The translations under genes were made by a program, and so were the position numbers. A stretch of 64,000 bases of DNA, taken from assembly GCF_026210795.1 (NCBI RefSeq), contig NC_089446.1, positions 1,054,001 to 1,118,000 of the forward strand, in the 5' to 3' direction. The notes beneath the pieces were generated by a model. The model was not told the origin of the DNA, did not search any database, and saw only the letters and a list, made by a program, of their open reading frames with translations. This document shows positions 1-64,000 of this stretch, piece after piece (the first letter of the stretch is position 1; each line of letters starts with the position of its first letter). This DNA is from Rhizophagus irregularis (Eukaryota > Glomeromycota > Glomeromycetes > Glomerales > Glomeraceae).

Positions 1-335
1 ATGACAGTTGGAGTTTTAAAACGACCTCCAAATTTTTCCCAATCATTTCGAAATATAATTTCTTCAGGAAGAGATTTGTGAGCATACGCATATCCCTTAA
101 ATTTATATTATGAAAAAACTATCAATTAAGTCATTTTTAAATCATTGGAGGATTTTATAAAATTGTAAAAAATCTTACTGAAAAGTTTGTTCCAAAGTCT
201 TATAAAAATAACATTATATGAATAAGAAGAATGTATTATTAATTAGAATTTCGTTTATCGAAACTGCAGAATATAATAATAATAAAGATCATTACCGATA
301 GCGACAACCACTCGAATATTATTATCTTCTGACAT
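1..335 (-). CDS. HSPA12-like Hsp70-family ATPase, 5' part (continues beyond window)
   Basis: This is the 5' end of an HSPA12-like gene, read leftward off the window. Three exons join in frame: 296-335, 179-198 and 1-95, with GT/AG introns. The ATG at 335 starts a peptide MSEDNNIRVVVAI, followed by DFGTNFSGYAYAHK across the tiny second exon. The exon pattern (40-46 nt, 20 nt, then a long exon) is the same in the genes at 5172, 5619 and 63594. DFGT-SG is phosphate loop 1 of the actin/Hsp70 ATPase fold; here the usual T/Y position is Asn (DFGTNFSG), which is unusual. The family binds ATP and is thought to act as cytosolic chaperone-like proteins; the client is unknown. The 3' part is not visible, so it may or may not be intact. 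Confidence 0.75.
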
Positions 336-587
336 TATTTTTGAGATTATATCTACCAAAACTACAAGATATAATTAAAAATACAGAATCATAGCAACAT
401 TATTTTTGAATTGTCGCAATCAAAAATATTTATTACAAAGATAGATATCGCTTGTTCGATAATCTGTAATATGCATGATGACATGATTTAATAAAACCAT
501 TGTTTCCATTTTGAAAGAAAAAAGCATTCAACATTAATGTATCATAAAAGTCAATGAATGAACTTATGTTTATTAGTATCAATAAGA

Positions 588-638
588 ATTTTTTGGCGTA
601 ATTTTGTTCATATAAGCAATTCATATAACCAAAAAAGG
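588..638. promoter_or_regulatory. Conserved motif block upstream of HSPA12-like copies
   Basis: The block contains TTTTTTGGCGTAATTTTG and ends in CCAAAAAAGG. A related block (ATTCTTGGCGTAA followed by CCAAAAAAAG) recurs at 5414-5449, 11283-11319, 15053, 19695, 23552 and 63356, each time a few hundred bases from the start of an HSPA12-like gene or relic. Its recurrence suggests a shared promoter element or 5' leader carried along in the duplications. The function is inferred only. Confidence 0.45.
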
Positions 639-2408
639 TAGACATTATGAAAAACATGATTTAGCCTATTTAAAGATTCTATAGATAATAAAGATGATCG
701 AGTATTCTTACTAAATTAACAAATGATTATAAACTTTCCCAATCCAGAACTAAATAGTATCAATAAGATGCTAAAGAAGGCATATCTTTATACAGTGGCA
801 CATAATGCTTCTTCTGTAGAAAGCTCTGGTAGAATTGTAACACATCGCGTAATTGCCTACGCCATTTCATATAAGCTATTTTTGGTTCTTTATTTCCTTC
901 ACAAATTATATTGTCTAAAATTGATTGCTGATAATTTTCGTCAGGTTAAACAAATGTTGTTTCTGCATCGAACTTAAAGTAAGTAATAAGCCAAATTTTA
1001 GACTACCATTTTCTGTTGATAATTAGATCGGGTACTCTTATGGTGGCGTTTATTACTTTTGTAAGTTCTTACTGTTAAGCCGTTAAGGGTTAATATTTTA
1101 GATCAAAAATAAACAATACGATTCATTGTTGTATTGGAACTAATACTTACCTCTGTCCCTTTGAAATAATCAGATATTAAATTTCTAAAATTCTGTTGAA
1201 CCTCTTTTTATTTATTTCAATTTAGTGAATGGTATTAGCTTAGTCGCGTTAATGGATGTTTAAGATATATTTTTTTATTTGTCCGAATACCCGAGGTTAA
1301 CCAACTTCACTCCCTAATATTCATTTTACCAAACCAGAATGACGTAAAAACGGTTGAATTATTTGCCCGTTTCTACTGGTTTACTACAGTAATCCTTGGA
1401 TTCGTATTTGTCGTTTGAATATCATGCTCCTTCCTAATCCTAAAGAAGATTGAAACAGATATGGATTTAGAAATACGTGTCTTTAATGGATAAACTAATC
1501 CATAATATTAACACTTTACATCGATCGATCAATGTTCGAGCACGTGTAAGAAATCTCAGAATTTTAATTTCCATTTTAATCTATTTCTTTCTTCTTTTAA
1601 TATAATTGTTTAAATTTAATATTTATACAACTACCCACCACTTCACACCAGCAAGTATGCGTGTGGCGACAACAAAATACGAGTATTATAACGGCCATGT
1701 AGCTTTTGATTATCTTATCTTCTCCCGTTTGTAGCGATATTATTTCTCTAGTTCGTAGTACATTCTAGTTTAAATTTTTGACAATGGGTGGTTGATGAAC
1801 CCTCTCTTTATTAATTTTAGATCTCTATGTACTATAATTCCCGTACCTACTCTTAGATGAATAAATAAAAGTGAATAATCTCTATTCATAATAATCTTTT
1901 AAAAAATATATTATTTATTACAAGTAAATCTAATTGCACAAAGATATATAATGATATTGTATGACGAAACTATTAGTAATGCCAAAAGTGTTTAGTCGTT
2001 AAACATTGGACATTATCATTAGACACACAGCAGTCACTTATGATATTAACGACATCTTCGCTATTTTTTCTTGATCTGTATAGAAAATATTTGGTCTAGC
2101 TAAAGAAAACAATTAAATAGATGAAGATTTAAGAGAATAGTATTTACAACAAAAAATAATAACCTTATACTGTATGGTTTATGCACTTCATAAAGAAAGT
2201 CAAATCATTGATTTAAAAATTGGTATTATTTCATAACGGTTGGATGTTTTTCAACAACTAGATCATATGCTAATATTCTTTGTTAAAAAATAAATAATAT
2301 CAATCAATATGAAAATAAATATAACATCAACGATTTAATACAAATTTTAAAAAAAATGTTACAATAAGATATTTAATATAATCTTATTATTCATCTTATT
2401 ATAAGCTG

Positions 2409-2564
2409 ATGCACTATCCCGAATGTATGAAGATAACACTCAAATTTTATTCTTTTACAAATACTAAACCATGGAAAAGACCAGATGAACCAGTCCAAAT
2501 GGGTCATTATTTCCACTTCTTGAAAGCTCATATCCTTGGAATTAACAGTATGCAAAGGATATGA
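2409..2564 (+). other. Short open relic with a T-K-P-W segment, unidentified
   Basis: A 51-codon open frame from ATG to TGA encodes a segment containing TKPWKRPDEPVQMGHYFHF. Its composition (W, P, H, Y rich) looks protein-like in a region that is otherwise noise, and a KPW segment occurs near the C-terminus of some nucleotide-sugar glycosyltransferases. It could be a stranded exon of such a gene or chance. There is no clear upstream exon. Confidence 0.2.
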
Positions 2565-2958
2565 TGTTGGTTAAGATGATGATTTTGTGATTAATTTTAA
2601 TTAACAGCGGAATATTTCAAATATATAGTTTTAATATTAAAATTTTAAAAGTCCGCGTTTTCGCGTTATCGTTACTCGTTAGAACCGGCAAAAATTTATG
2701 CACAGCGCGATCACTTGTTTTTCTGGACTTCAGCATCATTAAGATCTATCAAGTTATAAATGAATACGTTCTGAAATTTAAATTAGAATGTGATAAACTC
2801 GACTTTTAATTCAAAATTTAAGTTATAAATGACTAATTAAATAATACTACAAATATATTTAGAAAATACTGATTGAACAATTAATTAATACTTTATTTTA
2901 TAATTATAATTTACGATTGTTAAATAAAAGTACGAGAATTATAGATTTGATTATGAAT

Positions 2959-5172
2959 TTATTCATATTTGATTTCACACTGATATTTTTTACCCGTTTT
3001 TTGATTTTCAGCAGTAGCTTCAATTCCAACACCAAAAGATAAAGTAAATAAAATTGTTGTATCCTCGAGATTTTCATTCTCTGGTAACTCAATTTCCCAG
3101 TTGTGAAGCTTACTCACTCCAGGATCTTCACAAAATTTTGCATCACTTCCTTCTGTAGCATATAAATCAAAATTTATTTTTTGTTGTAATAATGACAGAG
3201 GCTTGAACTTTTTGGTGAATTTGTTATCTCGAGGTAATCTTGCACCACGTTGTGCTAGTCTTTCGAAAGCTACAGTTAATCCATTTGGAAGTCTTTCCGA
3301 AAGCGGATCAGGTTGTTTCCATCTTCGTACTATTTCAGTACCTAAATAAAAAAAAAATTAACCCATGAAAATAGTAAAAATTATAACAGATTATGATAAC
3401 TAACCATATGTTCGTTTTAATATGCGATCTTTCACAGTTTTTTCCTTGAGTCCGTATAAAACACCTAAACAAAAAATAGAAATATTACTATGATTGTATA
3501 CTATTAAATTAAATGAAATTAATCAAAATGAAAAACCTACTTACCTCCTTTTACAACCGATGTAATAGGTTGAGGCGGAACTGAAATGTTTGGAACAATT
3601 TCGCCAAATTCTTCTTTAATTCTAGTTTGTAAATATTTAGATTCGCTAAATCCTCCCACTAAAAACATAGTTGAGCATCCCTTTTCATTTTTGTCCAATT
3701 GATCCTTAATCAAATTTATAATTTTATCTATAACAGGATCAAACATCCCTTTAATATCCTCAAAACTTAGTTTGATTAACCACTCTTCTTCTTCCATTCT
3801 ATTCTTTTCCTCTCCTGTTACGTATTGTTGTATCGCTGGTAACAATTCTTCTAAATCTAAATCCTCACCAGGGTTTGAATCATCCCCTGTAAACGGTATT
3901 TTTACTTGTTTACAAAATGCTTGTACACAATATTGTAATTGACTATAATGATTGTTTTTAACTAATTCGATTGCAGCTTTGCCTACTTTTTCTTCAACAA
4001 ACTCAAGAAATGCTTGATCTATGAAGGATGATCCGCAATAGTCTCCTGAACGTTCTGTTATTTCGCTTAATCTTTCATCTTCTAATAACTCGCGTGTTGT
4101 TAAATCAACGGTACCACCACCACAATCAACAATCATAAACGAATCTATACAACGAACAAATAAAATAGATAAAATTAATAACGAACGTAATTTAAGAATA
4201 TTAATTATAATTACTAACCTCCCGTAGTTAAATGATGCTCTTCTCTTGTTGTTGGATTCAGACAACAGATTGCAGCTGCTTCAGCTGTTTATTAATGAGT
4301 AAAAATTTTATTTAATTCAGTTTATATAAAAAATTTATATAAATAATTGATTTTACATACGTTCTGTCGTAAATTTGAGATTATTAGTATTATATTTATC
4401 TTTCAATAAACCTGCGTTGATAGCACATTCACGAAATGTTTCAATGGCTTTATCATCAAATTCCGCAGGAACCTTTTTGTTTATTTTTTAAAAAAAAAGA
4501 AAAATTAATTTTTATAATTAAATCAACAAGTAAATTAAAAATAAATTGATCCTTACTGTAAGAACAATTAATACGTGCTTATAAAAATCTACATTCCTCC
4601 AGTGACGTTCTAAACTTTCTTTAATATGATCACCCAATTTTTTCAAATAATCTCTAATAACATTTTTATAATTTAAATCTTTGGGCAAAAAAGGTTTTTT
4701 TTCTAATGATTTTACTAAATGTAATTTAAACAATTCGATAGGTTTTGATGAAGTTTTTGTCTTCTTTTTCTTCACTGGTTTTTCGGCTAATGCGGGAAAT
4801 CCCCACGAACTAATTTTAGTATAAGAATCATCTTCATACTTTATGACGGTTGGAGTTTTAAAGGAAGCTCCGGTCGTTTCCCATTCACTTTGAACAGTAA
4901 TATTTTTGGGATTTTCTTTGTGAGCATATGCATATCCCTTAAAATTTATATTATCAAATAACGAAAGGAATTGTAAATAAATCTTTAAATTAATAAATAG
5001 AGGCATAAATTACTGATTCAAATTCTTACTGAAAATGTTGTTCCGAAGTCTTAATATTGGTAAAATAATTAATTTGGATTAGATTATATTTATCAAGACT
5101 ATAAAATTTGATAAAAAAAGTTATACCGATTGAGACGACCACACGGATATCACTCTGGATTTCAATTGACAT
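2959..5172 (-). CDS. HSPA12-like Hsp70-family ATPase, 8 exons, intact
   Basis: Eight exons (5127-5172, 5030-5049, 4557-4937, 4361-4472, 4219-4284, 3545-4144, 3405-3464, 2959-3341) join without stops into 555 codons. All introns are GT/AG. Hsp70 ATPase landmarks are in order: phosphate loop 1 DFGTTFSG (about residue 16), a TEPEAAAI segment, phosphate loop 2 IVDCGGGTVDL, and the adenosine loop FLVGGFSESKYLQ. The C-terminal third is the divergent HSPA12-type tail rather than a canonical substrate-binding domain. Spurious ATGs occur inside introns, so a simple ORF call starting near 4265 is wrong. It is divergent from the gene at 5619, with 446 bp between the starts. Likely a cytosolic ATP-dependent chaperone or sensor; the substrate is unknown. 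Confidence 0.9.
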
Positions 5173-5618
5173 GCTTTATTTTGAAATTTTTATTTTTTTT
5201 TTTGTAGTCAAAATATTTCCAAAGATATGCAATAAATAAATAAATCTTATCTGCTATATCGATTACAAAAATATGTGGAACGTTCGTATTGCAATACATC
5301 AAACCATTGTATCCATATTAGAAATAGGAGTTTTGGCTATCCTCAACAAAAAGAATTTTATGAATGAAATTAGGAATTCAATGAATGAACTTAATTTTAT
5401 TGAACAATAAAGAATTCTTGGCGTAAATTTTTCATATTACCAAAAAAAGAAGTGATTAAATCGAAAATAAATGCATGGGAAAAAACACGTTTTTTACCTG
5501 TATTGGATAAAAATTCTGATAAATGATTTACATAATATATTTTGTTTATATAAATATGATCGGTAGTATATTTTTTCAATCCATTAATTACTTTACTGTA
5601 TATCGTTCATTTAACATA
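5173..5618. promoter_or_regulatory. Shared intergenic promoter between two divergent HSPA12-like genes
   Basis: The 446 bp between the divergent starts hold one copy of the conserved block (ATTCTTGGCGTAA at 5414-5426, CCAAAAAAAG ending near 5449), lying about 240 bp from one ATG and 205 bp from the other. No TATA box can be singled out in such AT-rich DNA. A bidirectional promoter is inferred. Confidence 0.45.
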
Positions 5619-7736
5619 ATGTCATGGACAACCGACATTCGCGTTGTGATTGGTTTAGGTACATTTATAATATTTGACATTTGAATTTTCTTTTTAACAC
5701 TGAATTAATTATATATTATATATTAAATCAGATTTTGGAACCACTTATTCGGTAAAATCATGTAGTTTCATGTTAAATTTAATATGATAAGAAATTAATT
5801 TTTTTTTTTATGGTAGGGATTTTCTTTATATCATTGCGAAGCTAAAGATATCGGAGACATCCGTGTAAATAGTGATTGGCCTGGAAGGGATGGGATATTG
5901 AAGACAAATACAATTCTTCAATACAAAACTGACGAATTTAAAGAGGTTGATTCATGGGGTTATAAGGCCTTGTACTCGAAACCTAGTAGGAGAAGCAGAG
6001 ATGATGAAGCAAGACCTATAGAATTATTTAAATTATATTTGGGTAATTGTTTGGAAAAGTATAGACCAAAGTTGCCTGAACCATTAACATATAAAAAAGC
6101 GATTACCGATTACCTTTATGAAATGGGAAAGGTAAATAATTAAAATATTAAATAAATAAATTATTTTTTTCACATTATAATAATCTTTACTTTTGATTGA
6201 TAAAGTTGGCTAAAGAAAATGTTCATAAATTTTGGCCGGGAATTGATTTCATGGAAAATGTACTCATAGTTCTTACTATACCAGCTGAATATTCAGAAAA
6301 TGATAAAGCTATAATGAGAGATTGTATATACAACGCTAAATTGATCAATAACAAATTTTCAGAAAAATTGCAGATTACAACTGAACGTATGTTTGATTAT
6401 TTTGATCATGTTTATTATTTTACTGCAATGATTGTGATGAAAAAATAAACAAATAATTTTTAAAATAAATATAGCGGAAGCTGCAGCAATCTACTGTCTG
6501 TATAGTAGCTTAAAAGAACACAAACTCACAAAATCCGGAAGTATGTTTCTATTTAAATATGCTTAACAAATTATGTTTTAATAATTGTATTAATTAAATA
6601 TTCTTTTGTCTAATCAAGCAAATTTCATGGTCGTTGACTGCGGCGGTGGCACAGTAGATTTAACAACACGTAAATTGTTAGAAGAAAACCAATTAGGTGA
6701 AGTCACTGAACGAGCAGGAGATTTTTGTGGGAGTACATTTATCGACAACAAATTTATTGAACTACTTAAGAGTGAAGTTGGAAAATCGGCTATGGATTCG
6801 TTAATTAATAAACATTATGGCCAATTTCAAAATTTAATTCAAGAATTTTGCCAAAATGTCAAGTTACCATTCACCGGAGATGATCCAGATTTTATTTATG
6901 AAATTGATTTAGAAGCTGTTGCTCCTGCATTATTAGATTACGTTACTGGTTCAGAGAAAGATTTGATGGAAGAAAAAGAATGGATGATTACGCTTAATTG
7001 TGATATTATTAAATCTATGTTTGATTCTATTATTGTTAGAATTTTCGAAATGATTCGTATTCAATTAAAAAATTCTGAAAAATGTTCTGCAATATTCTTA
7101 GTTGGTGGTTTTGGTCAATCAAAGTATTTGCAGAAAGAAATCGAGAAAGAATTTAGTCACTTAGTTGAAAACATCTCAATTCCGAATCAACCTATCGCAG
7201 CGGTAGTGCGTGGCGCAGCGATATACGGAAAAAGTTTATACGAGTCAAAGAATTTGAAGAACATGAATAACTCAAAATGTGTCATTGCAACTCGTGTATT
7301 AAAATATACCTTTGGGATCAAGGTATCTCCTTTATGGGAATATGGAGATCCATCAGATCGGCTCACAAGTGATGGGAGGATTCATAAATTTCGTTGTATT
7401 GCAGAACGCGAAACTAATGCTACAACTGATCAAGAATATATAGTTGAAGACTTGGTTCCTATTTCTCCGGATCAAACAGAAATGAGCTTTGATATATACT
7501 ATACAAAAGAACAGAGTGCTGTTTATTGTGATGAACCTGGTATGAAATTGCTTGGAGAATTACTTATCAGCCTCCCCGACGTGCATTTGGGAACTAATAG
7601 ACCTTGTACATTTTGCTTATCATTCGGCGATATGGAAATTAAAGCCAGGGCTTTTAATCAAATAAATGGGCAAAACTATCAAACCAAGTTCGAATTAAAT
7701 GAATTATCTGACTTAAATGAATTAAATGGTTTTTAG
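5619..7736 (+). CDS. HSPA12-like Hsp70-family ATPase, 6 exons, intact
   Basis: Exons 5619-5658, 5732-5751, 5817-6131, 6206-6386, 6475-6540 and 6619-7736 join into 579 codons with GT/AG introns. Landmarks: DFGTTYSGFS (phosphate loop 1, split over the 20-nt exon 2), a VLIVLTIPAEYSENDKA segment, a TEPEAAAIYC segment, MVVDCGGGTVDLTTRK (phosphate loop 2), and FLVGGFGQSKYLQKE (adenosine loop). The protein ends ELNELSDLNELNGF. The start is fixed by the shared MSWT-N/D-IRVVIGL first exon, also seen at 63594. It is the + strand member of the first convergent pair; the facing coiled-coil gene ends 174 bp downstream. It is the only chaperone member among the five pairs at 5.6-26.2 kb that is still intact. 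ATP binding is expected; the client is unknown. Confidence 0.92.
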
Positions 7737-7910
7737 AGTTTTATTTTAAATAATTAATAAATAAATTATTTTATTAATAAATATAAATTTCAAATTTTTT
7801 TATTTCAATTTCATTTCAGTTTGTACTACAGTTCGACCTTAATAATATAATCCATAATGATTTTACAAAGAATTCTTTTTTATAAGTTTTTTAAAAAGTA
7901 TTTAATTAAT

Positions 7911-10142
7911 CTAATCTACTGCATTGTATGAATCGTCGTCCGATTCCAGTTCTAAATGTACCTTAGCTTTTTTGGACGTCAAATAGTCTATTCCTTTTGT
8001 AATGAATTTTTTCCTTTTTATGAATATTTGAGCATGAGTATATATTTTACGTTTCTCCACATCTTCCAAATCTCGACCAATCATTGGAAAAGAACAAATT
8101 TCAACTTCTAAGTTATCAATGTCATCTTTATCCCAATTTCCTTCCATAATGCTTGGGTCAATACTAGATTCTGTTTTGATCCATCTCATTTGAGCACTAG
8201 GTTCTTGAACCTTTAAGCGAAATTGAAATATTCTAATAAATTCTCGAATTAAATCTGGCGCCAATTTTTCAACATAATTTCTTTTGTTTACATCTTTTAT
8301 CGTACGATATGTATTCATTTCTCTATTTAATTCGGTTGTTTTCATGATAATGTAACCATGTGATGTATAGTTTTCACTTGACAAGACATCTGAAAATCCT
8401 CGATTACCAAGAGCGATATTGACTTCTTGTCGTACTTTTATTGAAGCTGCCTGAGTTATTGTGTCATCTCCACTTCGAGTTTTAGAGAAACTAACTAATT
8501 TATTTTCTAAATCTTTCGCCATTGTTGCAATCTCTTTTTCTAAATGCATTATCGAACCTTCCTTTAAATTTTGTTTGAAGTATTTTCTAATATCCTTTGT
8601 TATCGTTTTTATAATATGATGATGTAAAACTGCTTTAATTAACGGTTTGTTTGGCTGTTTGGGTGTAACTTTAGTTTTAATATTATACTTTCCCATAAGA
8701 TTATTAACCGTCTTGAAATCGATCTCAAAATCTCCTTTTAATGTTGTAACGTAATTCTTTAACTTATTTTGTAATTCTTCAATATCCTTTTTAAGTTGAA
8801 CAGAATGATTCTTATCGTCATCGTCCATTCGATAATTTGTCATAGTACCCAGCGCGGACTGGTATTGAGATGCTTCTTTTTTAAGATTTATATTTTTTTC
8901 TATAAGTTCTTGTTTTTCTTTTTCTTTTCTTTGCAATAAATTTTTAAGATCATTTATCTCCTTAACATATTCATCATTTTTTTTCTGAAATTGTATAATT
9001 TCTTCTAATTCGTTAGATTTGTTTTGAAAGTTACTGATTTCTCCATTCTTAACTTTAATATTAGTAGATAATTGATCATTTTGGGATTTTTCCTTAAGCT
9101 TATCTTCGAGTTGCTTGAGTTGATCTTTGAGTTTATCATTTTCAGCTGAATAATTGTCTGGACTTTTAGAAGATGTAGATATCTTATCTTTATGCTTTTT
9201 GTTTTCAGCAACTAATTCTGCAAGTTGATTTGTGAGGACTTCTTTTTCAGAACGAAGTGTTGACAAACTTTTCTTATATTCTTTGTTCTGAACTTTGAGA
9301 TTAGAGTTTTCAGTGTATATCGGTGAATGATTATTTTGTTTGCTATTTTTATTTTTAAGTTTTTCATTTTCGAGGTGAATTTTGAGTTTATCATGTTCAC
9401 CACACATAACTTCATAATCTGTTGTTACTTTTTTAAGATTTGCACTTTCAGTACGAAGTGTTGATGATAAATTGGTTTGTGCTTTATTAAGTCTTTCATA
9501 TTCGCTTGACAAACTTTTGAGCTGAGCTTTGAGGTCACGAATTTCATTAGAATCATTTTTTTGACCATTTCTAAGTTTTTTGTTGTCCGTACGAAATGAT
9601 GAGAGTTGATCCTTGAGGTTATTGTTTTCAGCTTCATAATCATTTTGTACTTTTTTAAGCTTTTCATTTTCACTTTCGAGCTGAGCTTTAAGTTTACTAA
9701 TTTCGTTAGAATTATTATCTCTAAGTGATGAGAGTTGATCATTGAGGGTATTATTTTCATTGCATATGGTTTCATAATCAATTTGTACTTCTTTAAGCCT
9801 TTTATTTTCAGTTGACAAACTTTCGAGCTGTTCTTTGAGGTATCTAATTTCGTCAGAATTACTTTTTTGTTTATCTATAAATCCTTCGAGTTCAGCTGTG
9901 AGGTTATTGCTTATTTCTAAATACTTGTTATGTTCGGTACGGAGCGCCCTCAAACTTTCTTCATATTGTTTAACCAGATCTTCCTTTTCATCAAGTAACA
10001 CTCTGATATTATCTCTCTCTTGGGAACATTCATTTAGTCTGTCTTGGAGGGCAGAATTTTTCTGTTCAAGTTCTTGAATCTCTTCACGAGAGGAATAATT
10101 TTCATCCACATCCATTGCATCGTTCTGATCACTAATCTTCAT
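7911..10142 (-). CDS. Coiled-coil protein with conserved C-terminal module, 743 aa
   Basis: Single open frame without introns. Residues about 15-460 are a long parallel-type coiled coil, rich in K, E, N, L and Q, with heptads and repeated blocks such as LKAQLESENEKLKKVQ. Residues about 465-715 form a non-coiled module of unknown function, shared with the proteins at 16136, 21153 and in part 24399. Its markers are LKNYVTTLKGDFEIDF, KPLIKAVLHHHIIK, QEVNIALGNRGFSDVLS, DLIREFIRIFQFRLKVQEP and SIDPSIMEGNWDKDDIDNLE, ending in KRKIYTHAQ plus a basic stretch. There is no signal peptide or membrane segment. It faces the HSPA12-like gene at 5619. The function is unknown; a scaffold or a partner of the neighbouring chaperone is only a hypothesis. 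It is very similar in DNA to 24786-26201, indicating recent duplication or conversion. Confidence 0.85.
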   Translation of the reverse strand: MKISDQNDAMDVDENYSSREEIQELEQKNSALQDRLNECSQERDNIRVLLDEKEDLVKQYEESLRALRTEHNKYLEISNNLTAELEGFIDKQKSNSDEIRYLKEQLESLSTENKRLKEVQIDYETICNENNTLNDQLSSLRDNNSNEISKLKAQLESENEKLKKVQNDYEAENNNLKDQLSSFRTDNKKLRNGQKNDSNEIRDLKAQLKSLSSEYERLNKAQTNLSSTLRTESANLKKVTTDYEVMCGEHDKLKIHLENEKLKNKNSKQNNHSPIYTENSNLKVQNKEYKKSLSTLRSEKEVLTNQLAELVAENKKHKDKISTSSKSPDNYSAENDKLKDQLKQLEDKLKEKSQNDQLSTNIKVKNGEISNFQNKSNELEEIIQFQKKNDEYVKEINDLKNLLQRKEKEKQELIEKNINLKKEASQYQSALGTMTNYRMDDDDKNHSVQLKKDIEELQNKLKNYVTTLKGDFEIDFKTVNNLMGKYNIKTKVTPKQPNKPLIKAVLHHHIIKTITKDIRKYFKQNLKEGSIMHLEKEIATMAKDLENKLVSFSKTRSGDDTITQAASIKVRQEVNIALGNRGFSDVLSSENYTSHGYIIMKTTELNREMNTYRTIKDVNKRNYVEKLAPDLIREFIRIFQFRLKVQEPSAQMRWIKTESSIDPSIMEGNWDKDDIDNLEVEICSFPMIGRDLEDVEKRKIYTHAQIFIKRKKFITKGIDYLTSKKAKVHLELESDDDSYNAVD

Positions 10143-10265
10143 GGCTTAAATTTTTTTTTTTTTTTTTTTTGCAAATTAAAGGAAAAAAGGTTTACCATTT
10201 ATTTATTTATAAGTGACAATTTAATGGTATTTTTATCACTTTACCTTATCTGTTTATCAGTTACG
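10143..10265 (-). promoter_or_regulatory. Conserved upstream region of coiled-coil genes
   Basis: After a poly(T) run next to the start codon comes a block containing AAGTGACAATTTAATGG and TATCACTTTACCTTATC (given on the + strand). Closely similar blocks sit directly upstream of the copies starting at 13842 (13853-13905) and 26201 (about 26250-26303). Weaker versions lie upstream of 18490 and 22814. This indicates that the promoter region was duplicated with the gene. Confidence 0.5.
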
Positions 10266-10692
10266 AAATGCATAAAAAATTTTTTTGTAATACACAAAAC
10301 CAAGTTGAAACAAGTTATGTTTGTTTTCGGGTCATCAATGAAAGACCATGTGACCGACATAGCCTTACTGAGTCTGAAAAAATACTTGCAGATTACATTA
10401 TTTTGATTGACGTATGATAAATTAACACGTTATATTAATAAAATATTCATGATTTTCACAATACATGCTTCAAAATTTCTATCCTCAGATAATTCAACAT
10501 ACTGTAATCTTTCAGAGAAACCATGACAATAAATATTTATCGCGTTACATTTAATTAACGATTTCCTTATATGAAGTTCATATAAGATAACCGAGAAAAA
10601 GAAAAAATAACTTTTTAATTGCAAATAAATATAAACTAAAAAAAAATTAATCAAAAACAAAGAATCTTTACTTCTGATGTGATGGAACCAAG

Positions 10693-10916
10693 TAGTGCTT
10701 CGATCCGTAGCGGTTTTATCCGGATTTTCATCCGGATTGAATTTCATTAAATTTCGCTGGCACTATGAGTTTGGCCAGAATTAGTATAAATTTTTGGGAT
10801 AATAATACTTTAATGTTGGTTTAAATTATAGTCTGTTTAAATCTGAAATTCATAATCTTTCTCAGCCATAATCGTCACATGAAAATATTCAAGTTTTCAT
10901 CCGGATCGAAGCACTA
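10693..10916. mobile_element. hAT-type MITE, 224 bp
   Basis: Perfect 15-bp terminal inverted repeats TAGTGCTTCGATCCG at both ends are flanked by an exact 8-bp direct repeat GAACCAAG (10685-10692 and 10917-10924). A TAGNG terminus plus an 8-bp duplication is the hAT signature. There is no coding capacity. Confidence 0.88.
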
Positions 10917-11517
10917 GAACCAAGATATTTGAAATATTTTCGCAAAAATTCATTCTATAAAATATTTTAGTTATTTATATCGGAATCAAACATTTCAATA
11001 ACCTCAAATTAATTTCAAGCGAAACTTTGAGTATTTAATTATAATTACTGAATTTTGAAATTAATTTATATTTTCCCATTTATCATTATCTGATCATTCG
11101 AATAATAACAATTATTTACTATATTTAACGATTAAAAACTTTATTAAATTTTACTCTTTTTTTTTTTACAAAGAGAGTCACTTTGTTATCATCATTGTAT
11201 GACAAGACTATTGTTTCCATTTTAGAAAGATTTGAAAGAATATTTATGAATGAAACTTATTTTCAAATAAGAATAATAAAAGATTCTTGGCGTAAATTTT
11301 TTCATATATCCAAAAAAGGTAATAAAGAAAATGTAGGGTTTTAATTTGCGATTTTTAATAGTTGACGTAATGGCAGTACTATATTCATCAGCAATAGCTG
11401 TAAATCAAAGATTTTTCTTATAAAATATTATTTTTAGAATCGTGAATTATAATATATATGTATAATAATTATCAATTATGAGTTTTTGTAAATATGATAG
11501 GTTGCATTTTAATTATT

Positions 11518-11643
11518 GTCCGGAGCGAAAGCGAAGGACAATATATGTCTACGCACTATGAAAAAAAATTGATCACGTGAGTTTCTCTGTCCTCCACGTG
11601 ATCGTCACCCAATGAATCGGCAAATTTTAGTTTTTCGTTCCGG
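11518..11643 (+). repeat. GTCCGGA-ended repeat, copy 1 (inverted relative to 20091)
   Basis: This stretch begins GTCCGGAGCGAAAGCG and ends TTTTTCGTTCCGG. Its interior contains CACGTGAGTTTCTCTGTCC. The same interior is found in reverse orientation at 20091-20200. Both sit next to HSPA12-like relics. It is probably a short inverted-terminal-repeat element; no duplication of target could be fixed. Confidence 0.5.
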
Positions 11644-11678
11644 TTCCCGTTTCCTAGTTTAATATACTTACAGTACGT

Positions 11679-12640
11679 TCATCGCGGATAAACGAGAATT
11701 CGCGTTGTAATGGTTTAGATTATATGTAAAGCTATAATAAGTTAAGAATTTATCATTTTGGCTTTTTTACGACAAACTAATTAATTGCGTTGTATCCTTC
11801 TTAGGTTTGCTTATTATTCGGTAAATAATATACTGAATGTAGTTCCGTCATATTACGTTAGAATTGATACGATAATAAAAAGAGATTTTTTTCGATAGGA
11901 ATTCTTTACATTATATCGATAACGAGCAAAATGTGAAGGGTCCAAACATTAAAGACAAATACGATCCTTCAATATGAAGTTAATTTGAAGGAGACCGACT
12001 GATGAAATATCTGTGATGGCTAATTTCTAACTACATTTCGGCATCCATAATAACTGACCTGTTATGTCATAAATTTACTTGCCATAATAAAATTTTTTTT
12101 TAGAAACGATGTAACATCTCTCTCTTACTTTTTCAGGAACGGTTCTGGGCTTTCTGTTAAGCGGCGAGATTACTTTAGATATTTATTCAAGAAATGACGT
12201 TCTTTTAGAAATGCGATTTAGTAATCTGTCTGAAGACCAAAAATTATAAATAAAAAATCTACTTTGATTGACGTTAGTTTATCAAATTGTTTGGAATTTT
12301 CATCTTTTAGAAATAATGTACTGTATTGCTTCATAAGTTATTTACAATTGAAGAGAAGTTAATGTATTTTATTAAAAAAATAAAATAAATCATGATGTAA
12401 TTAATATATAGCTGACTAAGCTGAGGCCGCAGCAATTTACTTTACGTCGACCGTAAAAAAAAAATTGGAAAATAAGTCACTGTACATTCAATAATTTGTA
12501 TAATCACACAAACGTGAAATTGGAAATTTTGCTATAGTCACCAACTGACCAATCTATTGCAGCAATTGTATATGACTAGCAATTTAAAAATAAAGTTTTT
12601 GTCAAAAAATCTGAAGAGCATGAATAATTTAAAATGGATT
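11679..12640 (+). pseudogene. HSPA12-like pseudogene (pair 2)
   Basis: The order of pieces follows the intact gene at 5619. A first-exon relic near 11690 (ATTCGCGTTGTAATGGTTTAG-like, with the reading frame stopped) is followed by a second-exon relic near 11807 (TTATTATTCGGTAAAT). Then come a third-exon relic near 11895-12000 (GACAAATACGATCCTTCAATATG), a piece at 12424 matching the EAAAIY exon, and 12530-12635 matching the segment after the adenosine loop up to the NLKNMNNSKC region. Stops and internal deletions rule out function. The conserved upstream block lies at 11283-11319. The relic abuts the coiled-coil pseudogene that faces it. Confidence 0.75.
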
Positions 12641-12644
12641 GATT

Positions 12645-13842
12645 ATAACCGCTTTAAAATCAATCCCTTCTCCTTTTAACGTTGTGACGTAATTTTTTAA
12701 CTTCCTTTGTAAATTTTCAATATATCTTTTAAGTTGATCTTGTCATCATTTATACAAAAGTTTATTATACTTTTCAGATTCGTATTGAGACGCTTTTTTT
12801 TTAAAGTTCTATATTTCCCACAAGATCTTGTTTTTCTTTTCTTTTTTTGCAATAAATTATTAAGAATATTTATCTCCTTAACATATTCTTCATTTTTTTT
12901 TATGAATTTGCCTAATTTCTTCTAATTCGTTAGGTCTTTTTTGAAATTTACCGATTTCTCCATTCTAACTTTAATGTCAGTAGCTAATCGATCATACTTG
13001 GATTGTTCCTTAAGTTTATCTTCGAATTGTTTGAGTTGAGTTTTGAGTCTATCATTTTATTAAGTATCGCTGAATAATTAATTGTTTAGACTTTTAGAAG
13101 ATGTAGATATCTTATCTTTAAGCTTTTTGTTTTCTACAACTAATTCTGCAAGCTGATTTGCGAGGACTTCTTTTTCAGAACGAAGTGTTGACAAAGTTTT
13201 CTTATATTCTTTGTTCTGAATTTTGAGATTAGTGATTTCATTGTATAACAATGAATGATTATTTTGTTTATTTTTATTTTTAAGATTTTCATTTTCGAAG
13301 TGAATTTTGAGTTTATCATATTCATTGCACATAACTTCATAATCTGTTGTTACTTTTTTTAAGATTTGCACTTTCAGCACGAAGTGTCGTTGATAAATTT
13401 TCGAGATGAACTTTGAATTTATCATTTTCATTACGTATCGCTGAATAATTGTCTGGACTTTAGAAGATGTAGATACCTTATCTTTAAGTTTTTCGTTTTC
13501 TGCAACTAATTCTGCAAGTTGACTTCTTTTTCAGAACGAAATGTTGACAAATTTTTCTTATCATATTCTTTCATCTGAACTTTGAGATTAGAGTTATCAT
13601 TAGATAGATTAGTAGTGACTTTTACTTTCATCGAATCTCACTCTATAAGAATCTCTGACCTTTGAAAATTCATTTGCTAGCTCATTGGAGATTCTTTTGT
13701 TATCAGCCTCAAGTTCAAAATATTTCTGTTCAAGATCTTTGATTTCTTCATGAGAGTAATTACGGTCGACCACTTCATCCATTTCCATATCATCAACTTT
13801 TGACTTGATAATTTTAATTAAAGATGGAAAATGGGTTACCAA
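12645..13842 (-). pseudogene. Coiled-coil gene pseudogene (pair 2)
   Basis: Fragments of the coiled-coil family lie in several frames: an N-terminal piece at 13609-13842 with a start such as MEMDEVVDRNYSHEEIKDLE, middle coiled-coil pieces at 13078-13431, and scattered pieces down to about 12645. The C-terminal module is missing beyond its first few residues. Frameshifts and deletions separate the pieces. The conserved promoter block is still present at 13853-13905, so the copy decayed in place. Confidence 0.75.
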
Positions 13843-14892
13843 TTATTTATTTCATAAGTGACAAATTAATGGTATTTTGATCACTTTACCTTATCTGCTT
13901 ATCAGTTGTAATGCATAATTTTTTTGTAATACACTACTTATTTTCGAGGACCTCGTGACTATTAAATTTAACTTTATCGTATCAGTATTGTGATAAAAAT
14001 TGAAAATTGGCCACGCGGACAATCTGTTTAATTAAATACGCTCCTAAGTCGTTATAAGTTGGAGAAAAGCGAAATTTGGTAGCAGAATTGGATTTTGATG
14101 AGCTAAGGCAGTAATAAACTATAAAATTCATTTACATAAAGTTAAATCAACGCGTTCATCAAATACTATGTTCTTAATTTTTATATTTATTTCTAATTAT
14201 CTATATTACTCAATAAACCTGGCAGTTAAAATTTCAATTTCAATAAAAAGTTAAAATAAATAAAATTCAGTTGTTATATACTTCGAAATTCATTCTCCGA
14301 CACGATTTTCACAGTTCCCCTTTAAATCCGTATAAATAAAAAACAAAAAAATAAATAAAATTAAGACTAAATAAATTTGGCTATTTCCAGTAAGCATTTC
14401 AATTTATGCGATCATTCAATATTTTCAAACCTACAGTAATTTCAAGCGAAGCCATAATGAGCAATAAATGATTGAAATATTGATTATCCCCTGATCGGCA
14501 CCATTTACACGATTATGCAATTGTAGTTATACCTACTGGGTAGCAAAATTTATATGTATTTATTTATCCGTTTCTAGGAAATTTTGCGGTAAAAATTAAC
14601 TATTGATTATACTATAATGGACTGATTTGAAAATTTGAGTAATTCGGAAAGATTTGCATTTTCCAAATGAGAAAATCTTTCTTTTAATTTATTTGTAATC
14701 TCAATATTATTTTTCAAGTGTAATAGTAATAGTTCCGAAGCTTTTAAAATTCAATTATTTTTTTAAAATCTTTTAAAATAAAAAAAAAACCAAGCAAAAG
14801 AAAAATAAGATTCAACAATTAAATATACTATATTATACTCACGATATACTATAAAACACTTACTATTGTGTAAATGGCAGGGGATAAATCAA

Positions 14893-15013
14893 TTATCTCC
14901 TGGCTAATTGGAATAGTAAAATTTTACTTAGAATCGGAACATGATCAGCCTTCGGCCGATCATTTATCCAATCCTAGTAAAATTTTACTTATTCCTAATT
15001 AGCCAGGAGATAA
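14893..15013. repeat. Foldback element, about 120 bp
   Basis: An imperfect palindrome starts TTATCTCCTGGCTAATT and ends with its complement AATTAGCCAGGAGATAA. The arms, about 58 bp each, contain AGTAAAATTTTACT and meet at a TTCGG turn near 14960. It is a candidate MITE; no target duplication was identified. Confidence 0.6.
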
Positions 15014-15239
15014 GTAATACTTATATTAAAATATTAAGTTAGTTTCAATATTAATCTTGGCGTAATTGTTTTTATATGAATAAAAAAAAGGAAACAAAGA
15101 AATGTGATTAAACCGAATTTTTTTTAAAAAAACGTGATTTATTACTGGTCTTTATTCTTGAACGATTTTACCGATAAATTTAATTTTATAAGCGTAATGT
15201 ATAAATTTTTTACAATCTATAGCAAGCATTTTTGTAATA

Positions 15240-16006
15240 TAAATAAACGAAATTCGCGCCGTGATTGGTTTAATTTAGGTAAAATTATAATAATTAAGGA
15301 AATAATATTTTGAACACTAAAATTAATGAATTATATTACTATATGATATCTTTCATAGATTTTGGGTCCATTTATTCGTAAATAATATAGTTTTGTCATG
15401 TATACGTTAGAATTAATATGATAAAAATATCTTTCTTTATTGTTAGGAATATCATATAGAAAATAAGTATTCAGAAAAATTGTGAATGTCTCACCGGAGG
15501 ACGGAGGTATGGGAACATTAAAGATAGTAAATACGTACAATGCTAAGTTTGAAGAGGTTGAATTATGAGATTACCCGGCCTACTAATTAAATTAAAGGAA
15601 TTTTCTTCAATATTGGTCAGAAAATTCGGAGACCATTAATATTCAGAAAACGATAAAGCTGTAATGAGAAAATGCGGCGCGACTGAGATGAAGTCGAACG
15701 AGTAAGAAACTTTTGCGAGGTACATTCAATTTCTTGAACGTCAAATTGAAAATAATACTAGTAGGTAATATGGTCAATTACAATAATTGATCAAAAACTT
15801 TATTAAAATGTACCATTCGCCGATGATGATCAAATTTCGCTGTTTTACTGTTTTACAGTACGTGAAATTAATATTACAATTAATCAAGAAATTGCATAGT
15901 CAACCTTTTCAACGTGCATTTTGGAACTAATAGACCTTGTATAATTTGCGATATGGAGATTAAATAGGGCAAGGTTATCAGACTAAACGATCTAAAGAGT
16001 TTTTAG
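15240..16006 (+). pseudogene. HSPA12-like pseudogene (pair 3)
   Basis: A first-exon relic (AAATTCGCGCCGTGATTGG near 15249) is followed by a second-exon relic near 15358 (ATTTTGGGTCCATTTATTCG). A third-exon piece at 15480-15580 carries an in-frame TGA in the VEL-W-GYPA region. A piece near 15650 matches YSENDKA, and 15905-16006 matches the NVHLGTNRPC segment and the terminal stop. Large internal deletions remove the ATPase core. The facing coiled-coil gene at 16136 is intact. Confidence 0.72.
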
Positions 16007-16135
16007 ACTTTGTTTTGAATGTTAATATCATTAATAATAATAATTATTATAATTTGAATTTGAGAATAGTTTGAAAATATTTTAATAAATGAAAATCTTT
16101 ATTTAATCTAAATTAACATAAAAAATATCACATAT

Positions 16136-18490
16136 TTATTCTACTCCTTCTTCGTCCGATTCCAATTCTAAATTTTTCTTATTTTCTTTGGGGATAACAT
16201 TACCAAGATACGATGTGAATTTCTTCCTTTTTGTAAATACTTGAGCATGAGTATATATTTTACGTTTCTTCACATCATCCAAATTTTGACCAATCATTGG
16301 AAAAAAGCAAACTTCCACTTCTAAGTTATCAATATCATCTTCATCCCAATTTCCTTCCATAATGCTTGGGTTAATATTAGAACCCATTTTGATCCATTTC
16401 ATTTGAGCACTAGGTTCTTGAACTTTTAAACGAAATTGAATCATTCTAATAAATTCTCGAATTAAATCTGGCGCCAATTTCTCAACATATTTTCTTTTGT
16501 TTTCATCTTTAATTATACGATATTTATTAATTTCTTTATTCAATTCAGCTTTATTAATGATAGTGTAACCATGTGATACATAGTTTTCACCCGACAAGAC
16601 ATCTGAAAATCCTCGATTACCAAGAGCGATATTAACTTCTTGTCGTATTTTTATTGAGGCTGCCTGAGTTACTGTGTCCGTTCCACTTCGAGTTTTAGAG
16701 AAATAAGCTAATTTATTTTCTAAATCTTTTGCCTTTGTTGCAATTTCTGCTTCTAAATGCATTGTCGATTCTTCCTTTGAATTTTGTTTGAAGTATTCTC
16801 TAATATCCTTTGTAATCTTTTTTATAACATGATGTTGTAAAACTGCTTTAATTAACGGCTTGTTAGGCTGTTTTGGTGTAATTTTAGTTTTAATATGATA
16901 CCTTTCCATAAGACCATTAACTGCATTGAAATCGATCTCACAATCTCCTTTTAATGTTGTGACGTAATTTATTAACTTATTTTGTAATTTTTCAATATCC
17001 TTTTTAAGTTGAACAGAATGATTCTTATCGTCATCGTCCATTCGATAATTTGTAATAGTACCCAGCTCGGACTGGTATTGAGATGCTTCTTTTTTAAGAT
17101 TTATATTATTTTCTATAAGTTCCTGTTTTTCTTCTTCACCTTTTTGCAATAAATTGTTAAGTTTATTTATCTCCTTAACATATTCTTCATTTTTTTTATG
17201 AATTTGCCTAATTTCTTCTAACTCGTTAGGTCTTTTTTGAAATTTACCGATTTCTCCATTATTAACTTTAATGTCAGTAGCTAATCGATCATACTTGGAT
17301 TTTTCCTTAAGTTTAACTTCGAATTGTTTGAGTTGAGTTTTGAGTCTATCATTCTCATTACGCATCGCTGAATAATTGTCTGGAATTTTGGAAGATGTAG
17401 ATATCTTATTTTTAAGTTTGTTGTTTTCTGCAACTGATTCCGCAAGTTGATTTGTGAGGACTTCTTTTTCAGAACTAAGTATTGAAAAACTTTTCTTATA
17501 TTCTCTTATCTGACCTTTGAGATTAGAGTTATCATTAGATAGATTAGTAGTTAGTTTATCATTTTTAAGTTTTTCATTTTCGAGGTGAAATTTGAGTTTA
17601 TCATGTTTATTGCACATAACTTCACAATCGGTTGTTACTTTTTTAAGCTTTGCACTTTCAGTACGAAGTGTTGTTGTTAAATTTTCGAGCTGAGCTTTGA
17701 GTTTAACATTCTCATTACGTATCGCTGAATAATTGTCTGGACTTTTAGATGTAGATATCTTATTTTTTTCATTTTTGAGGTGAATTTTGAGTTGATCGTG
17801 TTCACCGCACATAACTTCATAATCGGCTGTTACTTTTTTAAGCTTCGCACTTTCAGCATGAAGTGTTATTGTTAAATTTTCGAGCTGAGCTTTGAGTTTA
17901 TCATTCTCATTACGTATTGCTGAATAATTGTCTGGAATTTTGGAAGATATCTTGTCTTTAAGTATTTTATTTTCGGCACGAGTTCTTTCTAAATTTTCTT
18001 CTGTTTCTGCAAGCTTATATGTGAGTTTTTCTTTATCAGATTTAAGTGACGACACCAATGTTCTTAATTCTTTTGGCTTAACTTTGGGATCAGAGTTATC
18101 ATTGTATACCACTGAATGATTAGTTTGTTTATTATTTTTAAGTTTGAGGTGAGCTTCGAGTTTATCATTTTCTTTGCACATAGCTGCATGTTCCTTTTTA
18201 AGTTTTTCATTTTCAGTTGACAAACATTCGAGTCGAGTTTTGAGGTCATTATTTTCATTATTTATCTTTAAATAGTTGTTATTTTCATATTTAAACCCTT
18301 CGTATTCAGTACAGATCGCCTCCAAACGTTTAACCCGATCTTCACTTTCATCATGTTTCATTTTATAAGTATCTCTCTCTTTGGAACATTTATTTAGTTC
18401 ATTTGAAATTCTTTTGTTATCATCTTTAAGCTCAAAACATTCCTGTTCAAGTTCTTTGATTTCTTCAAGAGAATAATTACGGTCTTTCAT
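16136..18490 (-). CDS. Coiled-coil protein with conserved C-terminal module, 784 aa
   Basis: Single intronless frame starting MKDRNYSLEEIKELEQ. Residues about 5-505 are coiled coil, with two or three repeats of a block of roughly 70 residues around KLKKVTADYEVMCGEHDQ and DNYSAIRNENDKLKAQLE, indicating internal duplications. Residues about 510-765 are the conserved module also found at 7911 and 21153 (LINYVTTLKGDCEIDF, QEVNIALGNRGFSDVLS, INPSIMEGNWDEDDIDNLE), with an acidic end LELESDEEGVE. No localisation signal is seen. Its convergent HSPA12-like neighbour is a pseudogene, yet this gene stays open, which suggests it is useful without that neighbour. Function unknown. Confidence 0.85.
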   Translation of the reverse strand: MKDRNYSLEEIKELEQECFELKDDNKRISNELNKCSKERDTYKMKHDESEDRVKRLEAICTEYEGFKYENNNYLKINNENNDLKTRLECLSTENEKLKKEHAAMCKENDKLEAHLKLKNNKQTNHSVVYNDNSDPKVKPKELRTLVSSLKSDKEKLTYKLAETEENLERTRAENKILKDKISSKIPDNYSAIRNENDKLKAQLENLTITLHAESAKLKKVTADYEVMCGEHDQLKIHLKNEKNKISTSKSPDNYSAIRNENVKLKAQLENLTTTLRTESAKLKKVTTDCEVMCNKHDKLKFHLENEKLKNDKLTTNLSNDNSNLKGQIREYKKSFSILSSEKEVLTNQLAESVAENNKLKNKISTSSKIPDNYSAMRNENDRLKTQLKQFEVKLKEKSKYDRLATDIKVNNGEIGKFQKRPNELEEIRQIHKKNEEYVKEINKLNNLLQKGEEEKQELIENNINLKKEASQYQSELGTITNYRMDDDDKNHSVQLKKDIEKLQNKLINYVTTLKGDCEIDFNAVNGLMERYHIKTKITPKQPNKPLIKAVLQHHVIKKITKDIREYFKQNSKEESTMHLEAEIATKAKDLENKLAYFSKTRSGTDTVTQAASIKIRQEVNIALGNRGFSDVLSGENYVSHGYTIINKAELNKEINKYRIIKDENKRKYVEKLAPDLIREFIRMIQFRLKVQEPSAQMKWIKMGSNINPSIMEGNWDEDDIDNLEVEVCFFPMIGQNLDDVKKRKIYTHAQVFTKRKKFTSYLGNVIPKENKKNLELESDEEGVE

Positions 18491-20090
18491 GGCTTAATTA
18501 TTTTTTTTTTTTTTTTGCACAAATTAAAGAAAAAAAGGGTTACCATTTATTTATTTTAATGGTATTTTTGTCATTGTCTATCTGTTACACTAAAAAACAA
18601 GTTTACTAGTTATTAAGTGCCTGTTTTCGGGAAATTACGCGACTACATATTATAAAATTGACTTTAAAATGTATTGCATATATATATGTGATAATAAATT
18701 GAAAATTGGGTTACGAAGTAAACATGAAGTTAATTAAACATTCGATCATTGGAAAATGTCTGTTTAATCAAATCTGCATGTTCCTAATAGTCATTATAAA
18801 TTTTATAAGATTGAAAAAGATGTTAAAAGAGTAATAGTAGATTATAAAATAGTATAACTTATAACGTACCCGATACTACATATAGAGGAATAACTTTGAC
18901 CAAATATCAAATTTTGGCCAAAATTAACACCATATACTATTCAATATATCGAAATTTACAATTAAATATATTACCATACTATTACAGGTGATACTGTACA
19001 TAGTAGAATTCAGATTAAGGTAATTTATTTAAAGTACATAAATCAATCCGTTCATTAAAATACTATGTTATTAATTTATAATTACTTTGTCGGTAGTTAA
19101 AATTTCAATTGAAAGTTAAAATAAATAAAATTGTTGGGGCAGTGAGTCAGTGAAATAAATATATTAGCTAATATTAACCCCAAAAATATTTTGTATTACG
19201 TGCAACTCAATCATTTTCTTTATAAAATGTGTAAAATTTTAAAATATTAGCTAATACTGATATGTCGCCGCTATTATATACTTCATTCTCTGATAAATTA
19301 AATATTTATCATGTTCATTTTAATACATGATTCCTTTTAAATCCGTATAAATAAGAAAATGAAAAAAAAATTCTTTCATTATCTAATATCAAGGATAAAA
19401 TAATAAAACTAACCAAAAACATAAATAAATTACAATAATAATTTGGCATTCCTTTCTATTTAAATTAAAATATTAAATAAATAATAATCTTGATTATTTA
19501 TTATAAATTATCAATCATACATTTTTTTTTTTTAAAAAAGAAATTTAATCAAAGAATCGCTCTATACTAACCGACTATAATAAAAAATCATAATAATATG
19601 AACCATTGTTTCTATTTTAAAAAATGAAACTTTGTACGTCATACTATAGAAGGTATAGGGAGTTAGGGAGTTTAGTTATTATCAAATGAAAAAAATTTTT
19701 GGCGTAATTGTTTTAATATAAATAAAAAAGGAAATAAAGAAAATGTGATTATTTTTTTTAGAAAACATTTGCATCGATTCTTGAAAGATTTTATCGATAA
19801 ATATATTTTTTATACAATATATAGAAATGGATTGCATTTTTACTAATATAATTTTTGTTTGTTGAACAAACGTAATTTGCGTCTTTTAGGTAAAGTTATA
19901 ATAATTAAATTATTTTATACTTCTAACACCAAATTAATTAGTAATTACATTATATCCCTTCGTAGGCCGTTTATTCGATAAATTATATATTTCGCTATGT
20001 CTAATATTTTTTTTTGTATCATATCATGCTAACTTTGATTATGAGCTACCCGGCCTAGTACTACTAACTAGGAAGCGGAAACCGTTGTAA

Positions 20091-20200
20091 GTCCGGAACG
20101 AAAAAAAGATAAAACTCCGATTTGCGATTTCATTGGATGTCATCACGTGAGGGACAGAGAAACTCACGTGAACGATCATTTTTCATAATGCGTACTCTAA
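20091..20200 (-). repeat. GTCCGGA-ended repeat, copy 2 (inverted)
   Basis: It begins GTCCGGAACGAAAAAAAG. Its complement carries CACGTGAGTTTCTCTGTCC, as in 11518-11643. It is inserted within the pair-4 HSPA12-like relic. Confidence 0.5.
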
Positions 20201-20504
20201 AATTATTTAAATTCCATTTGGATAATTACTTACTTAATCAAAGTTACCTATAGATTTAATAAAGAAATTACTGGTTATCTTTGTGAATTGGAAAAGTCAA
20301 TAATTAACTGAATTTTCAAGACTGAGTAAATTATATTTCACGTTTTTATCTTCAATACTAGTCCGGAATTGACTTCATGAATATTCAAAAACCGTCTACC
20401 GAGGCGTTAGATTTAACATGAGGTTACGTGGAATTGGAAATAAAGTTGTAGATTTATTAATGATAGGTATTATGGTATTTGGTCAAGAACAAGAGATTGT
20501 AAAA

Positions 20505-20670
20505 ATAAATCCGGTTTTATTTTTAACTTATAATATATCCGGTTCCTTCAAATCCTTCGGATTTATATCCGGTTTTATTCGAATTATCCAGATATAGTAA
20601 ATCCGGTTTTCTTCGATTCATCCGAATTTATTATATCCGGTTTCTTTCGATATTCGGATTTAAATCCGAT
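20505..20670. repeat. Short tandem repeat with TATATCCGGTTTT units
   Basis: Four to five imperfect units of roughly 40-50 bp each contain ATCCGGTTTTNTTCGA and CCGAATTTAT-type segments. It is non-coding and lies inside a chaperone relic. Confidence 0.6.
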
Positions 20671-21152
20671 TATCGAATACTGAATTTTAACCTCTATCAA
20701 GAACCTTATTAAAATATAAAGTTACCATTTCACATTTCGCTGTAAATGAATCTTAAAGAAATCAAGTCATTCACTATTACATTATATTGCTGATCAGAAT
20801 AGGAAACTCTTAAATTTTGCAGCGTTATCAACTCCCGCACGTGCATTTGTGATAATGTGGTGTGAAAATTGAAATTAGGGTTAAATTAAACGAACTTAAT
20901 GGTTTCTAGATTTTATTTTGAATATTACTAATAAATTACTTATTCGAATATTCGAATAACTCTTTTATTGATAAATATATAGTACGTAATAAAGTTTATA
21001 AATTTTTTATATATTACGATAATATATGATTTGAATTTTCGTTTTTATTTAATAAATGAAAAATTCTTTATTAACAGACAAGTAAAATTTTCCATGATGT
21101 TCCATATAAAAAATATCCCTCAATATTTTAAATAGGATAAATTGAGGGTGTT

Positions 21153-22814
21153 TTAATCAGATACATCATCGCCCGATTCCGGTTCTAACTTTTCTTTAAT
21201 TTTTTGTGATGACCAGATGCTAAACCCTTCATTATACGATGGATATTTTTTCCTTTTTGTAAATACCTGAGCGTGAGTATATATTTTACGTTTTGCCACC
21301 TCATCCAAATCTCGACCAATCATTGGAAAAGAACAAATTTCAACTTCTAAGTTATCAATGTCATCTTTATCCCAATTTCCTTCCATAATGCTTGGGTCAA
21401 TACTAGAACCTATTTCTACCCATCTCACTCGAGCACTAGGTTCTTGAACCTTTAAGCGAAATTGAATTATTCTAATAAATTCTCGAATTAAATCTTCCGC
21501 CAATTTCTCAACATATTTTTTTTTGGTATCATCTTTAATTTTACGATATTTATTCATTTCTCTATTTAAATCGGATTTTTTAAACATAATGTAAATATGT
21601 TGTACATAATCTTCACCCGATAAGTAATCTGAAAATCCTCGATTACCAAGAGCGATATTAACTTCTTGTCGTATTTTTATTGAAGCTGCCTGAGTTATCG
21701 TGTCCGTTCCGTTTCGGGTATTAGAGAAATCAGCTAATTTATTTTCTAAATCTTTTGCCTTTGTTGCAATCTCTTTTTCTAAATGCATTATCGAATCTTC
21801 ATTTAAATTTTGTTTGAAGTATTTTCTAATATCCTTTGTTATCGTTTTTATAATATGATGTTGTAAAACTGCTTTAACTAACGGTTTGTTAGGTTCTTTG
21901 GGTGTAACTTTAGTTTTAATGTTATACTTTTCCATAAGGTCATTAACCGCCTTGAAATCGATCTCAAAATCCCCTTTTAATGTTGTGACGTAATTTTTTA
22001 GCTTATATTGTAATTCTTCAATATCCTTTTTAAGTTGAACAGAATGATTCTTATCGTTATCGTTCATTCGATAATTTGTAATACTACCAAGTGCGGATTG
22101 GTATTGAGATGCTTCTTTTTTAAGATTTATATTTTTTTCCATAAGTTCTTGTTTTTCTTTTTCTTTTCTTAGCAATAAATTTTTAAGATCATTTATCTCC
22201 TTAAAATATTCATCATTTTTTTTCTGAAGTTGTATAATTTCTTCTAATTCATTAGATTTGTTTTGAAATTCACTGATTTCTCCATTCTTTACTTTAATGT
22301 CAGTTACTAATTGATTATACGATTTTTCCTTAAGTTTATCTTCGAATTGTTTGAGTTGAACTTTATTTTCATTTTGTATTGCTGAATAATTGTCTAGATT
22401 TTTGGAAGTTGCAGATATCTTATCTTTAAGTTTTTTGTTTTCATCAAGAGTTTTTTCTAAATTTTTTTCTGATTCTGTAAACTTATTTGTAAGTTTTTCT
22501 TTGTCAGAACGAAGTGTTGACAAAATTTTTCTTAATTCTTTAAGTTGCTGGGCTTTGTCATCAGCGAATACCTCTGAGTGACTAGTTTGTTTATTATTTT
22601 TTTCATTTTCGAGTTGAGTTTTGAGTTTATCATTTTCTTTACATATATCTACATAATCGGTTTGTACTTTTTTAAGTCTTTCGTTTTCAGTGCGAAGTGT
22701 TGCCAAATCTTCTTCGGATTTACTGAGTCGAGCTTGCAGTCTTGTAATTTCTGAATCATTTTCTTGCGAATTATCATTTATAGATTGATTATATTCACTT
22801 TTATCTAAATCCAT
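21153..22814 (-). CDS. Coiled-coil protein with conserved C-terminal module, 553 aa
   Basis: Single intronless frame starting MDLDKSEYNQSINDNSQEND. Residues about 18-275 are coiled coil, shorter than in the paralogues at 7911 and 16136. Residues about 280-530 are the conserved module (LKNYVTTLKGDFEIDF, KPLVKAVLQHHIIK, QEVNIALGNRGFSDYLS, SIDPSIMEGNWDKDDIDNLE, KRKIYTHAQVFTKRKK), and the protein ends in an acidic ESGDDVSD. The coiled-coil length varies while the module length is constant across paralogues, so the module is likely the functional part. An AT dinucleotide tract lies just upstream at 22855-22875. Function unknown. Confidence 0.85.
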   Translation of the reverse strand: MDLDKSEYNQSINDNSQENDSEITRLQARLSKSEEDLATLRTENERLKKVQTDYVDICKENDKLKTQLENEKNNKQTSHSEVFADDKAQQLKELRKILSTLRSDKEKLTNKFTESEKNLEKTLDENKKLKDKISATSKNLDNYSAIQNENKVQLKQFEDKLKEKSYNQLVTDIKVKNGEISEFQNKSNELEEIIQLQKKNDEYFKEINDLKNLLLRKEKEKQELMEKNINLKKEASQYQSALGSITNYRMNDNDKNHSVQLKKDIEELQYKLKNYVTTLKGDFEIDFKAVNDLMEKYNIKTKVTPKEPNKPLVKAVLQHHIIKTITKDIRKYFKQNLNEDSIMHLEKEIATKAKDLENKLADFSNTRNGTDTITQAASIKIRQEVNIALGNRGFSDYLSGEDYVQHIYIMFKKSDLNREMNKYRKIKDDTKKKYVEKLAEDLIREFIRIIQFRLKVQEPSARVRWVEIGSSIDPSIMEGNWDKDDIDNLEVEICSFPMIGRDLDEVAKRKIYTHAQVFTKRKKYPSYNEGFSIWSSQKIKEKLEPESGDDVSD

Positions 22815-22854
22815 TTCAGTTTCATAATTTAGTGAAAAATCATAATATGAACAA

Positions 22855-22875
22855 ATATATATATATATATATATA
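22855..22875. repeat. (AT)n microsatellite
   Basis: About ten AT repeats lie 41 bp upstream of the start codon of the 553-aa coiled-coil gene. Confidence 0.85.
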
Positions 22876-23796
22876 TTTTATTTTTTTAGGAAAGAAAGAG
22901 TTAAATTTTTGATCAACACACATAAAATGAAGTACTTTTATCACTTAACCATATCCGTATAAACCTGTTCTTGACCAGAATCAATGACAAAATTTGTAAC
23001 CATGTGATCGATTGACTGTTAAGACATTAGATGGTTCACAAACACCTGGTATTAAACATATTTTTGGTATCAGATATTGAATTTGTAAATCCTTAAATTA
23101 TTTCCGTGAAAAAAAAAACCTCATTTAACAACATAAAATGTCATTTCATTGGGTAACTTTAAGTTTTTAAGAATTTTATTACATAATTATTTAATTCTAA
23201 TAAATATATTTAATATATTCAGAATTAAGAAATCTTTTTAAAACTATTTTTAAAAAAAAAGCAAAATAAAATAAATACAGTAAAATAAAAAAAAAACAAT
23301 AATATAATCGCGTTTCTTTTCCGCACAATTAAATTTATGAATTACAAAATTGCTATATAATACCTGGGCCACAAGCGACATGTAATTTATAATAATCAGG
23401 CAGATTAATAAATCCATAATAAAGAATATCATATATGAATTAATAATCTATGCGAATAGCTATCTTACAATATGTACTATTTATTATTTCCAAAATATTT
23501 AATTTTTAAGAATGAAAAATAGAGAATAGTCATTATATTTTTAATCAAGAAATTCTTGGAGTAATAAAATTATTTTATTATCTTTTATTAATATATACAA
23601 CTAAAAGAAATTGTGATTGAATCGAAGAAACAATTTTTTTTTTTTGGAAACACGTTTTTATCTATATTGATTTTTGAAAAGATTTTACTGATAAAATTTA
23701 TTTTCAAATTCATAAAATATATGTATGATAATTAACAATTATGAGTATTAGATTGTATCAATACAGTAACTTATTTAATATACCGTACTTAACGTT

Positions 23797-24142
23797 CGAT
23801 CGCGGAAAAACGAAAATTAGCGTTGTAATTGTTTAGGATTTTAATTAGGTAAATTTGTAATAAATTAAGAAATTATCATTTTGACTTTTTTACTCAAACT
23901 AATTAATTGCATTGTATATCTTCTTAAACTTTTGGATCATTTGTTCATTCGGTAAATAATATATTTCCGTAATGATTCCACTAAAGTGACCTATACTTGC
24001 TTGGGAGGCAACAAATTTTCTTATATCATTTGATGATAAGAAATTGGTCCATTTAATCAAATAAATGGACAAAAATTATCAAACCAAATTCGAATCAAAT
24101 GAATCAAATGAATTGATTTAATGAAAAATCATCTAAATGGTT
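23797..24142 (+). pseudogene. HSPA12-like pseudogene (pair 5), internally deleted
   Basis: First-exon relic at 23797-23835 (GAAAATTAGCGTTGTAATTG) and second-exon relic near 23936-23955 (GGATCATTTGTTCATTCGGT). After a short piece the sequence jumps to the family C-terminus at 24050-24142 (ACAAAAATTATCAAACCAAA, equivalent to NGQNYQTKFELN). The whole ATPase core is deleted. Confidence 0.7.
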
Positions 24143-24398
24143 TTATTGTCTCGATAATCAATAGTATAGGCTCATTAGAACAGGACGGGGTGTTTTTCTT
24201 GGAAATGTTTTATGTTTACGTAAAATTTATTTTTTATAATAAAACACTGCTCCTCATGAGGGTGAACTTAAAAAAAAAAATAGTAATAATTTATAGTAGT
24301 ATAATCTTTATAATTTTACAAAAGAATAGTTGAATTTATTTGAAGGTATAACAAATGGAAATTCTTTATTCTATCTAATTAACAAACCAGTAAAAGTA

Positions 24399-26201
24399 TC
24401 ACAATATTTCATCATCGTCCGATTCCTGTTCAAAATTTCCTATAGTTTTTGGCGTCCGGATGCTACATCCTTATTAACATTACAGTAAATTTTTTCCTTC
24501 TAATGAATACCTGAGCATGAGTATATATTTTACGTTTCTCTACATCATTCAAATCCTGACCAATTATTGGAAAAGAACAAACCTCCACTTCTAAGTTATC
24601 ATGCTTGTTCTTTAAGATTTATGATTTTTTCTATAAGTTCTTGTTTTCTTTTTCTTTTCTTTGCAATAAATTATTAAGATTATTGATTTCCTCAATAAAT
24701 TCTTCATTTTTATAATTTTTATACTGAAATTGGCGAATTTCAGAATCCTTTATCTATGGATTATCTGATGCATTTTCATTATTTGCTATATTTGAGCTAA
24801 GATTTGTTCTAATTCATAAGATTTTTTTTGAAATTCGCTATTTTTAACTCTAATATCAGAAATTAATTGATCATACTTTTTGGATTTTTCTTTAAGTTCA
24901 TCTTCGAGTTGCTTGAGTTGATCATTGAGTTTATCATTTTCAACTAAATAATTGTTTGGACTTTTAGATGTAGATATCTTAAGCTTTTCGTTTTCAGAAA
25001 CTAATTCTGCAAGCTGATTTGTGAGGATTTCCTTTTCAGAACGAAGTATTGACAAATTAGAGTAATCATTATATACCGTTGAATGATTATTTTGTTTGCT
25101 ATTTTTATTTTTTAGTTTTTCATTTTCAAGGTGAATTTTGAGTTTATCATGTTCACCACACATAACTTCATAATCGTATGTTACTTTTTTAAGATTTTCA
25201 CTTTCAGTACGAAGTGTTGTTGATAAATTGGTTTGTGCTTTATTAAGTCTTTCATATTCGCTTGACAAACTTTTAAGCTGAGCTTTGAGATCACGAATTT
25301 CATTAGAATCACTTTTATTACCATTTCTAAGTTTTTTGTTGTCCGTACGAAATGATGAGAGTTGATCCTTGAGGTTATTATTTTCAGCTTCATAATCATT
25401 TTGTACTTTTTTAAGCTTTTCATTTTCACTTTCGAGCTGATCTTTAAGTTTACTAATTTCGTTAGAATTATTATCTCTAAGTGATGAGAGTTGATCATTG
25501 AGGGTGTTATTTTCATTGCGTATGGTTTCATAATCAATTTGTACCTCTTTAAGCCTTTTATTTTCAGCTGACAAACTTTTGAGCTGAGCTTTGAGGTCAC
25601 GAATTTCACTAGAATCATTTTTTTGACCATTTCTAAGTTTTTTGTTCTCCGTACGAAATGATGAGAGTTGATCCTTGAGGTTATTATTTTCAGCTACATA
25701 ATCATTTTGTACTTTTTTAAGCTTTTCATTTTCACTTTCGAGCTGATCTTTAAGTTTACTAATTTCGTTAGAATTATTATCTCTAAGTGATGAGAGTTGA
25801 TCATTGAGGGTATTATTTTCATTGCGTATAGTTTCATAATCAATTTGTACCTCTTTAAGCCTTTTATTTTCAGTTGACAAACTTTCGAGCTGTTCTTTGA
25901 GGTATCTAATTTCGTCAGAATTATTTTTTTGATTATCTATAAATCTTTCGAGTTGAGCTGTGAGGTTATTGTTTATTTCTAAATACTTGTTATGTTCGGT
26001 ACGGAGCGCCCTCAAACTTTCTTCAGATTGTTTAACCAGATCTTCCTTTTCATCAAGTAACACTCTGAAAGTATCTCTCTCTTGGGAACATTCATTTAGT
26101 CTGTCTTGGAGGTCAGAATTTTTCTGTTCAAGTTCTTGGATTTCATGAAAATAAAAAAGTTCATCCAAATCCGTTGCATCGTCATGATCATTAACCTTCA
26201 T
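24399..26201 (-). pseudogene. Coiled-coil gene with C-terminal module deleted (pair 5)
   Basis: An open frame of 471 codons (24786-26201) starts MKVNDHDDATDLDELFYFHE and is almost entirely coiled coil. It is nearly identical in DNA to the 5' part of the gene at 7911-10142. A 306-bp segment (102 codons, around STENKRLKEVQIDYE to NKKLRNG) is duplicated in tandem, where the 743-aa protein has one copy. Downstream the coding trace continues out of frame at 24399-24785: a coiled-coil piece joins directly to the last part of the module (KLEVEVCSFPIIGQDLND, KRKIYTHAQVF). About 250 residues of the conserved module are therefore missing. The 471-aa coil could still be made, but as a family member it is broken. 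Confidence 0.75.
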
Positions 26202-27779
26202 GACAATTTTTTTTTTTTTGCGAATTAAAGGAAATCAGGTTTTATTTATAAGTGACAATTTAATGGTATTTTTATCACTTTACCTTATCTGTTTATCAGT
26301 TACGAAATGCATAAAATTTTTTTTTGTAATACACAAAAACCGAGTTGAAACAAGTTATAAATGTATAAATGAGCTTTGTTTTCGGAAGGCCGTGTGACCG
26401 ATATTCGAGACGAGCAGATTATTTAACACGTGCATATAATAAAATATATGGAATACGTTAATTATATATTTATTAATAAAAATGGTGAATAAATGTGTAT
26501 CTCAACCTCCTGAAACGTGTAAAAAATTCTTAATATAAAAAATACAAACTTTTTTAAAAAAATGTGCAATATGTGTATTTTTGCCTGCTTAACATCAAAG
26601 GTGGTTTTGAATGTCATTTTTGACTTTATGATTTTCAGGATTTTTTTTTGGTTAAATCACATGATATATTTAATTCTGGCCAGAATTAAATGATCGGCAC
26701 ATAAAAGTATCCCTTTTTGAAAAAAATTAGGCATCACACATAGTGAGAAGATTTAGATTTGCCCTATTTTTATTTTAATAATTTTTGAAAAAGTTATTAC
26801 AAAAACTTCTATTCTTCAATAATATAAAATAACTGAAAAACTTTTTTAATTGTAATTAGCTATAAATAATTAAAAAAAATTTATTAAAAATAATAAAACT
26901 TTACCTTCTGCTATTTCTGATATATAATTCATTTTATAAATAATTAATTTATCTATAATAGAATTGAATATTTTAATATTATATTCAAAATTAATTTCAA
27001 GGAAAAGTACAATATAATCATGAAGTTTTTATATATTATTTATTACTGTAAATTTAGCTAATTAAAGTAGGTATTTAATAAGTAATTATAAAAGATAAAA
27101 TTATAAAATTAAGTTCACATCTAAGCTTATTACACTTTTAAATGTATTAAAAAATAAAGTTAATTTAAAGATTATAATAAATTTGGAAAAAAAATGCTTA
27201 AAATACTAAAGTATATTTAAAGCTAATAAAAATATACAATTAATTAATAAAAATTTGACAATTATAGTAAATCAAATAATAATGTACAATTTGATATAAT
27301 AATATCTTTATAAGAAATATTTATATTTAAAATATACTTAAAATTTTATATTAATTTGCAATATACTTATAATATATTTATTAAATTAAAATAATTTTTT
27401 ACTCTTTAATCTAGTTATCTAAAATAAAAAAAAATTATAAAAAAATATTTCAATTTTTTAAATAAAAAATATTATAATATAAATTATTAGTATAATACTG
27501 TATATTAGAATCCCAAATATTTAGTATAAAATTTCTAATTAATTTTTTGCTAAAATTGATACAATTTAATCTTTTTTTATTTTTTATTTTTGCAATTATT
27601 TTAACATCTAATAATCTAATTTAGATAAACTTTTTTATTTTATAAAACTTAACATTAGCTATAAACCAATTAAAAAAAAAGTTTATTTAAATTGTTAAGA
27701 AAATTGTAAAAAACTAACTTTTTAATTTTTAAAAAAAAAGGTACTGTAATTTACTCTAAATTACTAGTAGTATCAGTTC
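26202..27779. other. Promoter block, then AT-rich DNA with no gene
   Basis: The coiled-coil gene promoter block lies at about 26250-26303. Beyond about 26420 the DNA is AT-rich low-complexity sequence with no open frame, RNA gene or repeat that I can support. Confidence 0.6.
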
Positions 27780-27994
27780 AAGACCCTGCTTACTTATAAG
27801 ATAGGTCACCCCTAGCCTAAGGTAAAAATCATATATAAAATTCTTTGCAGATTCTACTATAAAAGGAAATTTTATGTTACATTGTTATGATTTTTTTCCT
27901 TTTTAGCTAATTAACCAATAGAATTTAAGAAAAAAGCAAGGTAAAAACTATTAGTAAAGACTACGGTGACCTTTATTATAAGTAAGCGGGGTCC
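27780..27994. mobile_element. Mutator-type MITE, 215 bp
   Basis: Terminal inverted repeats of about 30 bp (left starts AAGACCCTGCTTACTTATAA; right complement starts GGACCCCGCTTACTTATAA) both end in AGGTCACC. They are flanked by a 9-bp direct repeat TATCAGTTC (ending at 27779 and at 27995-28003). A 9-bp duplication is typical of the Mutator superfamily, and MULE transposase relics lie at 32868 and 58585. Confidence 0.75.
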
Positions 27995-28158
27995 TATCAG
28001 TTCGTTAGTTTTTGTAATAATAATAAGCATTAGGTGCAACAATCCTATTTAGGTTGTAATTATATACTTAGAGAAGATATAGTTAATTCAGGATCCCAGA
28101 TATCTAATATAAAGGTCATAATGGACTTTTGGCTAAAAACACCCCTTTTTACTGAAAC

Positions 28159-28317
28159 TCAAAAAATCGTTTTTTGTAAATATCTCAGCATCCAGTGATT
28201 CAATTTTAATGAACTTTTTTTTATTTTGTAGCCCTCATTTAGCTCTACAATTTAAAAAAAGTTCATCAAAATTGGACCACTAGATGCCGAAATATTTACA
28301 AAAAATGATTTTTTGAG
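28159..28317. repeat. Palindrome with GCATCCAGTGATTC arms
   Basis: Arms of about 70 bp contain GCATCCAGTGATTCAATTTT (left) and, in complement, GCATCTAGTGGTCCAATTTT (right), around a loop with TAGCCCTCATTTAGCTC. A related palindrome lies at 37785-37892, on the other side of the two CACTGGTC elements. The rest of 27995-28988 shows no gene. Confidence 0.6.
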
Positions 28318-28988
28318 CCCTGAAAAATGGGCCAATCTGCCGAAAGTGTGACTTGAACGATCATTGTACTTTCTCTCCTGTTGGGCTCTGCCCATTTTTT
28401 CCAAGAAGACATGGATGAAAAATATGAGGATTTTTTGTCTTGAGTGATAGTAAAAGGACTTTTCGAGGTTATATAAAGTTATTATTGAGGTCTTTAGTTT
28501 TGCCTGAACTCCTTACAGCTTATATTGAGTTAGGACCGTTATCATGAGCCTTGGAGTTACCAATAATACTGTAAGATGGCAATTCCATATGAATGTTCCC
28601 CCTGGGCTTTCTGAAAGGTTGAAAAGTAGTGCGTCTTAGTTCTTACGCCTTTAAAGTCTAACTGGCCAAGTGGTTCGCAGGCCGGACCAGTATTTCTTGG
28701 AAGAAGCTCTTGACCAACATATTTCTTGCTAGTTGATGTTGTTAATGGGAGTATTAGTCTTCTAAAATAAGGAGATGGAGTTGAGATGCATGTTTAGTGT
28801 TTTTTACTCAGGTTTTTCTCATTGCACTTCGAGTTTTCCTGAGGTTTATGTTTTTATTTTTTGTTTTTTGTTTTTCTTGGTTGTTTTTTTGGTGTAACCT
28901 TATTTTCTTTGAGGAATGGGGGGATACTGGAAAATTTGATCATCATGGTGGCTTGGTGTTACTAATTTTCAAAATCAATGATCACTCA

Positions 28989-31802
28989 CACTGGTCAAAA
29001 TAGTCCAAATCGGCTAAAATTCAACCAGCCAATTTTAGGCTAATTTATGGTCTAATGCTGGTCAAACTTTAGCTGATTTTTTGGCTGCAGTTCGCTGCCA
29101 CTCGCCTAAAGTTCGGCTTGAAATTTTGGCCAAAATTCAGTTAACATTCGGAACAATTTCAGATAGCAAATTTTGGTGAATAGTTTTCCGAATGTTACTT
29201 AATTTATGTTGCAAATTTGTACTAAATTTATTTACTAATATTCAGCCACAACTCATTTTATTTAATATTCGCAATAAATCACAACTTTATTTATAAATGC
29301 ATATTACAAATAAGTATTACTAATCTACAATTCCACAATCACATAATTCATGTATTCGTATATACTTACGAATCTTGATCTTTTGGAAACCCACCAAAAC
29401 TATAAAAAAAAGAAAAGAACGGTTAGTAACTGTTCCATAATATTAAAAAAAAGCAAAAAAACCCAAGATTCTACTTACGAATCTTTGGTTTTTTTCTGTT
29501 TATCAGAACCCACCCGAGACACTAAACCTATAAAAAAGAAAAAAAAAGAGCAGTTATTAATAACTGTTCATAATAATATTAAAAAAAAATAAAAAATAAA
29601 CCAAGATTCGTAAGTACAAATCTTGGTTCCACTTTTCTAAAGATCCCGAAACCTACAAAAAGAAAAGAACGGTTATTAGTAAACTGTTCGTAGTAATAAA
29701 AAATAAAATAAAAAATAAAAAAAGAACCAAGATTCGTACTTACTTACGAATCTTAGTTTTCCGTTGTTCTTCGAAAGCCCACTGAATCTAAAAAAATAAA
29801 ATAAGAACGGTTTATCAGTAACCGTTCGTTAATATTATAAAAAAAAATAAAAATAAAACCAAGATTCATACTACGAATCTTGGTTTTTTCCATTCTTCAG
29901 AAGACACTGACCTAAAAAAAAGAAAAAGAACGGTTAGAAACCGTTCATAATAATAAACAAAAATAAAAAAATAAAGATTCATACCGAATCTTTAGTTTTT
30001 TCCGTTCCTTGGAAAGACAGAATCCACCCGAACCTATAAAAAAAAATCAAAAGAACAGTTAGTAACTGTTCTATAACATTAAAAAAAAGATTCGTAAGTA
30101 TATTACTTACGAATCTTTATCTTTGGGTTTTCGTTCGTCGGAAGCCTACCGCACCTAAAAAAATAAAGAAAAGAACGGTATTAGTAACCGTTCATTAATA
30201 AAATTAAAAAAAAAGAAAAATTATAAAGTAAAGATTCGTACTTACGAATCTTTATCTTTGGGTTTTCATTCGTCGGAAGCCCACCGCACCTAAAAAATAA
30301 AGAAAAAAACGGTTATTAGTAACCGTTCGTAATAAAGAAAAAACAAAAAAAAAATTATAAAGTAAAGATTCGTACTTACGAATCTTTATCTTTGGGTTTT
30401 CATTTTTCGGAAGCTCACCCGATCCTATAAAAAAGAAAGAATGGTTAGTAAACCATTCGTAATAATAATAAATAAATAAATAAATTAAAGATTCTTACGA
30501 ATCTTTGGGTTTTCGTTCTTCAGAAGTCCACCCGATCCTAAAAAAAAGAAAAGAACGGTTATTAGTAAACCGTTCATATATTAAAAAAAAACAAAAAAAT
30601 TAAACCAAGGTTCGTACTTACTTACGAATCTTGGTTTCTTGGTTTTCCGTTCTTCGAAGCCCACCAGATCCTAAAAATAGAAAAGAACGGTTATTAGTAA
30701 CCGTTCGTAATATTTTTTTAAAAAAATAAAAAAAAAATCCAAGATTCTTACGAATCTTTGGAATTTTCCCATTCTTCGGAACACGGAAGCCCACCCGAAC
30801 CTATAAAAAATAAAAGAACGGTTATTAGTAACTGTTTGTAACATTTTTTTTTAAAAAAAATAAAAAAAAATCCAAGATTCTTACGAATCTTGGAATTTTC
30901 CCGTTTTTTGGAACACGGAAGCACACCCGAACCTATAAAAAATAAAAGAACGGTTATTAGTAACCGTTCGTAATATTTTTTTTTAAAAAAAATAAAAAAA
31001 AATCCAAGATTCTTACGAATCTTGGAATTTTTCCGTTCTTCGGAACATCTGATCCTAAAAAAAGTAAAGAACGGTTATTAAAAACCGTTCATAATATTAA
31101 AAATAAACAAAAAAAAATAACCAAGTTTCGAACTTACAAAACTTGATTTTTCCATACTTCGGAAGCCTACCCGAACGGCCGAACCTAAAAAAAAAAGTAA
31201 AAAAAGAACGGTTAGTAACCGTTCATATTAAATTAAATTAAAAAAATAAAAAATAAATAAACCAAGTTTCGTACTTACGAAACTTGGTTTTTCCATACTT
31301 CGAAAGCCCACACGAATGGCCGAACCTAAAAAAAAAAGTAAAAAAAAGAACGGTTAGTAACCGTTCATATTAAAAAAATAAAATAAACTTCAAAGAATTC
31401 GTACTTACGAATCTTTGGAGTTTCTGTATTTTGAAGCCCACCCGAAAGCCGAACCTATAAAAAAAAAGTAAAAAAAGTGAAAGGGGGAAGGGAAGGAAGG
31501 AAAAGGGAAGGAAGGAAAAGGGGAAGAAGGGGAAACAGGGAAGGGGAACGAAGGAGAGGAAAGGGGAGGGGAAGAAAAAAATTATTAAAAGTTTAAAAAA
31601 GGATGTATAAGATGATCCTTTTTTAAACTTTTAATACGCGTAATGCATAATGCGTAACGTTTGATTAACAAAATTAATAAATCGACCATAAATCATATAT
31701 GTCGAAATTTAGCCGATTTTTAATAATTTACGAAATTTGGCCGAAATATGTGACAGATCAGCCGATTTGTCACATGACCGAAAGTTTTGATTTCGACCAG
31801 TG
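28989..31802 (-). mobile_element. CACTGGTC-ended non-autonomous transposon, copy A (2.8 kb)
   Basis: It starts CACTGGTCAAAATAGTCC and ends TTTCGACCAGTG, flanked by the 3-bp direct repeat TCA (28986-28988 and 31803-31805). CACTN termini with 3-bp duplications fit the CACTA (CMC) superfamily. The left 380 bp match the complemented right end of the element at 34181-37590. The right 230 bp match its left end. The two copies are therefore the same element in opposite orientation. The interior is a tandem array of about 16 units plus a purine-rich stretch at 31475-31575. No transposase is encoded. Confidence 0.85.
29350..31475 (-). repeat. Tandem micro-exon/mini-intron array, copy A (about 16 units)
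   Basis: Read on the - strand, each unit has a T-rich tract ending TTTTAG, then 39-48 nt starting GTTCGGGTG and ending in GATTC, then GTAAGTA or a variant. A GAACGGTT / ACTAAT / AACCGTTC stem-loop follows. These are the signals of a 3' splice site, exon, 5' splice site and branch point. Units around 30501-30540 (39 nt) and 30881-30940 (48 nt) keep one frame open across the inferred junctions. Period is 115-140 bp. No first exon with a start codon was identified, so expression is unproven. Confidence 0.6.
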
Positions 31803-34180
31803 TCAGGTGATAAGGGGGTGACAGGTTGGGTACCGCAGTTTTTGTAGTATGCCGATCATGGTGATCACATGTTGAACTATCATTGGATTGACTTATCTAG
31901 GTAGATCTTAGGCTGATGGATCGTTCGCAATGAGGTGGGTGTTCTCTGTTAGGGATCGTTTGAAATGAAGTGAGTATCTCTGTTGGAATTGCACGACACT
32001 AAAAAGTTCTCCTAGCGGCTGGACTGCATGACACTAAAAAGTTCCCTGAGGTCTTTGTGAAATAGGTTTGTTATTTATAGTATGTAGTCAAATAAAGGAA
32101 ATTGAATTTTGTGTATTTTTGATAGCGCTAATGATATTTAGCAATGGGATTCTTCGATCTTTAAATGTAGTGGGGGTCTCGCTGAGTATATATAGCATAG
32201 TCGATTCTACCGGGTTTAAGATATAATTTGGGGATAGCCATAGTTAGAGGATGTTGGGTTTATAATCTTAGCATTTCTTTTTATATATTTCTGGAAGATT
32301 ATTGTTCTTGTATTAGATTAGTTCTGCACTTTGTTGCAGTTCTTTTTTGAATACCTGGTATTCTCTAAAGTAACTTGTGACAAAAATTAATAAAATTCAA
32401 GCGCAGCTTTGTTAAACCGAAAGTGTGACTTATGATCTGTTTTGAAGATATCCGGGGTCCTGTTAATTCATACCTAAATCTTAAAATTGATGTTTTAGTA
32501 ACTCCTTTAAAATAAAAAGGTCATTTAATTAAATTGCATTGTAATAAAATTATTAAACCTAAAATTATTAGATTTAAATTACTAGTATTAGTTGTTTTAA
32601 ATATGTCCAAAGCTTTAACATATTCTTAAAATATATAAAATTTAAAATTAGTAGTTAAAATTAATATAAATAGTTAAAATTAAATTAATTAATAATTTTT
32701 AAATTATAATTTTAGCCAAAATTTTCTTAAATCTAGCCAAATTTATAATGCCAGCCCAAATTTTATTAAAACTAAAATTTTTAGATTATAAATATAAACA
32801 TATTTATATAATATAATTTATTATTTTAAATATAAAAAAATAATTTATTTAGCAATTTAATACTGAATTATACCATTATACGATTTAACACGTTGCGTAT
32901 TCTGCATTCCTGCATTAAATGCACAATGTGTAAAACATAATGCTCAAGCTTCTTTACACTTATAAAGATAACGTTGCAAATAATTAGCAGCATCATTATA
33001 CTTTTGTAATAATGCAGCCCACTTTTCTTCAAAAATAAACTCAACACAGCTATTACGTGCATGACAGAAAACTGTAAAAAATTCTTTCCATTTCTCTCTA
33101 CCATATTTACCAAGAAAATGTTTTTTCAAATTTTTTCAGATATGGAACAGGTAAAAATGATGCTTTGTTGTTGTCCAAGTACTGCTTACTGTTGCGACCA
33201 TCGCTGAGTCAGCATCTGTGTAAAATAACATATATAACTCATAACTGATTTGCATGAATTTAGCATTTTTTGCTTCTGCTAAAATAGACCTAATTTGCTA
33301 AAAATCAAATTATCACATTTTAAATCTATACTAATTTGCTAAAACTTAAAATATGAGTTATAGTAAAATTCTAAATAATATAAGTTTAAATTTGCTTAAT
33401 AAAATATAATTTTAGTTTATTAAAATTTTTTGTAAATTAGTAAATTTAATCGTCAATTTACTGAAATTAATAATTTTTTTTTTTATTATCAATAAAAAAA
33501 TAAATAATTAATATAAATTAAACTGTCAATTTTTATAATTTATAATTAAAAATATGTATGTAGATTATAGATAAAATAATAATTAATAAAATAATAAATT
33601 AAATATAAATAATTATTAAAAAATAAAATGTTGCACAGTTTTTGGCCTGTATTATACTTAATTTTAGCCAAAATATAACCTGAACTCTAAAACTAATATT
33701 TTTAAAAATATTATCTATAAAAATTAAAAAAAAAGGATAAGTTAAATTTAAAAAAAAGTATCAATTTGCTCAAATATAAAACATAACTTTGTAAAATCAA
33801 CACAATTTGCTAAAACTCATAATTATAACTATTAATTAATTTTCAATCAATTTACTCTATTTAAAATTATGAGTTAAATCTAATTTTGATTGAATTTGCT
33901 AAAACTCAAATGTGAGTTATATATGTGATGTCTGAGGTCCTATTACTATATATTTAACAGTTATATAAAAAAAACTTATCACAGAATTACATTTACTTTT
34001 TTTAATTTATAAAAAATTTTACCTTATAAATAAATTCAACCAGTTTTTTTATGTAATTTTTATCTTAGGCTTGTAGGTGATCTCTATTAGAAGTTAGCAG
34101 AATTCTATTTAACTCCTCATTCATCACGTCTAAAGTATGATAATAGTATTATTAGATTTATTTTAATGAGTTAATTTCAA
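31803..34180. other. Spacer between the two inverted CACTGGTC elements
   Basis: 2.4 kb. At 31803-32460 there is moderately complex non-coding DNA with a repeated GACACTAAAAAGTTC. At 32460-34180 the DNA is AT-rich, with the MULE relic at 32868-33231 and several AATTTGCTAAAA repeats near 33300-33910. No intact gene is seen. Confidence 0.6.
32868..33231 (-). pseudogene. MULE-type transposase fragment
   Basis: Read leftward, a near-open stretch gives FYTDADSAMVATVSSTW, one in-frame TGA, then LKKHFLGKYGREKWKEFF and ALLQKYNDAANYLQRYL, ending near FNAGMQNTQRVKSYN. The order T-D-x-D, then a basic W-rich segment and a terminal NAG-x(5)-RVxxYN segment matches the second half of a Mutator-like (FAR1/MULE) transposase domain. 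The flanks are AT-rich and non-coding, so this is an orphan piece. No terminal repeats were found around it. Confidence 0.7.
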
Positions 34181-37100
34181 CACTGGTCGAAATAAAAACT
34201 TTCGGTCATATGACAAATCGGCTGATCTGTCACACATTTCGGCCAAATTTCGGAAATTATTAAAAATCGGCCAAATTTTGACATATATGATTTATGGTCG
34301 ATTTATTGAATTATTTAATCAAACGTTACGCATTACGCATTACGCATATTAAAGTTTAAAAAAGGATCATCCTTTTTTAAACTTTTTTTAATTTTTTTCT
34401 TCCTCCCCTTTCCTTTCCTTCGTTCCCCTTCCCTGTTTCCCTTTCTTCCCCTTTCCCTTCCTTCGTTCTCCTTTCCCTTCCTTCCCTTTTTCTTCCTTCC
34501 CCTTTCCTCTTTCACTTTTTTTACTTTTTTTTTATAGGTTTGGCTTTCGGATGGGCTTCCGAGTACAGAAACTCCAAAAATTCGTAAATACGAATACTTT
34601 GGAGTTTATTTTATTTTTTTTTTAATATGAACGGTTACTAACCATTCTTTTTTCTTTCTTTTTTTTTAGGTTCGGCCGTTCAGGTGGGCTTCCGAAGTAC
34701 AAAAACTCCAAAGATTCGTAAATACAAATACTTTGGAGTTTATTTTATTTTTTTTTTAATATGAACGGTTACTAACCATTCTTTTTTCTTTCTTTTTTTT
34801 AGGTTCGGCGTTCGGGTGACTTCCGAAGAATGGAAAAAACCAAGTTTTGTAAGTTCAGAACTTGGTTTATTTTTTTTTAATATTATGAACGGTTATTAAC
34901 CGTTCTTTTTCTTTTATTTTTTATAGGTTCAGCGTCTCGGGTAGGGCTTCCGAGTTCCGAAGAATGAAAAAAACCAAGATTCGTAAGTATATACGAATCT
35001 TGATTTTAATTTTTTTTGTTTTTTTTTTAATTTTATTAATGAACGGTTACTAATAACCATTCCTTTTTTTATTTTTTAGGTTCGGGTGGGCTTCTGAAGA
35101 ACGAAAACCCAAAGATAAAGATTCATAAGTACAAATCTTTTCTTTATAATTTTTTTTTTTTGTTTTTCTTTATTACGAACGGTTACTAATAACCATTTTT
35201 TTCTTTATTTTTTAGGTTCGGTAAGCTTCCGAAAAATGAAAACCTAAAGGTAAAGATTCGTAAGTACGAATCTTTACTTTATAATTTTTTTTTGTTTTTT
35301 TTTATTATGAACGGTTACTAAAACCGTTTTTTCTTTATTTTTTAGGTTCGGGTGGGCTTCCGAAAAACGAAAACCTAAAGGTAAAGATTCGTAAGTACGA
35401 ATCTTTACTTTTTTTTCTTTTTTTTGTTTTTTTCTTTATTACGAACGGTTACTAATAACCATTCTTTTCTTTATTTTTTAGGTTCGGGTAGACTTCCAAA
35501 AAATGAAAACCCAAAGATAAAGATTCATAAGTACGAATCTTTACTTTTTTTTCTTTTTTTGTTTTTTTCTTTATTACGAACGGTTACTAATAACCGTTCT
35601 TTTCTTTATTTTTTAGGTTCGGGTGGACTTCCGAAAAACAAAAACCCAAAGGTAAAGATTCGTAAGTACGAATCTTTACTTTATAATTTTTTTTTTTGTT
35701 TTTCTTTATTATGAACGGTTACTAAAACCATTTTTTTCTTTATTTTTTAGGTTCAGGTGAGCTTCCAAAAAACGAAAACCCAAAGGTAAAGATTCGTAAG
35801 TACGAATCTTTACTTTTTTTTCTTTTTTTTTGTTTTTTTCTTTATTACGAACGGTTACTAATAACCGTTCTTTTCTTTATTTTTTAGGTTCGGGTAGGCT
35901 TCCAAAAAACGAAAACCCAAAGGTAAAGATTCGTAAGTACGAATCTTTACTTTATAATTTCTTTTTGTTTTTTCTTTATTACGAACGGTTACTAAAACCA
36001 TTTTTTTCTTTATTTTTTAGGTTCGGATGGGCTTCCGAAAAATGAAAACCCAAAGGTAAAGATTCGTAAGTATGAATCTTTACTTTTTTTTTGTTTTTTT
36101 TTGTTTTTTTCTTTATTACGAACGGTTACTAATAACCATTCTTTTCTTTATTTTTTTAGGTGTGGTGGGCTTCCAAAAAACGAAAACCCAAAGATAAAGA
36201 TTCGTAAGTACGAATCTTTACTTTATAATTTTTTTTTTGTTTTTTCTTTATTACAAACGGTTACTAATAACCGTTTTTTTCTTTATTTTTTTAGATTCGG
36301 GTGGGCTTCCAAAGAACGAAAATCCAAAGGTAAAGATTCGTAAGTACGAATCTTTACTTTATAATTTTTTTTTTAATTTTATTAATAAACGGTTACTAAT
36401 AACCATTCTTTTCTTTTTTTATAAGTTCGGGTGGACTTCCGAAGAACAAAAAAAGGAGAACCTTTAAGATTCTTAAGTAATATACTTACGAATCTTTTTT
36501 TTAATGTTATGGAACAGTTACTAACTGTTCCTTTGATTTTTTTTTATAGGTTTGGGTGGATTTCCGTCTTTCCAAGTTGAACGGAAAAAACTAAAGATTT
36601 AGTATGAATCTTTATTTTTTTATTTTTGTTTATTATTACAAATGGTTTCTAATAGTTCTTTTTCTTTTTTTTTAGGTCAGTGTCTTCCGAAGAATGGAAA
36701 AAACCAAGATTCGTAAGTACGAATCTTAGTTTTATTTTTATTTTTTTTTATAATATTAACGAACGGTTACTGATAACCGTTCTTATTTTATTTTTTTAGT
36801 TCAGTGGGCTTTCGAAGAACAACGGAAACCAAGATTCGTAAGTAAGTACGAATCTTGGTTCTTTTTTTATTTTTTATTTTTATTTTTTATTACTACGAAC
36901 GGTTTACTAATAACCGTTCTTTTCTTTTTGTAGGTTTCGGGATCTTTAGAAAAAGTGGAACCAAGATTCGTAAGTACGAATCTTGGTTTATTTTTTATTT
37001 TTTTTAATATTATTACGAACGGTTATTAATAACCGCTCTTTTTTTCTTTTTATAGGTTTGGCGTCTGATGGATTCCGATAAATCAGAAAAAACCAAAGAT

Positions 37101-37590
37101 TTGTGTAAGTTCTAAGGTTTTTTGCTTTTTTTTAATATTATGGAATGGTTACTAACCGTTCTTTTCTTTCTTTTATAGTTTTGGTGGGTTTCCAAAAGAT
37201 CAAGATTCGTAAGTATATACGAATACATGAATTATGTGATTGTGGAATTGTAGATTAGCAATACTTATTTGTAATATGCATTTATAAATAAAGTTGTGAT
37301 TTTATTGCAAATATCAAATAAAATGAGTTGTGGCTGAATATTAGTAAATAAATTTAGTACAAATTTGCAATATAAATTAAGTAACATTCGGAAAACTATT
37401 CACCAAAATTTGCTATCTGAAATTGTTCCGAATGTTAACTGAATTTTGGCCGAAATTTCAAGCCGAACTTTAGGCGAGTGGCAGCGAATTGCAGCCAAAA
37501 AATCTGCTAAAATTCGACCAGCATTAGACCATAAATCAGCCTAAAATCGGCTGGCTGAATTTTGGCCGATTTGGACTATTTTGACCAGTG
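34181..37590 (+). mobile_element. CACTGGTC-ended non-autonomous transposon, copy B (3.4 kb)
   Basis: It starts CACTGGTCGAAATAAAAAC and ends GGACTATTTTGACCAGTG, flanked by CAA on both sides (34178-34180 and 37591-37593). The outer parts match copy A in reverse. Internal layout: a terminal segment; a hairpin near 34350-34390 (AAAAAAGGATCATCCTTTTTT-like); a pyrimidine-rich stretch at 34395-34530; the tandem array at 34530-37215; and a 370-bp AT-rich end with AATAAA motifs near 37280. It encodes no transposase and is presumably mobilised in trans. Confidence 0.85.
34530..37215 (+). repeat. Tandem micro-exon/mini-intron array, copy B (about 20 units)
   Basis: Units recur every 130-137 bp in the best part (exon starts at 35345, 35482, 35617 and 35751). 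Each has a T-rich tract plus TTTTTTAG, a 45-nt segment starting GTTCGGGTGGGCTTCCG and ending AAAGATTC, then GTAAGTACGAATCTTT, a T-rich stretch, and a stem GAACGGTT/AACCGTTC around ACTAAT. Joining 45-nt segments keeps two frames open: a 15-residue repeat FGWASEKRKPKGKDS and, in the next frame, SGGLPKNENPKVKIR. Some units have 44, 46, 48 or 56 nt or a mutated GT (ATAAGTA at 35123-35130 and 35525-35532). No start codon exon was found. Whether it is spliced in vivo is unknown. Confidence 0.65.
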
Positions 37591-37784
37591 CAATGAGTTA
37601 TGTTTCATTTTTCTGTAATAACTGAATGTAAAGTTAAATGCGAAAACATTTTGTGATACAGTAAATTTTAAATAGAGAATGCCAATTTTAATATTTTTGT
37701 AAATAACTAGGACTCCAAACATTACATACACAACTCAGTGGCAACTTTTTCGCAAATTGACCTAAATTTCACAAAAAAAAAATC

Positions 37785-37892
37785 AGTTTTTTGCAATTAT
37801 CTTGGCATCCAGTGATCCAATTTGTATGAACTTTTTTAAAAAAAATCTGCATGAATTGGATCACTGAATACCAAGATAATCGCAAAAAATGG
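37785..37892. repeat. Palindrome with GCATCCAGTGATCC arms
   Basis: Left arm contains TTATCTTGGCATCCAGTGAT; the right arm is its near complement (ATCACTGAATACCAAGATAA). Arms are about 45 bp with an AAAAAAAATCTGC-type turn. The arm motif is shared with the palindrome at 28159-28317. The surrounding 37594-38773 shows no gene. Confidence 0.55.
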
Positions 37893-38773
37893 AAAATAAA
37901 AAAAGAGCAAATTGTGTCTTTTTTTGGCAAAAAGTCAGTTGTGAGTTCTATAAGAGATATCCGAGTTCTGAATAACTTCACATTTATTACATTTAGAAAT
38001 ATGAAACTATTACCATTAGATTTATCTCAATAAGATGATTCTGCTGAGCTGTGTTTCATCTTTTTAAAATTACTGAATGCAAAGTTAAATACTAAAAATT
38101 ATTGAAATATATAAAATAAAAATCATTACCAATTTTTTAATAGTTAATCATTTCAGATTTACTAGTACAATCACTGCAAAACTTTTTTTAAAATAAAAGG
38201 TTAATCACCCTATCATAATAGTTGATCATTGAGACCTTCATAAAGGGTAAGTTGCAGGTTTAATTCTACTAATTATAGATATTGAAAGAATTTACTGCAG
38301 ATGTTATTACTAATAGTATGAAGATACAAGAATTAGTGTATTTAAACTGCACTATGATGTATTAGTATGTAATGTTAGGCTGCATATTTTAATAGAGAAT
38401 CTTAGTAGTATTCTTATAATATTTCTTAAGAGATTATTAGTATATTTAATATTCTTCTATAAGGTTTTTGCTTACATATCTTAGGAGTAATATCCTATTC
38501 AGATGGTCACTCAATGATACTATTTGAGGTCTAATGTGATTAGATGGTTATTATAGATGGTAAAATTCTGGATATAATATTTTTATGATAGTTTACCTTC
38601 TAATAAGTTTAGGTCAACTGGGATGTTTCTGAATAATATACAGGTATATTAGATGAGATATAGGATTTAATTTCATACTGGTTGGCAGCTTAGATAGTAA
38701 AACATCACTGGATGTAATCCTAAATAGGTGAGTTTGTACTATTTCTTGTTCTTTCTATCTCAGTGATTACTAC

Positions 38774-38991
38774 TAGGGATTGGAATCGAAAATCAAATGA
38801 TTTTTCTTATAGACGACCAACCTGACTTTGAATCAGTTTCTAATTTTAGCAAAAATAATCAGCACTTAGCCGGCATGAAAAATTACTTTGAAGTCAGGTT
38901 AACTTATATGTAAAAAATTGCTGAGAATCGATTCTCAAAAATCGATTTTACTATGTTTTGTTGATTTTTGATTAATCAATTCCAATCCCTA
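38774..38991. mobile_element. hAT-type MITE, 218 bp
   Basis: Terminal inverted repeats TAGGGATTGGAAT / ATTCCAATCCCTA are flanked by the exact 8-bp direct repeat ATTACTAC (38766-38773 and 38992-38999). TAGNG ends with an 8-bp duplication fit hAT. It differs in sequence from the MITE at 10693. Confidence 0.85.
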
Positions 38992-39409
38992 ATTACTACT
39001 ATACCATTGGAAGATTTATAACTGTATCTTAAAGCTAAAGAATTGTAGGATTATAATGGTCTTAAGTAAGTCTTAGTTTAATTTAAAGTATAAATGGTTA
39101 ATATAGAAGGGTATTTAGATGATTGTTATAATTACATTTGATAAAAGTCCTTCACTAACTAAAATATAAGTTAGGTAATATAGAATAATTTACAACACTG
39201 GTCAAAAACTACATCAGGAAATTTTATAGTGCGAAAAATTGCGTAAGTTTACGATTTTGTAAGTTTACGAAAGTTTATGGCATAATATTTCGAAAAATTT
39301 CAAAATATTACGTAAGTTTACAATTTCGTAAGATTTATGTGATATTACGGTTAAAATATTACGTAAGTTTTCAATATCGTAAGATTTACGCAATATTACG
39401 GTTAAAATA

Positions 39410-39885
39410 TTCTGCAAATTTACGAAACTGTAAACCTGCGTAATATTACAGTTGAAATATTTCGAAAATTTACGAAACTGTAAACCTGCGTAATATTACG
39501 GTTGAAATATTTCGAAAATTTACGAAACTGTAAACCTGCGTAATATTACGGTTGAAATATTTCGAAAATTTACGAAACTGTAAACCTGCGTAATATTACG
39601 GTTAAAATATTTCGAAAATTTACGAAACTGTAAACCTGCGTAATATTACGGTTGAAATATTTCGAAAATTTACGAAACTGTAAACCTGCGTAATATTACG
39701 GTTAAAATATTTCGAAAATTTACGAAACTGTAAACCTGCGTAATATTACGGTCAAAATATTCTGCAAATTTACGAAACTGTAAACCTGCGTAATATTACG
39801 GTTGAAATATTTCGAAAATTTACGAAACTGTAAACCTGCGTAATATTACGGTTGAAATATTTCGAAAATTTACGAGATTGTAAAC
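39410..39885. repeat. 50-bp tandem repeat, about 9 units
   Basis: Near-identical 50-bp units contain TAAACCTGCGTAATATTACG and AAATATTTCGAAAATTTACG. They form the subterminal region of the composite element. The right subterminal region (48430-48860) has related ACGAAATATTACG words. Such subterminal repeats commonly serve as transposase binding sites in CACTA-type elements. Confidence 0.8.
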
Positions 39886-40259
39886 TGCATATGCAGTAGA
39901 ACGTATACAAGGGGCATGTGATACTATTGAATAATCAAAAATAATATAAACACCTTTTCTTTTATATAAACACCTTTTTTTTTAAGTTTGGGAAAGCAAA
40001 TTTATTTTTATTTACGAATTTTTTATTATTTACAATTTTTATGTTAAAAATTAAAGTAAATTCTAATTTTTATTATAACTTAATAAAAAAAATACACATT
40101 TGATACTTGTTCGCTACTATTTTATAAAATAGTACCCAGGCTGTACGGCGTGGACGTCAGTATCAGTCACAGCCCAAAAAAAACGTGAGTCTCCAGCCGA
40201 TATTTGGTACGGACTGGGCCTAGCTACTCACTTAATAAATAATAAAAAAATAAAAATAA

Positions 40260-40827
40260 TTATCTTCTTCTACGATACGTAGGTAAGTTTCTCCTTGTTC
40301 TACGATCGTCACGCGCGACTAAAATTGATCAAATTTATCAAATTTAAAACATGAACGTAAATATTAATTATAAATTTTATTATAGTATAATTACCCGGCC
40401 TCTCCCAAAATCTCGTTCTAAATTCGCGATAATATCTTGCGCCGGTACGCGTCCACAGCCGCCGCCCAGGGTTACCATTACGATAAAGGACATAGTTCTA
40501 AATATCAAAATCAGTTTGAATATTCGGTAAATACATTTAATTTATATGAATGTAATGTTATTTATTTACTTACATGGTAATCCCTGACGAGGTTCCTCCA
40601 CTTTTGGCTGCACTGTTGCCCGGAAACCCTCGTTCGAAATATTCTATTTATTCTGATTCAATTAAATGGATTGGTTAATTTGAATTTAAATTCTTTCTTA
40701 AAGAAATTATAGATATTAGTCATATGAACCTATTGGCAACAGAGTCCCAAAAATCTTGGCGGCTTCTACCATTAATATTATGGTAGGCACGGTTTCTGTC
40801 GCGCATGCCGACAAGTTCGTCCATCAT
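40260..40827 (-). CDS. Myb/SANT (trihelix)-like DNA-binding protein, 4 exons, 109 aa
   Basis: Four exons (40730-40827, 40574-40643, 40395-40497, 40260-40318) with GT/AG introns join into 109 codons. The protein begins MMDELVGMRDRNRAYHN. It then has the tryptophan-spaced pattern of a SANT/trihelix domain: DFWDSVANR, then SGQQCSQKWRNLVRDYH across the first splice, then TGARYYREFRTRFWERP, and a basic tail DDRRTRRNLPTYRRRR. A longer frame beginning MPRQTRRRS upstream stops early and is the wrong frame. It lies inside the composite element, between its left terminal repeat and the inner inverted repeat, so it is probably a transposon-encoded DNA-binding accessory protein. It is GC-richer than its surroundings. 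It appears intact. Confidence 0.7.
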
Positions 40828-41444
40828 CCCGGTTCCAATGGACGTTATAGGAACGACGACGTGTTTGGCGAGGCATTATTAGATTTGATTTGATTTTTAT
40901 AATTTGATTTTGGGATGAGTAAAAATTTGAAAGAAAGTCGTAAAACGTCACTTTAAATAAAATTTGAACAATACCTCTTTGGTTTGATTTTATTTCTCGT
41001 TTCAATTAAAATTTAATTTATTAGACTTTTCATCATTAAACATATTAATTAAATCTCATGCGGATATGGATTATCTAAATATAAATATCATGATTCTAAA
41101 TATAAATATAAATCACTTAATTTATTTTAATTTTTTTTTAAAAAAAAATCTTAGTTTGATTTCAATTAAAAATAATTAAAAATCATGTACATGATTTCAA
41201 TTAAAAATAATTAAAAATCATGTACATGTTTTGGTTATTTAAATATAAATATCAATATATTATATTTAAAAATAAACCAATTTATTATTAGCACATTCTA
41301 TTGAATTTTAAAAAAATCAATTTTTTTTTTAAAAAAAAATCATCAATATATCATATTTAAAAATAAAACAATTATATTCTGATTAAATATTTTGCGTACA
41401 TTTCTTAAAAAAATCATAAAAAAAAATCTTGTACGTCGTACATG

Positions 41445-41642
41445 CAATTACTAAATATCATCCCCTTGTGATAAATAAAAAATTACGCAACACAAATTCA
41501 ACACAAACTCAACACAAATTTAACAAATTTAACGAAATTTGGCCAAAATTAATAATTTTTTACCAGAATTATCAACACAAATTGAACACAAATTGAACAC
41601 AAATTTCAGTCACGATTTATTTACGTCACACCCGTGTTGTTA
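41445..41642. repeat. Inner inverted repeat, left arm
   Basis: About 198 bp, from CAATTACTAAATATCATCCC to CACACCCGTGTTGTTA. It is matched in reverse complement at 47349-47534 with about 90 percent identity by eye. It contains direct repeats of AACACAAATTGAACAC type. The two arms enclose the transposase gene and its partner, so they are either the ends of a nested element or subterminal repeats of the composite one. Confidence 0.8.
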
Positions 41643-41751
41643 ATAATTAAATAAATAAATCTGCATTTTATTTATGATATGGGAAACGTGACCATAAATT
41701 CTTTAAGGATATAATTTTATTAAAATAAATCAAAACTCCTATATCAAGTGA

Positions 41752-44730
41752 CTAAAAAATATATTTATTTACGAAATATTCATTTTGTTTATCAAATCGG
41801 GGTACTATGTGAACGACACCATGTATAGACTCTATAGCTACAAAGTTATATAATTCTATCAATTTTAAGTGAGGACATCCATATAAATATGGGTTCCTTT
41901 TAGATTTAAAATCGTACCATTGAATTAATGCGAGATTTAGCGGTGGTCTGTTAATACTTCTGCTAACAATAAGGCCTATAAATAATAAATATTTATTAAT
42001 ACTTTATAATAAATTATTACATAAATTGGAAAAATACCTGTCCATAACAAAGCCCTTTGTCTGATATATAATCATTTCGATTCTTCAGAATCCATTGAAA
42101 TAGCTATGTCGCTAAACCATACTTTATTATGATACCTGTTTGCGGCACGCATTATGGCACCATTTTCCAGCGTTACCGATCCGTATATGTTTATTCGGGT
42201 TTCACCAATAATTGCGAACCCATCAAGTAAATCTAGATATGAATCCAGACAACTTATAAATCTAGCAAAACCGGTCTGCATTTTATTGTCTACGGAATCT
42301 TTTTTTTCATTAAAAAATGTATTTGCATCTTGTAAAGAGAAATCAAAGAGTCTTGCAGAAAATTTACAAGTGCGAGGTGTTTTTGCCGGATTCACTGAAT
42401 GTTGAGACATTCTAATAGATATTGCTTGACGTTTTATCTATTAATTTAATTTCCATCTTAAGTTATATAATAAATATATACAATAAATAAATTTCCAAAT
42501 ACTTACAGTTCGTAAAAGCTGAGGTTTGACATCTTTTTTATTGCTAATTCGGTAGGGTATTTTAACGAAATATTTGTGAGACTTTCGTAAGTTTCTGTGG
42601 TATAGCCATTTATTGCGCCATAAGATCGTATTGAGTCAATAATGCGATAAACCCATGAATGCAATTTAGGCAACTTCAAATTGGAAGGAGAAACAAATTT
42701 AAAAGCCTTGACAAACATCCGCGCCCATCTATGTATTGCATCCTAAAATTTAAATGTTAATTTAATTTATTTAATTTAAATTTTCGATTTTACTAAAATT
42801 TTAATACATACATTAAATTTCTCCAAGTCACTTTCACTAAATTCTTCATATCTACTTAAAATATACATTTCATTCCAATATTCGTACAATTTCACAAGAT
42901 CATCATTATTTACAAAATTATCTACTTCGTTATTATTTTCATCATATAAATTATCAATAACAAATATCATGACTTTCATCAAACTTCGATATTCATTAGC
43001 AGTTAATCTTGCAATTGACTGCAGTCCATTGGAAAAAATTTTAATGGCGGGAAAACGTGGAATTGCTGCTAGACGGCGATCTACTTCTTCAACTAATTTA
43101 TTACCATTAACACGTTGCAATTTTAAGATATCGCACGTGAAGATAATTTGATAACGAAATAAACCCAAATCTAAATGATGCATTCTGTCAGAACAGTAGC
43201 CAAGTAGATATTTATATTCTTCGATAATATAAATATTTATAATTAATATATATATATGTTATTATAATTATTTCTACTTTTGCATACTTACGGCAAATCC
43301 CAAAAAAAATTAGGTACAGATTCTATGCAAACAGATTTTTGTGTATCATTTTCAAAATATTTACGCATTTCATCATGAGTTCTTAGTATTACATCATTAA
43401 CCGATAAGTTTATATTTGCAAGATTGTCCCTTTTAATTAAACAGGAGTGACATGGAAGGCTTGAATTGGAGGATTTATAAACTAAACAAAAACTTGCGGC
43501 TTCTGGCCAATCTGCAATAATAGTTGAAACTCTAGGATAAAACCAGGTATTTTCATTATTTATAAAAAGGTCTATACCATCTTTTAATAAAATAATTGGT
43601 TCTAGTAAATGACGTAAAGATTTATGAAAGGTATCACGAACCAGATCTTTATTTGCAGCTTCTAAAATTGGTAAATATCCCAAAAGTTGCTTTGCATCCT
43701 GTTTATTACGACGCCATATTGGAATATTGCCTAATGAAATATATATTGGATGCAATTGACTTTTTCCTAATGTATCTGTAGTTGTTGCATCTGAATATAA
43801 AATAATTGATAATAATTTGGAACCAGTAGGTAAGGATTCTTGCGTAGTTTTCCACCATTTTCCAGTGTTTTGTTCACTGTAAATACTTTCTCTATTATAC
43901 TATAAAATAATATAAATAAATTAAAATAAATATTATTTAAATTATTGAATTAACTAATATTTACTATTTACCTCATAGTTTTCGTAAGATAGCGCAAAAT
44001 TTTGTGTTATGTCAGGAACAGTTAAGATATTTTTGATGCACTGTATTAAGTTTTCGATAATAAAGAAAATAATCTTTATCCTTATGTTTTGTTATAAGAA
44101 CTTTACTAAATTCTAAATTAGAAAACTTCATATTATTCATAAATGCTCGTCCCTGTTCAATATTTTTTGGTAATGGTGATTCTGTAAGATTTGAATGTTT
44201 ATTAAAAAAACGTATTATTTCATTACCACCTTTATTGTTTATTTTATATTTCGTTACTAATAACATTAGATCTTTATAAGCATCATTAGGAAATTCTGTG
44301 CAAGTTTTGGTATTGAGATTTTTGGGTTCTTCAAAAATTTCAGGCTCTTCAGATGAATCTAATATATTTTCAAAGTTACTATCTTAAGGCTCATCTCTGA
44401 TATTGCACTTCCAATACTGTCAAATGACATATTTTGTACATTATTATCATCATCCACCTAAAATTATAAACCAAAATGAGTTAGTATAATTTGAGCTTTT
44501 TCTTTAAAAAGAATAATCTGGAATAACATAATTACCTCAACTTTATCATTTTCATATTCACTACTTAGATTACTTCTTGTATCCATTTCACTGCTATATT
44601 TTTCACTATCATTATTATCATCATCATCTTCTACTTCTACTTCTACATTTTTTAAGCATTTTTGGGCGTGTTGAGTATATGCAAAGCGTTGACTGAATAT
44701 TCGCATACAAAGGGGGCATTTGAAACTCAT
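41752..44730 (-). pseudogene. Plavaka-type (CACTA/CMC) transposase gene, frameshifted
   Basis: A multi-exon gene. Exon 1 (from 44730) encodes a C2HC zinc finger CPLCMRIFSQ...HAQKC and an acidic stretch. Next comes a region with KYKINNKGGNEIIRFFNKH and SPLPKNIEQGRAFMNNM. The RNase H-like core then runs SDATTTDTLGKSQLHPIYI, SLGNIPIWRR, ADWPEAASFCLVYKS and LPCHSCLIKRD (43288-43900). It continues with MHHLDLGLFRYQI (43183), KLHSWVYRIIDSIRSYGAIN and GYTTETYESL (42650), and a last part ending near FVNKYIF at 41754. This order is that of Plavaka transposases. Frameshifts near 44385, 44040, 42075 and 41945 break the frame, so the copy is defective. It is divergent from the gene at 45832. Confidence 0.85.
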
Positions 44731-44984
44731 GTTACTAAATTAACGCGTCAAATTTGATGAAAAGTATCAATTCACTATTTAATTTATATGAGATTATGTG
44801 TGCTAATAAAATTATATTGCAAATTCATTGTAAAAATTTAATGAATTAATTGAATGGATTACAATTGATTGAGTTATTTGAATAGACACGACTACGCAAA
44901 TTTACGCATTAATGAATGGAACTGGCTGTAAGAATCTGGTGGCTAATATCGTGAATCATTCGCAATTTTACGCATTATAGCAAA

Positions 44985-45185
44985 ATTTAAAATATGCGAA
45001 ACACTCAGCAATTTTGCTGTCGGGAACTTGCCGAGTTCGTGGGTTGGCAAATCTAAAAATAAATGTAACAAGTCTATGATGTACCATATAAATATTGTTT
45101 ATTATTTTATTTACTATTTCAATTTGCCGGCAACCTGCCAAGTGAATCCGACAGCAAAAGTGCTGAGTGTTTCGCATATTTTGAA
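44985..45185. repeat. Palindrome between the two divergent transposon genes
   Basis: Arms contain AATATGCGAAACACTCAGCA followed by TTTTGCTGTCGG; the complement lies at 45143-45182. About 35-bp arms with a 125-bp interior. It lies in the 1.1-kb spacer between the transposase gene and its partner, so it is either a nested MITE or a shared regulatory repeat. Confidence 0.6.
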
Positions 45186-45831
45186 TTTGCTGTAACGGGC
45201 TGTAAGAATTCGGATGGCCGGCTAATCATCTGATAATCAGCCGCAAATTTATTGGCTTAACACGGCAAATCACTTTTACAATAATGGGACGGATGATCAG
45301 CCACAAATTTATGCGATAATCAGGTTATAAGCGCTATCAATCTGATCAGCCAAATGAGTTCACTGGCTGCAACTTTTTTTTTCCATGCATAAAAGCCAAC
45401 ATGTGTAACATGTTATTTTTTTATAAATTGGATTTGATTAATATTTCGATTGTACTATGTATGTCTTTTTACGAGAGTTTTTTTTAAAGTCTTATGAAAG
45501 TGTTACAATATTTTTTCGTAATATCACGATGCAAAATTTTTGCATTAGTACATTCATTTTTCGTAATATTTCGCATTAGTTCATCCATTTTTCGCAATAT
45601 TTCGCAAGTTTTTTTTCTTTTTTAAGATAGAATGGCGGAAATTACCTTACGACAGCTTGCCTCCTTTTTCTGAATTTCTGATTCATGTATTTCCCCCTTT
45701 TTCCTCATCCTTTTCGAATTTTCTAGTTCACCTTTTTCTCATATATTTCCTCTTTTTTCTCATATATTTCCTCTTTTTTCTCATATATTTCCTCCTTTTT
45801 CTCATATTTTCGTTTCAAATTTATTATCATA

Positions 45832-47261
45832 ATGGCTACAAAGCGTGGGAAACGAAGAATTGACGATAATGAAAGATTTTCAAAACGTAGTACTGAGGGT
45901 AGCGAAGCTGAGAAGCGAGTGAGAATATCCAACGATAGTGTTGATGGTATATATGACATAATATGTATCATATTCTTTATAAAAGAAATTATATAATATA
46001 TAGTTAAATTATATTTTATTGTTAAAGTTAATAAAAAAACAATAGAAAAACTATTAAGAACCAATTCGCAGATAATTTCTAAGCTTGAAGTTCTTATCAC
46101 CGGACAAAAAAATCTCGAAACCCGTCTCTCGAGCATAGAAAAAAAGCTCAACGATAATAACAAAAATAATAATAATACAATAGATCCGGAGTATGTAAAG
46201 GTAATAAAGATGAATATTATTTAATGTAAACCTGAAATGCTAACCTCGTTTGATTAGGAGCTCGTTAAGAAGGTGTCGAAAATTTTATTTGAAAATTTTG
46301 TTTATCCTTCGCAAGACGCAATCTAAACTCGCTACCGAAAAATATTTAAAAGACGAAAATCCGGAATTTATGCGCCAGTTCAAAAAAAATCAATGGATTA
46401 TTTTTTTCGAAAAAAAAATTACCCCGACTGTAAGTTAAAGCAATTATGAATTTTATTAAATTTCATACTAACATTTTTTTTTAATAGTTAGTACAACAAC
46501 GTAGAAGCATACGAGGGACGTTCACGTCTAGAGTTAAAGACGTTATGTATTCTGTTTTCGAAGCGACTGGGCATAAATTACCGTCTATTAACACTCAGGC
46601 TAGTCCGTCAAAGATTCAGGAATGGAAGAGTAAGGCGGAGGTGAAAAGATGTTACAACAACCTATTTAAAAAGGTTAAAGATGGGCAACCTACGACATAT
46701 ATGTCGCTGATAATTGATAAGTTGCGAAAAGAAAATAAAAATCCTCAAAAACACAAATAGCGTATGCGATTAGCATATGTGAAACGTACTTAAATCCTAA
46801 TAATCAAAACATTCAAATGAGCGAAAGTATAATGAAGTCGAAGATAATCAACAACTTAGTAAGTTTTTAATTTACAATTTGCAAAATGTGAATTATTTGA
46901 ATTACAGTTTATTTATTTATTTATTGATTTTTAGCAAAAGTTGGAAAATAGGGATAAATTTACACATTCGGACGATGATTCTCATGATGGTAATGATGTA
47001 GACGATGGTGGTGATAGAGCAGCTGACGATAGAGCAGGTGCGGCTGATAATGGTGTGACTAACGATGGTAGGCCTAACGATGGTGCGGCTAACGATGATG
47101 CGGCCAACGATGGTGCGGCCAACGATGGTGCGGCCAACGATGGTGCGGCCAATGATGGCATAGCTGACGATGATATACTTTCTATTGACTCTTATAACAC
47201 GGAGGAGGAAGGTCGGTATGTAAATAGTTTATTAGAGAATTATGGGTTGCATAAAAAATAA
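45832..47261 (+). pseudogene. Transposon partner gene with coiled coil and acidic repeat, frameshifted
   Basis: Exon 1 (45832-45946) begins MATKRGKRRIDDNERFSKRS, a basic nuclear-type start. The next exon has a short coiled coil, TIEKLLRTNSQIISKLEVL. Later exons give ELVKKVSKILFENFVYPSQ, QRRSIRGTFTSRVKDVMYS and HKLPSINTQASPSKIQEWK. The last exon (46935-47261) is very acidic, with tandem 5-residue repeats NDGAA and the end NSLLENYGLHKK. Frame changes are needed near 46320 and 46750, so this copy is broken. It is divergent from the Plavaka-type transposase and inside the same inverted repeats, so it is likely the element's second protein. Its biochemical role is unknown. Confidence 0.65.
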
Positions 47262-47348
47262 ATATTATTTTTTATATATATCACACGTAATAGCATTTTT
47301 TTTACCATAATTAATATAGTTTTAATAAATAAAATGGTTATTAATTCT

Positions 47349-47534
47349 TAACAACACGGGTGTGACATAAATAAATCGTGGCTGAAATTTGTGTTCAATT
47401 TGTGTTCAATTTGTGTTGATAATTCTGGTAAAAATTTGTTAATTTTGGCCAAATTTCGTTAAATTTGTTAAATTTGTGTTGAATTTGTGTTGATAATTTT
47501 TAATTTATCACGAGGGGATAATATTTAGTAATTG
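47349..47534. repeat. Inner inverted repeat, right arm
   Basis: Reverse-complement partner of 41445-41642, from TAACAACACGGGTGTGACAT to ATATTTAGTAATTG. It lies 87 bp after the stop of the partner gene. Confidence 0.8.
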
Positions 47535-47799
47535 TGCATATACAATTTCTGTGATTTTTTAAAATGCGGATTTCCGTAATTTTACGATATCGTATTTTCT
47601 GGCCAATCAAAATTAGGCTGATCCTTGCATGTGATTTAATCATTTAATCATTTAATCATGCACGCGTTTTTGTCTTATTTATTTTTGTTTCTTATTTCTT
47701 TATTCTTTTGTTCAATATTTTTAATTTTTTTGTCTCTTCTTTCTATTTATATTTCTTTAATTATATACAATATATTTACATATATTTCATAATTTATTG

Positions 47800-48170
47800 C
47801 TTTGCAGGTATAGAAATATTTGTTTATTAATACTAATTATTTTCATTTTTTTTTACCTCTTTGTTATTTTGTATCGTAATACTAACAATAATATCCATGT
47901 TTCCTTTATTCCTTTTTACTTGTACTTTAATACTAACGATACTAACAATACTAACAACATGTTTATTTTTTCCTTTCTCTTTATTTCTTTATTCTTTTGT
48001 TCAATTACTTTGCAGGTATAGAAATATTTATTTATTAATACTAATTATTTTAATATTAACGCGTTTTTTTTTACCTCTTTGTTACTTTATGTCGTAATAC
48101 TAACAATACTATCTACGTTTCCTTTATTTCTTTTTACTTGTACTTTAATACTAACGATAATATCCATGTT
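47800..48170 (+). repeat. Direct repeat of about 205 bp, two copies
   Basis: Both copies start near TTTGCAGGTATAGAAATATT (47801 and 48004) and contain TACTTGTACTTTAATACTAA. They are non-coding; open frames here are side effects of T-rich sequence. Confidence 0.65.
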
Positions 48171-48429
48171 TCTTTTACTCCTTTTACTGTTTCTTTAACT
48201 CTTTTTTACCTTAATACTAACAATAATAACAATATTTCTTTTATCTTTATATCTAATACTAACGTTACTATAGCTGTTTCTCTTCTTTTTACGTCTAATA
48301 ATATTGTTACTCTACTCTTTCTTTTTTTACTTTTATGTATTCTGTATATATTAATAAATACTTGTAATTTTTTATGATTATATCTAATAAAACATACATT
48401 ATATAAACTTATAGTACAGAAAATGAAGT

Positions 48430-48905
48430 ATTATTTATCGAAATATTTTGAAATATTACGAAATATTAAGTTGTGTAAAATCACAGAATATTACGAATCG
48501 TCAAATTATGGAACATTACGCATCATAGAATTTCGAAATATTTTAAAAAGTTGCGAAGTATTACGCAGTAAAATTACGGAATATTACGAATCGTAAAATT
48601 ACGAAGCCTTGCATACAGTAATATTTCGAAATATTTTAAAAAGTTACAAAATATTACGCTTACGCAAACTTGCGGCGGGTCTGAAAACTTACGAAATATT
48701 ATGTAAAATTACGAAATATTGCGAACCGCAAAATTACGGAATATTACAAATCGTAAAATTACGAAGCTTTGCATATCGTAATATTTCGAAATATTTTAAA
48801 AAGTTACAAAATATTACGCTTACGCAAACTTGCGGCGGGTCTGGAAGCTTACGAAATATTATGATGTGTAAACTTGCGCAACTTTTCGCACTATATAATT
48901 TCCTG
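48430..48905. repeat. Right subterminal repeats of the composite element
   Basis: Many TTACGAAATATTACG-type words, plus two copies of a segment of about 90 bp with TTACGCAAACTTGCGGCGGG (near 48660 and 48820). The last 45 bp mirror the left terminal repeat at 39196. Confidence 0.7.
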
Positions 48906-48910
48906 ATGTA

Positions 48911-49173
48911 ATATATCGGGTAGCAGATATGTATCAGATATGTACCTGATATGTGTAGTATTAATGCTGAAAATCGGGTACCCGATATGTGTAAGATATG
49001 TGTAAATATATATATCATATACGTATCGGATACCGATATGTATATGATATATAAATGATATGTAGACGATATATATATTTACACATATCTTACACATATC
49101 AGGTACCCGATTTTCAGCATTAATACTACACATATCAGGTACATATCTGATACATATCTACTACCCGATATAT
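48911..49173. repeat. 263-bp foldback inserted in the right terminal repeat
   Basis: A near-perfect palindrome starts ATATATCGGGTAG and ends CTACCCGATATAT, with inner words GGTACCCGAT and AGATATGTGTAAATATATAT. TA is present on both sides (48909-48910 and 49174-49175). Removing the foldback and one TA restores the exact complement of the left terminal repeat. A second copy of this foldback forms the arms of the element at 57595-58389. Confidence 0.75.
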
Positions 49174-49319
49174 TAGTTTTTGACCAGTAGTGTACTCTCT
49201 CCTGAATTTTTCAAAAACGAAAATTCCGACGAAAATATTTTTTTATTATTTTTAAAAAATAATACAAGCTACTAATAAAATTTTATATTTTATATATTCC
49301 CAACTCAAAGCCCTCTACT

Positions 49320-51430
49320 ATGTCTGGTAACTATGCCAAGAGAGGCCGTGGAAATCATAACCCTAACAGTAGGAAAGCTTCCGTCAAGAACGAAAAAATA
49401 ATAACAACTCCGATAATTCAAGCTCCGATGGTGAAAACACTATCCAGCAGAAACGTAATCGTACGATTACCGAAAAATTCTATGGAGAAGACTACGTTGC
49501 CGATGACCAGACGGCTGACGTTGGAGTAGATGGACCTTCCTCTTCTCTTCAACAAAATATCTCTGACGAAAATACTGGCCTCCTTCCCGAAAAAATCTGC
49601 GCGCCAACTGCGCCCAGTCACGTCGCGTCTTCTGGAAATGTGGACGCGTCCATGCGCACCTTCAAACAAAGACTTGCAACAACCCCCTAACGCGTCGCCC
49701 AATTTGGATACTAATGGTCGCTCCGATGGCGATCAAACCCCAGATCCAGTGGTGACTGCAGCTACAGGAGAGATGATTTTCAGGGCTGCGGCTGCGCCGA
49801 ATGCTGCCCCCTGAATCACTCAAGAAATTCCCTACCAATAAAGCCCTTATTGAGGCTGTGAATAACCTTTTCTTAGAAACGTACGAGTCATTCACTGGAA
49901 AAGCTCGTATGACAGGTTCGGTGAGGCTAAACGCCTCGTTATCCACTTCCATACCGCTGAAGCACGCGATCTGTGCGTTGGTTCCTCTCATCCTGAGTTC
50001 CCTGACTTGATTTTTCATGCCCATGACCCTCGCCAACTCCGATCCAATGAAGATCTCCACTATCCAAGTTACCGATATCCCTTTCTTTATCAAAAAGGAC
50101 AACCTCATGGCCTATTTCAAAAAATTTGGTAATATTACCTCTTGTCGCCTCTTCTCCAGGCCTAATGCTAAAGTCCAGCAAGCCCGTATTGTGTATGATC
50201 ACGCCGATTCAATTGCTCGTTTTACCGACCAATGGGCTGTTTACTGTTTCTCCACCTGTCTCCGAATTACTCCATGTTTCTATACTGTGGATCAAAAGGC
50301 TGCGCGCTGTCAATACGTTGCCACCCTTACTCAACTTCCTCCCAATGTTAAGGATATCAACTTGGCTCCTCTTACACGCGATCTTGGTGCAAAAGCTGTC
50401 AATGTTCCTCTTTCTTTAAATTCCTACAAACCCAAAAGATGGGCCTACGTCACCTTCAACTCCCAAGAAACCATGGATGCTGCTATGGAACAGACTGTTA
50501 GCTTCCAAGGCAAAGTGCTTTTCTGGTCCTCCCCCAATAATACTAATAAACTTTGTCACAGATGTGGCAAACTAGGTTGTGCTCCTAATTTTTGCCCACT
50601 CAAACAAACCAGAGGTAGAAGCCGCACTCGCGACCCTGTTGCAAAACTCAAAGAACGATTCAATGTTAATCAACCTCGCTCCAATTCTAATATTGCCAAT
50701 GCACGTTCTCGCTCTCGATCTCGCTCCAAATCTAAAGATCGATCTGCTTCCAATTCTGGACGAGCCAATAACGCTTCCCACGACCGCACTAATAATGATA
50801 ATAGTAATCATAACAAACCCCCTCCCAATACTTCTCAACGTGCCCGCCATAATAGTAAAGAACGATCTGTCTCCTTTTCTTCCTCCTCTCGTTCTACAGC
50901 ACGTCCCTTACCCCGACAAACTCCTAACTCTGCATTATCTCCTGATGATGCTAACAACATTCTAAACCTTTTACTAGAATTACAATGTGAAGTTGCTAAC
51001 TTTCACAAACGCATCTCCGCTCTTGAACTTGCTGACCAACGGATGACTCGTATTGAATCACACCTTGGCCTTGATCCACTCCTATACCCAATGAACCCGA
51101 ACCGGACCCCATGCAAGATGATCTGTAACTCATGTTCTCTTAATATTCTGTCTTCCGCTAAATCTTCGCTGCCTCCCAAAAAGTATTTTAACGCGACCTT
51201 CGCCTACATTCACTATTGTTCCTGACACATCACCTCCTTCTTCTCACCTTTCTCCAAATGCTCCTCCTTTTACTCCCATCTCCTCCACACAAGAAGAAAT
51301 TAATGATCTAAAAAATAGTCGTGTCGCTATTGAAAGTAAATTGGACCAACTTACTGGTCATATCAAGCAATTCATTGGCTCCCTTGGTGGTGCTCCCCTG
51401 GAACAAGCTGATTCAGCTTCTTCCAATTAA
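49320..51430 (+). pseudogene. LINE ORF1: RRM-like RNA-binding protein with zinc knuckle, frameshifted
   Basis: It starts MSGNYAKRGRGNHNPNS. The N-terminal third passes through three frames (breaks near 49375, 49690 and 50010). The longest open part (50017-51225) has an RRM-like fold region with QVTDIPFFIKKDNLMAYFKK and RWAYVTFNSQETMDAAMEQ. It then has a zinc knuckle LCHRCGKLGCAPNFCP, an Arg/Ser-rich stretch (RSRSRSKSKDRS) and a short coiled coil near the end. A last frame change near 51130 leads to a C-terminal piece ending near 51430. The protein would bind LINE RNA in a ribonucleoprotein. Confidence 0.8.
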
Positions 51431-51480
51431 TTTCTTTCTTCAAATTTTAACTCCCCGACTGTTTATATCATTGTGTTTTA

Positions 51481-54400
51481 ATGTCGGACAATAATTTTAA
51501 TTATGATACCTTTGTACGAAACCCTCCCAACCCTGACAATGTTACTGAACTTTTTTCGCATGAATCGTTATTTTCCTCTTCCAGTAACACTTCCCCTATT
51601 CCTAATTCATTTAATATTTCTTCCTTTAATGTTAATGGCCTTAAAATGTATGGTCAGACTAAATTAGAAGAAATTTCTACTTTCTTTTCCTTAAAACATA
51701 TTTCTTTTGGTGGTATCGTGGATACCCATCTTCACCCTAAACAAATGAAGTTTTTATCCAAACGTATTTCTAATTATACTGTGTTCTCTTCTAATTTGGA
51801 TACTTCTAAACAAATTCTCTCTTCTGGTGGTGTTTCTCTTTTTATAGAAAATTCCCTTGCTTCACATGTTCAAGATTTTAAATCCCATTCTTCACGGTTA
51901 CTTTCTGTTGATTTATATTTCAAAGGCAATATTAAATTGCGTATATTTGTTATTTATATCCCTCCCCTGCTGAAAGTGTTCTGCGCACTGATACTATTGA
52001 TTTGCTCATTCAACAACTTACCCTTACTAAACATGCTGGCTTTTACCATGCTGTTTGTGGCGATTTTAATATGCATTTAGACAAATATTACCCTATTTAC
52101 TTCAATCAACCTCAAGTTGCTTCAAAACATATTCACCGATTATTTTTTCATCTCCTCTCTTACGGATATGAAGACTATACTCCTGTTAATCTTTCTGACT
52201 CCTTAGGTACCTTTCATCGCAATGACCACATTACTCGAGTTGATTATGTATGGTCCTGCCCTCTTCTCAAAGGATTTGCTCTTACTGCTTGTATTTTTAA
52301 TGCTCAAGATGTTTGCACATCTGATCATAACCCCGTCATAACATACTATGATATGTCTTTACTTTTTGCCTCTACCAAATTGGCTTGCGCTCGACAACTT
52401 AAGCGCCGAACCCGTCGCGTCTTCAAATTTGATTCTGTAACTGAAATTCAATGGACGGAATTTGCTGATAAAGCTGATGCTTTATGTGACGTCTCACCTT
52501 CAACCTTTTCCTCCTGGCATATCAATCAAATGTGCGAATATCTCCAATCACGAATTCTTAAAGCTGCCAACGCTACACTACCTTCTTCCACTGTTGGCAA
52601 TAATTATACTCCTAAGGTTCCTAAGGATCTGGAAATTTTAACCCAACATTATCGGTTTTTAAATCGCCTTATGCATTCAATACGTTTATTGCGCAAATAT
52701 CCTTTAACTTATTCTGCCGCTCATGAACATAAGTGGTCTATTCATTTAATCAGACTTCAAAACATTTTGCAATTATATAAGAAAGTATTTACTTTCGTTC
52801 CTACTTTGCCCTCTTCTCTCTCATCATGTCGACAAGATGATTTCAAGTCACTTCTTGATGATTTATTCAATATTTCAAAATCCTTACGGGGATTTCATTT
52901 ACTTCAAGAGAAAGAATTCCAAGATTCCTCCATTCGTGCTCATTTGGACGATAAGAACAATAATTTTGAAACTGACCTTTCCTCTTTCATTGATTCAGCG
53001 CTTTCTCGCACCCGCCGCCGTATCACTTTGGATCGTGTCTTTGTTGATCATCCCACTCACCCTCAGTTATTAACTGCTCCCAAGGATATAGACGATGCCG
53101 TTGTTAACCATTTCCAAAACTTTGTACCTATAAAATCCACTCCTCCTGTATCTGTAGATACATTACCTGATAGATGGTCTTCTGTTTACTAACCTATGGA
53201 TGATGTGCCCTCCTCCATCTATGATTCTTTGATGAATCCCCCTACCCTTGACGAATGGTTAACCACCGTTTCTTCTACTCCTAACGGTAAAGCCTCAGGT
53301 CCTTCCATGATCACTTATAAAATGCTCAAACACCTTGGATCTTATTCCTCGGCTCTACTCCTTATTTTAATTCAAGCTTGCCTTTCCAAAGCTGATATTC
53401 CTGACTTATGGCGACAGGCAATGGTTTTTCCCATTCCCAAACCTCACGAATGGAAATGTCAATTGAAAAATACTCGTCCTATTACTTCACTTGAAGTGAT
53501 TAGAAAATCTCTTGTCAAACTCTTTTATAATCGCCTTTCTACTATTATGGCTACACATGATGTTCTTAAAGGTGGTAACTTCGCTGGTCTTCCTGGTGGT
53601 TCTTGCCGCGACCCTATTATTACTCTAGAATCTATTATCCATGATGCTGATGTTAACAAAAACCCACTTTGGATTCTCTCTCAAGACATTTCTAAAGCTT
53701 TTGACTCGGTTGATTTGACAATGTTACGTTTCGCTTTAGAACGAATACGTCTTCCAGCTTCTGCTATTAAGTTTATTCTTTCCCTTTTCACAAAACGCAT
53801 TAATAGCGTTTTCACTGCTCATGGATCCACGCCTGCTTATAGGGTTCACATTGGTATCGACCAAGGCGAAGTTATTTCTCCTCTCTTATGGGTTATTTAT
53901 ATTGATCCCTTACTTACTGTCTTGAAGCATGAAATGATGGACCCTTATGTTCTTTCTACACCATCCTTAATTGATTCTCCCAATCCTTCTTCTGATTTGA
54001 TGATTAATAATTTAGTATTTATGGATGACTCTACTCTTATTTCCTCGTCGAAGACTGGCATGGAATTTATGTTATCCATTACTGAAGAATTCTATCAAAT
54101 TAATAACACTTCTGCCAATCATAACAAATATGTGTTAATTACTAATTCGTTGCCTTTGACTTCGAATTCCACTTTATCTCCTATTACTTTTAATTTAGAT
54201 TTATCCTCATTAAATAGTGTTCCTTCCATTACCATTACCCCAATTTCTATGACAACTTCTTTTCGTTTTTTAGGTGTTTGGTTTAACATTAAAAGCTCCG
54301 GGATTTTGTCAAGAAACAACTCAAACGTGAATGCTGCTCCTTCGCTGCAACCATCCGCCCTGCAAAGCTCTCATCTAAACAAGTTGTTTATTTACATAAT

Positions 54401-57037
54401 GCTGTCCTTATACCGAAACTTGAATACCGGATGCAAGTTACTCACTTGTCTGAATCTGACTGCCACCTAATAACGAGAAGTATACGATCTGTTGTAAAGC
54501 ACAAAGCAAATTTTTCTCGCTCTTTACCAAATCCCATTTTATTTTTATCTCAAGCCTTGGGCTTGATAAATTTATTTGCTCATCAACGACAATGTCATAT
54601 TACTAATTTATTTTTAATGGCTAATTCTTCCTTTTCTTTTATTCAATCTCTTTTTATTTATAGATTGAGTTTGATTCAATATAATTTTTTTAATTCCTAT
54701 TTCTCCCCTTTTAATTAAGGATTGGTCTATATGGTCTTCTCTTTTTCTTTTAAGAAAGATTATATCGCATGCACTATTGCTCTCTTATCCTCTACTCCTT
54801 TTCGTTTTTTGCTTCATACTCAACTTTCGAAGCTTCCGAACCTGACTTTGATGGATGGACGCGTTCCCTTATTTGAATGCATGACACCTAAAGCGTTTAA
54901 AGCCTATTTCCCTATTTTGCGAAAACGGCATTTGTTTTATCTATCTCAGCTTGTTACTCCCCAAGGGACTCATTTAATTTCTTGGAAAGCCTACTATGAC
55001 AATTTGGTTGGACGACGTGGCCCTGGCTGTATCCCTTATTGGTATAAAGATATCCAGCAAGCTACTACCATTCCTGACACCAACAATCGTTTGCTGAGCC
55101 AGTTCATTACTACGCCTACGATTGACTCTTCATTTTATGAATTGACTCCTTGCCTGTCCTCTCCCGCCACTACGAAAAATTGGATTGTCACGTTAGACGA
55201 CTACGGTTCTCCCATCTTTGGCAAACAACTTTTAGTTCAAGCAAGTCGTGGTACTTGTTCTCGTTCAAAAATTGTCTGTTAGGTTCTGCTGGAATTTTTA
55301 TGGTCACTTGGGTTCTTCTCCTGATTGTGAATCTTCGCCTGGTGATCTCATTAGACTCTCTGCCTTGCCCTGGTTGTGCTGCTCATACTTCCTTGCCTCC
55401 TTCCAAAAACGGAATGCTGATTTAACCCTTTGTACGCCTACGGTTTCTCTACAACATTCGCTTATTCTGCCCACCATCAATGAGCGCATTAGACGTAATA
55501 CTTCTGCAGTATCCTCTCCTTTTACCTGGGCTGATATCGAAGATGGTGTCCGTCTTTATTACAGTCGATTGGATTTTGATTTTGACTCTCCTTCTGATGA
55601 TAATGTTGAAGTTTCCGCTCCTCTTATCACTATTGAATCCTCAGCTGCTGCTGTTTTTGCAAATTCGCCGTTGGTTGTGTCTTCAGACTCACGTTATATC
55701 TTTTTCACTGATGGGTCTCTTATTAATCTAGGCACTCCTAATGTTTCTATGGGCTGGTTTTGGATGCAAATCGTACCTGATGCTGGTTTTCCTAATTCCA
55801 TTGCTACTTATGCACATGGCATCATTCGAGATAATCCTTCTTCTTCTCGTGCTGAAGCTGCCGCTATTTACGCAGTTTTAACCATTTCTCCTCGTATTGC
55901 GAAGTTACTATTTATACTGACTCGCAAACTGCCATTGATGGCCTTCGAAGTTGCTCTTCCTATGTCTACTCAAATAGCCGTCTTTACTACAAAACAACAA
56001 ATTTTGAGCTTTGGGCCATTATTGAACGAACTATCCTTACCAAGAATTTGACAGTTCTTCCTGTCAAAGTTAAAGCTCATTCTGGCAATTATTTGAACGA
56101 TTTTGCTGACTTCCTGGCCAATACTGCCCATACCGCATCATCCAGTATTTTGATTTCTGGAATGGACCTTGCTGCATCCGCCTCGATTTCGTCTTGACTT
56201 ACGACAATGATGCCGTTTGCGAATCTAATCCACGACACCTTCTTAAACAGTATTATCAAACGCAGTTAATGCGTGATTTGTTAAATTTAACGCGATTTCA
56301 CTTTATTTCTTTATTATTATCTAATATAGAATATATTGTCGACTGGGAACTTACTTGGTTTACCTTGAATTTCAAGCCTTCTCATGATGCATCTTTTACT
56401 CTTTGAGCATGCTTCAAGACACTTAACCTTTAAATTCAAACTTTTCTTGGACGACTTACTCAATTGGAAAAAGCTTAAGCGGACTCGACCAGACTTATAC
56501 ATGGACGAATTAACTTGCCGTTCTTGTATCGATCGCATGGAAGACCTGATGCACCTTTTTATGTGCAAAAAACGTCGTCTATCTATGCAACAAATTCTCC
56601 AATCTTATCAAAATCATTTGATTTCTAAAATTCAAGAAGCTGGAAAATTGGCTGATATTGATCCTACTCCCTTTATTGCTAAACTCACTTCTCTTTCATG
56701 CTGGTCCTTTTCTTCTACAAATTGGTCCTCTTACGCCCTTGTCCGTGGTTGTTTACCTACACTTTTTATTGACATCTTAGTCGATTTGTCTATTCCAAGA
56801 ATCTCTGCGATTAAGGTTATCGCTGCTATTCATAATAATTTTGTCCAAAAATTCAGAAAACGAATTTGGAATCCGCGTTCTTATGAGAAAAGTAGATGGG
56901 AAAACGCGATGAATATTACTTATAAGTTGAAAACTACTCCGAAGCCTTCTAATTTGCCATTGTCAACGTACATACCTTACTCATCTTTACCACCTCCGAC
57001 CCTACACGATTTACGTGACTCGGACCCGATTGGTTGA
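51481..57037 (+). pseudogene. LINE ORF2: APE endonuclease, reverse transcriptase, RNase H, zinc knuckle; broken
   Basis: Endonuclease: SFNVNGL, VDTHL, then after a frameshift near 51965 GDFNMHLD, RVDYVW and SDHNPV. An in-frame TAA at 53190 separates this from the reverse transcriptase, which has SQDISKAFDSVD (motif A), IDQGEVISPLLW (motif B) and VFMDDS (motif C, FMDD rather than the commoner YADD). More frameshifts occur near 54300, 54715, 55260 and 55900. RNase H: FTDGSL, SRAEAAAIYAVL, then TDSQ and a late D in NDFADFLANTA. A CX2CX8HX3C knuckle (CRSC...HLFMC) lies near 56520-56570. The product would nick target DNA and prime reverse transcription, but this copy cannot make it. Confidence 0.88.
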
Positions 57038-57594
57038 AGAACTCGATGAAATATGGTTTGCGCTTGGTTTAATCACTTTTCGGGTTTTATGGGTCGTCTA
57101 ACGGTGCTACTTAATAACAGCTTTTGCAGGATGGAGTTGTCGATTTTTATAGTGGGCGCGCTATTCGTTATTTTGTTAGCATAGTTGCTTCTACTTTGGT
57201 TGGAATATATCAAGGGGGAAGATCTGGGGAAATTTAGTGTAATGCGATTTTTCTTTTTTTAGATTAATTTTTTTTACTTTATTTTTTCTTAGGAGACTAT
57301 ATAGCTTTGTTTTTAGTTAGTTTTATTTTTATATTTTCTTTTTATTTTTTTTGTAAATTGTAAAGTTCGAATAAATTTAATAAAGATAAAGGCTACTATG
57401 CCACGTTTGCCTAGTTTTTGACCAGTGCAATATATTTGATATAATGAATTTTTAGAAAAATCTATATTTTTTAGTAAAATTGGAAAACTAATAAAAACAT
57501 ATTTAAATTGTCAAAAAAAAAAAATTTGCAATATTATTATTCTTTTAAATTTACTAAAACTTTACCATCTAGTATAAAGTTTTTATGCAAGATA

Positions 57595-58389
57595 CACTGG
57601 TCAAAAACCAATATATCAGGTAGTAGATATGTATCAGATATGTACCTAATATGTGTAGTATTAATGCTGAAAATCGGGTACCCGATATGTGTAAGATATG
57701 TGTAAATATATATATCGTCTACATATCATTTACATATCATATACATATCAGTACCCGATATGTATATGATGTATATGTTGCCGCTCAGATTGATTCTTCG
57801 CTCAGCCTGACAGCTGACGCACCTCAGATTAAAATCGCCACCTGACGTGCCTCACTTTACAATAAAAAATTGATTATAATTAAGCATTAAATTTTCTAAT
57901 CTAATGTACATTTGATTATTAATAAAACTTATTTGCTGTATTTTCAAATATTCAATCCTAAAATTTTAGATCAATTGGATTCATGATTGCTTTTGAAATC
58001 TTCATTTAAAAATATGTTTATAATGCAAATTTTCCAAATATATTCGCATTGTATATTTAATAGGAATTAAAATTGTATAAAAATTTCAGAATATGTGTAC
58101 ATTATTGTGACAAATATATTTACTTATAACATGAAGGCAATTTAATTAATAGAAAAAAGTTTATTTATAGTAGATTAAATTTATATGATTCAAATGAGGC
58201 GCGTCAGGTGACGATTTTAATCTGAGTGCGTCAGCTGTCAGCTGAGGCAAGAATCGATCTGAGGTACAACATATATATTTACACATATCTTACACATATC
58301 GGGTACCCAATTTTCAGCATTAATATTACACATATCAGGTACATATCTGATATATATCTGCTACCTGATATATTAGTTTTTGACCAGTA
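57595..58389. mobile_element. CACTGGTC-ended palindromic element, 795 bp
   Basis: Starts CACTGGTCAAAAAC, ends GTTTTTGACCAGTA (final G changed to A). The 3-bp direct repeat ATA lies at 57592-57594 and 58390-58392. The outer arms are the same foldback as 48911-49173 (ATATATCAGGTAGTAG). Its centre is occupied by another foldback (57783-58264). It lies only 165 bp from the right end of the composite element. Confidence 0.75.
57783..58264. repeat. Foldback nested inside the 795-bp element
   Basis: Left arm contains TGACAGCTGACGCACCTCAG and ATTAAAATCGCCACCTGACG. The right arm has their complement (58195-58265). Arms are about 75 bp; the AT-rich interior of 340 bp is non-coding. Its GC-rich arms differ from the AT-rich host foldback, so it is a separate element. 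A target duplication cannot be separated from the host palindrome. Confidence 0.65.
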
Positions 58390-58584
58390 ATATTAATAAT
58401 ATTACTAAATAGTATATTGCAAGAGGTTAAAAAGAAAATTACTGAGATAATAGGATATACTAATAAATATTACTATATGTAAAAAATTAATTTATATAAT
58501 TATATTTTATTGTTATAAAATAATTACTTATTAAACAAAAAAATTATAATTTTATAATTATAGAAAAGCTTACCAATCTGAAAA

Positions 58585-59462
58585 ATATAATCATTATAAT
58601 ATATGGTATTACTGTTCACAAAGTTGTTCTTTAGCTAAACGTTTTCAAAAACATGAAAATCAAGATAAGCAACTTAATAGAGAATATATTGAACAATTTA
58701 ACTGTAATGGAATTTTAAAGGTATCTGAAAAAATATATAACAACAATTGATTTTTAGCATAATTTACTTCATAAATAACCAGATAGATTTGGATTAAGTA
58801 ATTCAATAAAAGAAATAATAAAAAGAAATATTCATCTCACATCCAGTGATATATTTAAACAATTAGAGTTGCATTATCCTGATTTAACTTAAAAACAGGT
58901 TCATATATAATAGTCTTATTTTATTAAAGAAACATATATGTATAATAATAATTAGTACTGTCAGTAAAAATACTTCTTCAAAATTATAAATATGAATATC
59001 ATCTTTACAAAAGTTCTGAGATTGGTATGTTTTACTTTAGTTTCATAATACCATTTTTTGATATTTTAAAAACAAATAAAGAAATAATTGTTGATGCTAC
59101 ATGTAAATTTAATTTATTTTTATTTTGTTTTATTTAATTTTTTTACAAATATTAACTGTATTAAATATATATTTATTTTAATAGATAAATAAATGCTTTA
59201 AGTTTTGAGCTTTATATAGTTATTGGATAATATAATGATGCTGGATTTTCTATTGCATATTTATTTATTGATAATTTAAAAAAGATAAAAGAGTGTGTAC
59301 AGAAATTTTAACTGGTTTTTTTTGAATTTTTACATAATCAAGGTTTAAATAATGTTCAGTATTTCTTTACAAATAAGAATTTTTTTCAAATTAGCAGCTA
59401 AAAGTATTTGGCCAAATGTAAAAGTACAACTTTGCCTACTATGGCAGTATTGGGCAATTGGA
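58585..59462 (+). pseudogene. MULE-type transposase relic
   Basis: A degraded coding trace in several frames. N-terminal region: YYCSQSCSLAKRFQKHE and NREYIEQFNCNGILK (58600-58720). Then SNSIKEIIKRNIHLTSSDIF near 58800. The catalytic-domain trace is IIVDATCKFN near 59090, NALSFELYIVIG and AGFSIAYLF near 59200-59270, then NNVQYFFTNKNF and WPNVKVQLC near 59350-59435. This order (DAT...T-x-K/D...VQLC) is that of MULE transposases. Stops are frequent. It is oriented opposite to, and not contiguous with, the fragment at 32868. Confidence 0.72.
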
Positions 59463-61792
59463 TAATTGATGTTTTGGACATCTATCCAAAATTCTGTTTA
59501 AACTTGTTCAAAATTAAAACCTTTTTTCATTGGATGGGTTTTGAACAGTTTAGATTACATGATTATAGGCTAAAGTTAAAATTAATTCTAGTAAACATTA
59601 TATAAAATAAATTTATATTTAATTAATTAAATTCTAAAGACACAAATATAAATTCTAGTTATTTATTAATAAATATATATTTTTAATAACTAATCTTAGT
59701 TTAAAATATTTTTTTTTTATTAATTTAATATAAACAATTGGTATAATAATATTATTTTTATTTTTATTTTATTTGTTGAATTTTTATTTTGAAATTTAAA
59801 AAGAAAAAAAAGTTTTACAAAGTAAATAAAAGTTAAATTATAGTTTAAAATTAAATTATAGCTGATTTATAGTATAATCATAAAAGTTTATATAATATAT
59901 ATAATATAAAATACTTAATATATAAATTATACTTTTAGAATTTATATTATTTAGAACTTTTAATTGTATAAACTATTTATTATTAATATTATTAGTATAA
60001 ATTACTTAAAAAATGCAATAATTATAATTTTATAAGAAAGTATTTTATTATATTTTATATAATGAATTTTGCTAACTTTCTTTCTGAGAGATTTCACCTA
60101 GGTAATATTACCTGTACTAAAAATTAAAATTTATCCCTTTTATTTATAACTGTAAATTTTACTCTTTAAAATAACATTATCAAATTAACAACTCCAGCGA
60201 ATTCAAGTCTTACCTTAATCCTAATCCTTTAATTATAATCCTAATTTTAATTTTAATCCTAATCTTCTACCCCTAAATTCTTAAATCCCTAACTCTAATT
60301 CTAATCCTAATTAATATACAATTTTTTTATAAGTAATGTAATATATATATATACCAGCAGGTTTACATAATTTAATTTTACATAGGTGATGTTACCTACT
60401 AGGTTAAATCACATGGAGAGAAAATTAGTTTTATACTTATATAATAATATCATTTTTATTTATTATAAATAAAAAATTAAAATGTTTTATATAAAATATT
60501 TACATATTAAAATGGAAAATTATATAGTATGATTATATATATTATTTATGAATTAGTTGTAATAATTAATAAATTCAGTAAGTAAAATTCATTTTTTTTA
60601 TTAAAATCTGATTATCCTATTGTAATAAAATTTTAGAAAAAGAATGGAAAAATATTCTTGCAGAACTAAATGTATATATATTATTCTTTATTTAATTAAT
60701 TTAATTTTATTAATTATATTAAATTCTTTATATTATTATTTATTGAATCTATAATTATCCTATTTATAAAATTTAAGTTTATTATTATTTTATTTAATTT
60801 AAATCTTTTAACTGGTTTTGATGGAGAATTTTAAGCAAAGTATTTCAAATTATTGATTTAATAGTATTTGAATTTTTTGCTTCCTAAAAATTAAATAGAA
60901 ATGAGTAATTAAGTACTATATATTAATGATTATGCAAAATAAAACAAATATTAATTAGTAGTAATTCCAAATAATCAAGTAATTTGTAATCTGAAAAATT
61001 ATTATATGAATTACAGGATTCTTATAACTTTTCTTATTACTTTTTATTTTTATATACATCAAAAAAGATTTATAAAATCCTTTAACAATTGTTATTTATA
61101 TTATTATATATTAAATAATAATAATAATAATAAATACAATTACTTTTTAGTTTTAAGATAATATAAAAATAATTAATATATATAATAAATAAATTTAATA
61201 TCTGAAAGTCAAGATCATTGTTTTTATTTATTATATTTAAAACTAATTTGCTATTTAAACTATTTATACTCTATGGCATCATTGCACAAAAAATAGTAAA
61301 AATAGTTTAAATATTTGGTTTTCCATTAAATTTTCTATAAAAAAATATCTTTTAAATTTAAAAATTAGAATTTTATAAATAAAATAAATCATGATGTTGC
61401 ATTTTATAAATGTAACAATTTTATTTTTTTATTTTATTTAATAATATTTTTTCAAAGTTATATAATAATTGTTAATGTTTTATATTAATAAAAATCTGAA
61501 AGTTCAAGATTATTGATCTTATTTATTATATTTAAAATTGATTTGCAAAAATAGTTTCAAATATTTAGTTTTCCATTGAATTTTCATTATATAAATCATG
61601 ATGTTACATTTTATAAATTGTAATAATTTTATCATTTTTAATTAATTCAAGGTTTTTTATTTTTTTCTTTATCTTAATAGTATTTTTTCAAAGTTATATA
61701 ATATTTGTCAATTGTTTTGTATTGATAAAAATAAATCTTATTATTAAGGTAACTTATATCTTATAGTCTCTACTTAATTGATAAAATATTAA
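59463..61792. other. AT-rich DNA without a gene
   Basis: Low-complexity AT-rich sequence. At 60210-60310 there is a short run of degenerate CCTAAT words. I see no gene, RNA or bounded element. Confidence 0.6.
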
Positions 61793-62058
61793 GGGTTTAA
61801 AATTTAAACGCACCTGCGTTTGAACGCACCCCCATGGTATAAGTCAAAAATGAAGTTTTAAACCCCTTTTGTCATAGTAAGTAAAGTTGTAGAGGAGGCA
61901 AAATACGCATATAACGTGAGTTTATTTATAGGTGTATAAGGTATAAATTGCGTTTATTCAAAAAAATAGAAATTCGCCTGTATCACGTGATAAAATGATC
62001 AGCATTTTTATTATATAAAAATTTCCAAAAAAGGGGGGTGCGTTCAATTTTTAATCCC
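61793..62058. mobile_element. Mutator-type MITE, 266 bp
   Basis: Left end GGGTTTAAAATTTAAACGCACC; right complement GGGATTAAAAATTGAACGCACC. Flanked by an exact 9-bp direct repeat AAATATTAA (61784-61792 and 62059-62067). A 9-bp duplication is typical of Mutator elements. The TTGAACGCACCCCC word occurs near both ends. Confidence 0.75.
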
Positions 62059-62199
62059 AAATATTAATTTATTTTTTTATTTTTTTATCATATAGATTTT
62101 CGGACTAAAAGTTTACCTGAAAATTATGTATGATTATTATATAATACAATCCAATACTAAAAGTATTTTAACAATTGAGTATATTTATAAGAAATCAAG

Positions 62200-62900
62200 C
62201 TAATTAATATCCTTCTTAGGCTTTGGAACTATTTACTTGCTAATAGCATACTGTATTTCTGTCTTTATATCATATTGATAACGAGCAAAATGTGATGGTG
62301 TGGGCTATACGTTTATATAAAGCTCACTCAAATAATGATAAGTTTTCAGCAGGATTCACGATCAGTTAAAATACAGACTTATGTAATTCTTATTTAGCTT
62401 TTGTGTTGTATCCCCATTCTATTCGAGTACTAACAGTTCAACAATTTCGATACAACAATTTTGGTTCAATTCGACAAACATAAGATTTTTCCAGATATAG
62501 TCACTAACTGACCGACCGATCTATTGCAGCAGTTGTAGAAATCAAATTATATTGTACATGGAACGAATCCGTGGAATCTACACCCATGTCTAGGAAGCAA
62601 CAAATGTTTACAAAATTATCAAGCCAAGTTCGAATTAAATGTCATAATAATTAATTGTATGATCTTATAATCTTACAATATTTGAATTTTCTTTTGAAAA
62701 ATTCTTTATTCATCTAAATTAACAAACTATTAAAAATATCACAACACAAATAAAATTTAATTTGGGTTTTTTAATCCATCCCTAAAATACATTATTTTTT
62801 TTAGTTTTAATATGATATCTTCCTATATGATCATTAAGTCATCGTCTATCGATAATCAGCAAGCGCGGATTGGTTTCTTACTCGGAATAAAACCCTAATT
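62200..62900 (+). pseudogene. Deleted relic of an HSPA12-like/coiled-coil pair
   Basis: HSPA12-like pieces in order: a second-exon relic (CTTTGGAACTATTTACTTG at 62221), a third-exon start (ATATTGATAACGAGCAAAAT near 62270), the NQPIAAVV region (ACCGATCTATTGCAGCAG near 62513) and the NGQNYQ-KFELN end (near 62600-62640). A minus-strand trace of the coiled-coil gene follows at 62790-62890 (TTTTAATATGATATCTTCC; GCGCGGATTGGTTTC). It is the same convergent arrangement as at 5.6-26 kb, reduced to about 0.7 kb. Confidence 0.6.
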
Positions 62901-63593
62901 TATAAACATCATTTCATTTGTAATTTTTTAAGAAATTTCAAGAAATTAATATTTACTATTTGATTCTAAATAAATATATTACTTTAGACTAGAGAACGGT
63001 AGCCGTAATATTGAATAGGAAAAATCAAACTTAGGTTGAAATTACTAAATTATGGTCTTAATTGAAATAATTAAAATTACATTCATACGTTCTGATTGCT
63101 AGACCTGCATTAAAAAATATACTTGCGAAATAATATTGTCGCGAAAATAAATTCATTTTTTTACCGCTAAATTTACTATATGATACTCCGTGTATAGTGT
63201 CACGTAATTTAAAATAATATCATATGTGAATTAATAATCTACTGTATGTGAAACGTTATCTTTATGTATGACAAGTACCATTATTTCCAAAATATTTTAC
63301 ACTAAAATTTTAAGAATGAAAAATAGAATAATCATCAAATGGGAACAATAAGAAATTCTTGGAGTAATTGTTTTATATATATAAATCACTAAAGAGGAAA
63401 TAAAGAAATTGTAGAACTCTAATTTTTTTTTGGAAAAAACATGTTTTTACCTGTATTAATTTTTGAAAGGATTTTATTGATAAAATTTATTTTTAGATGC
63501 ATGAATGTATATATATATATTTTTTTATAATATATAAATGTAATGGGTTGCATTTTTTATTAGTCTAATATACTTTATCGTTCGTTGAGCATA

Positions 63594-64000
63594 ATGTCGT
63601 GGACAAATGAAATCCGCGTCGTGATTGGTTTGGGTAAAGTCATAATAATTAAGAAATTGTCATTTTGGTTCTTTATCGCCAAATTAATTAAAAACATTAT
63701 GTATATTTTTTAGACTTTGGAACCACTTATTCGGTAAATAACATAATTCCAACCATCATGTTGCGTCAGAATTGATATGAATAAAAAGGATTTTTTTTTT
63801 GATAGGGATTTTCTTTACATCATATCGAAAATGATGATGTTGGGAATATCCAAGCAAACTCTATATGGCCCGGAGGTATGGGAACATTAAAGACAAATAC
63901 GGTACTTCAATACAAAGCTAACCTTGAAGAGGTTGAATTGTGGGGTTATCCAGCCTTGTATAAGAAACCTAATAAGAAAAAAAAAGATAATGAAATGAAA
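63594..64000 (+). CDS. HSPA12-like Hsp70-family ATPase, 5' part (continues beyond window)
   Basis: Exons 63594-63633, 63714-63733 and 63806-64000 (running off the window) join into 85 open codons. The protein starts MSWTNEIRVVIGL, then DFGTTYSGFSLHH (phosphate loop 1), and continues through TVLQYKANLEEVELWGYPAL into a lysine-rich NKKKKDNE. Exon sizes and first-exon residues are the same as in the gene at 5619, so the start is secure. The conserved upstream block lies at 63356-63370. A facing coiled-coil gene would be expected beyond the window edge. Nothing in the visible part is broken. Confidence 0.85.

Follow-up and report, generated by a model that had tools for sequence, protein, structure and literature searches.

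The locus examined here raises the question of whether a tandem array of exon-like and intron-like segments in Rhizophagus irregularis is a gene built from many micro-exons, an exon-intron module amplified as a minisatellite, or a repeat that mimics splice signals. The first two possibilities came from an earlier note on the window (the whole stretch of 64,000 nucleotides analysed), which described about 20 such units at 34530-37215 inside a transposon.

A transposon family built around a one-way array

The array is carried, as had been proposed, by a bounded element with 3-bp target-site duplications. This element, W2, spans 3,410 bp on the plus strand (34181-37590, CACTGGTC...GACCAGTG) and is flanked by CAA at 34178-34180 and again at 37591-37593. 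Its left terminal and subterminal region (34181-34330) contains repeats of the TTTCGGCC type, seen directly, as is the long inverted repeat AAGTTTAAAAAAGGAT/ATCCTTTTTTAAACTT at 34352-34384. A C/T-rich tract upstream of the first unit (34399-34515) may be promoter-like, by analogy with fungal genes, and the region from the last donor to the right end (37209-37590) holds an AATAAA at 37287-37292.

Between these parts lies a directional array of 21 exon-like segments (34538-37208, plus strand; the first at 34538-34583 and the last at 37179-37208), separated by 20 intron-like segments of 74-97 nt with a median of 87.5 nt. Each unit has a T-tract ending in AG, then a segment of 30-56 nt and mostly a GTAAG-type donor; its branch-point motif precedes the next AG by about 28 nt. 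In 34530-37215 the sense strand has GTAAGTA 13 times, TTTTTTAG 14 times and ACTAA[CT] 13 times, compared with 1, 0 and 0 on the complement, so the order of splice motifs first described is upheld. Tandem repeat analysis with TRF gave a period of 135 with 10.8 copies. The finer description needs some adjustment: the period of 130-137 bp holds for 12 of the 20 periods, within a full range of 122-153 bp, and a length of exactly 45 nt is found in 8 of the 21 segments, all eight within one run of near-identical exon units of 44-45 nt (35080-36339, plus strand) that represents a local expansion. Nor does each unit keep its GTAAGTA-type donor, as GT stands at the expected hairpin position in 17 of 21, is lost in three (ATAAG twice, TTAAG once) and is shifted one base on in another (AGTATG).

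A point absent from the earlier note is that donor and branch point both sit within inverted repeats. The exon-like segment at 36676-36712 on the plus strand may serve as an example, with its hairpin donor GTAAGTAC at 36713, the branch-point hairpin downstream at 36762-36781 and the following acceptor AG at 36798-36799. Allowing up to three mismatches on either strand, we count 31 matches of the palindrome AAGATTCGTAAGTACGAATCTT in the window, where 0.00 are expected, and 33 of the branch-point palindrome, where 0.04 are; both W1 (a second copy, described below) and W2 contribute. Such numbers exclude chance as the origin of the motifs.

W1, likewise absent from the earlier note, lies on the minus strand at 28989-31802 (2,814 bp, target-site duplication TGA) with its own exon-mini-intron array at 29370-31454, and in one of its units the loop of the hairpin is inverted (GTACTTAC) so that the donor is gone. 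Scanning the genome (146.7 Mb, 32 contigs) revealed 65 left ends and 97 right ends of the family, and 42 of the 65 left ends have a right end within 10 kb. The ends open with CACTGGTCGAAAT and form CAC..GTG terminal inverted repeats of the kind that defines EnSpm/CACTA elements. Matching 3-bp duplications flank 13 of the 16 elements with class A units (the classes are described below) for which both ends were examined: 11 of 12 in a first set, where L018 failed, then L031 and L027 but neither L024 nor L025. They also flank the three class B elements, out of ten, for which we retrieved the true left end; when all ten were scored from an inner CACTGGTC as the left end, only 2 of 10 matched. Elements hold about 8 to 25 units (8 to 20 parsed in 16 elements), and copy number thus differs between them.

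No transposase was recognised outside nested insertions in the ten interiors read by eye (W1, W2, L001, L003, L008, L009, L017, L024, L025 and L027), nor in ORF scans of L024-L031. L024 and L025 were considered as autonomous partners and rejected, being class A elements that carry other, nested transposons. The genome contains 123 Plavaka matches, and three loci cut from these were without a CACTGGTC end; an 18.2-kb stretch at 39196-57427, with matching ends and a Plavaka match inside, is not claimed as a partner and may be a nest. L026 and L028, picked for family-like left ends, were without a class A or class B array; by eye, one or two remnants resembling class C remain in L026, and L028 has a different tandem repeat of 172 bp. 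The ends of the W2 family are of EnSpm/CACTA type, and its members are non-autonomous DNA transposons with a one-way array of exon-mini-intron modules as their body. The family's terminal inverted repeats, duplications and dozens of copies bear out the proposal that such a module was amplified as a minisatellite in a CACTGGTC element.

Three unit classes with one intron-like layout

Units of the family fall into three classes, A, B and C, which are barely similar in sequence and share the same layout. In each, a U-tract/AG acceptor precedes a segment of about 25-56 nt that is usually followed by a GTRAG-type donor; a branch-point motif comes next, and hairpins lie at the donor and at this motif. 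Class B looks uniform (three copies are 98% alike across some 0.5 kb at the left end) and includes several units without a usable donor. Median intron-like lengths are 86, 93 and 81 nt in A, B and C (n = 173, 72 and 189 distinct), compared with 81 nt for 19 host introns, which come from three actin-like loci with boundaries set by eye and one ambiguous place omitted. YTAAY occurs 8-48 nt before the AG in 163 of 173 class A, 71 of 72 class B and 152 of 189 class C introns, against 69, 35 and 77 in shuffles, and in 12 of the 19 host introns against 8. Because these sets were selected with patterns that demand both donor and acceptor, the make-up of their splice sites is non-independent evidence; branch-point frequency is independent, and length is so only inside the pattern limits. 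The arrays present donor, branch point and acceptor in the order of a spliceosomal intron, with host-like spacing.

Chains scored with host-derived splice matrices were better in sense than in antisense in all 13 sequences scored out of 31, and 10 of the 13 outscored every one of 20 shuffles (in L027, 187 against 84 for the best shuffle). Those of L008 and L010, two of the three class B sequences tested, and of L042 (class C) did not exceed their best shuffle, and the scores of L038, L039 and L042 took in flanking DNA. Exon number was not generally above that of shuffles (16 in W2 against a mean of 14.4), so that real chains are only better-scoring. In several W2 units the chain finder chose an alternative donor, G|GTAAAG, about 10 nt before the hairpin donor.

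In class C, moreover, splice-site bases change less often than the same bases at other positions. Across 25 loci at 76-89% identity, the donor G is kept in 90.3% of cases against 77.8% for other intron G, the acceptor A in 98.3% against 84.2% elsewhere, and the acceptor G in 90.5% against 77.8%. This test took ten units that the chain parser had identified in L027. It left out two or three other class C units of that element, among them one with a lost acceptor, together with cells near gaps and alignments above 92% identity or overlapping earlier ones by more than 30%. In one class C unit of L027 the acceptor position reads GTAAG, a point against splicing. GTAAGT (83 of 159) and GTGAGT (38 of 159) are the main donor forms, and donor GT is retained in 137 of 154 cells against 629 of 767 for other intron GT, a modest difference (p=0.034, with cells non-independent). 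For class A, mirror-CpG counts are suggestive of selection on donors: pooling gives 17 of 116 (p=0.0097), with 34 against 36 in a control pair. When the sequence context is matched exactly, 17 donor-killing changes stand against 29 in the mirror (p=0.10), and the signal is for this reason only suggestive. Taken together, the common layout of the three classes, host-like intron length, branch-point placement and splice-base conservation speak for an amplified exon-intron module.

Splicing, hairpins and coding potential

The account we favour, at about an even chance on the sequence data, is that this non-autonomous EnSpm/CACTA-type element carries an amplified exon-mini-intron module, and that it is probably transcribed in the sense direction and at least partly spliced to a non-coding RNA. 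Transcription would run from left to right, starting possibly near the C/T-rich tract and ending possibly at AATAAA signals near the right end. We infer that the modules are spliced, in that the host spliceosome would take out many of the mini-introns and join the micro-exons into a short non-coding RNA, whilst the hairpins may gate splicing or shorten the distance from donor to branch point. Spliceability would let a U-rich, hairpin-rich insertion pass for a normal gene, or be largely cut from a read-through transcript, but any benefit to the element is speculative. A bolder version, which we think rather doubtful, sees the cargo as a non-coding gene of many introns. Its splicing modules would form an array that expands itself, and the spliceosome would strip most of the element's own sequence from any transcript. 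This would leave the element transcribed yet harmless, able to evade RNA-based silencing and perhaps to supply host genes with ready-made introns or cassette exons.

The strongest competitor, to which we give clearly less than an even chance, is an unspliced hairpin array, that is, a palindrome-rich minisatellite in a non-autonomous transposon, maintained through slippage and through repair of imperfect palindromes by template switching, with splice-like motifs that are hairpin loops and T-tracts or relics of an older spliced ancestor. Inverted repeats are seen directly and abundantly in A, B and C alike, and mononucleotide shuffles fold less well than the intron-like segments, whose mean z is -1.8 in A, -5.5 in B and -3.0 in C against 0.00 for host introns (at most 25 sampled each); three class A units gave -3.0, -3.6 and -5.4 against dinucleotide shuffles. 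In class A the donor lies within a hairpin across the exon/intron border. The arms of this hairpin covary, which we count in favour of the splicing account, the best stem averaging 11.08 bp with its own partner against 8.37 with swapped partners among 195 distinct units (100 trials, swapped maximum 8.73, identical unfiltered search for both, G-T counted as a pair). A previous estimate, from 195 of 249 units with 76 distinct arm pairs, put pairing at 12.41 of 14 positions against 7.80 after swapping, again counting G-T; it was inflated because units and loop centres had been selected by their own pairing. Covariation is weak for the class C donor-side hairpin (8.05 against 7.48) and the class A branch-point hairpin (5.76 against 5.06). 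Folding predictions for three class A units place the donor GU within a stem that reaches 15 bp, and such pairing should hinder U1. The inverted-loop unit without a donor, as in W1, persists in 6 of 173 distinct class A introns, and class B has spread despite donor loss. Base-paired class A donors and the frequent loss of class B donors were both counted against the splicing account, and the matched CpG test is not significant. Palindromes are, however, strand-symmetric, whereas the acceptor, donor and branch-point motifs of W2 are almost one-stranded and in splicing order. In addition, the class C donor GT stands ahead of the stem and is conserved nonetheless, each of the three classes has more branch motifs than its shuffles, and intron lengths are host-like.

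We consider it unlikely that the array acts as a mobile, introner-like module that, once inserted in a host gene, offers its micro-exons as cassettes which host mRNAs either include or skip. The W2 array does open with an acceptor, 357 nt from the left end, and close with a donor, about 380 nt from the right, and introners derived from DNA transposons with terminal inverted repeats and target-site duplications are documented (PMC9860276). The splice-like sites are nevertheless internal and not at the element ends, unlike those of the introner examples in that paper, and micro-exons of every length modulo 3 would shift host frames. Our estimate for this possibility was raised slightly because class B exons are stop-poor.

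The first suggestion of the earlier note, a micro-exon gene that keeps a frame, fares worst. Most segments had been thought divisible by three, which holds for 12 of 21 in W2, and the frame had been thought open across joins, yet joining all 21 leaves 11, 11 and 7 stops in the three frames. Remainders 0, 1 and 2 number 78, 52 and 72 among 202 distinct class A exons. Remainder 0 is commonest in every class (78 of 202 in A, 15 of 31 in B, 56 of 127 in C; chi-square p of 0.06, 0.14 and 0.013, treating related exons as independent), but in each class fewer than half of the exons have a length divisible by three. Measured against base-permuted exons, joins are more open in 13 of 16 elements (p≤0.05), but the real order is more open than random order at p<0.05 in none of the 16 (p 0.10-0.95). 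A stop-free join of 247 codons in L011, where the parser mis-bounded two exons, was likewise set aside as a coding signal, given that random exon order equals it (p=0.17). Against dinucleotide shuffles, the 31 closely related class B exons are nearly stop-free in sense (6 against 38.6; antisense 17 against 42.4), but class A depletion is stronger in antisense (121 against 263 expected) than in sense (234 against 285), and class C shows little (107 against 121). A protein product is unlikely and not supported by these data, and a protein-coding micro-exon gene, whilst raised in our estimate because remainder 0 is commonest in three classes and class B exons are stop-poor, seems to us highly improbable.

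Relation to known systems

Should the modules be spliced, the family would be a transposon that multiplies introns within itself and not one per insertion, offering a replicated system for intron origin, for the effect of donor hairpins on splicing and for splicing as a shield from silencing; young genomic regions of this fungus are reported to yield abundant small RNAs, in a study that also reports poly(A)+ long-read, short-read and small-RNA data for strain DAOM197198 (PMC10234402). If the modules are not spliced, then the family would represent strand-specific mimicry of splice signals maintained over three diverged repeat classes. It would also be a caution for gene annotation in this genome, whose repeats are in many cases reported to be unclassified (PMC11075540).

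Among the papers listed by searches of the open-licence literature, no title or abstract opening named such an element. Schistosome micro-exon genes also place many very short exons between introns, but theirs are symmetric and coding, and those of the W2 family are not consistently symmetric and hold no conserved frame. With fungal EnSpm/CACTA (CMC/CMCT) elements the family has in common CAC..GTG termini and 3-bp duplications, by the criteria of PMC12730594, and its subterminal repeats, seen directly, are EnSpm/CACTA-like; it differs in that the body is an exon-mini-intron array, with no transposase recognised inside the copies read. An expandable internal array is also described for the central repeats of DINE, the miDNA4 MITE and the CACTA-like Jozin, where the account in PMC9659126 describes no splice-site architecture in the repeat units, unlike those of the W2 family. 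Hypoxylaceae stwintrons are multiplying fungal intron units, some internally symmetric like ours, but they are nested introns (PMC12403724, PMC8469720) and not tandem exon-intron units within a transposon. Introners, in an account whose main text does not contain the words Rhizophagus or Glomero (PMC9860276), are likewise mobile DNA with splice sites, partly with terminal inverted repeats and target-site duplications. Where an introner inserts, it creates one intron whose splice sites lie at the element ends or close by, and the examples given borrow one of these from the target duplication (PMC9860276), whereas a W2-family element holds many introns and micro-exons, away from its ends.

An array of putative splicing signals within a CACTA-like element

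The earlier note described, within a CACTGGTC element at 34530-37215, a tandem array of some 20 micro-exon/mini-intron units, and our count bears this out, with 21 units at 34538-37208. The units recur with periods of 122-153 bp and consist of an exon-like segment of 30-56 nt (exactly 45 nt in 8 of the 21) and an intron-like segment of 74-97 nt. Across the array GTAAGTA occurs 13 times in the sense orientation and once on the opposite strand, TTTTTTAG 14 times and never, and ACTAA[CT] 13 times and never. The donor sits in an inverted repeat, AAGATTCGTA-AG-TACGAATCTT, with GT at the hairpin position in 17 of 21 cases, and the branch point lies within a second, AACGGTTA-CTAA-TAACCGTT; allowing up to three mismatches on both strands, the window holds 31 matches to the donor repeat (0.00 expected) and 33 to the branch-point repeat (0.04 expected).

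The element carrying this array (W2, 34181-37590, plus strand) shares an identical type of ends with a second copy (W1, 28989-31802, minus strand), their 3-bp target duplications being CAA and TGA respectively. Scanning 146,748,485 bases on 32 contigs returned 65 matches to the left-end pattern and 97 to the right; 42 of the 65 left ends were paired with a same-strand right end within 10 kb, 39 of these within 4.5 kb. Among elements with units of the window type (class A), 3-bp duplications match in 13 of 16: 11 of 12 in one set, where L018 fails, and in a further set L031 and L027 match and L024 and L025 do not. The extra length of L024 and L025 is due to other elements nested inside them; in L024 an insertion of about 4.5 kb (about 1470-5930), with GGGACAGATC ends beside TTAA, lies in the class A array and contains several ORFs and its own inner repeat. 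In the three class B elements whose true left end was fetched, that end lies 0.87-1.15 kb outside the inner left-end copy, and the duplications match in all three. Tandem repeats make up the 0.87-1.15 kb of left end ahead of the inner CACTGGTC copy in class B elements (L021-L023; L001, L003, L008, L009), and an AATAAA-rich tandem repeat is seen at the right end. No transposase gene was seen in ten element interiors read by eye, and CAC..GTG ends with 3-bp duplications are, in the accessible text of PMC12730594, criteria for filing fungal elements as EnSpm; the family is therefore best classed as probably non-autonomous and EnSpm/CACTA-type by its ends.

Several other repeats occupy the window. 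A stretch of 18,232 bp at 39196-57427 has 16-bp inverted repeats, CACTGGTCAAAAACTA, at its ends and a 3-bp duplication CAA, and may represent a single related element into which others have inserted; it includes a Plavaka transposase match (43297-43893, minus strand) and ORFs at 50.0-57.0 kb that look LINE-like. Tandem arrays lie at 39342-39885 (50-bp period, just inside the CACTGGTC end at 39196) and 48438-48863 (25/93/160-bp periods), and a 15-bp repeat, ATGGTGCGGCCAACG, that is GC-rich relative to its region lies at 47037-47172. Two tandem repeats whose periods are multiples of three, 195 bp (17570-17941) and 306 bp (25243-25932), both with 90-93% matches, each lie in a long ORF on the minus strand (16136-18490 and 24786-26201).

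Unit classes and likeness to host introns

Units of this layout fall into three classes. In class B (L001-L010, L030) the exons resemble GAAATCGGCTCCAAATTGGATACCGGAATCCC and the donors are GTAAAG or GTAAGT; class C (L027, L038-L062) has TTTTGTAG acceptors, GTAAGT, GTGAGT or GTAGGT donors and a hairpin immediately 3' of the donor. Units of classes A and C occur together in the single element L027, whose class C part gave at least 99 genome matches (40 of 430 candidates scored). Since blastn between classes finds only short matches (38-82 bases, 70-82% identity), their shared layout would reflect either very ancient kinship or convergence. A 172-bp tandem repeat of 11 copies at L028:1-1908, 3' of a family-like left end, is unlike the exon-intron units.

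Nineteen host introns, delimited by eye in three actin-like loci, have a median of 81 nt, mostly GTAAG/GTGAG/GTATG-like donors and TAG or CAG acceptors; the array medians are 86 nt (A), 93 nt (B) and 81 nt (C). YTAAY occurs 8-48 nt 5' of the AG in 163/173, 71/72 and 152/189 introns, where shuffles average 69, 35 and 77 (host introns, 12/19 against 8). With the host introns as its training set, a chain finder run on 13 of 31 sequences scored sense above antisense in all 13 (W2 127 vs 8; L027 187 vs 17) and, in ten, above the highest-scoring of 20 dinucleotide shuffles, the exceptions being L008, L010 and L042. Exon number per chain was often similar in shuffles (W2 16 vs mean 14.4), whose exons score worse. 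Because the finder prefers G|GTAAAG about 10 nt 5' of the hairpin donor in several W2 units, the exon ends there are uncertain.

Class C splice sites are partially conserved, as judged from 10 L027 units and 25 other loci at 76-89% identity, with alignments above 92% dropped. Donor G and T are kept in 90.3% and 98.8% of cells and acceptor A and G in 98.3% and 90.5%, compared with 77.8% (G), 92.1% (T) and 84.2% (A) at other intron positions, in cells that are non-independent and with donor GT against other intron GT reaching only p=0.034. The 159 clean donor cells comprise GTAAGT (83), GTGAGT (38), ATAAGT (10), ATGAGT (6) and rarer hexamers. Selection for splicing followed by neutral decay would leave such a pattern.

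Hairpins, coding potential and the favoured reading

The main rival, a hairpin array without splicing, is appreciably less probable than the reading we favour. What speaks most strongly against class A units being spliced efficiently is that the donor would be base-paired: one arm of its hairpin lies in the exon and the other in the intron, with stems of up to 15 bp in three predicted RNA folds. The arms covary: over the 195 distinct units among 249, taken without filtering, the best stem averages 11.08 bp with each arm's own partner and 8.37 bp when partners are swapped between units (100 trials, maximum 8.73). Either selection on the RNA or correction of palindromes by template switching could produce such covariation. 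The second process has probably operated at least once: in W1 (29603-29624, minus strand) the donor loop is inverted, GTACTTAC in place of GTAAGTAC, as it is in L011, L014 and L017 though not in L016, and template switching at the palindrome is the likely cause. The class A donor G sits in a CpG; exactly mirrored hairpin mutations number 17 donor-killing vs 29 mirror (p=0.10), and a control pair 34 vs 36.

Transposons that turn into introns are already known (available text of PMC9860276), and cassette-exon or introner-like action of the units within genes is an unlikely further explanation.

Distinct exon lengths leave remainders of 0/1/2 in 78/52/72 of 202 cases (A), 15/6/10 of 31 (B) and 56/42/29 of 127 (C), so that remainder 0 is commonest throughout (chi-square p 0.06, 0.14 and 0.013, treating related exons as independent) and most exon lengths do not divide by three. 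Joined W2 exons have stops in all frames. Measured against base-permuted exons, 13 of 16 elements had more open joins (p<=0.05); measured against their own exons in shuffled order, none of the 16 did at p<0.05 (p 0.10-0.95). Class A exons are depleted of stops more on the antisense than the sense strand, those of class B have few stops on either strand, the depletion being greater in sense (6 vs 38.6 in shuffles), and class C exons show little depletion. That the array encodes a protein is very improbable.

The likeliest reading, at about even odds, is that the array forms a transcribed, spliceable non-coding unit, or did so until recently, because its signals are ordered, one-stranded, host-spaced and conserved across deep divergence, with a C/T-rich tract before and AATAAA after. 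It would be transcribed as a non-coding RNA, possibly from near the 5' C/T-rich tract to the 3' AATAAA, and its mini-introns would be spliceable. The analysis demonstrates the element, its array and their layout, the diversity of classes, the partial conservation and the covariation; transcription, splicing and any benefit of the array are what we infer. Transposons carrying internal tandem repeats are already known (accessible part of PMC9659126), and none with an exon-intron module as its repeat unit appeared among the papers that our literature searches listed. Compared with those elements, as far as that part of the source describes them, the repeat unit here is itself an exon-intron module.
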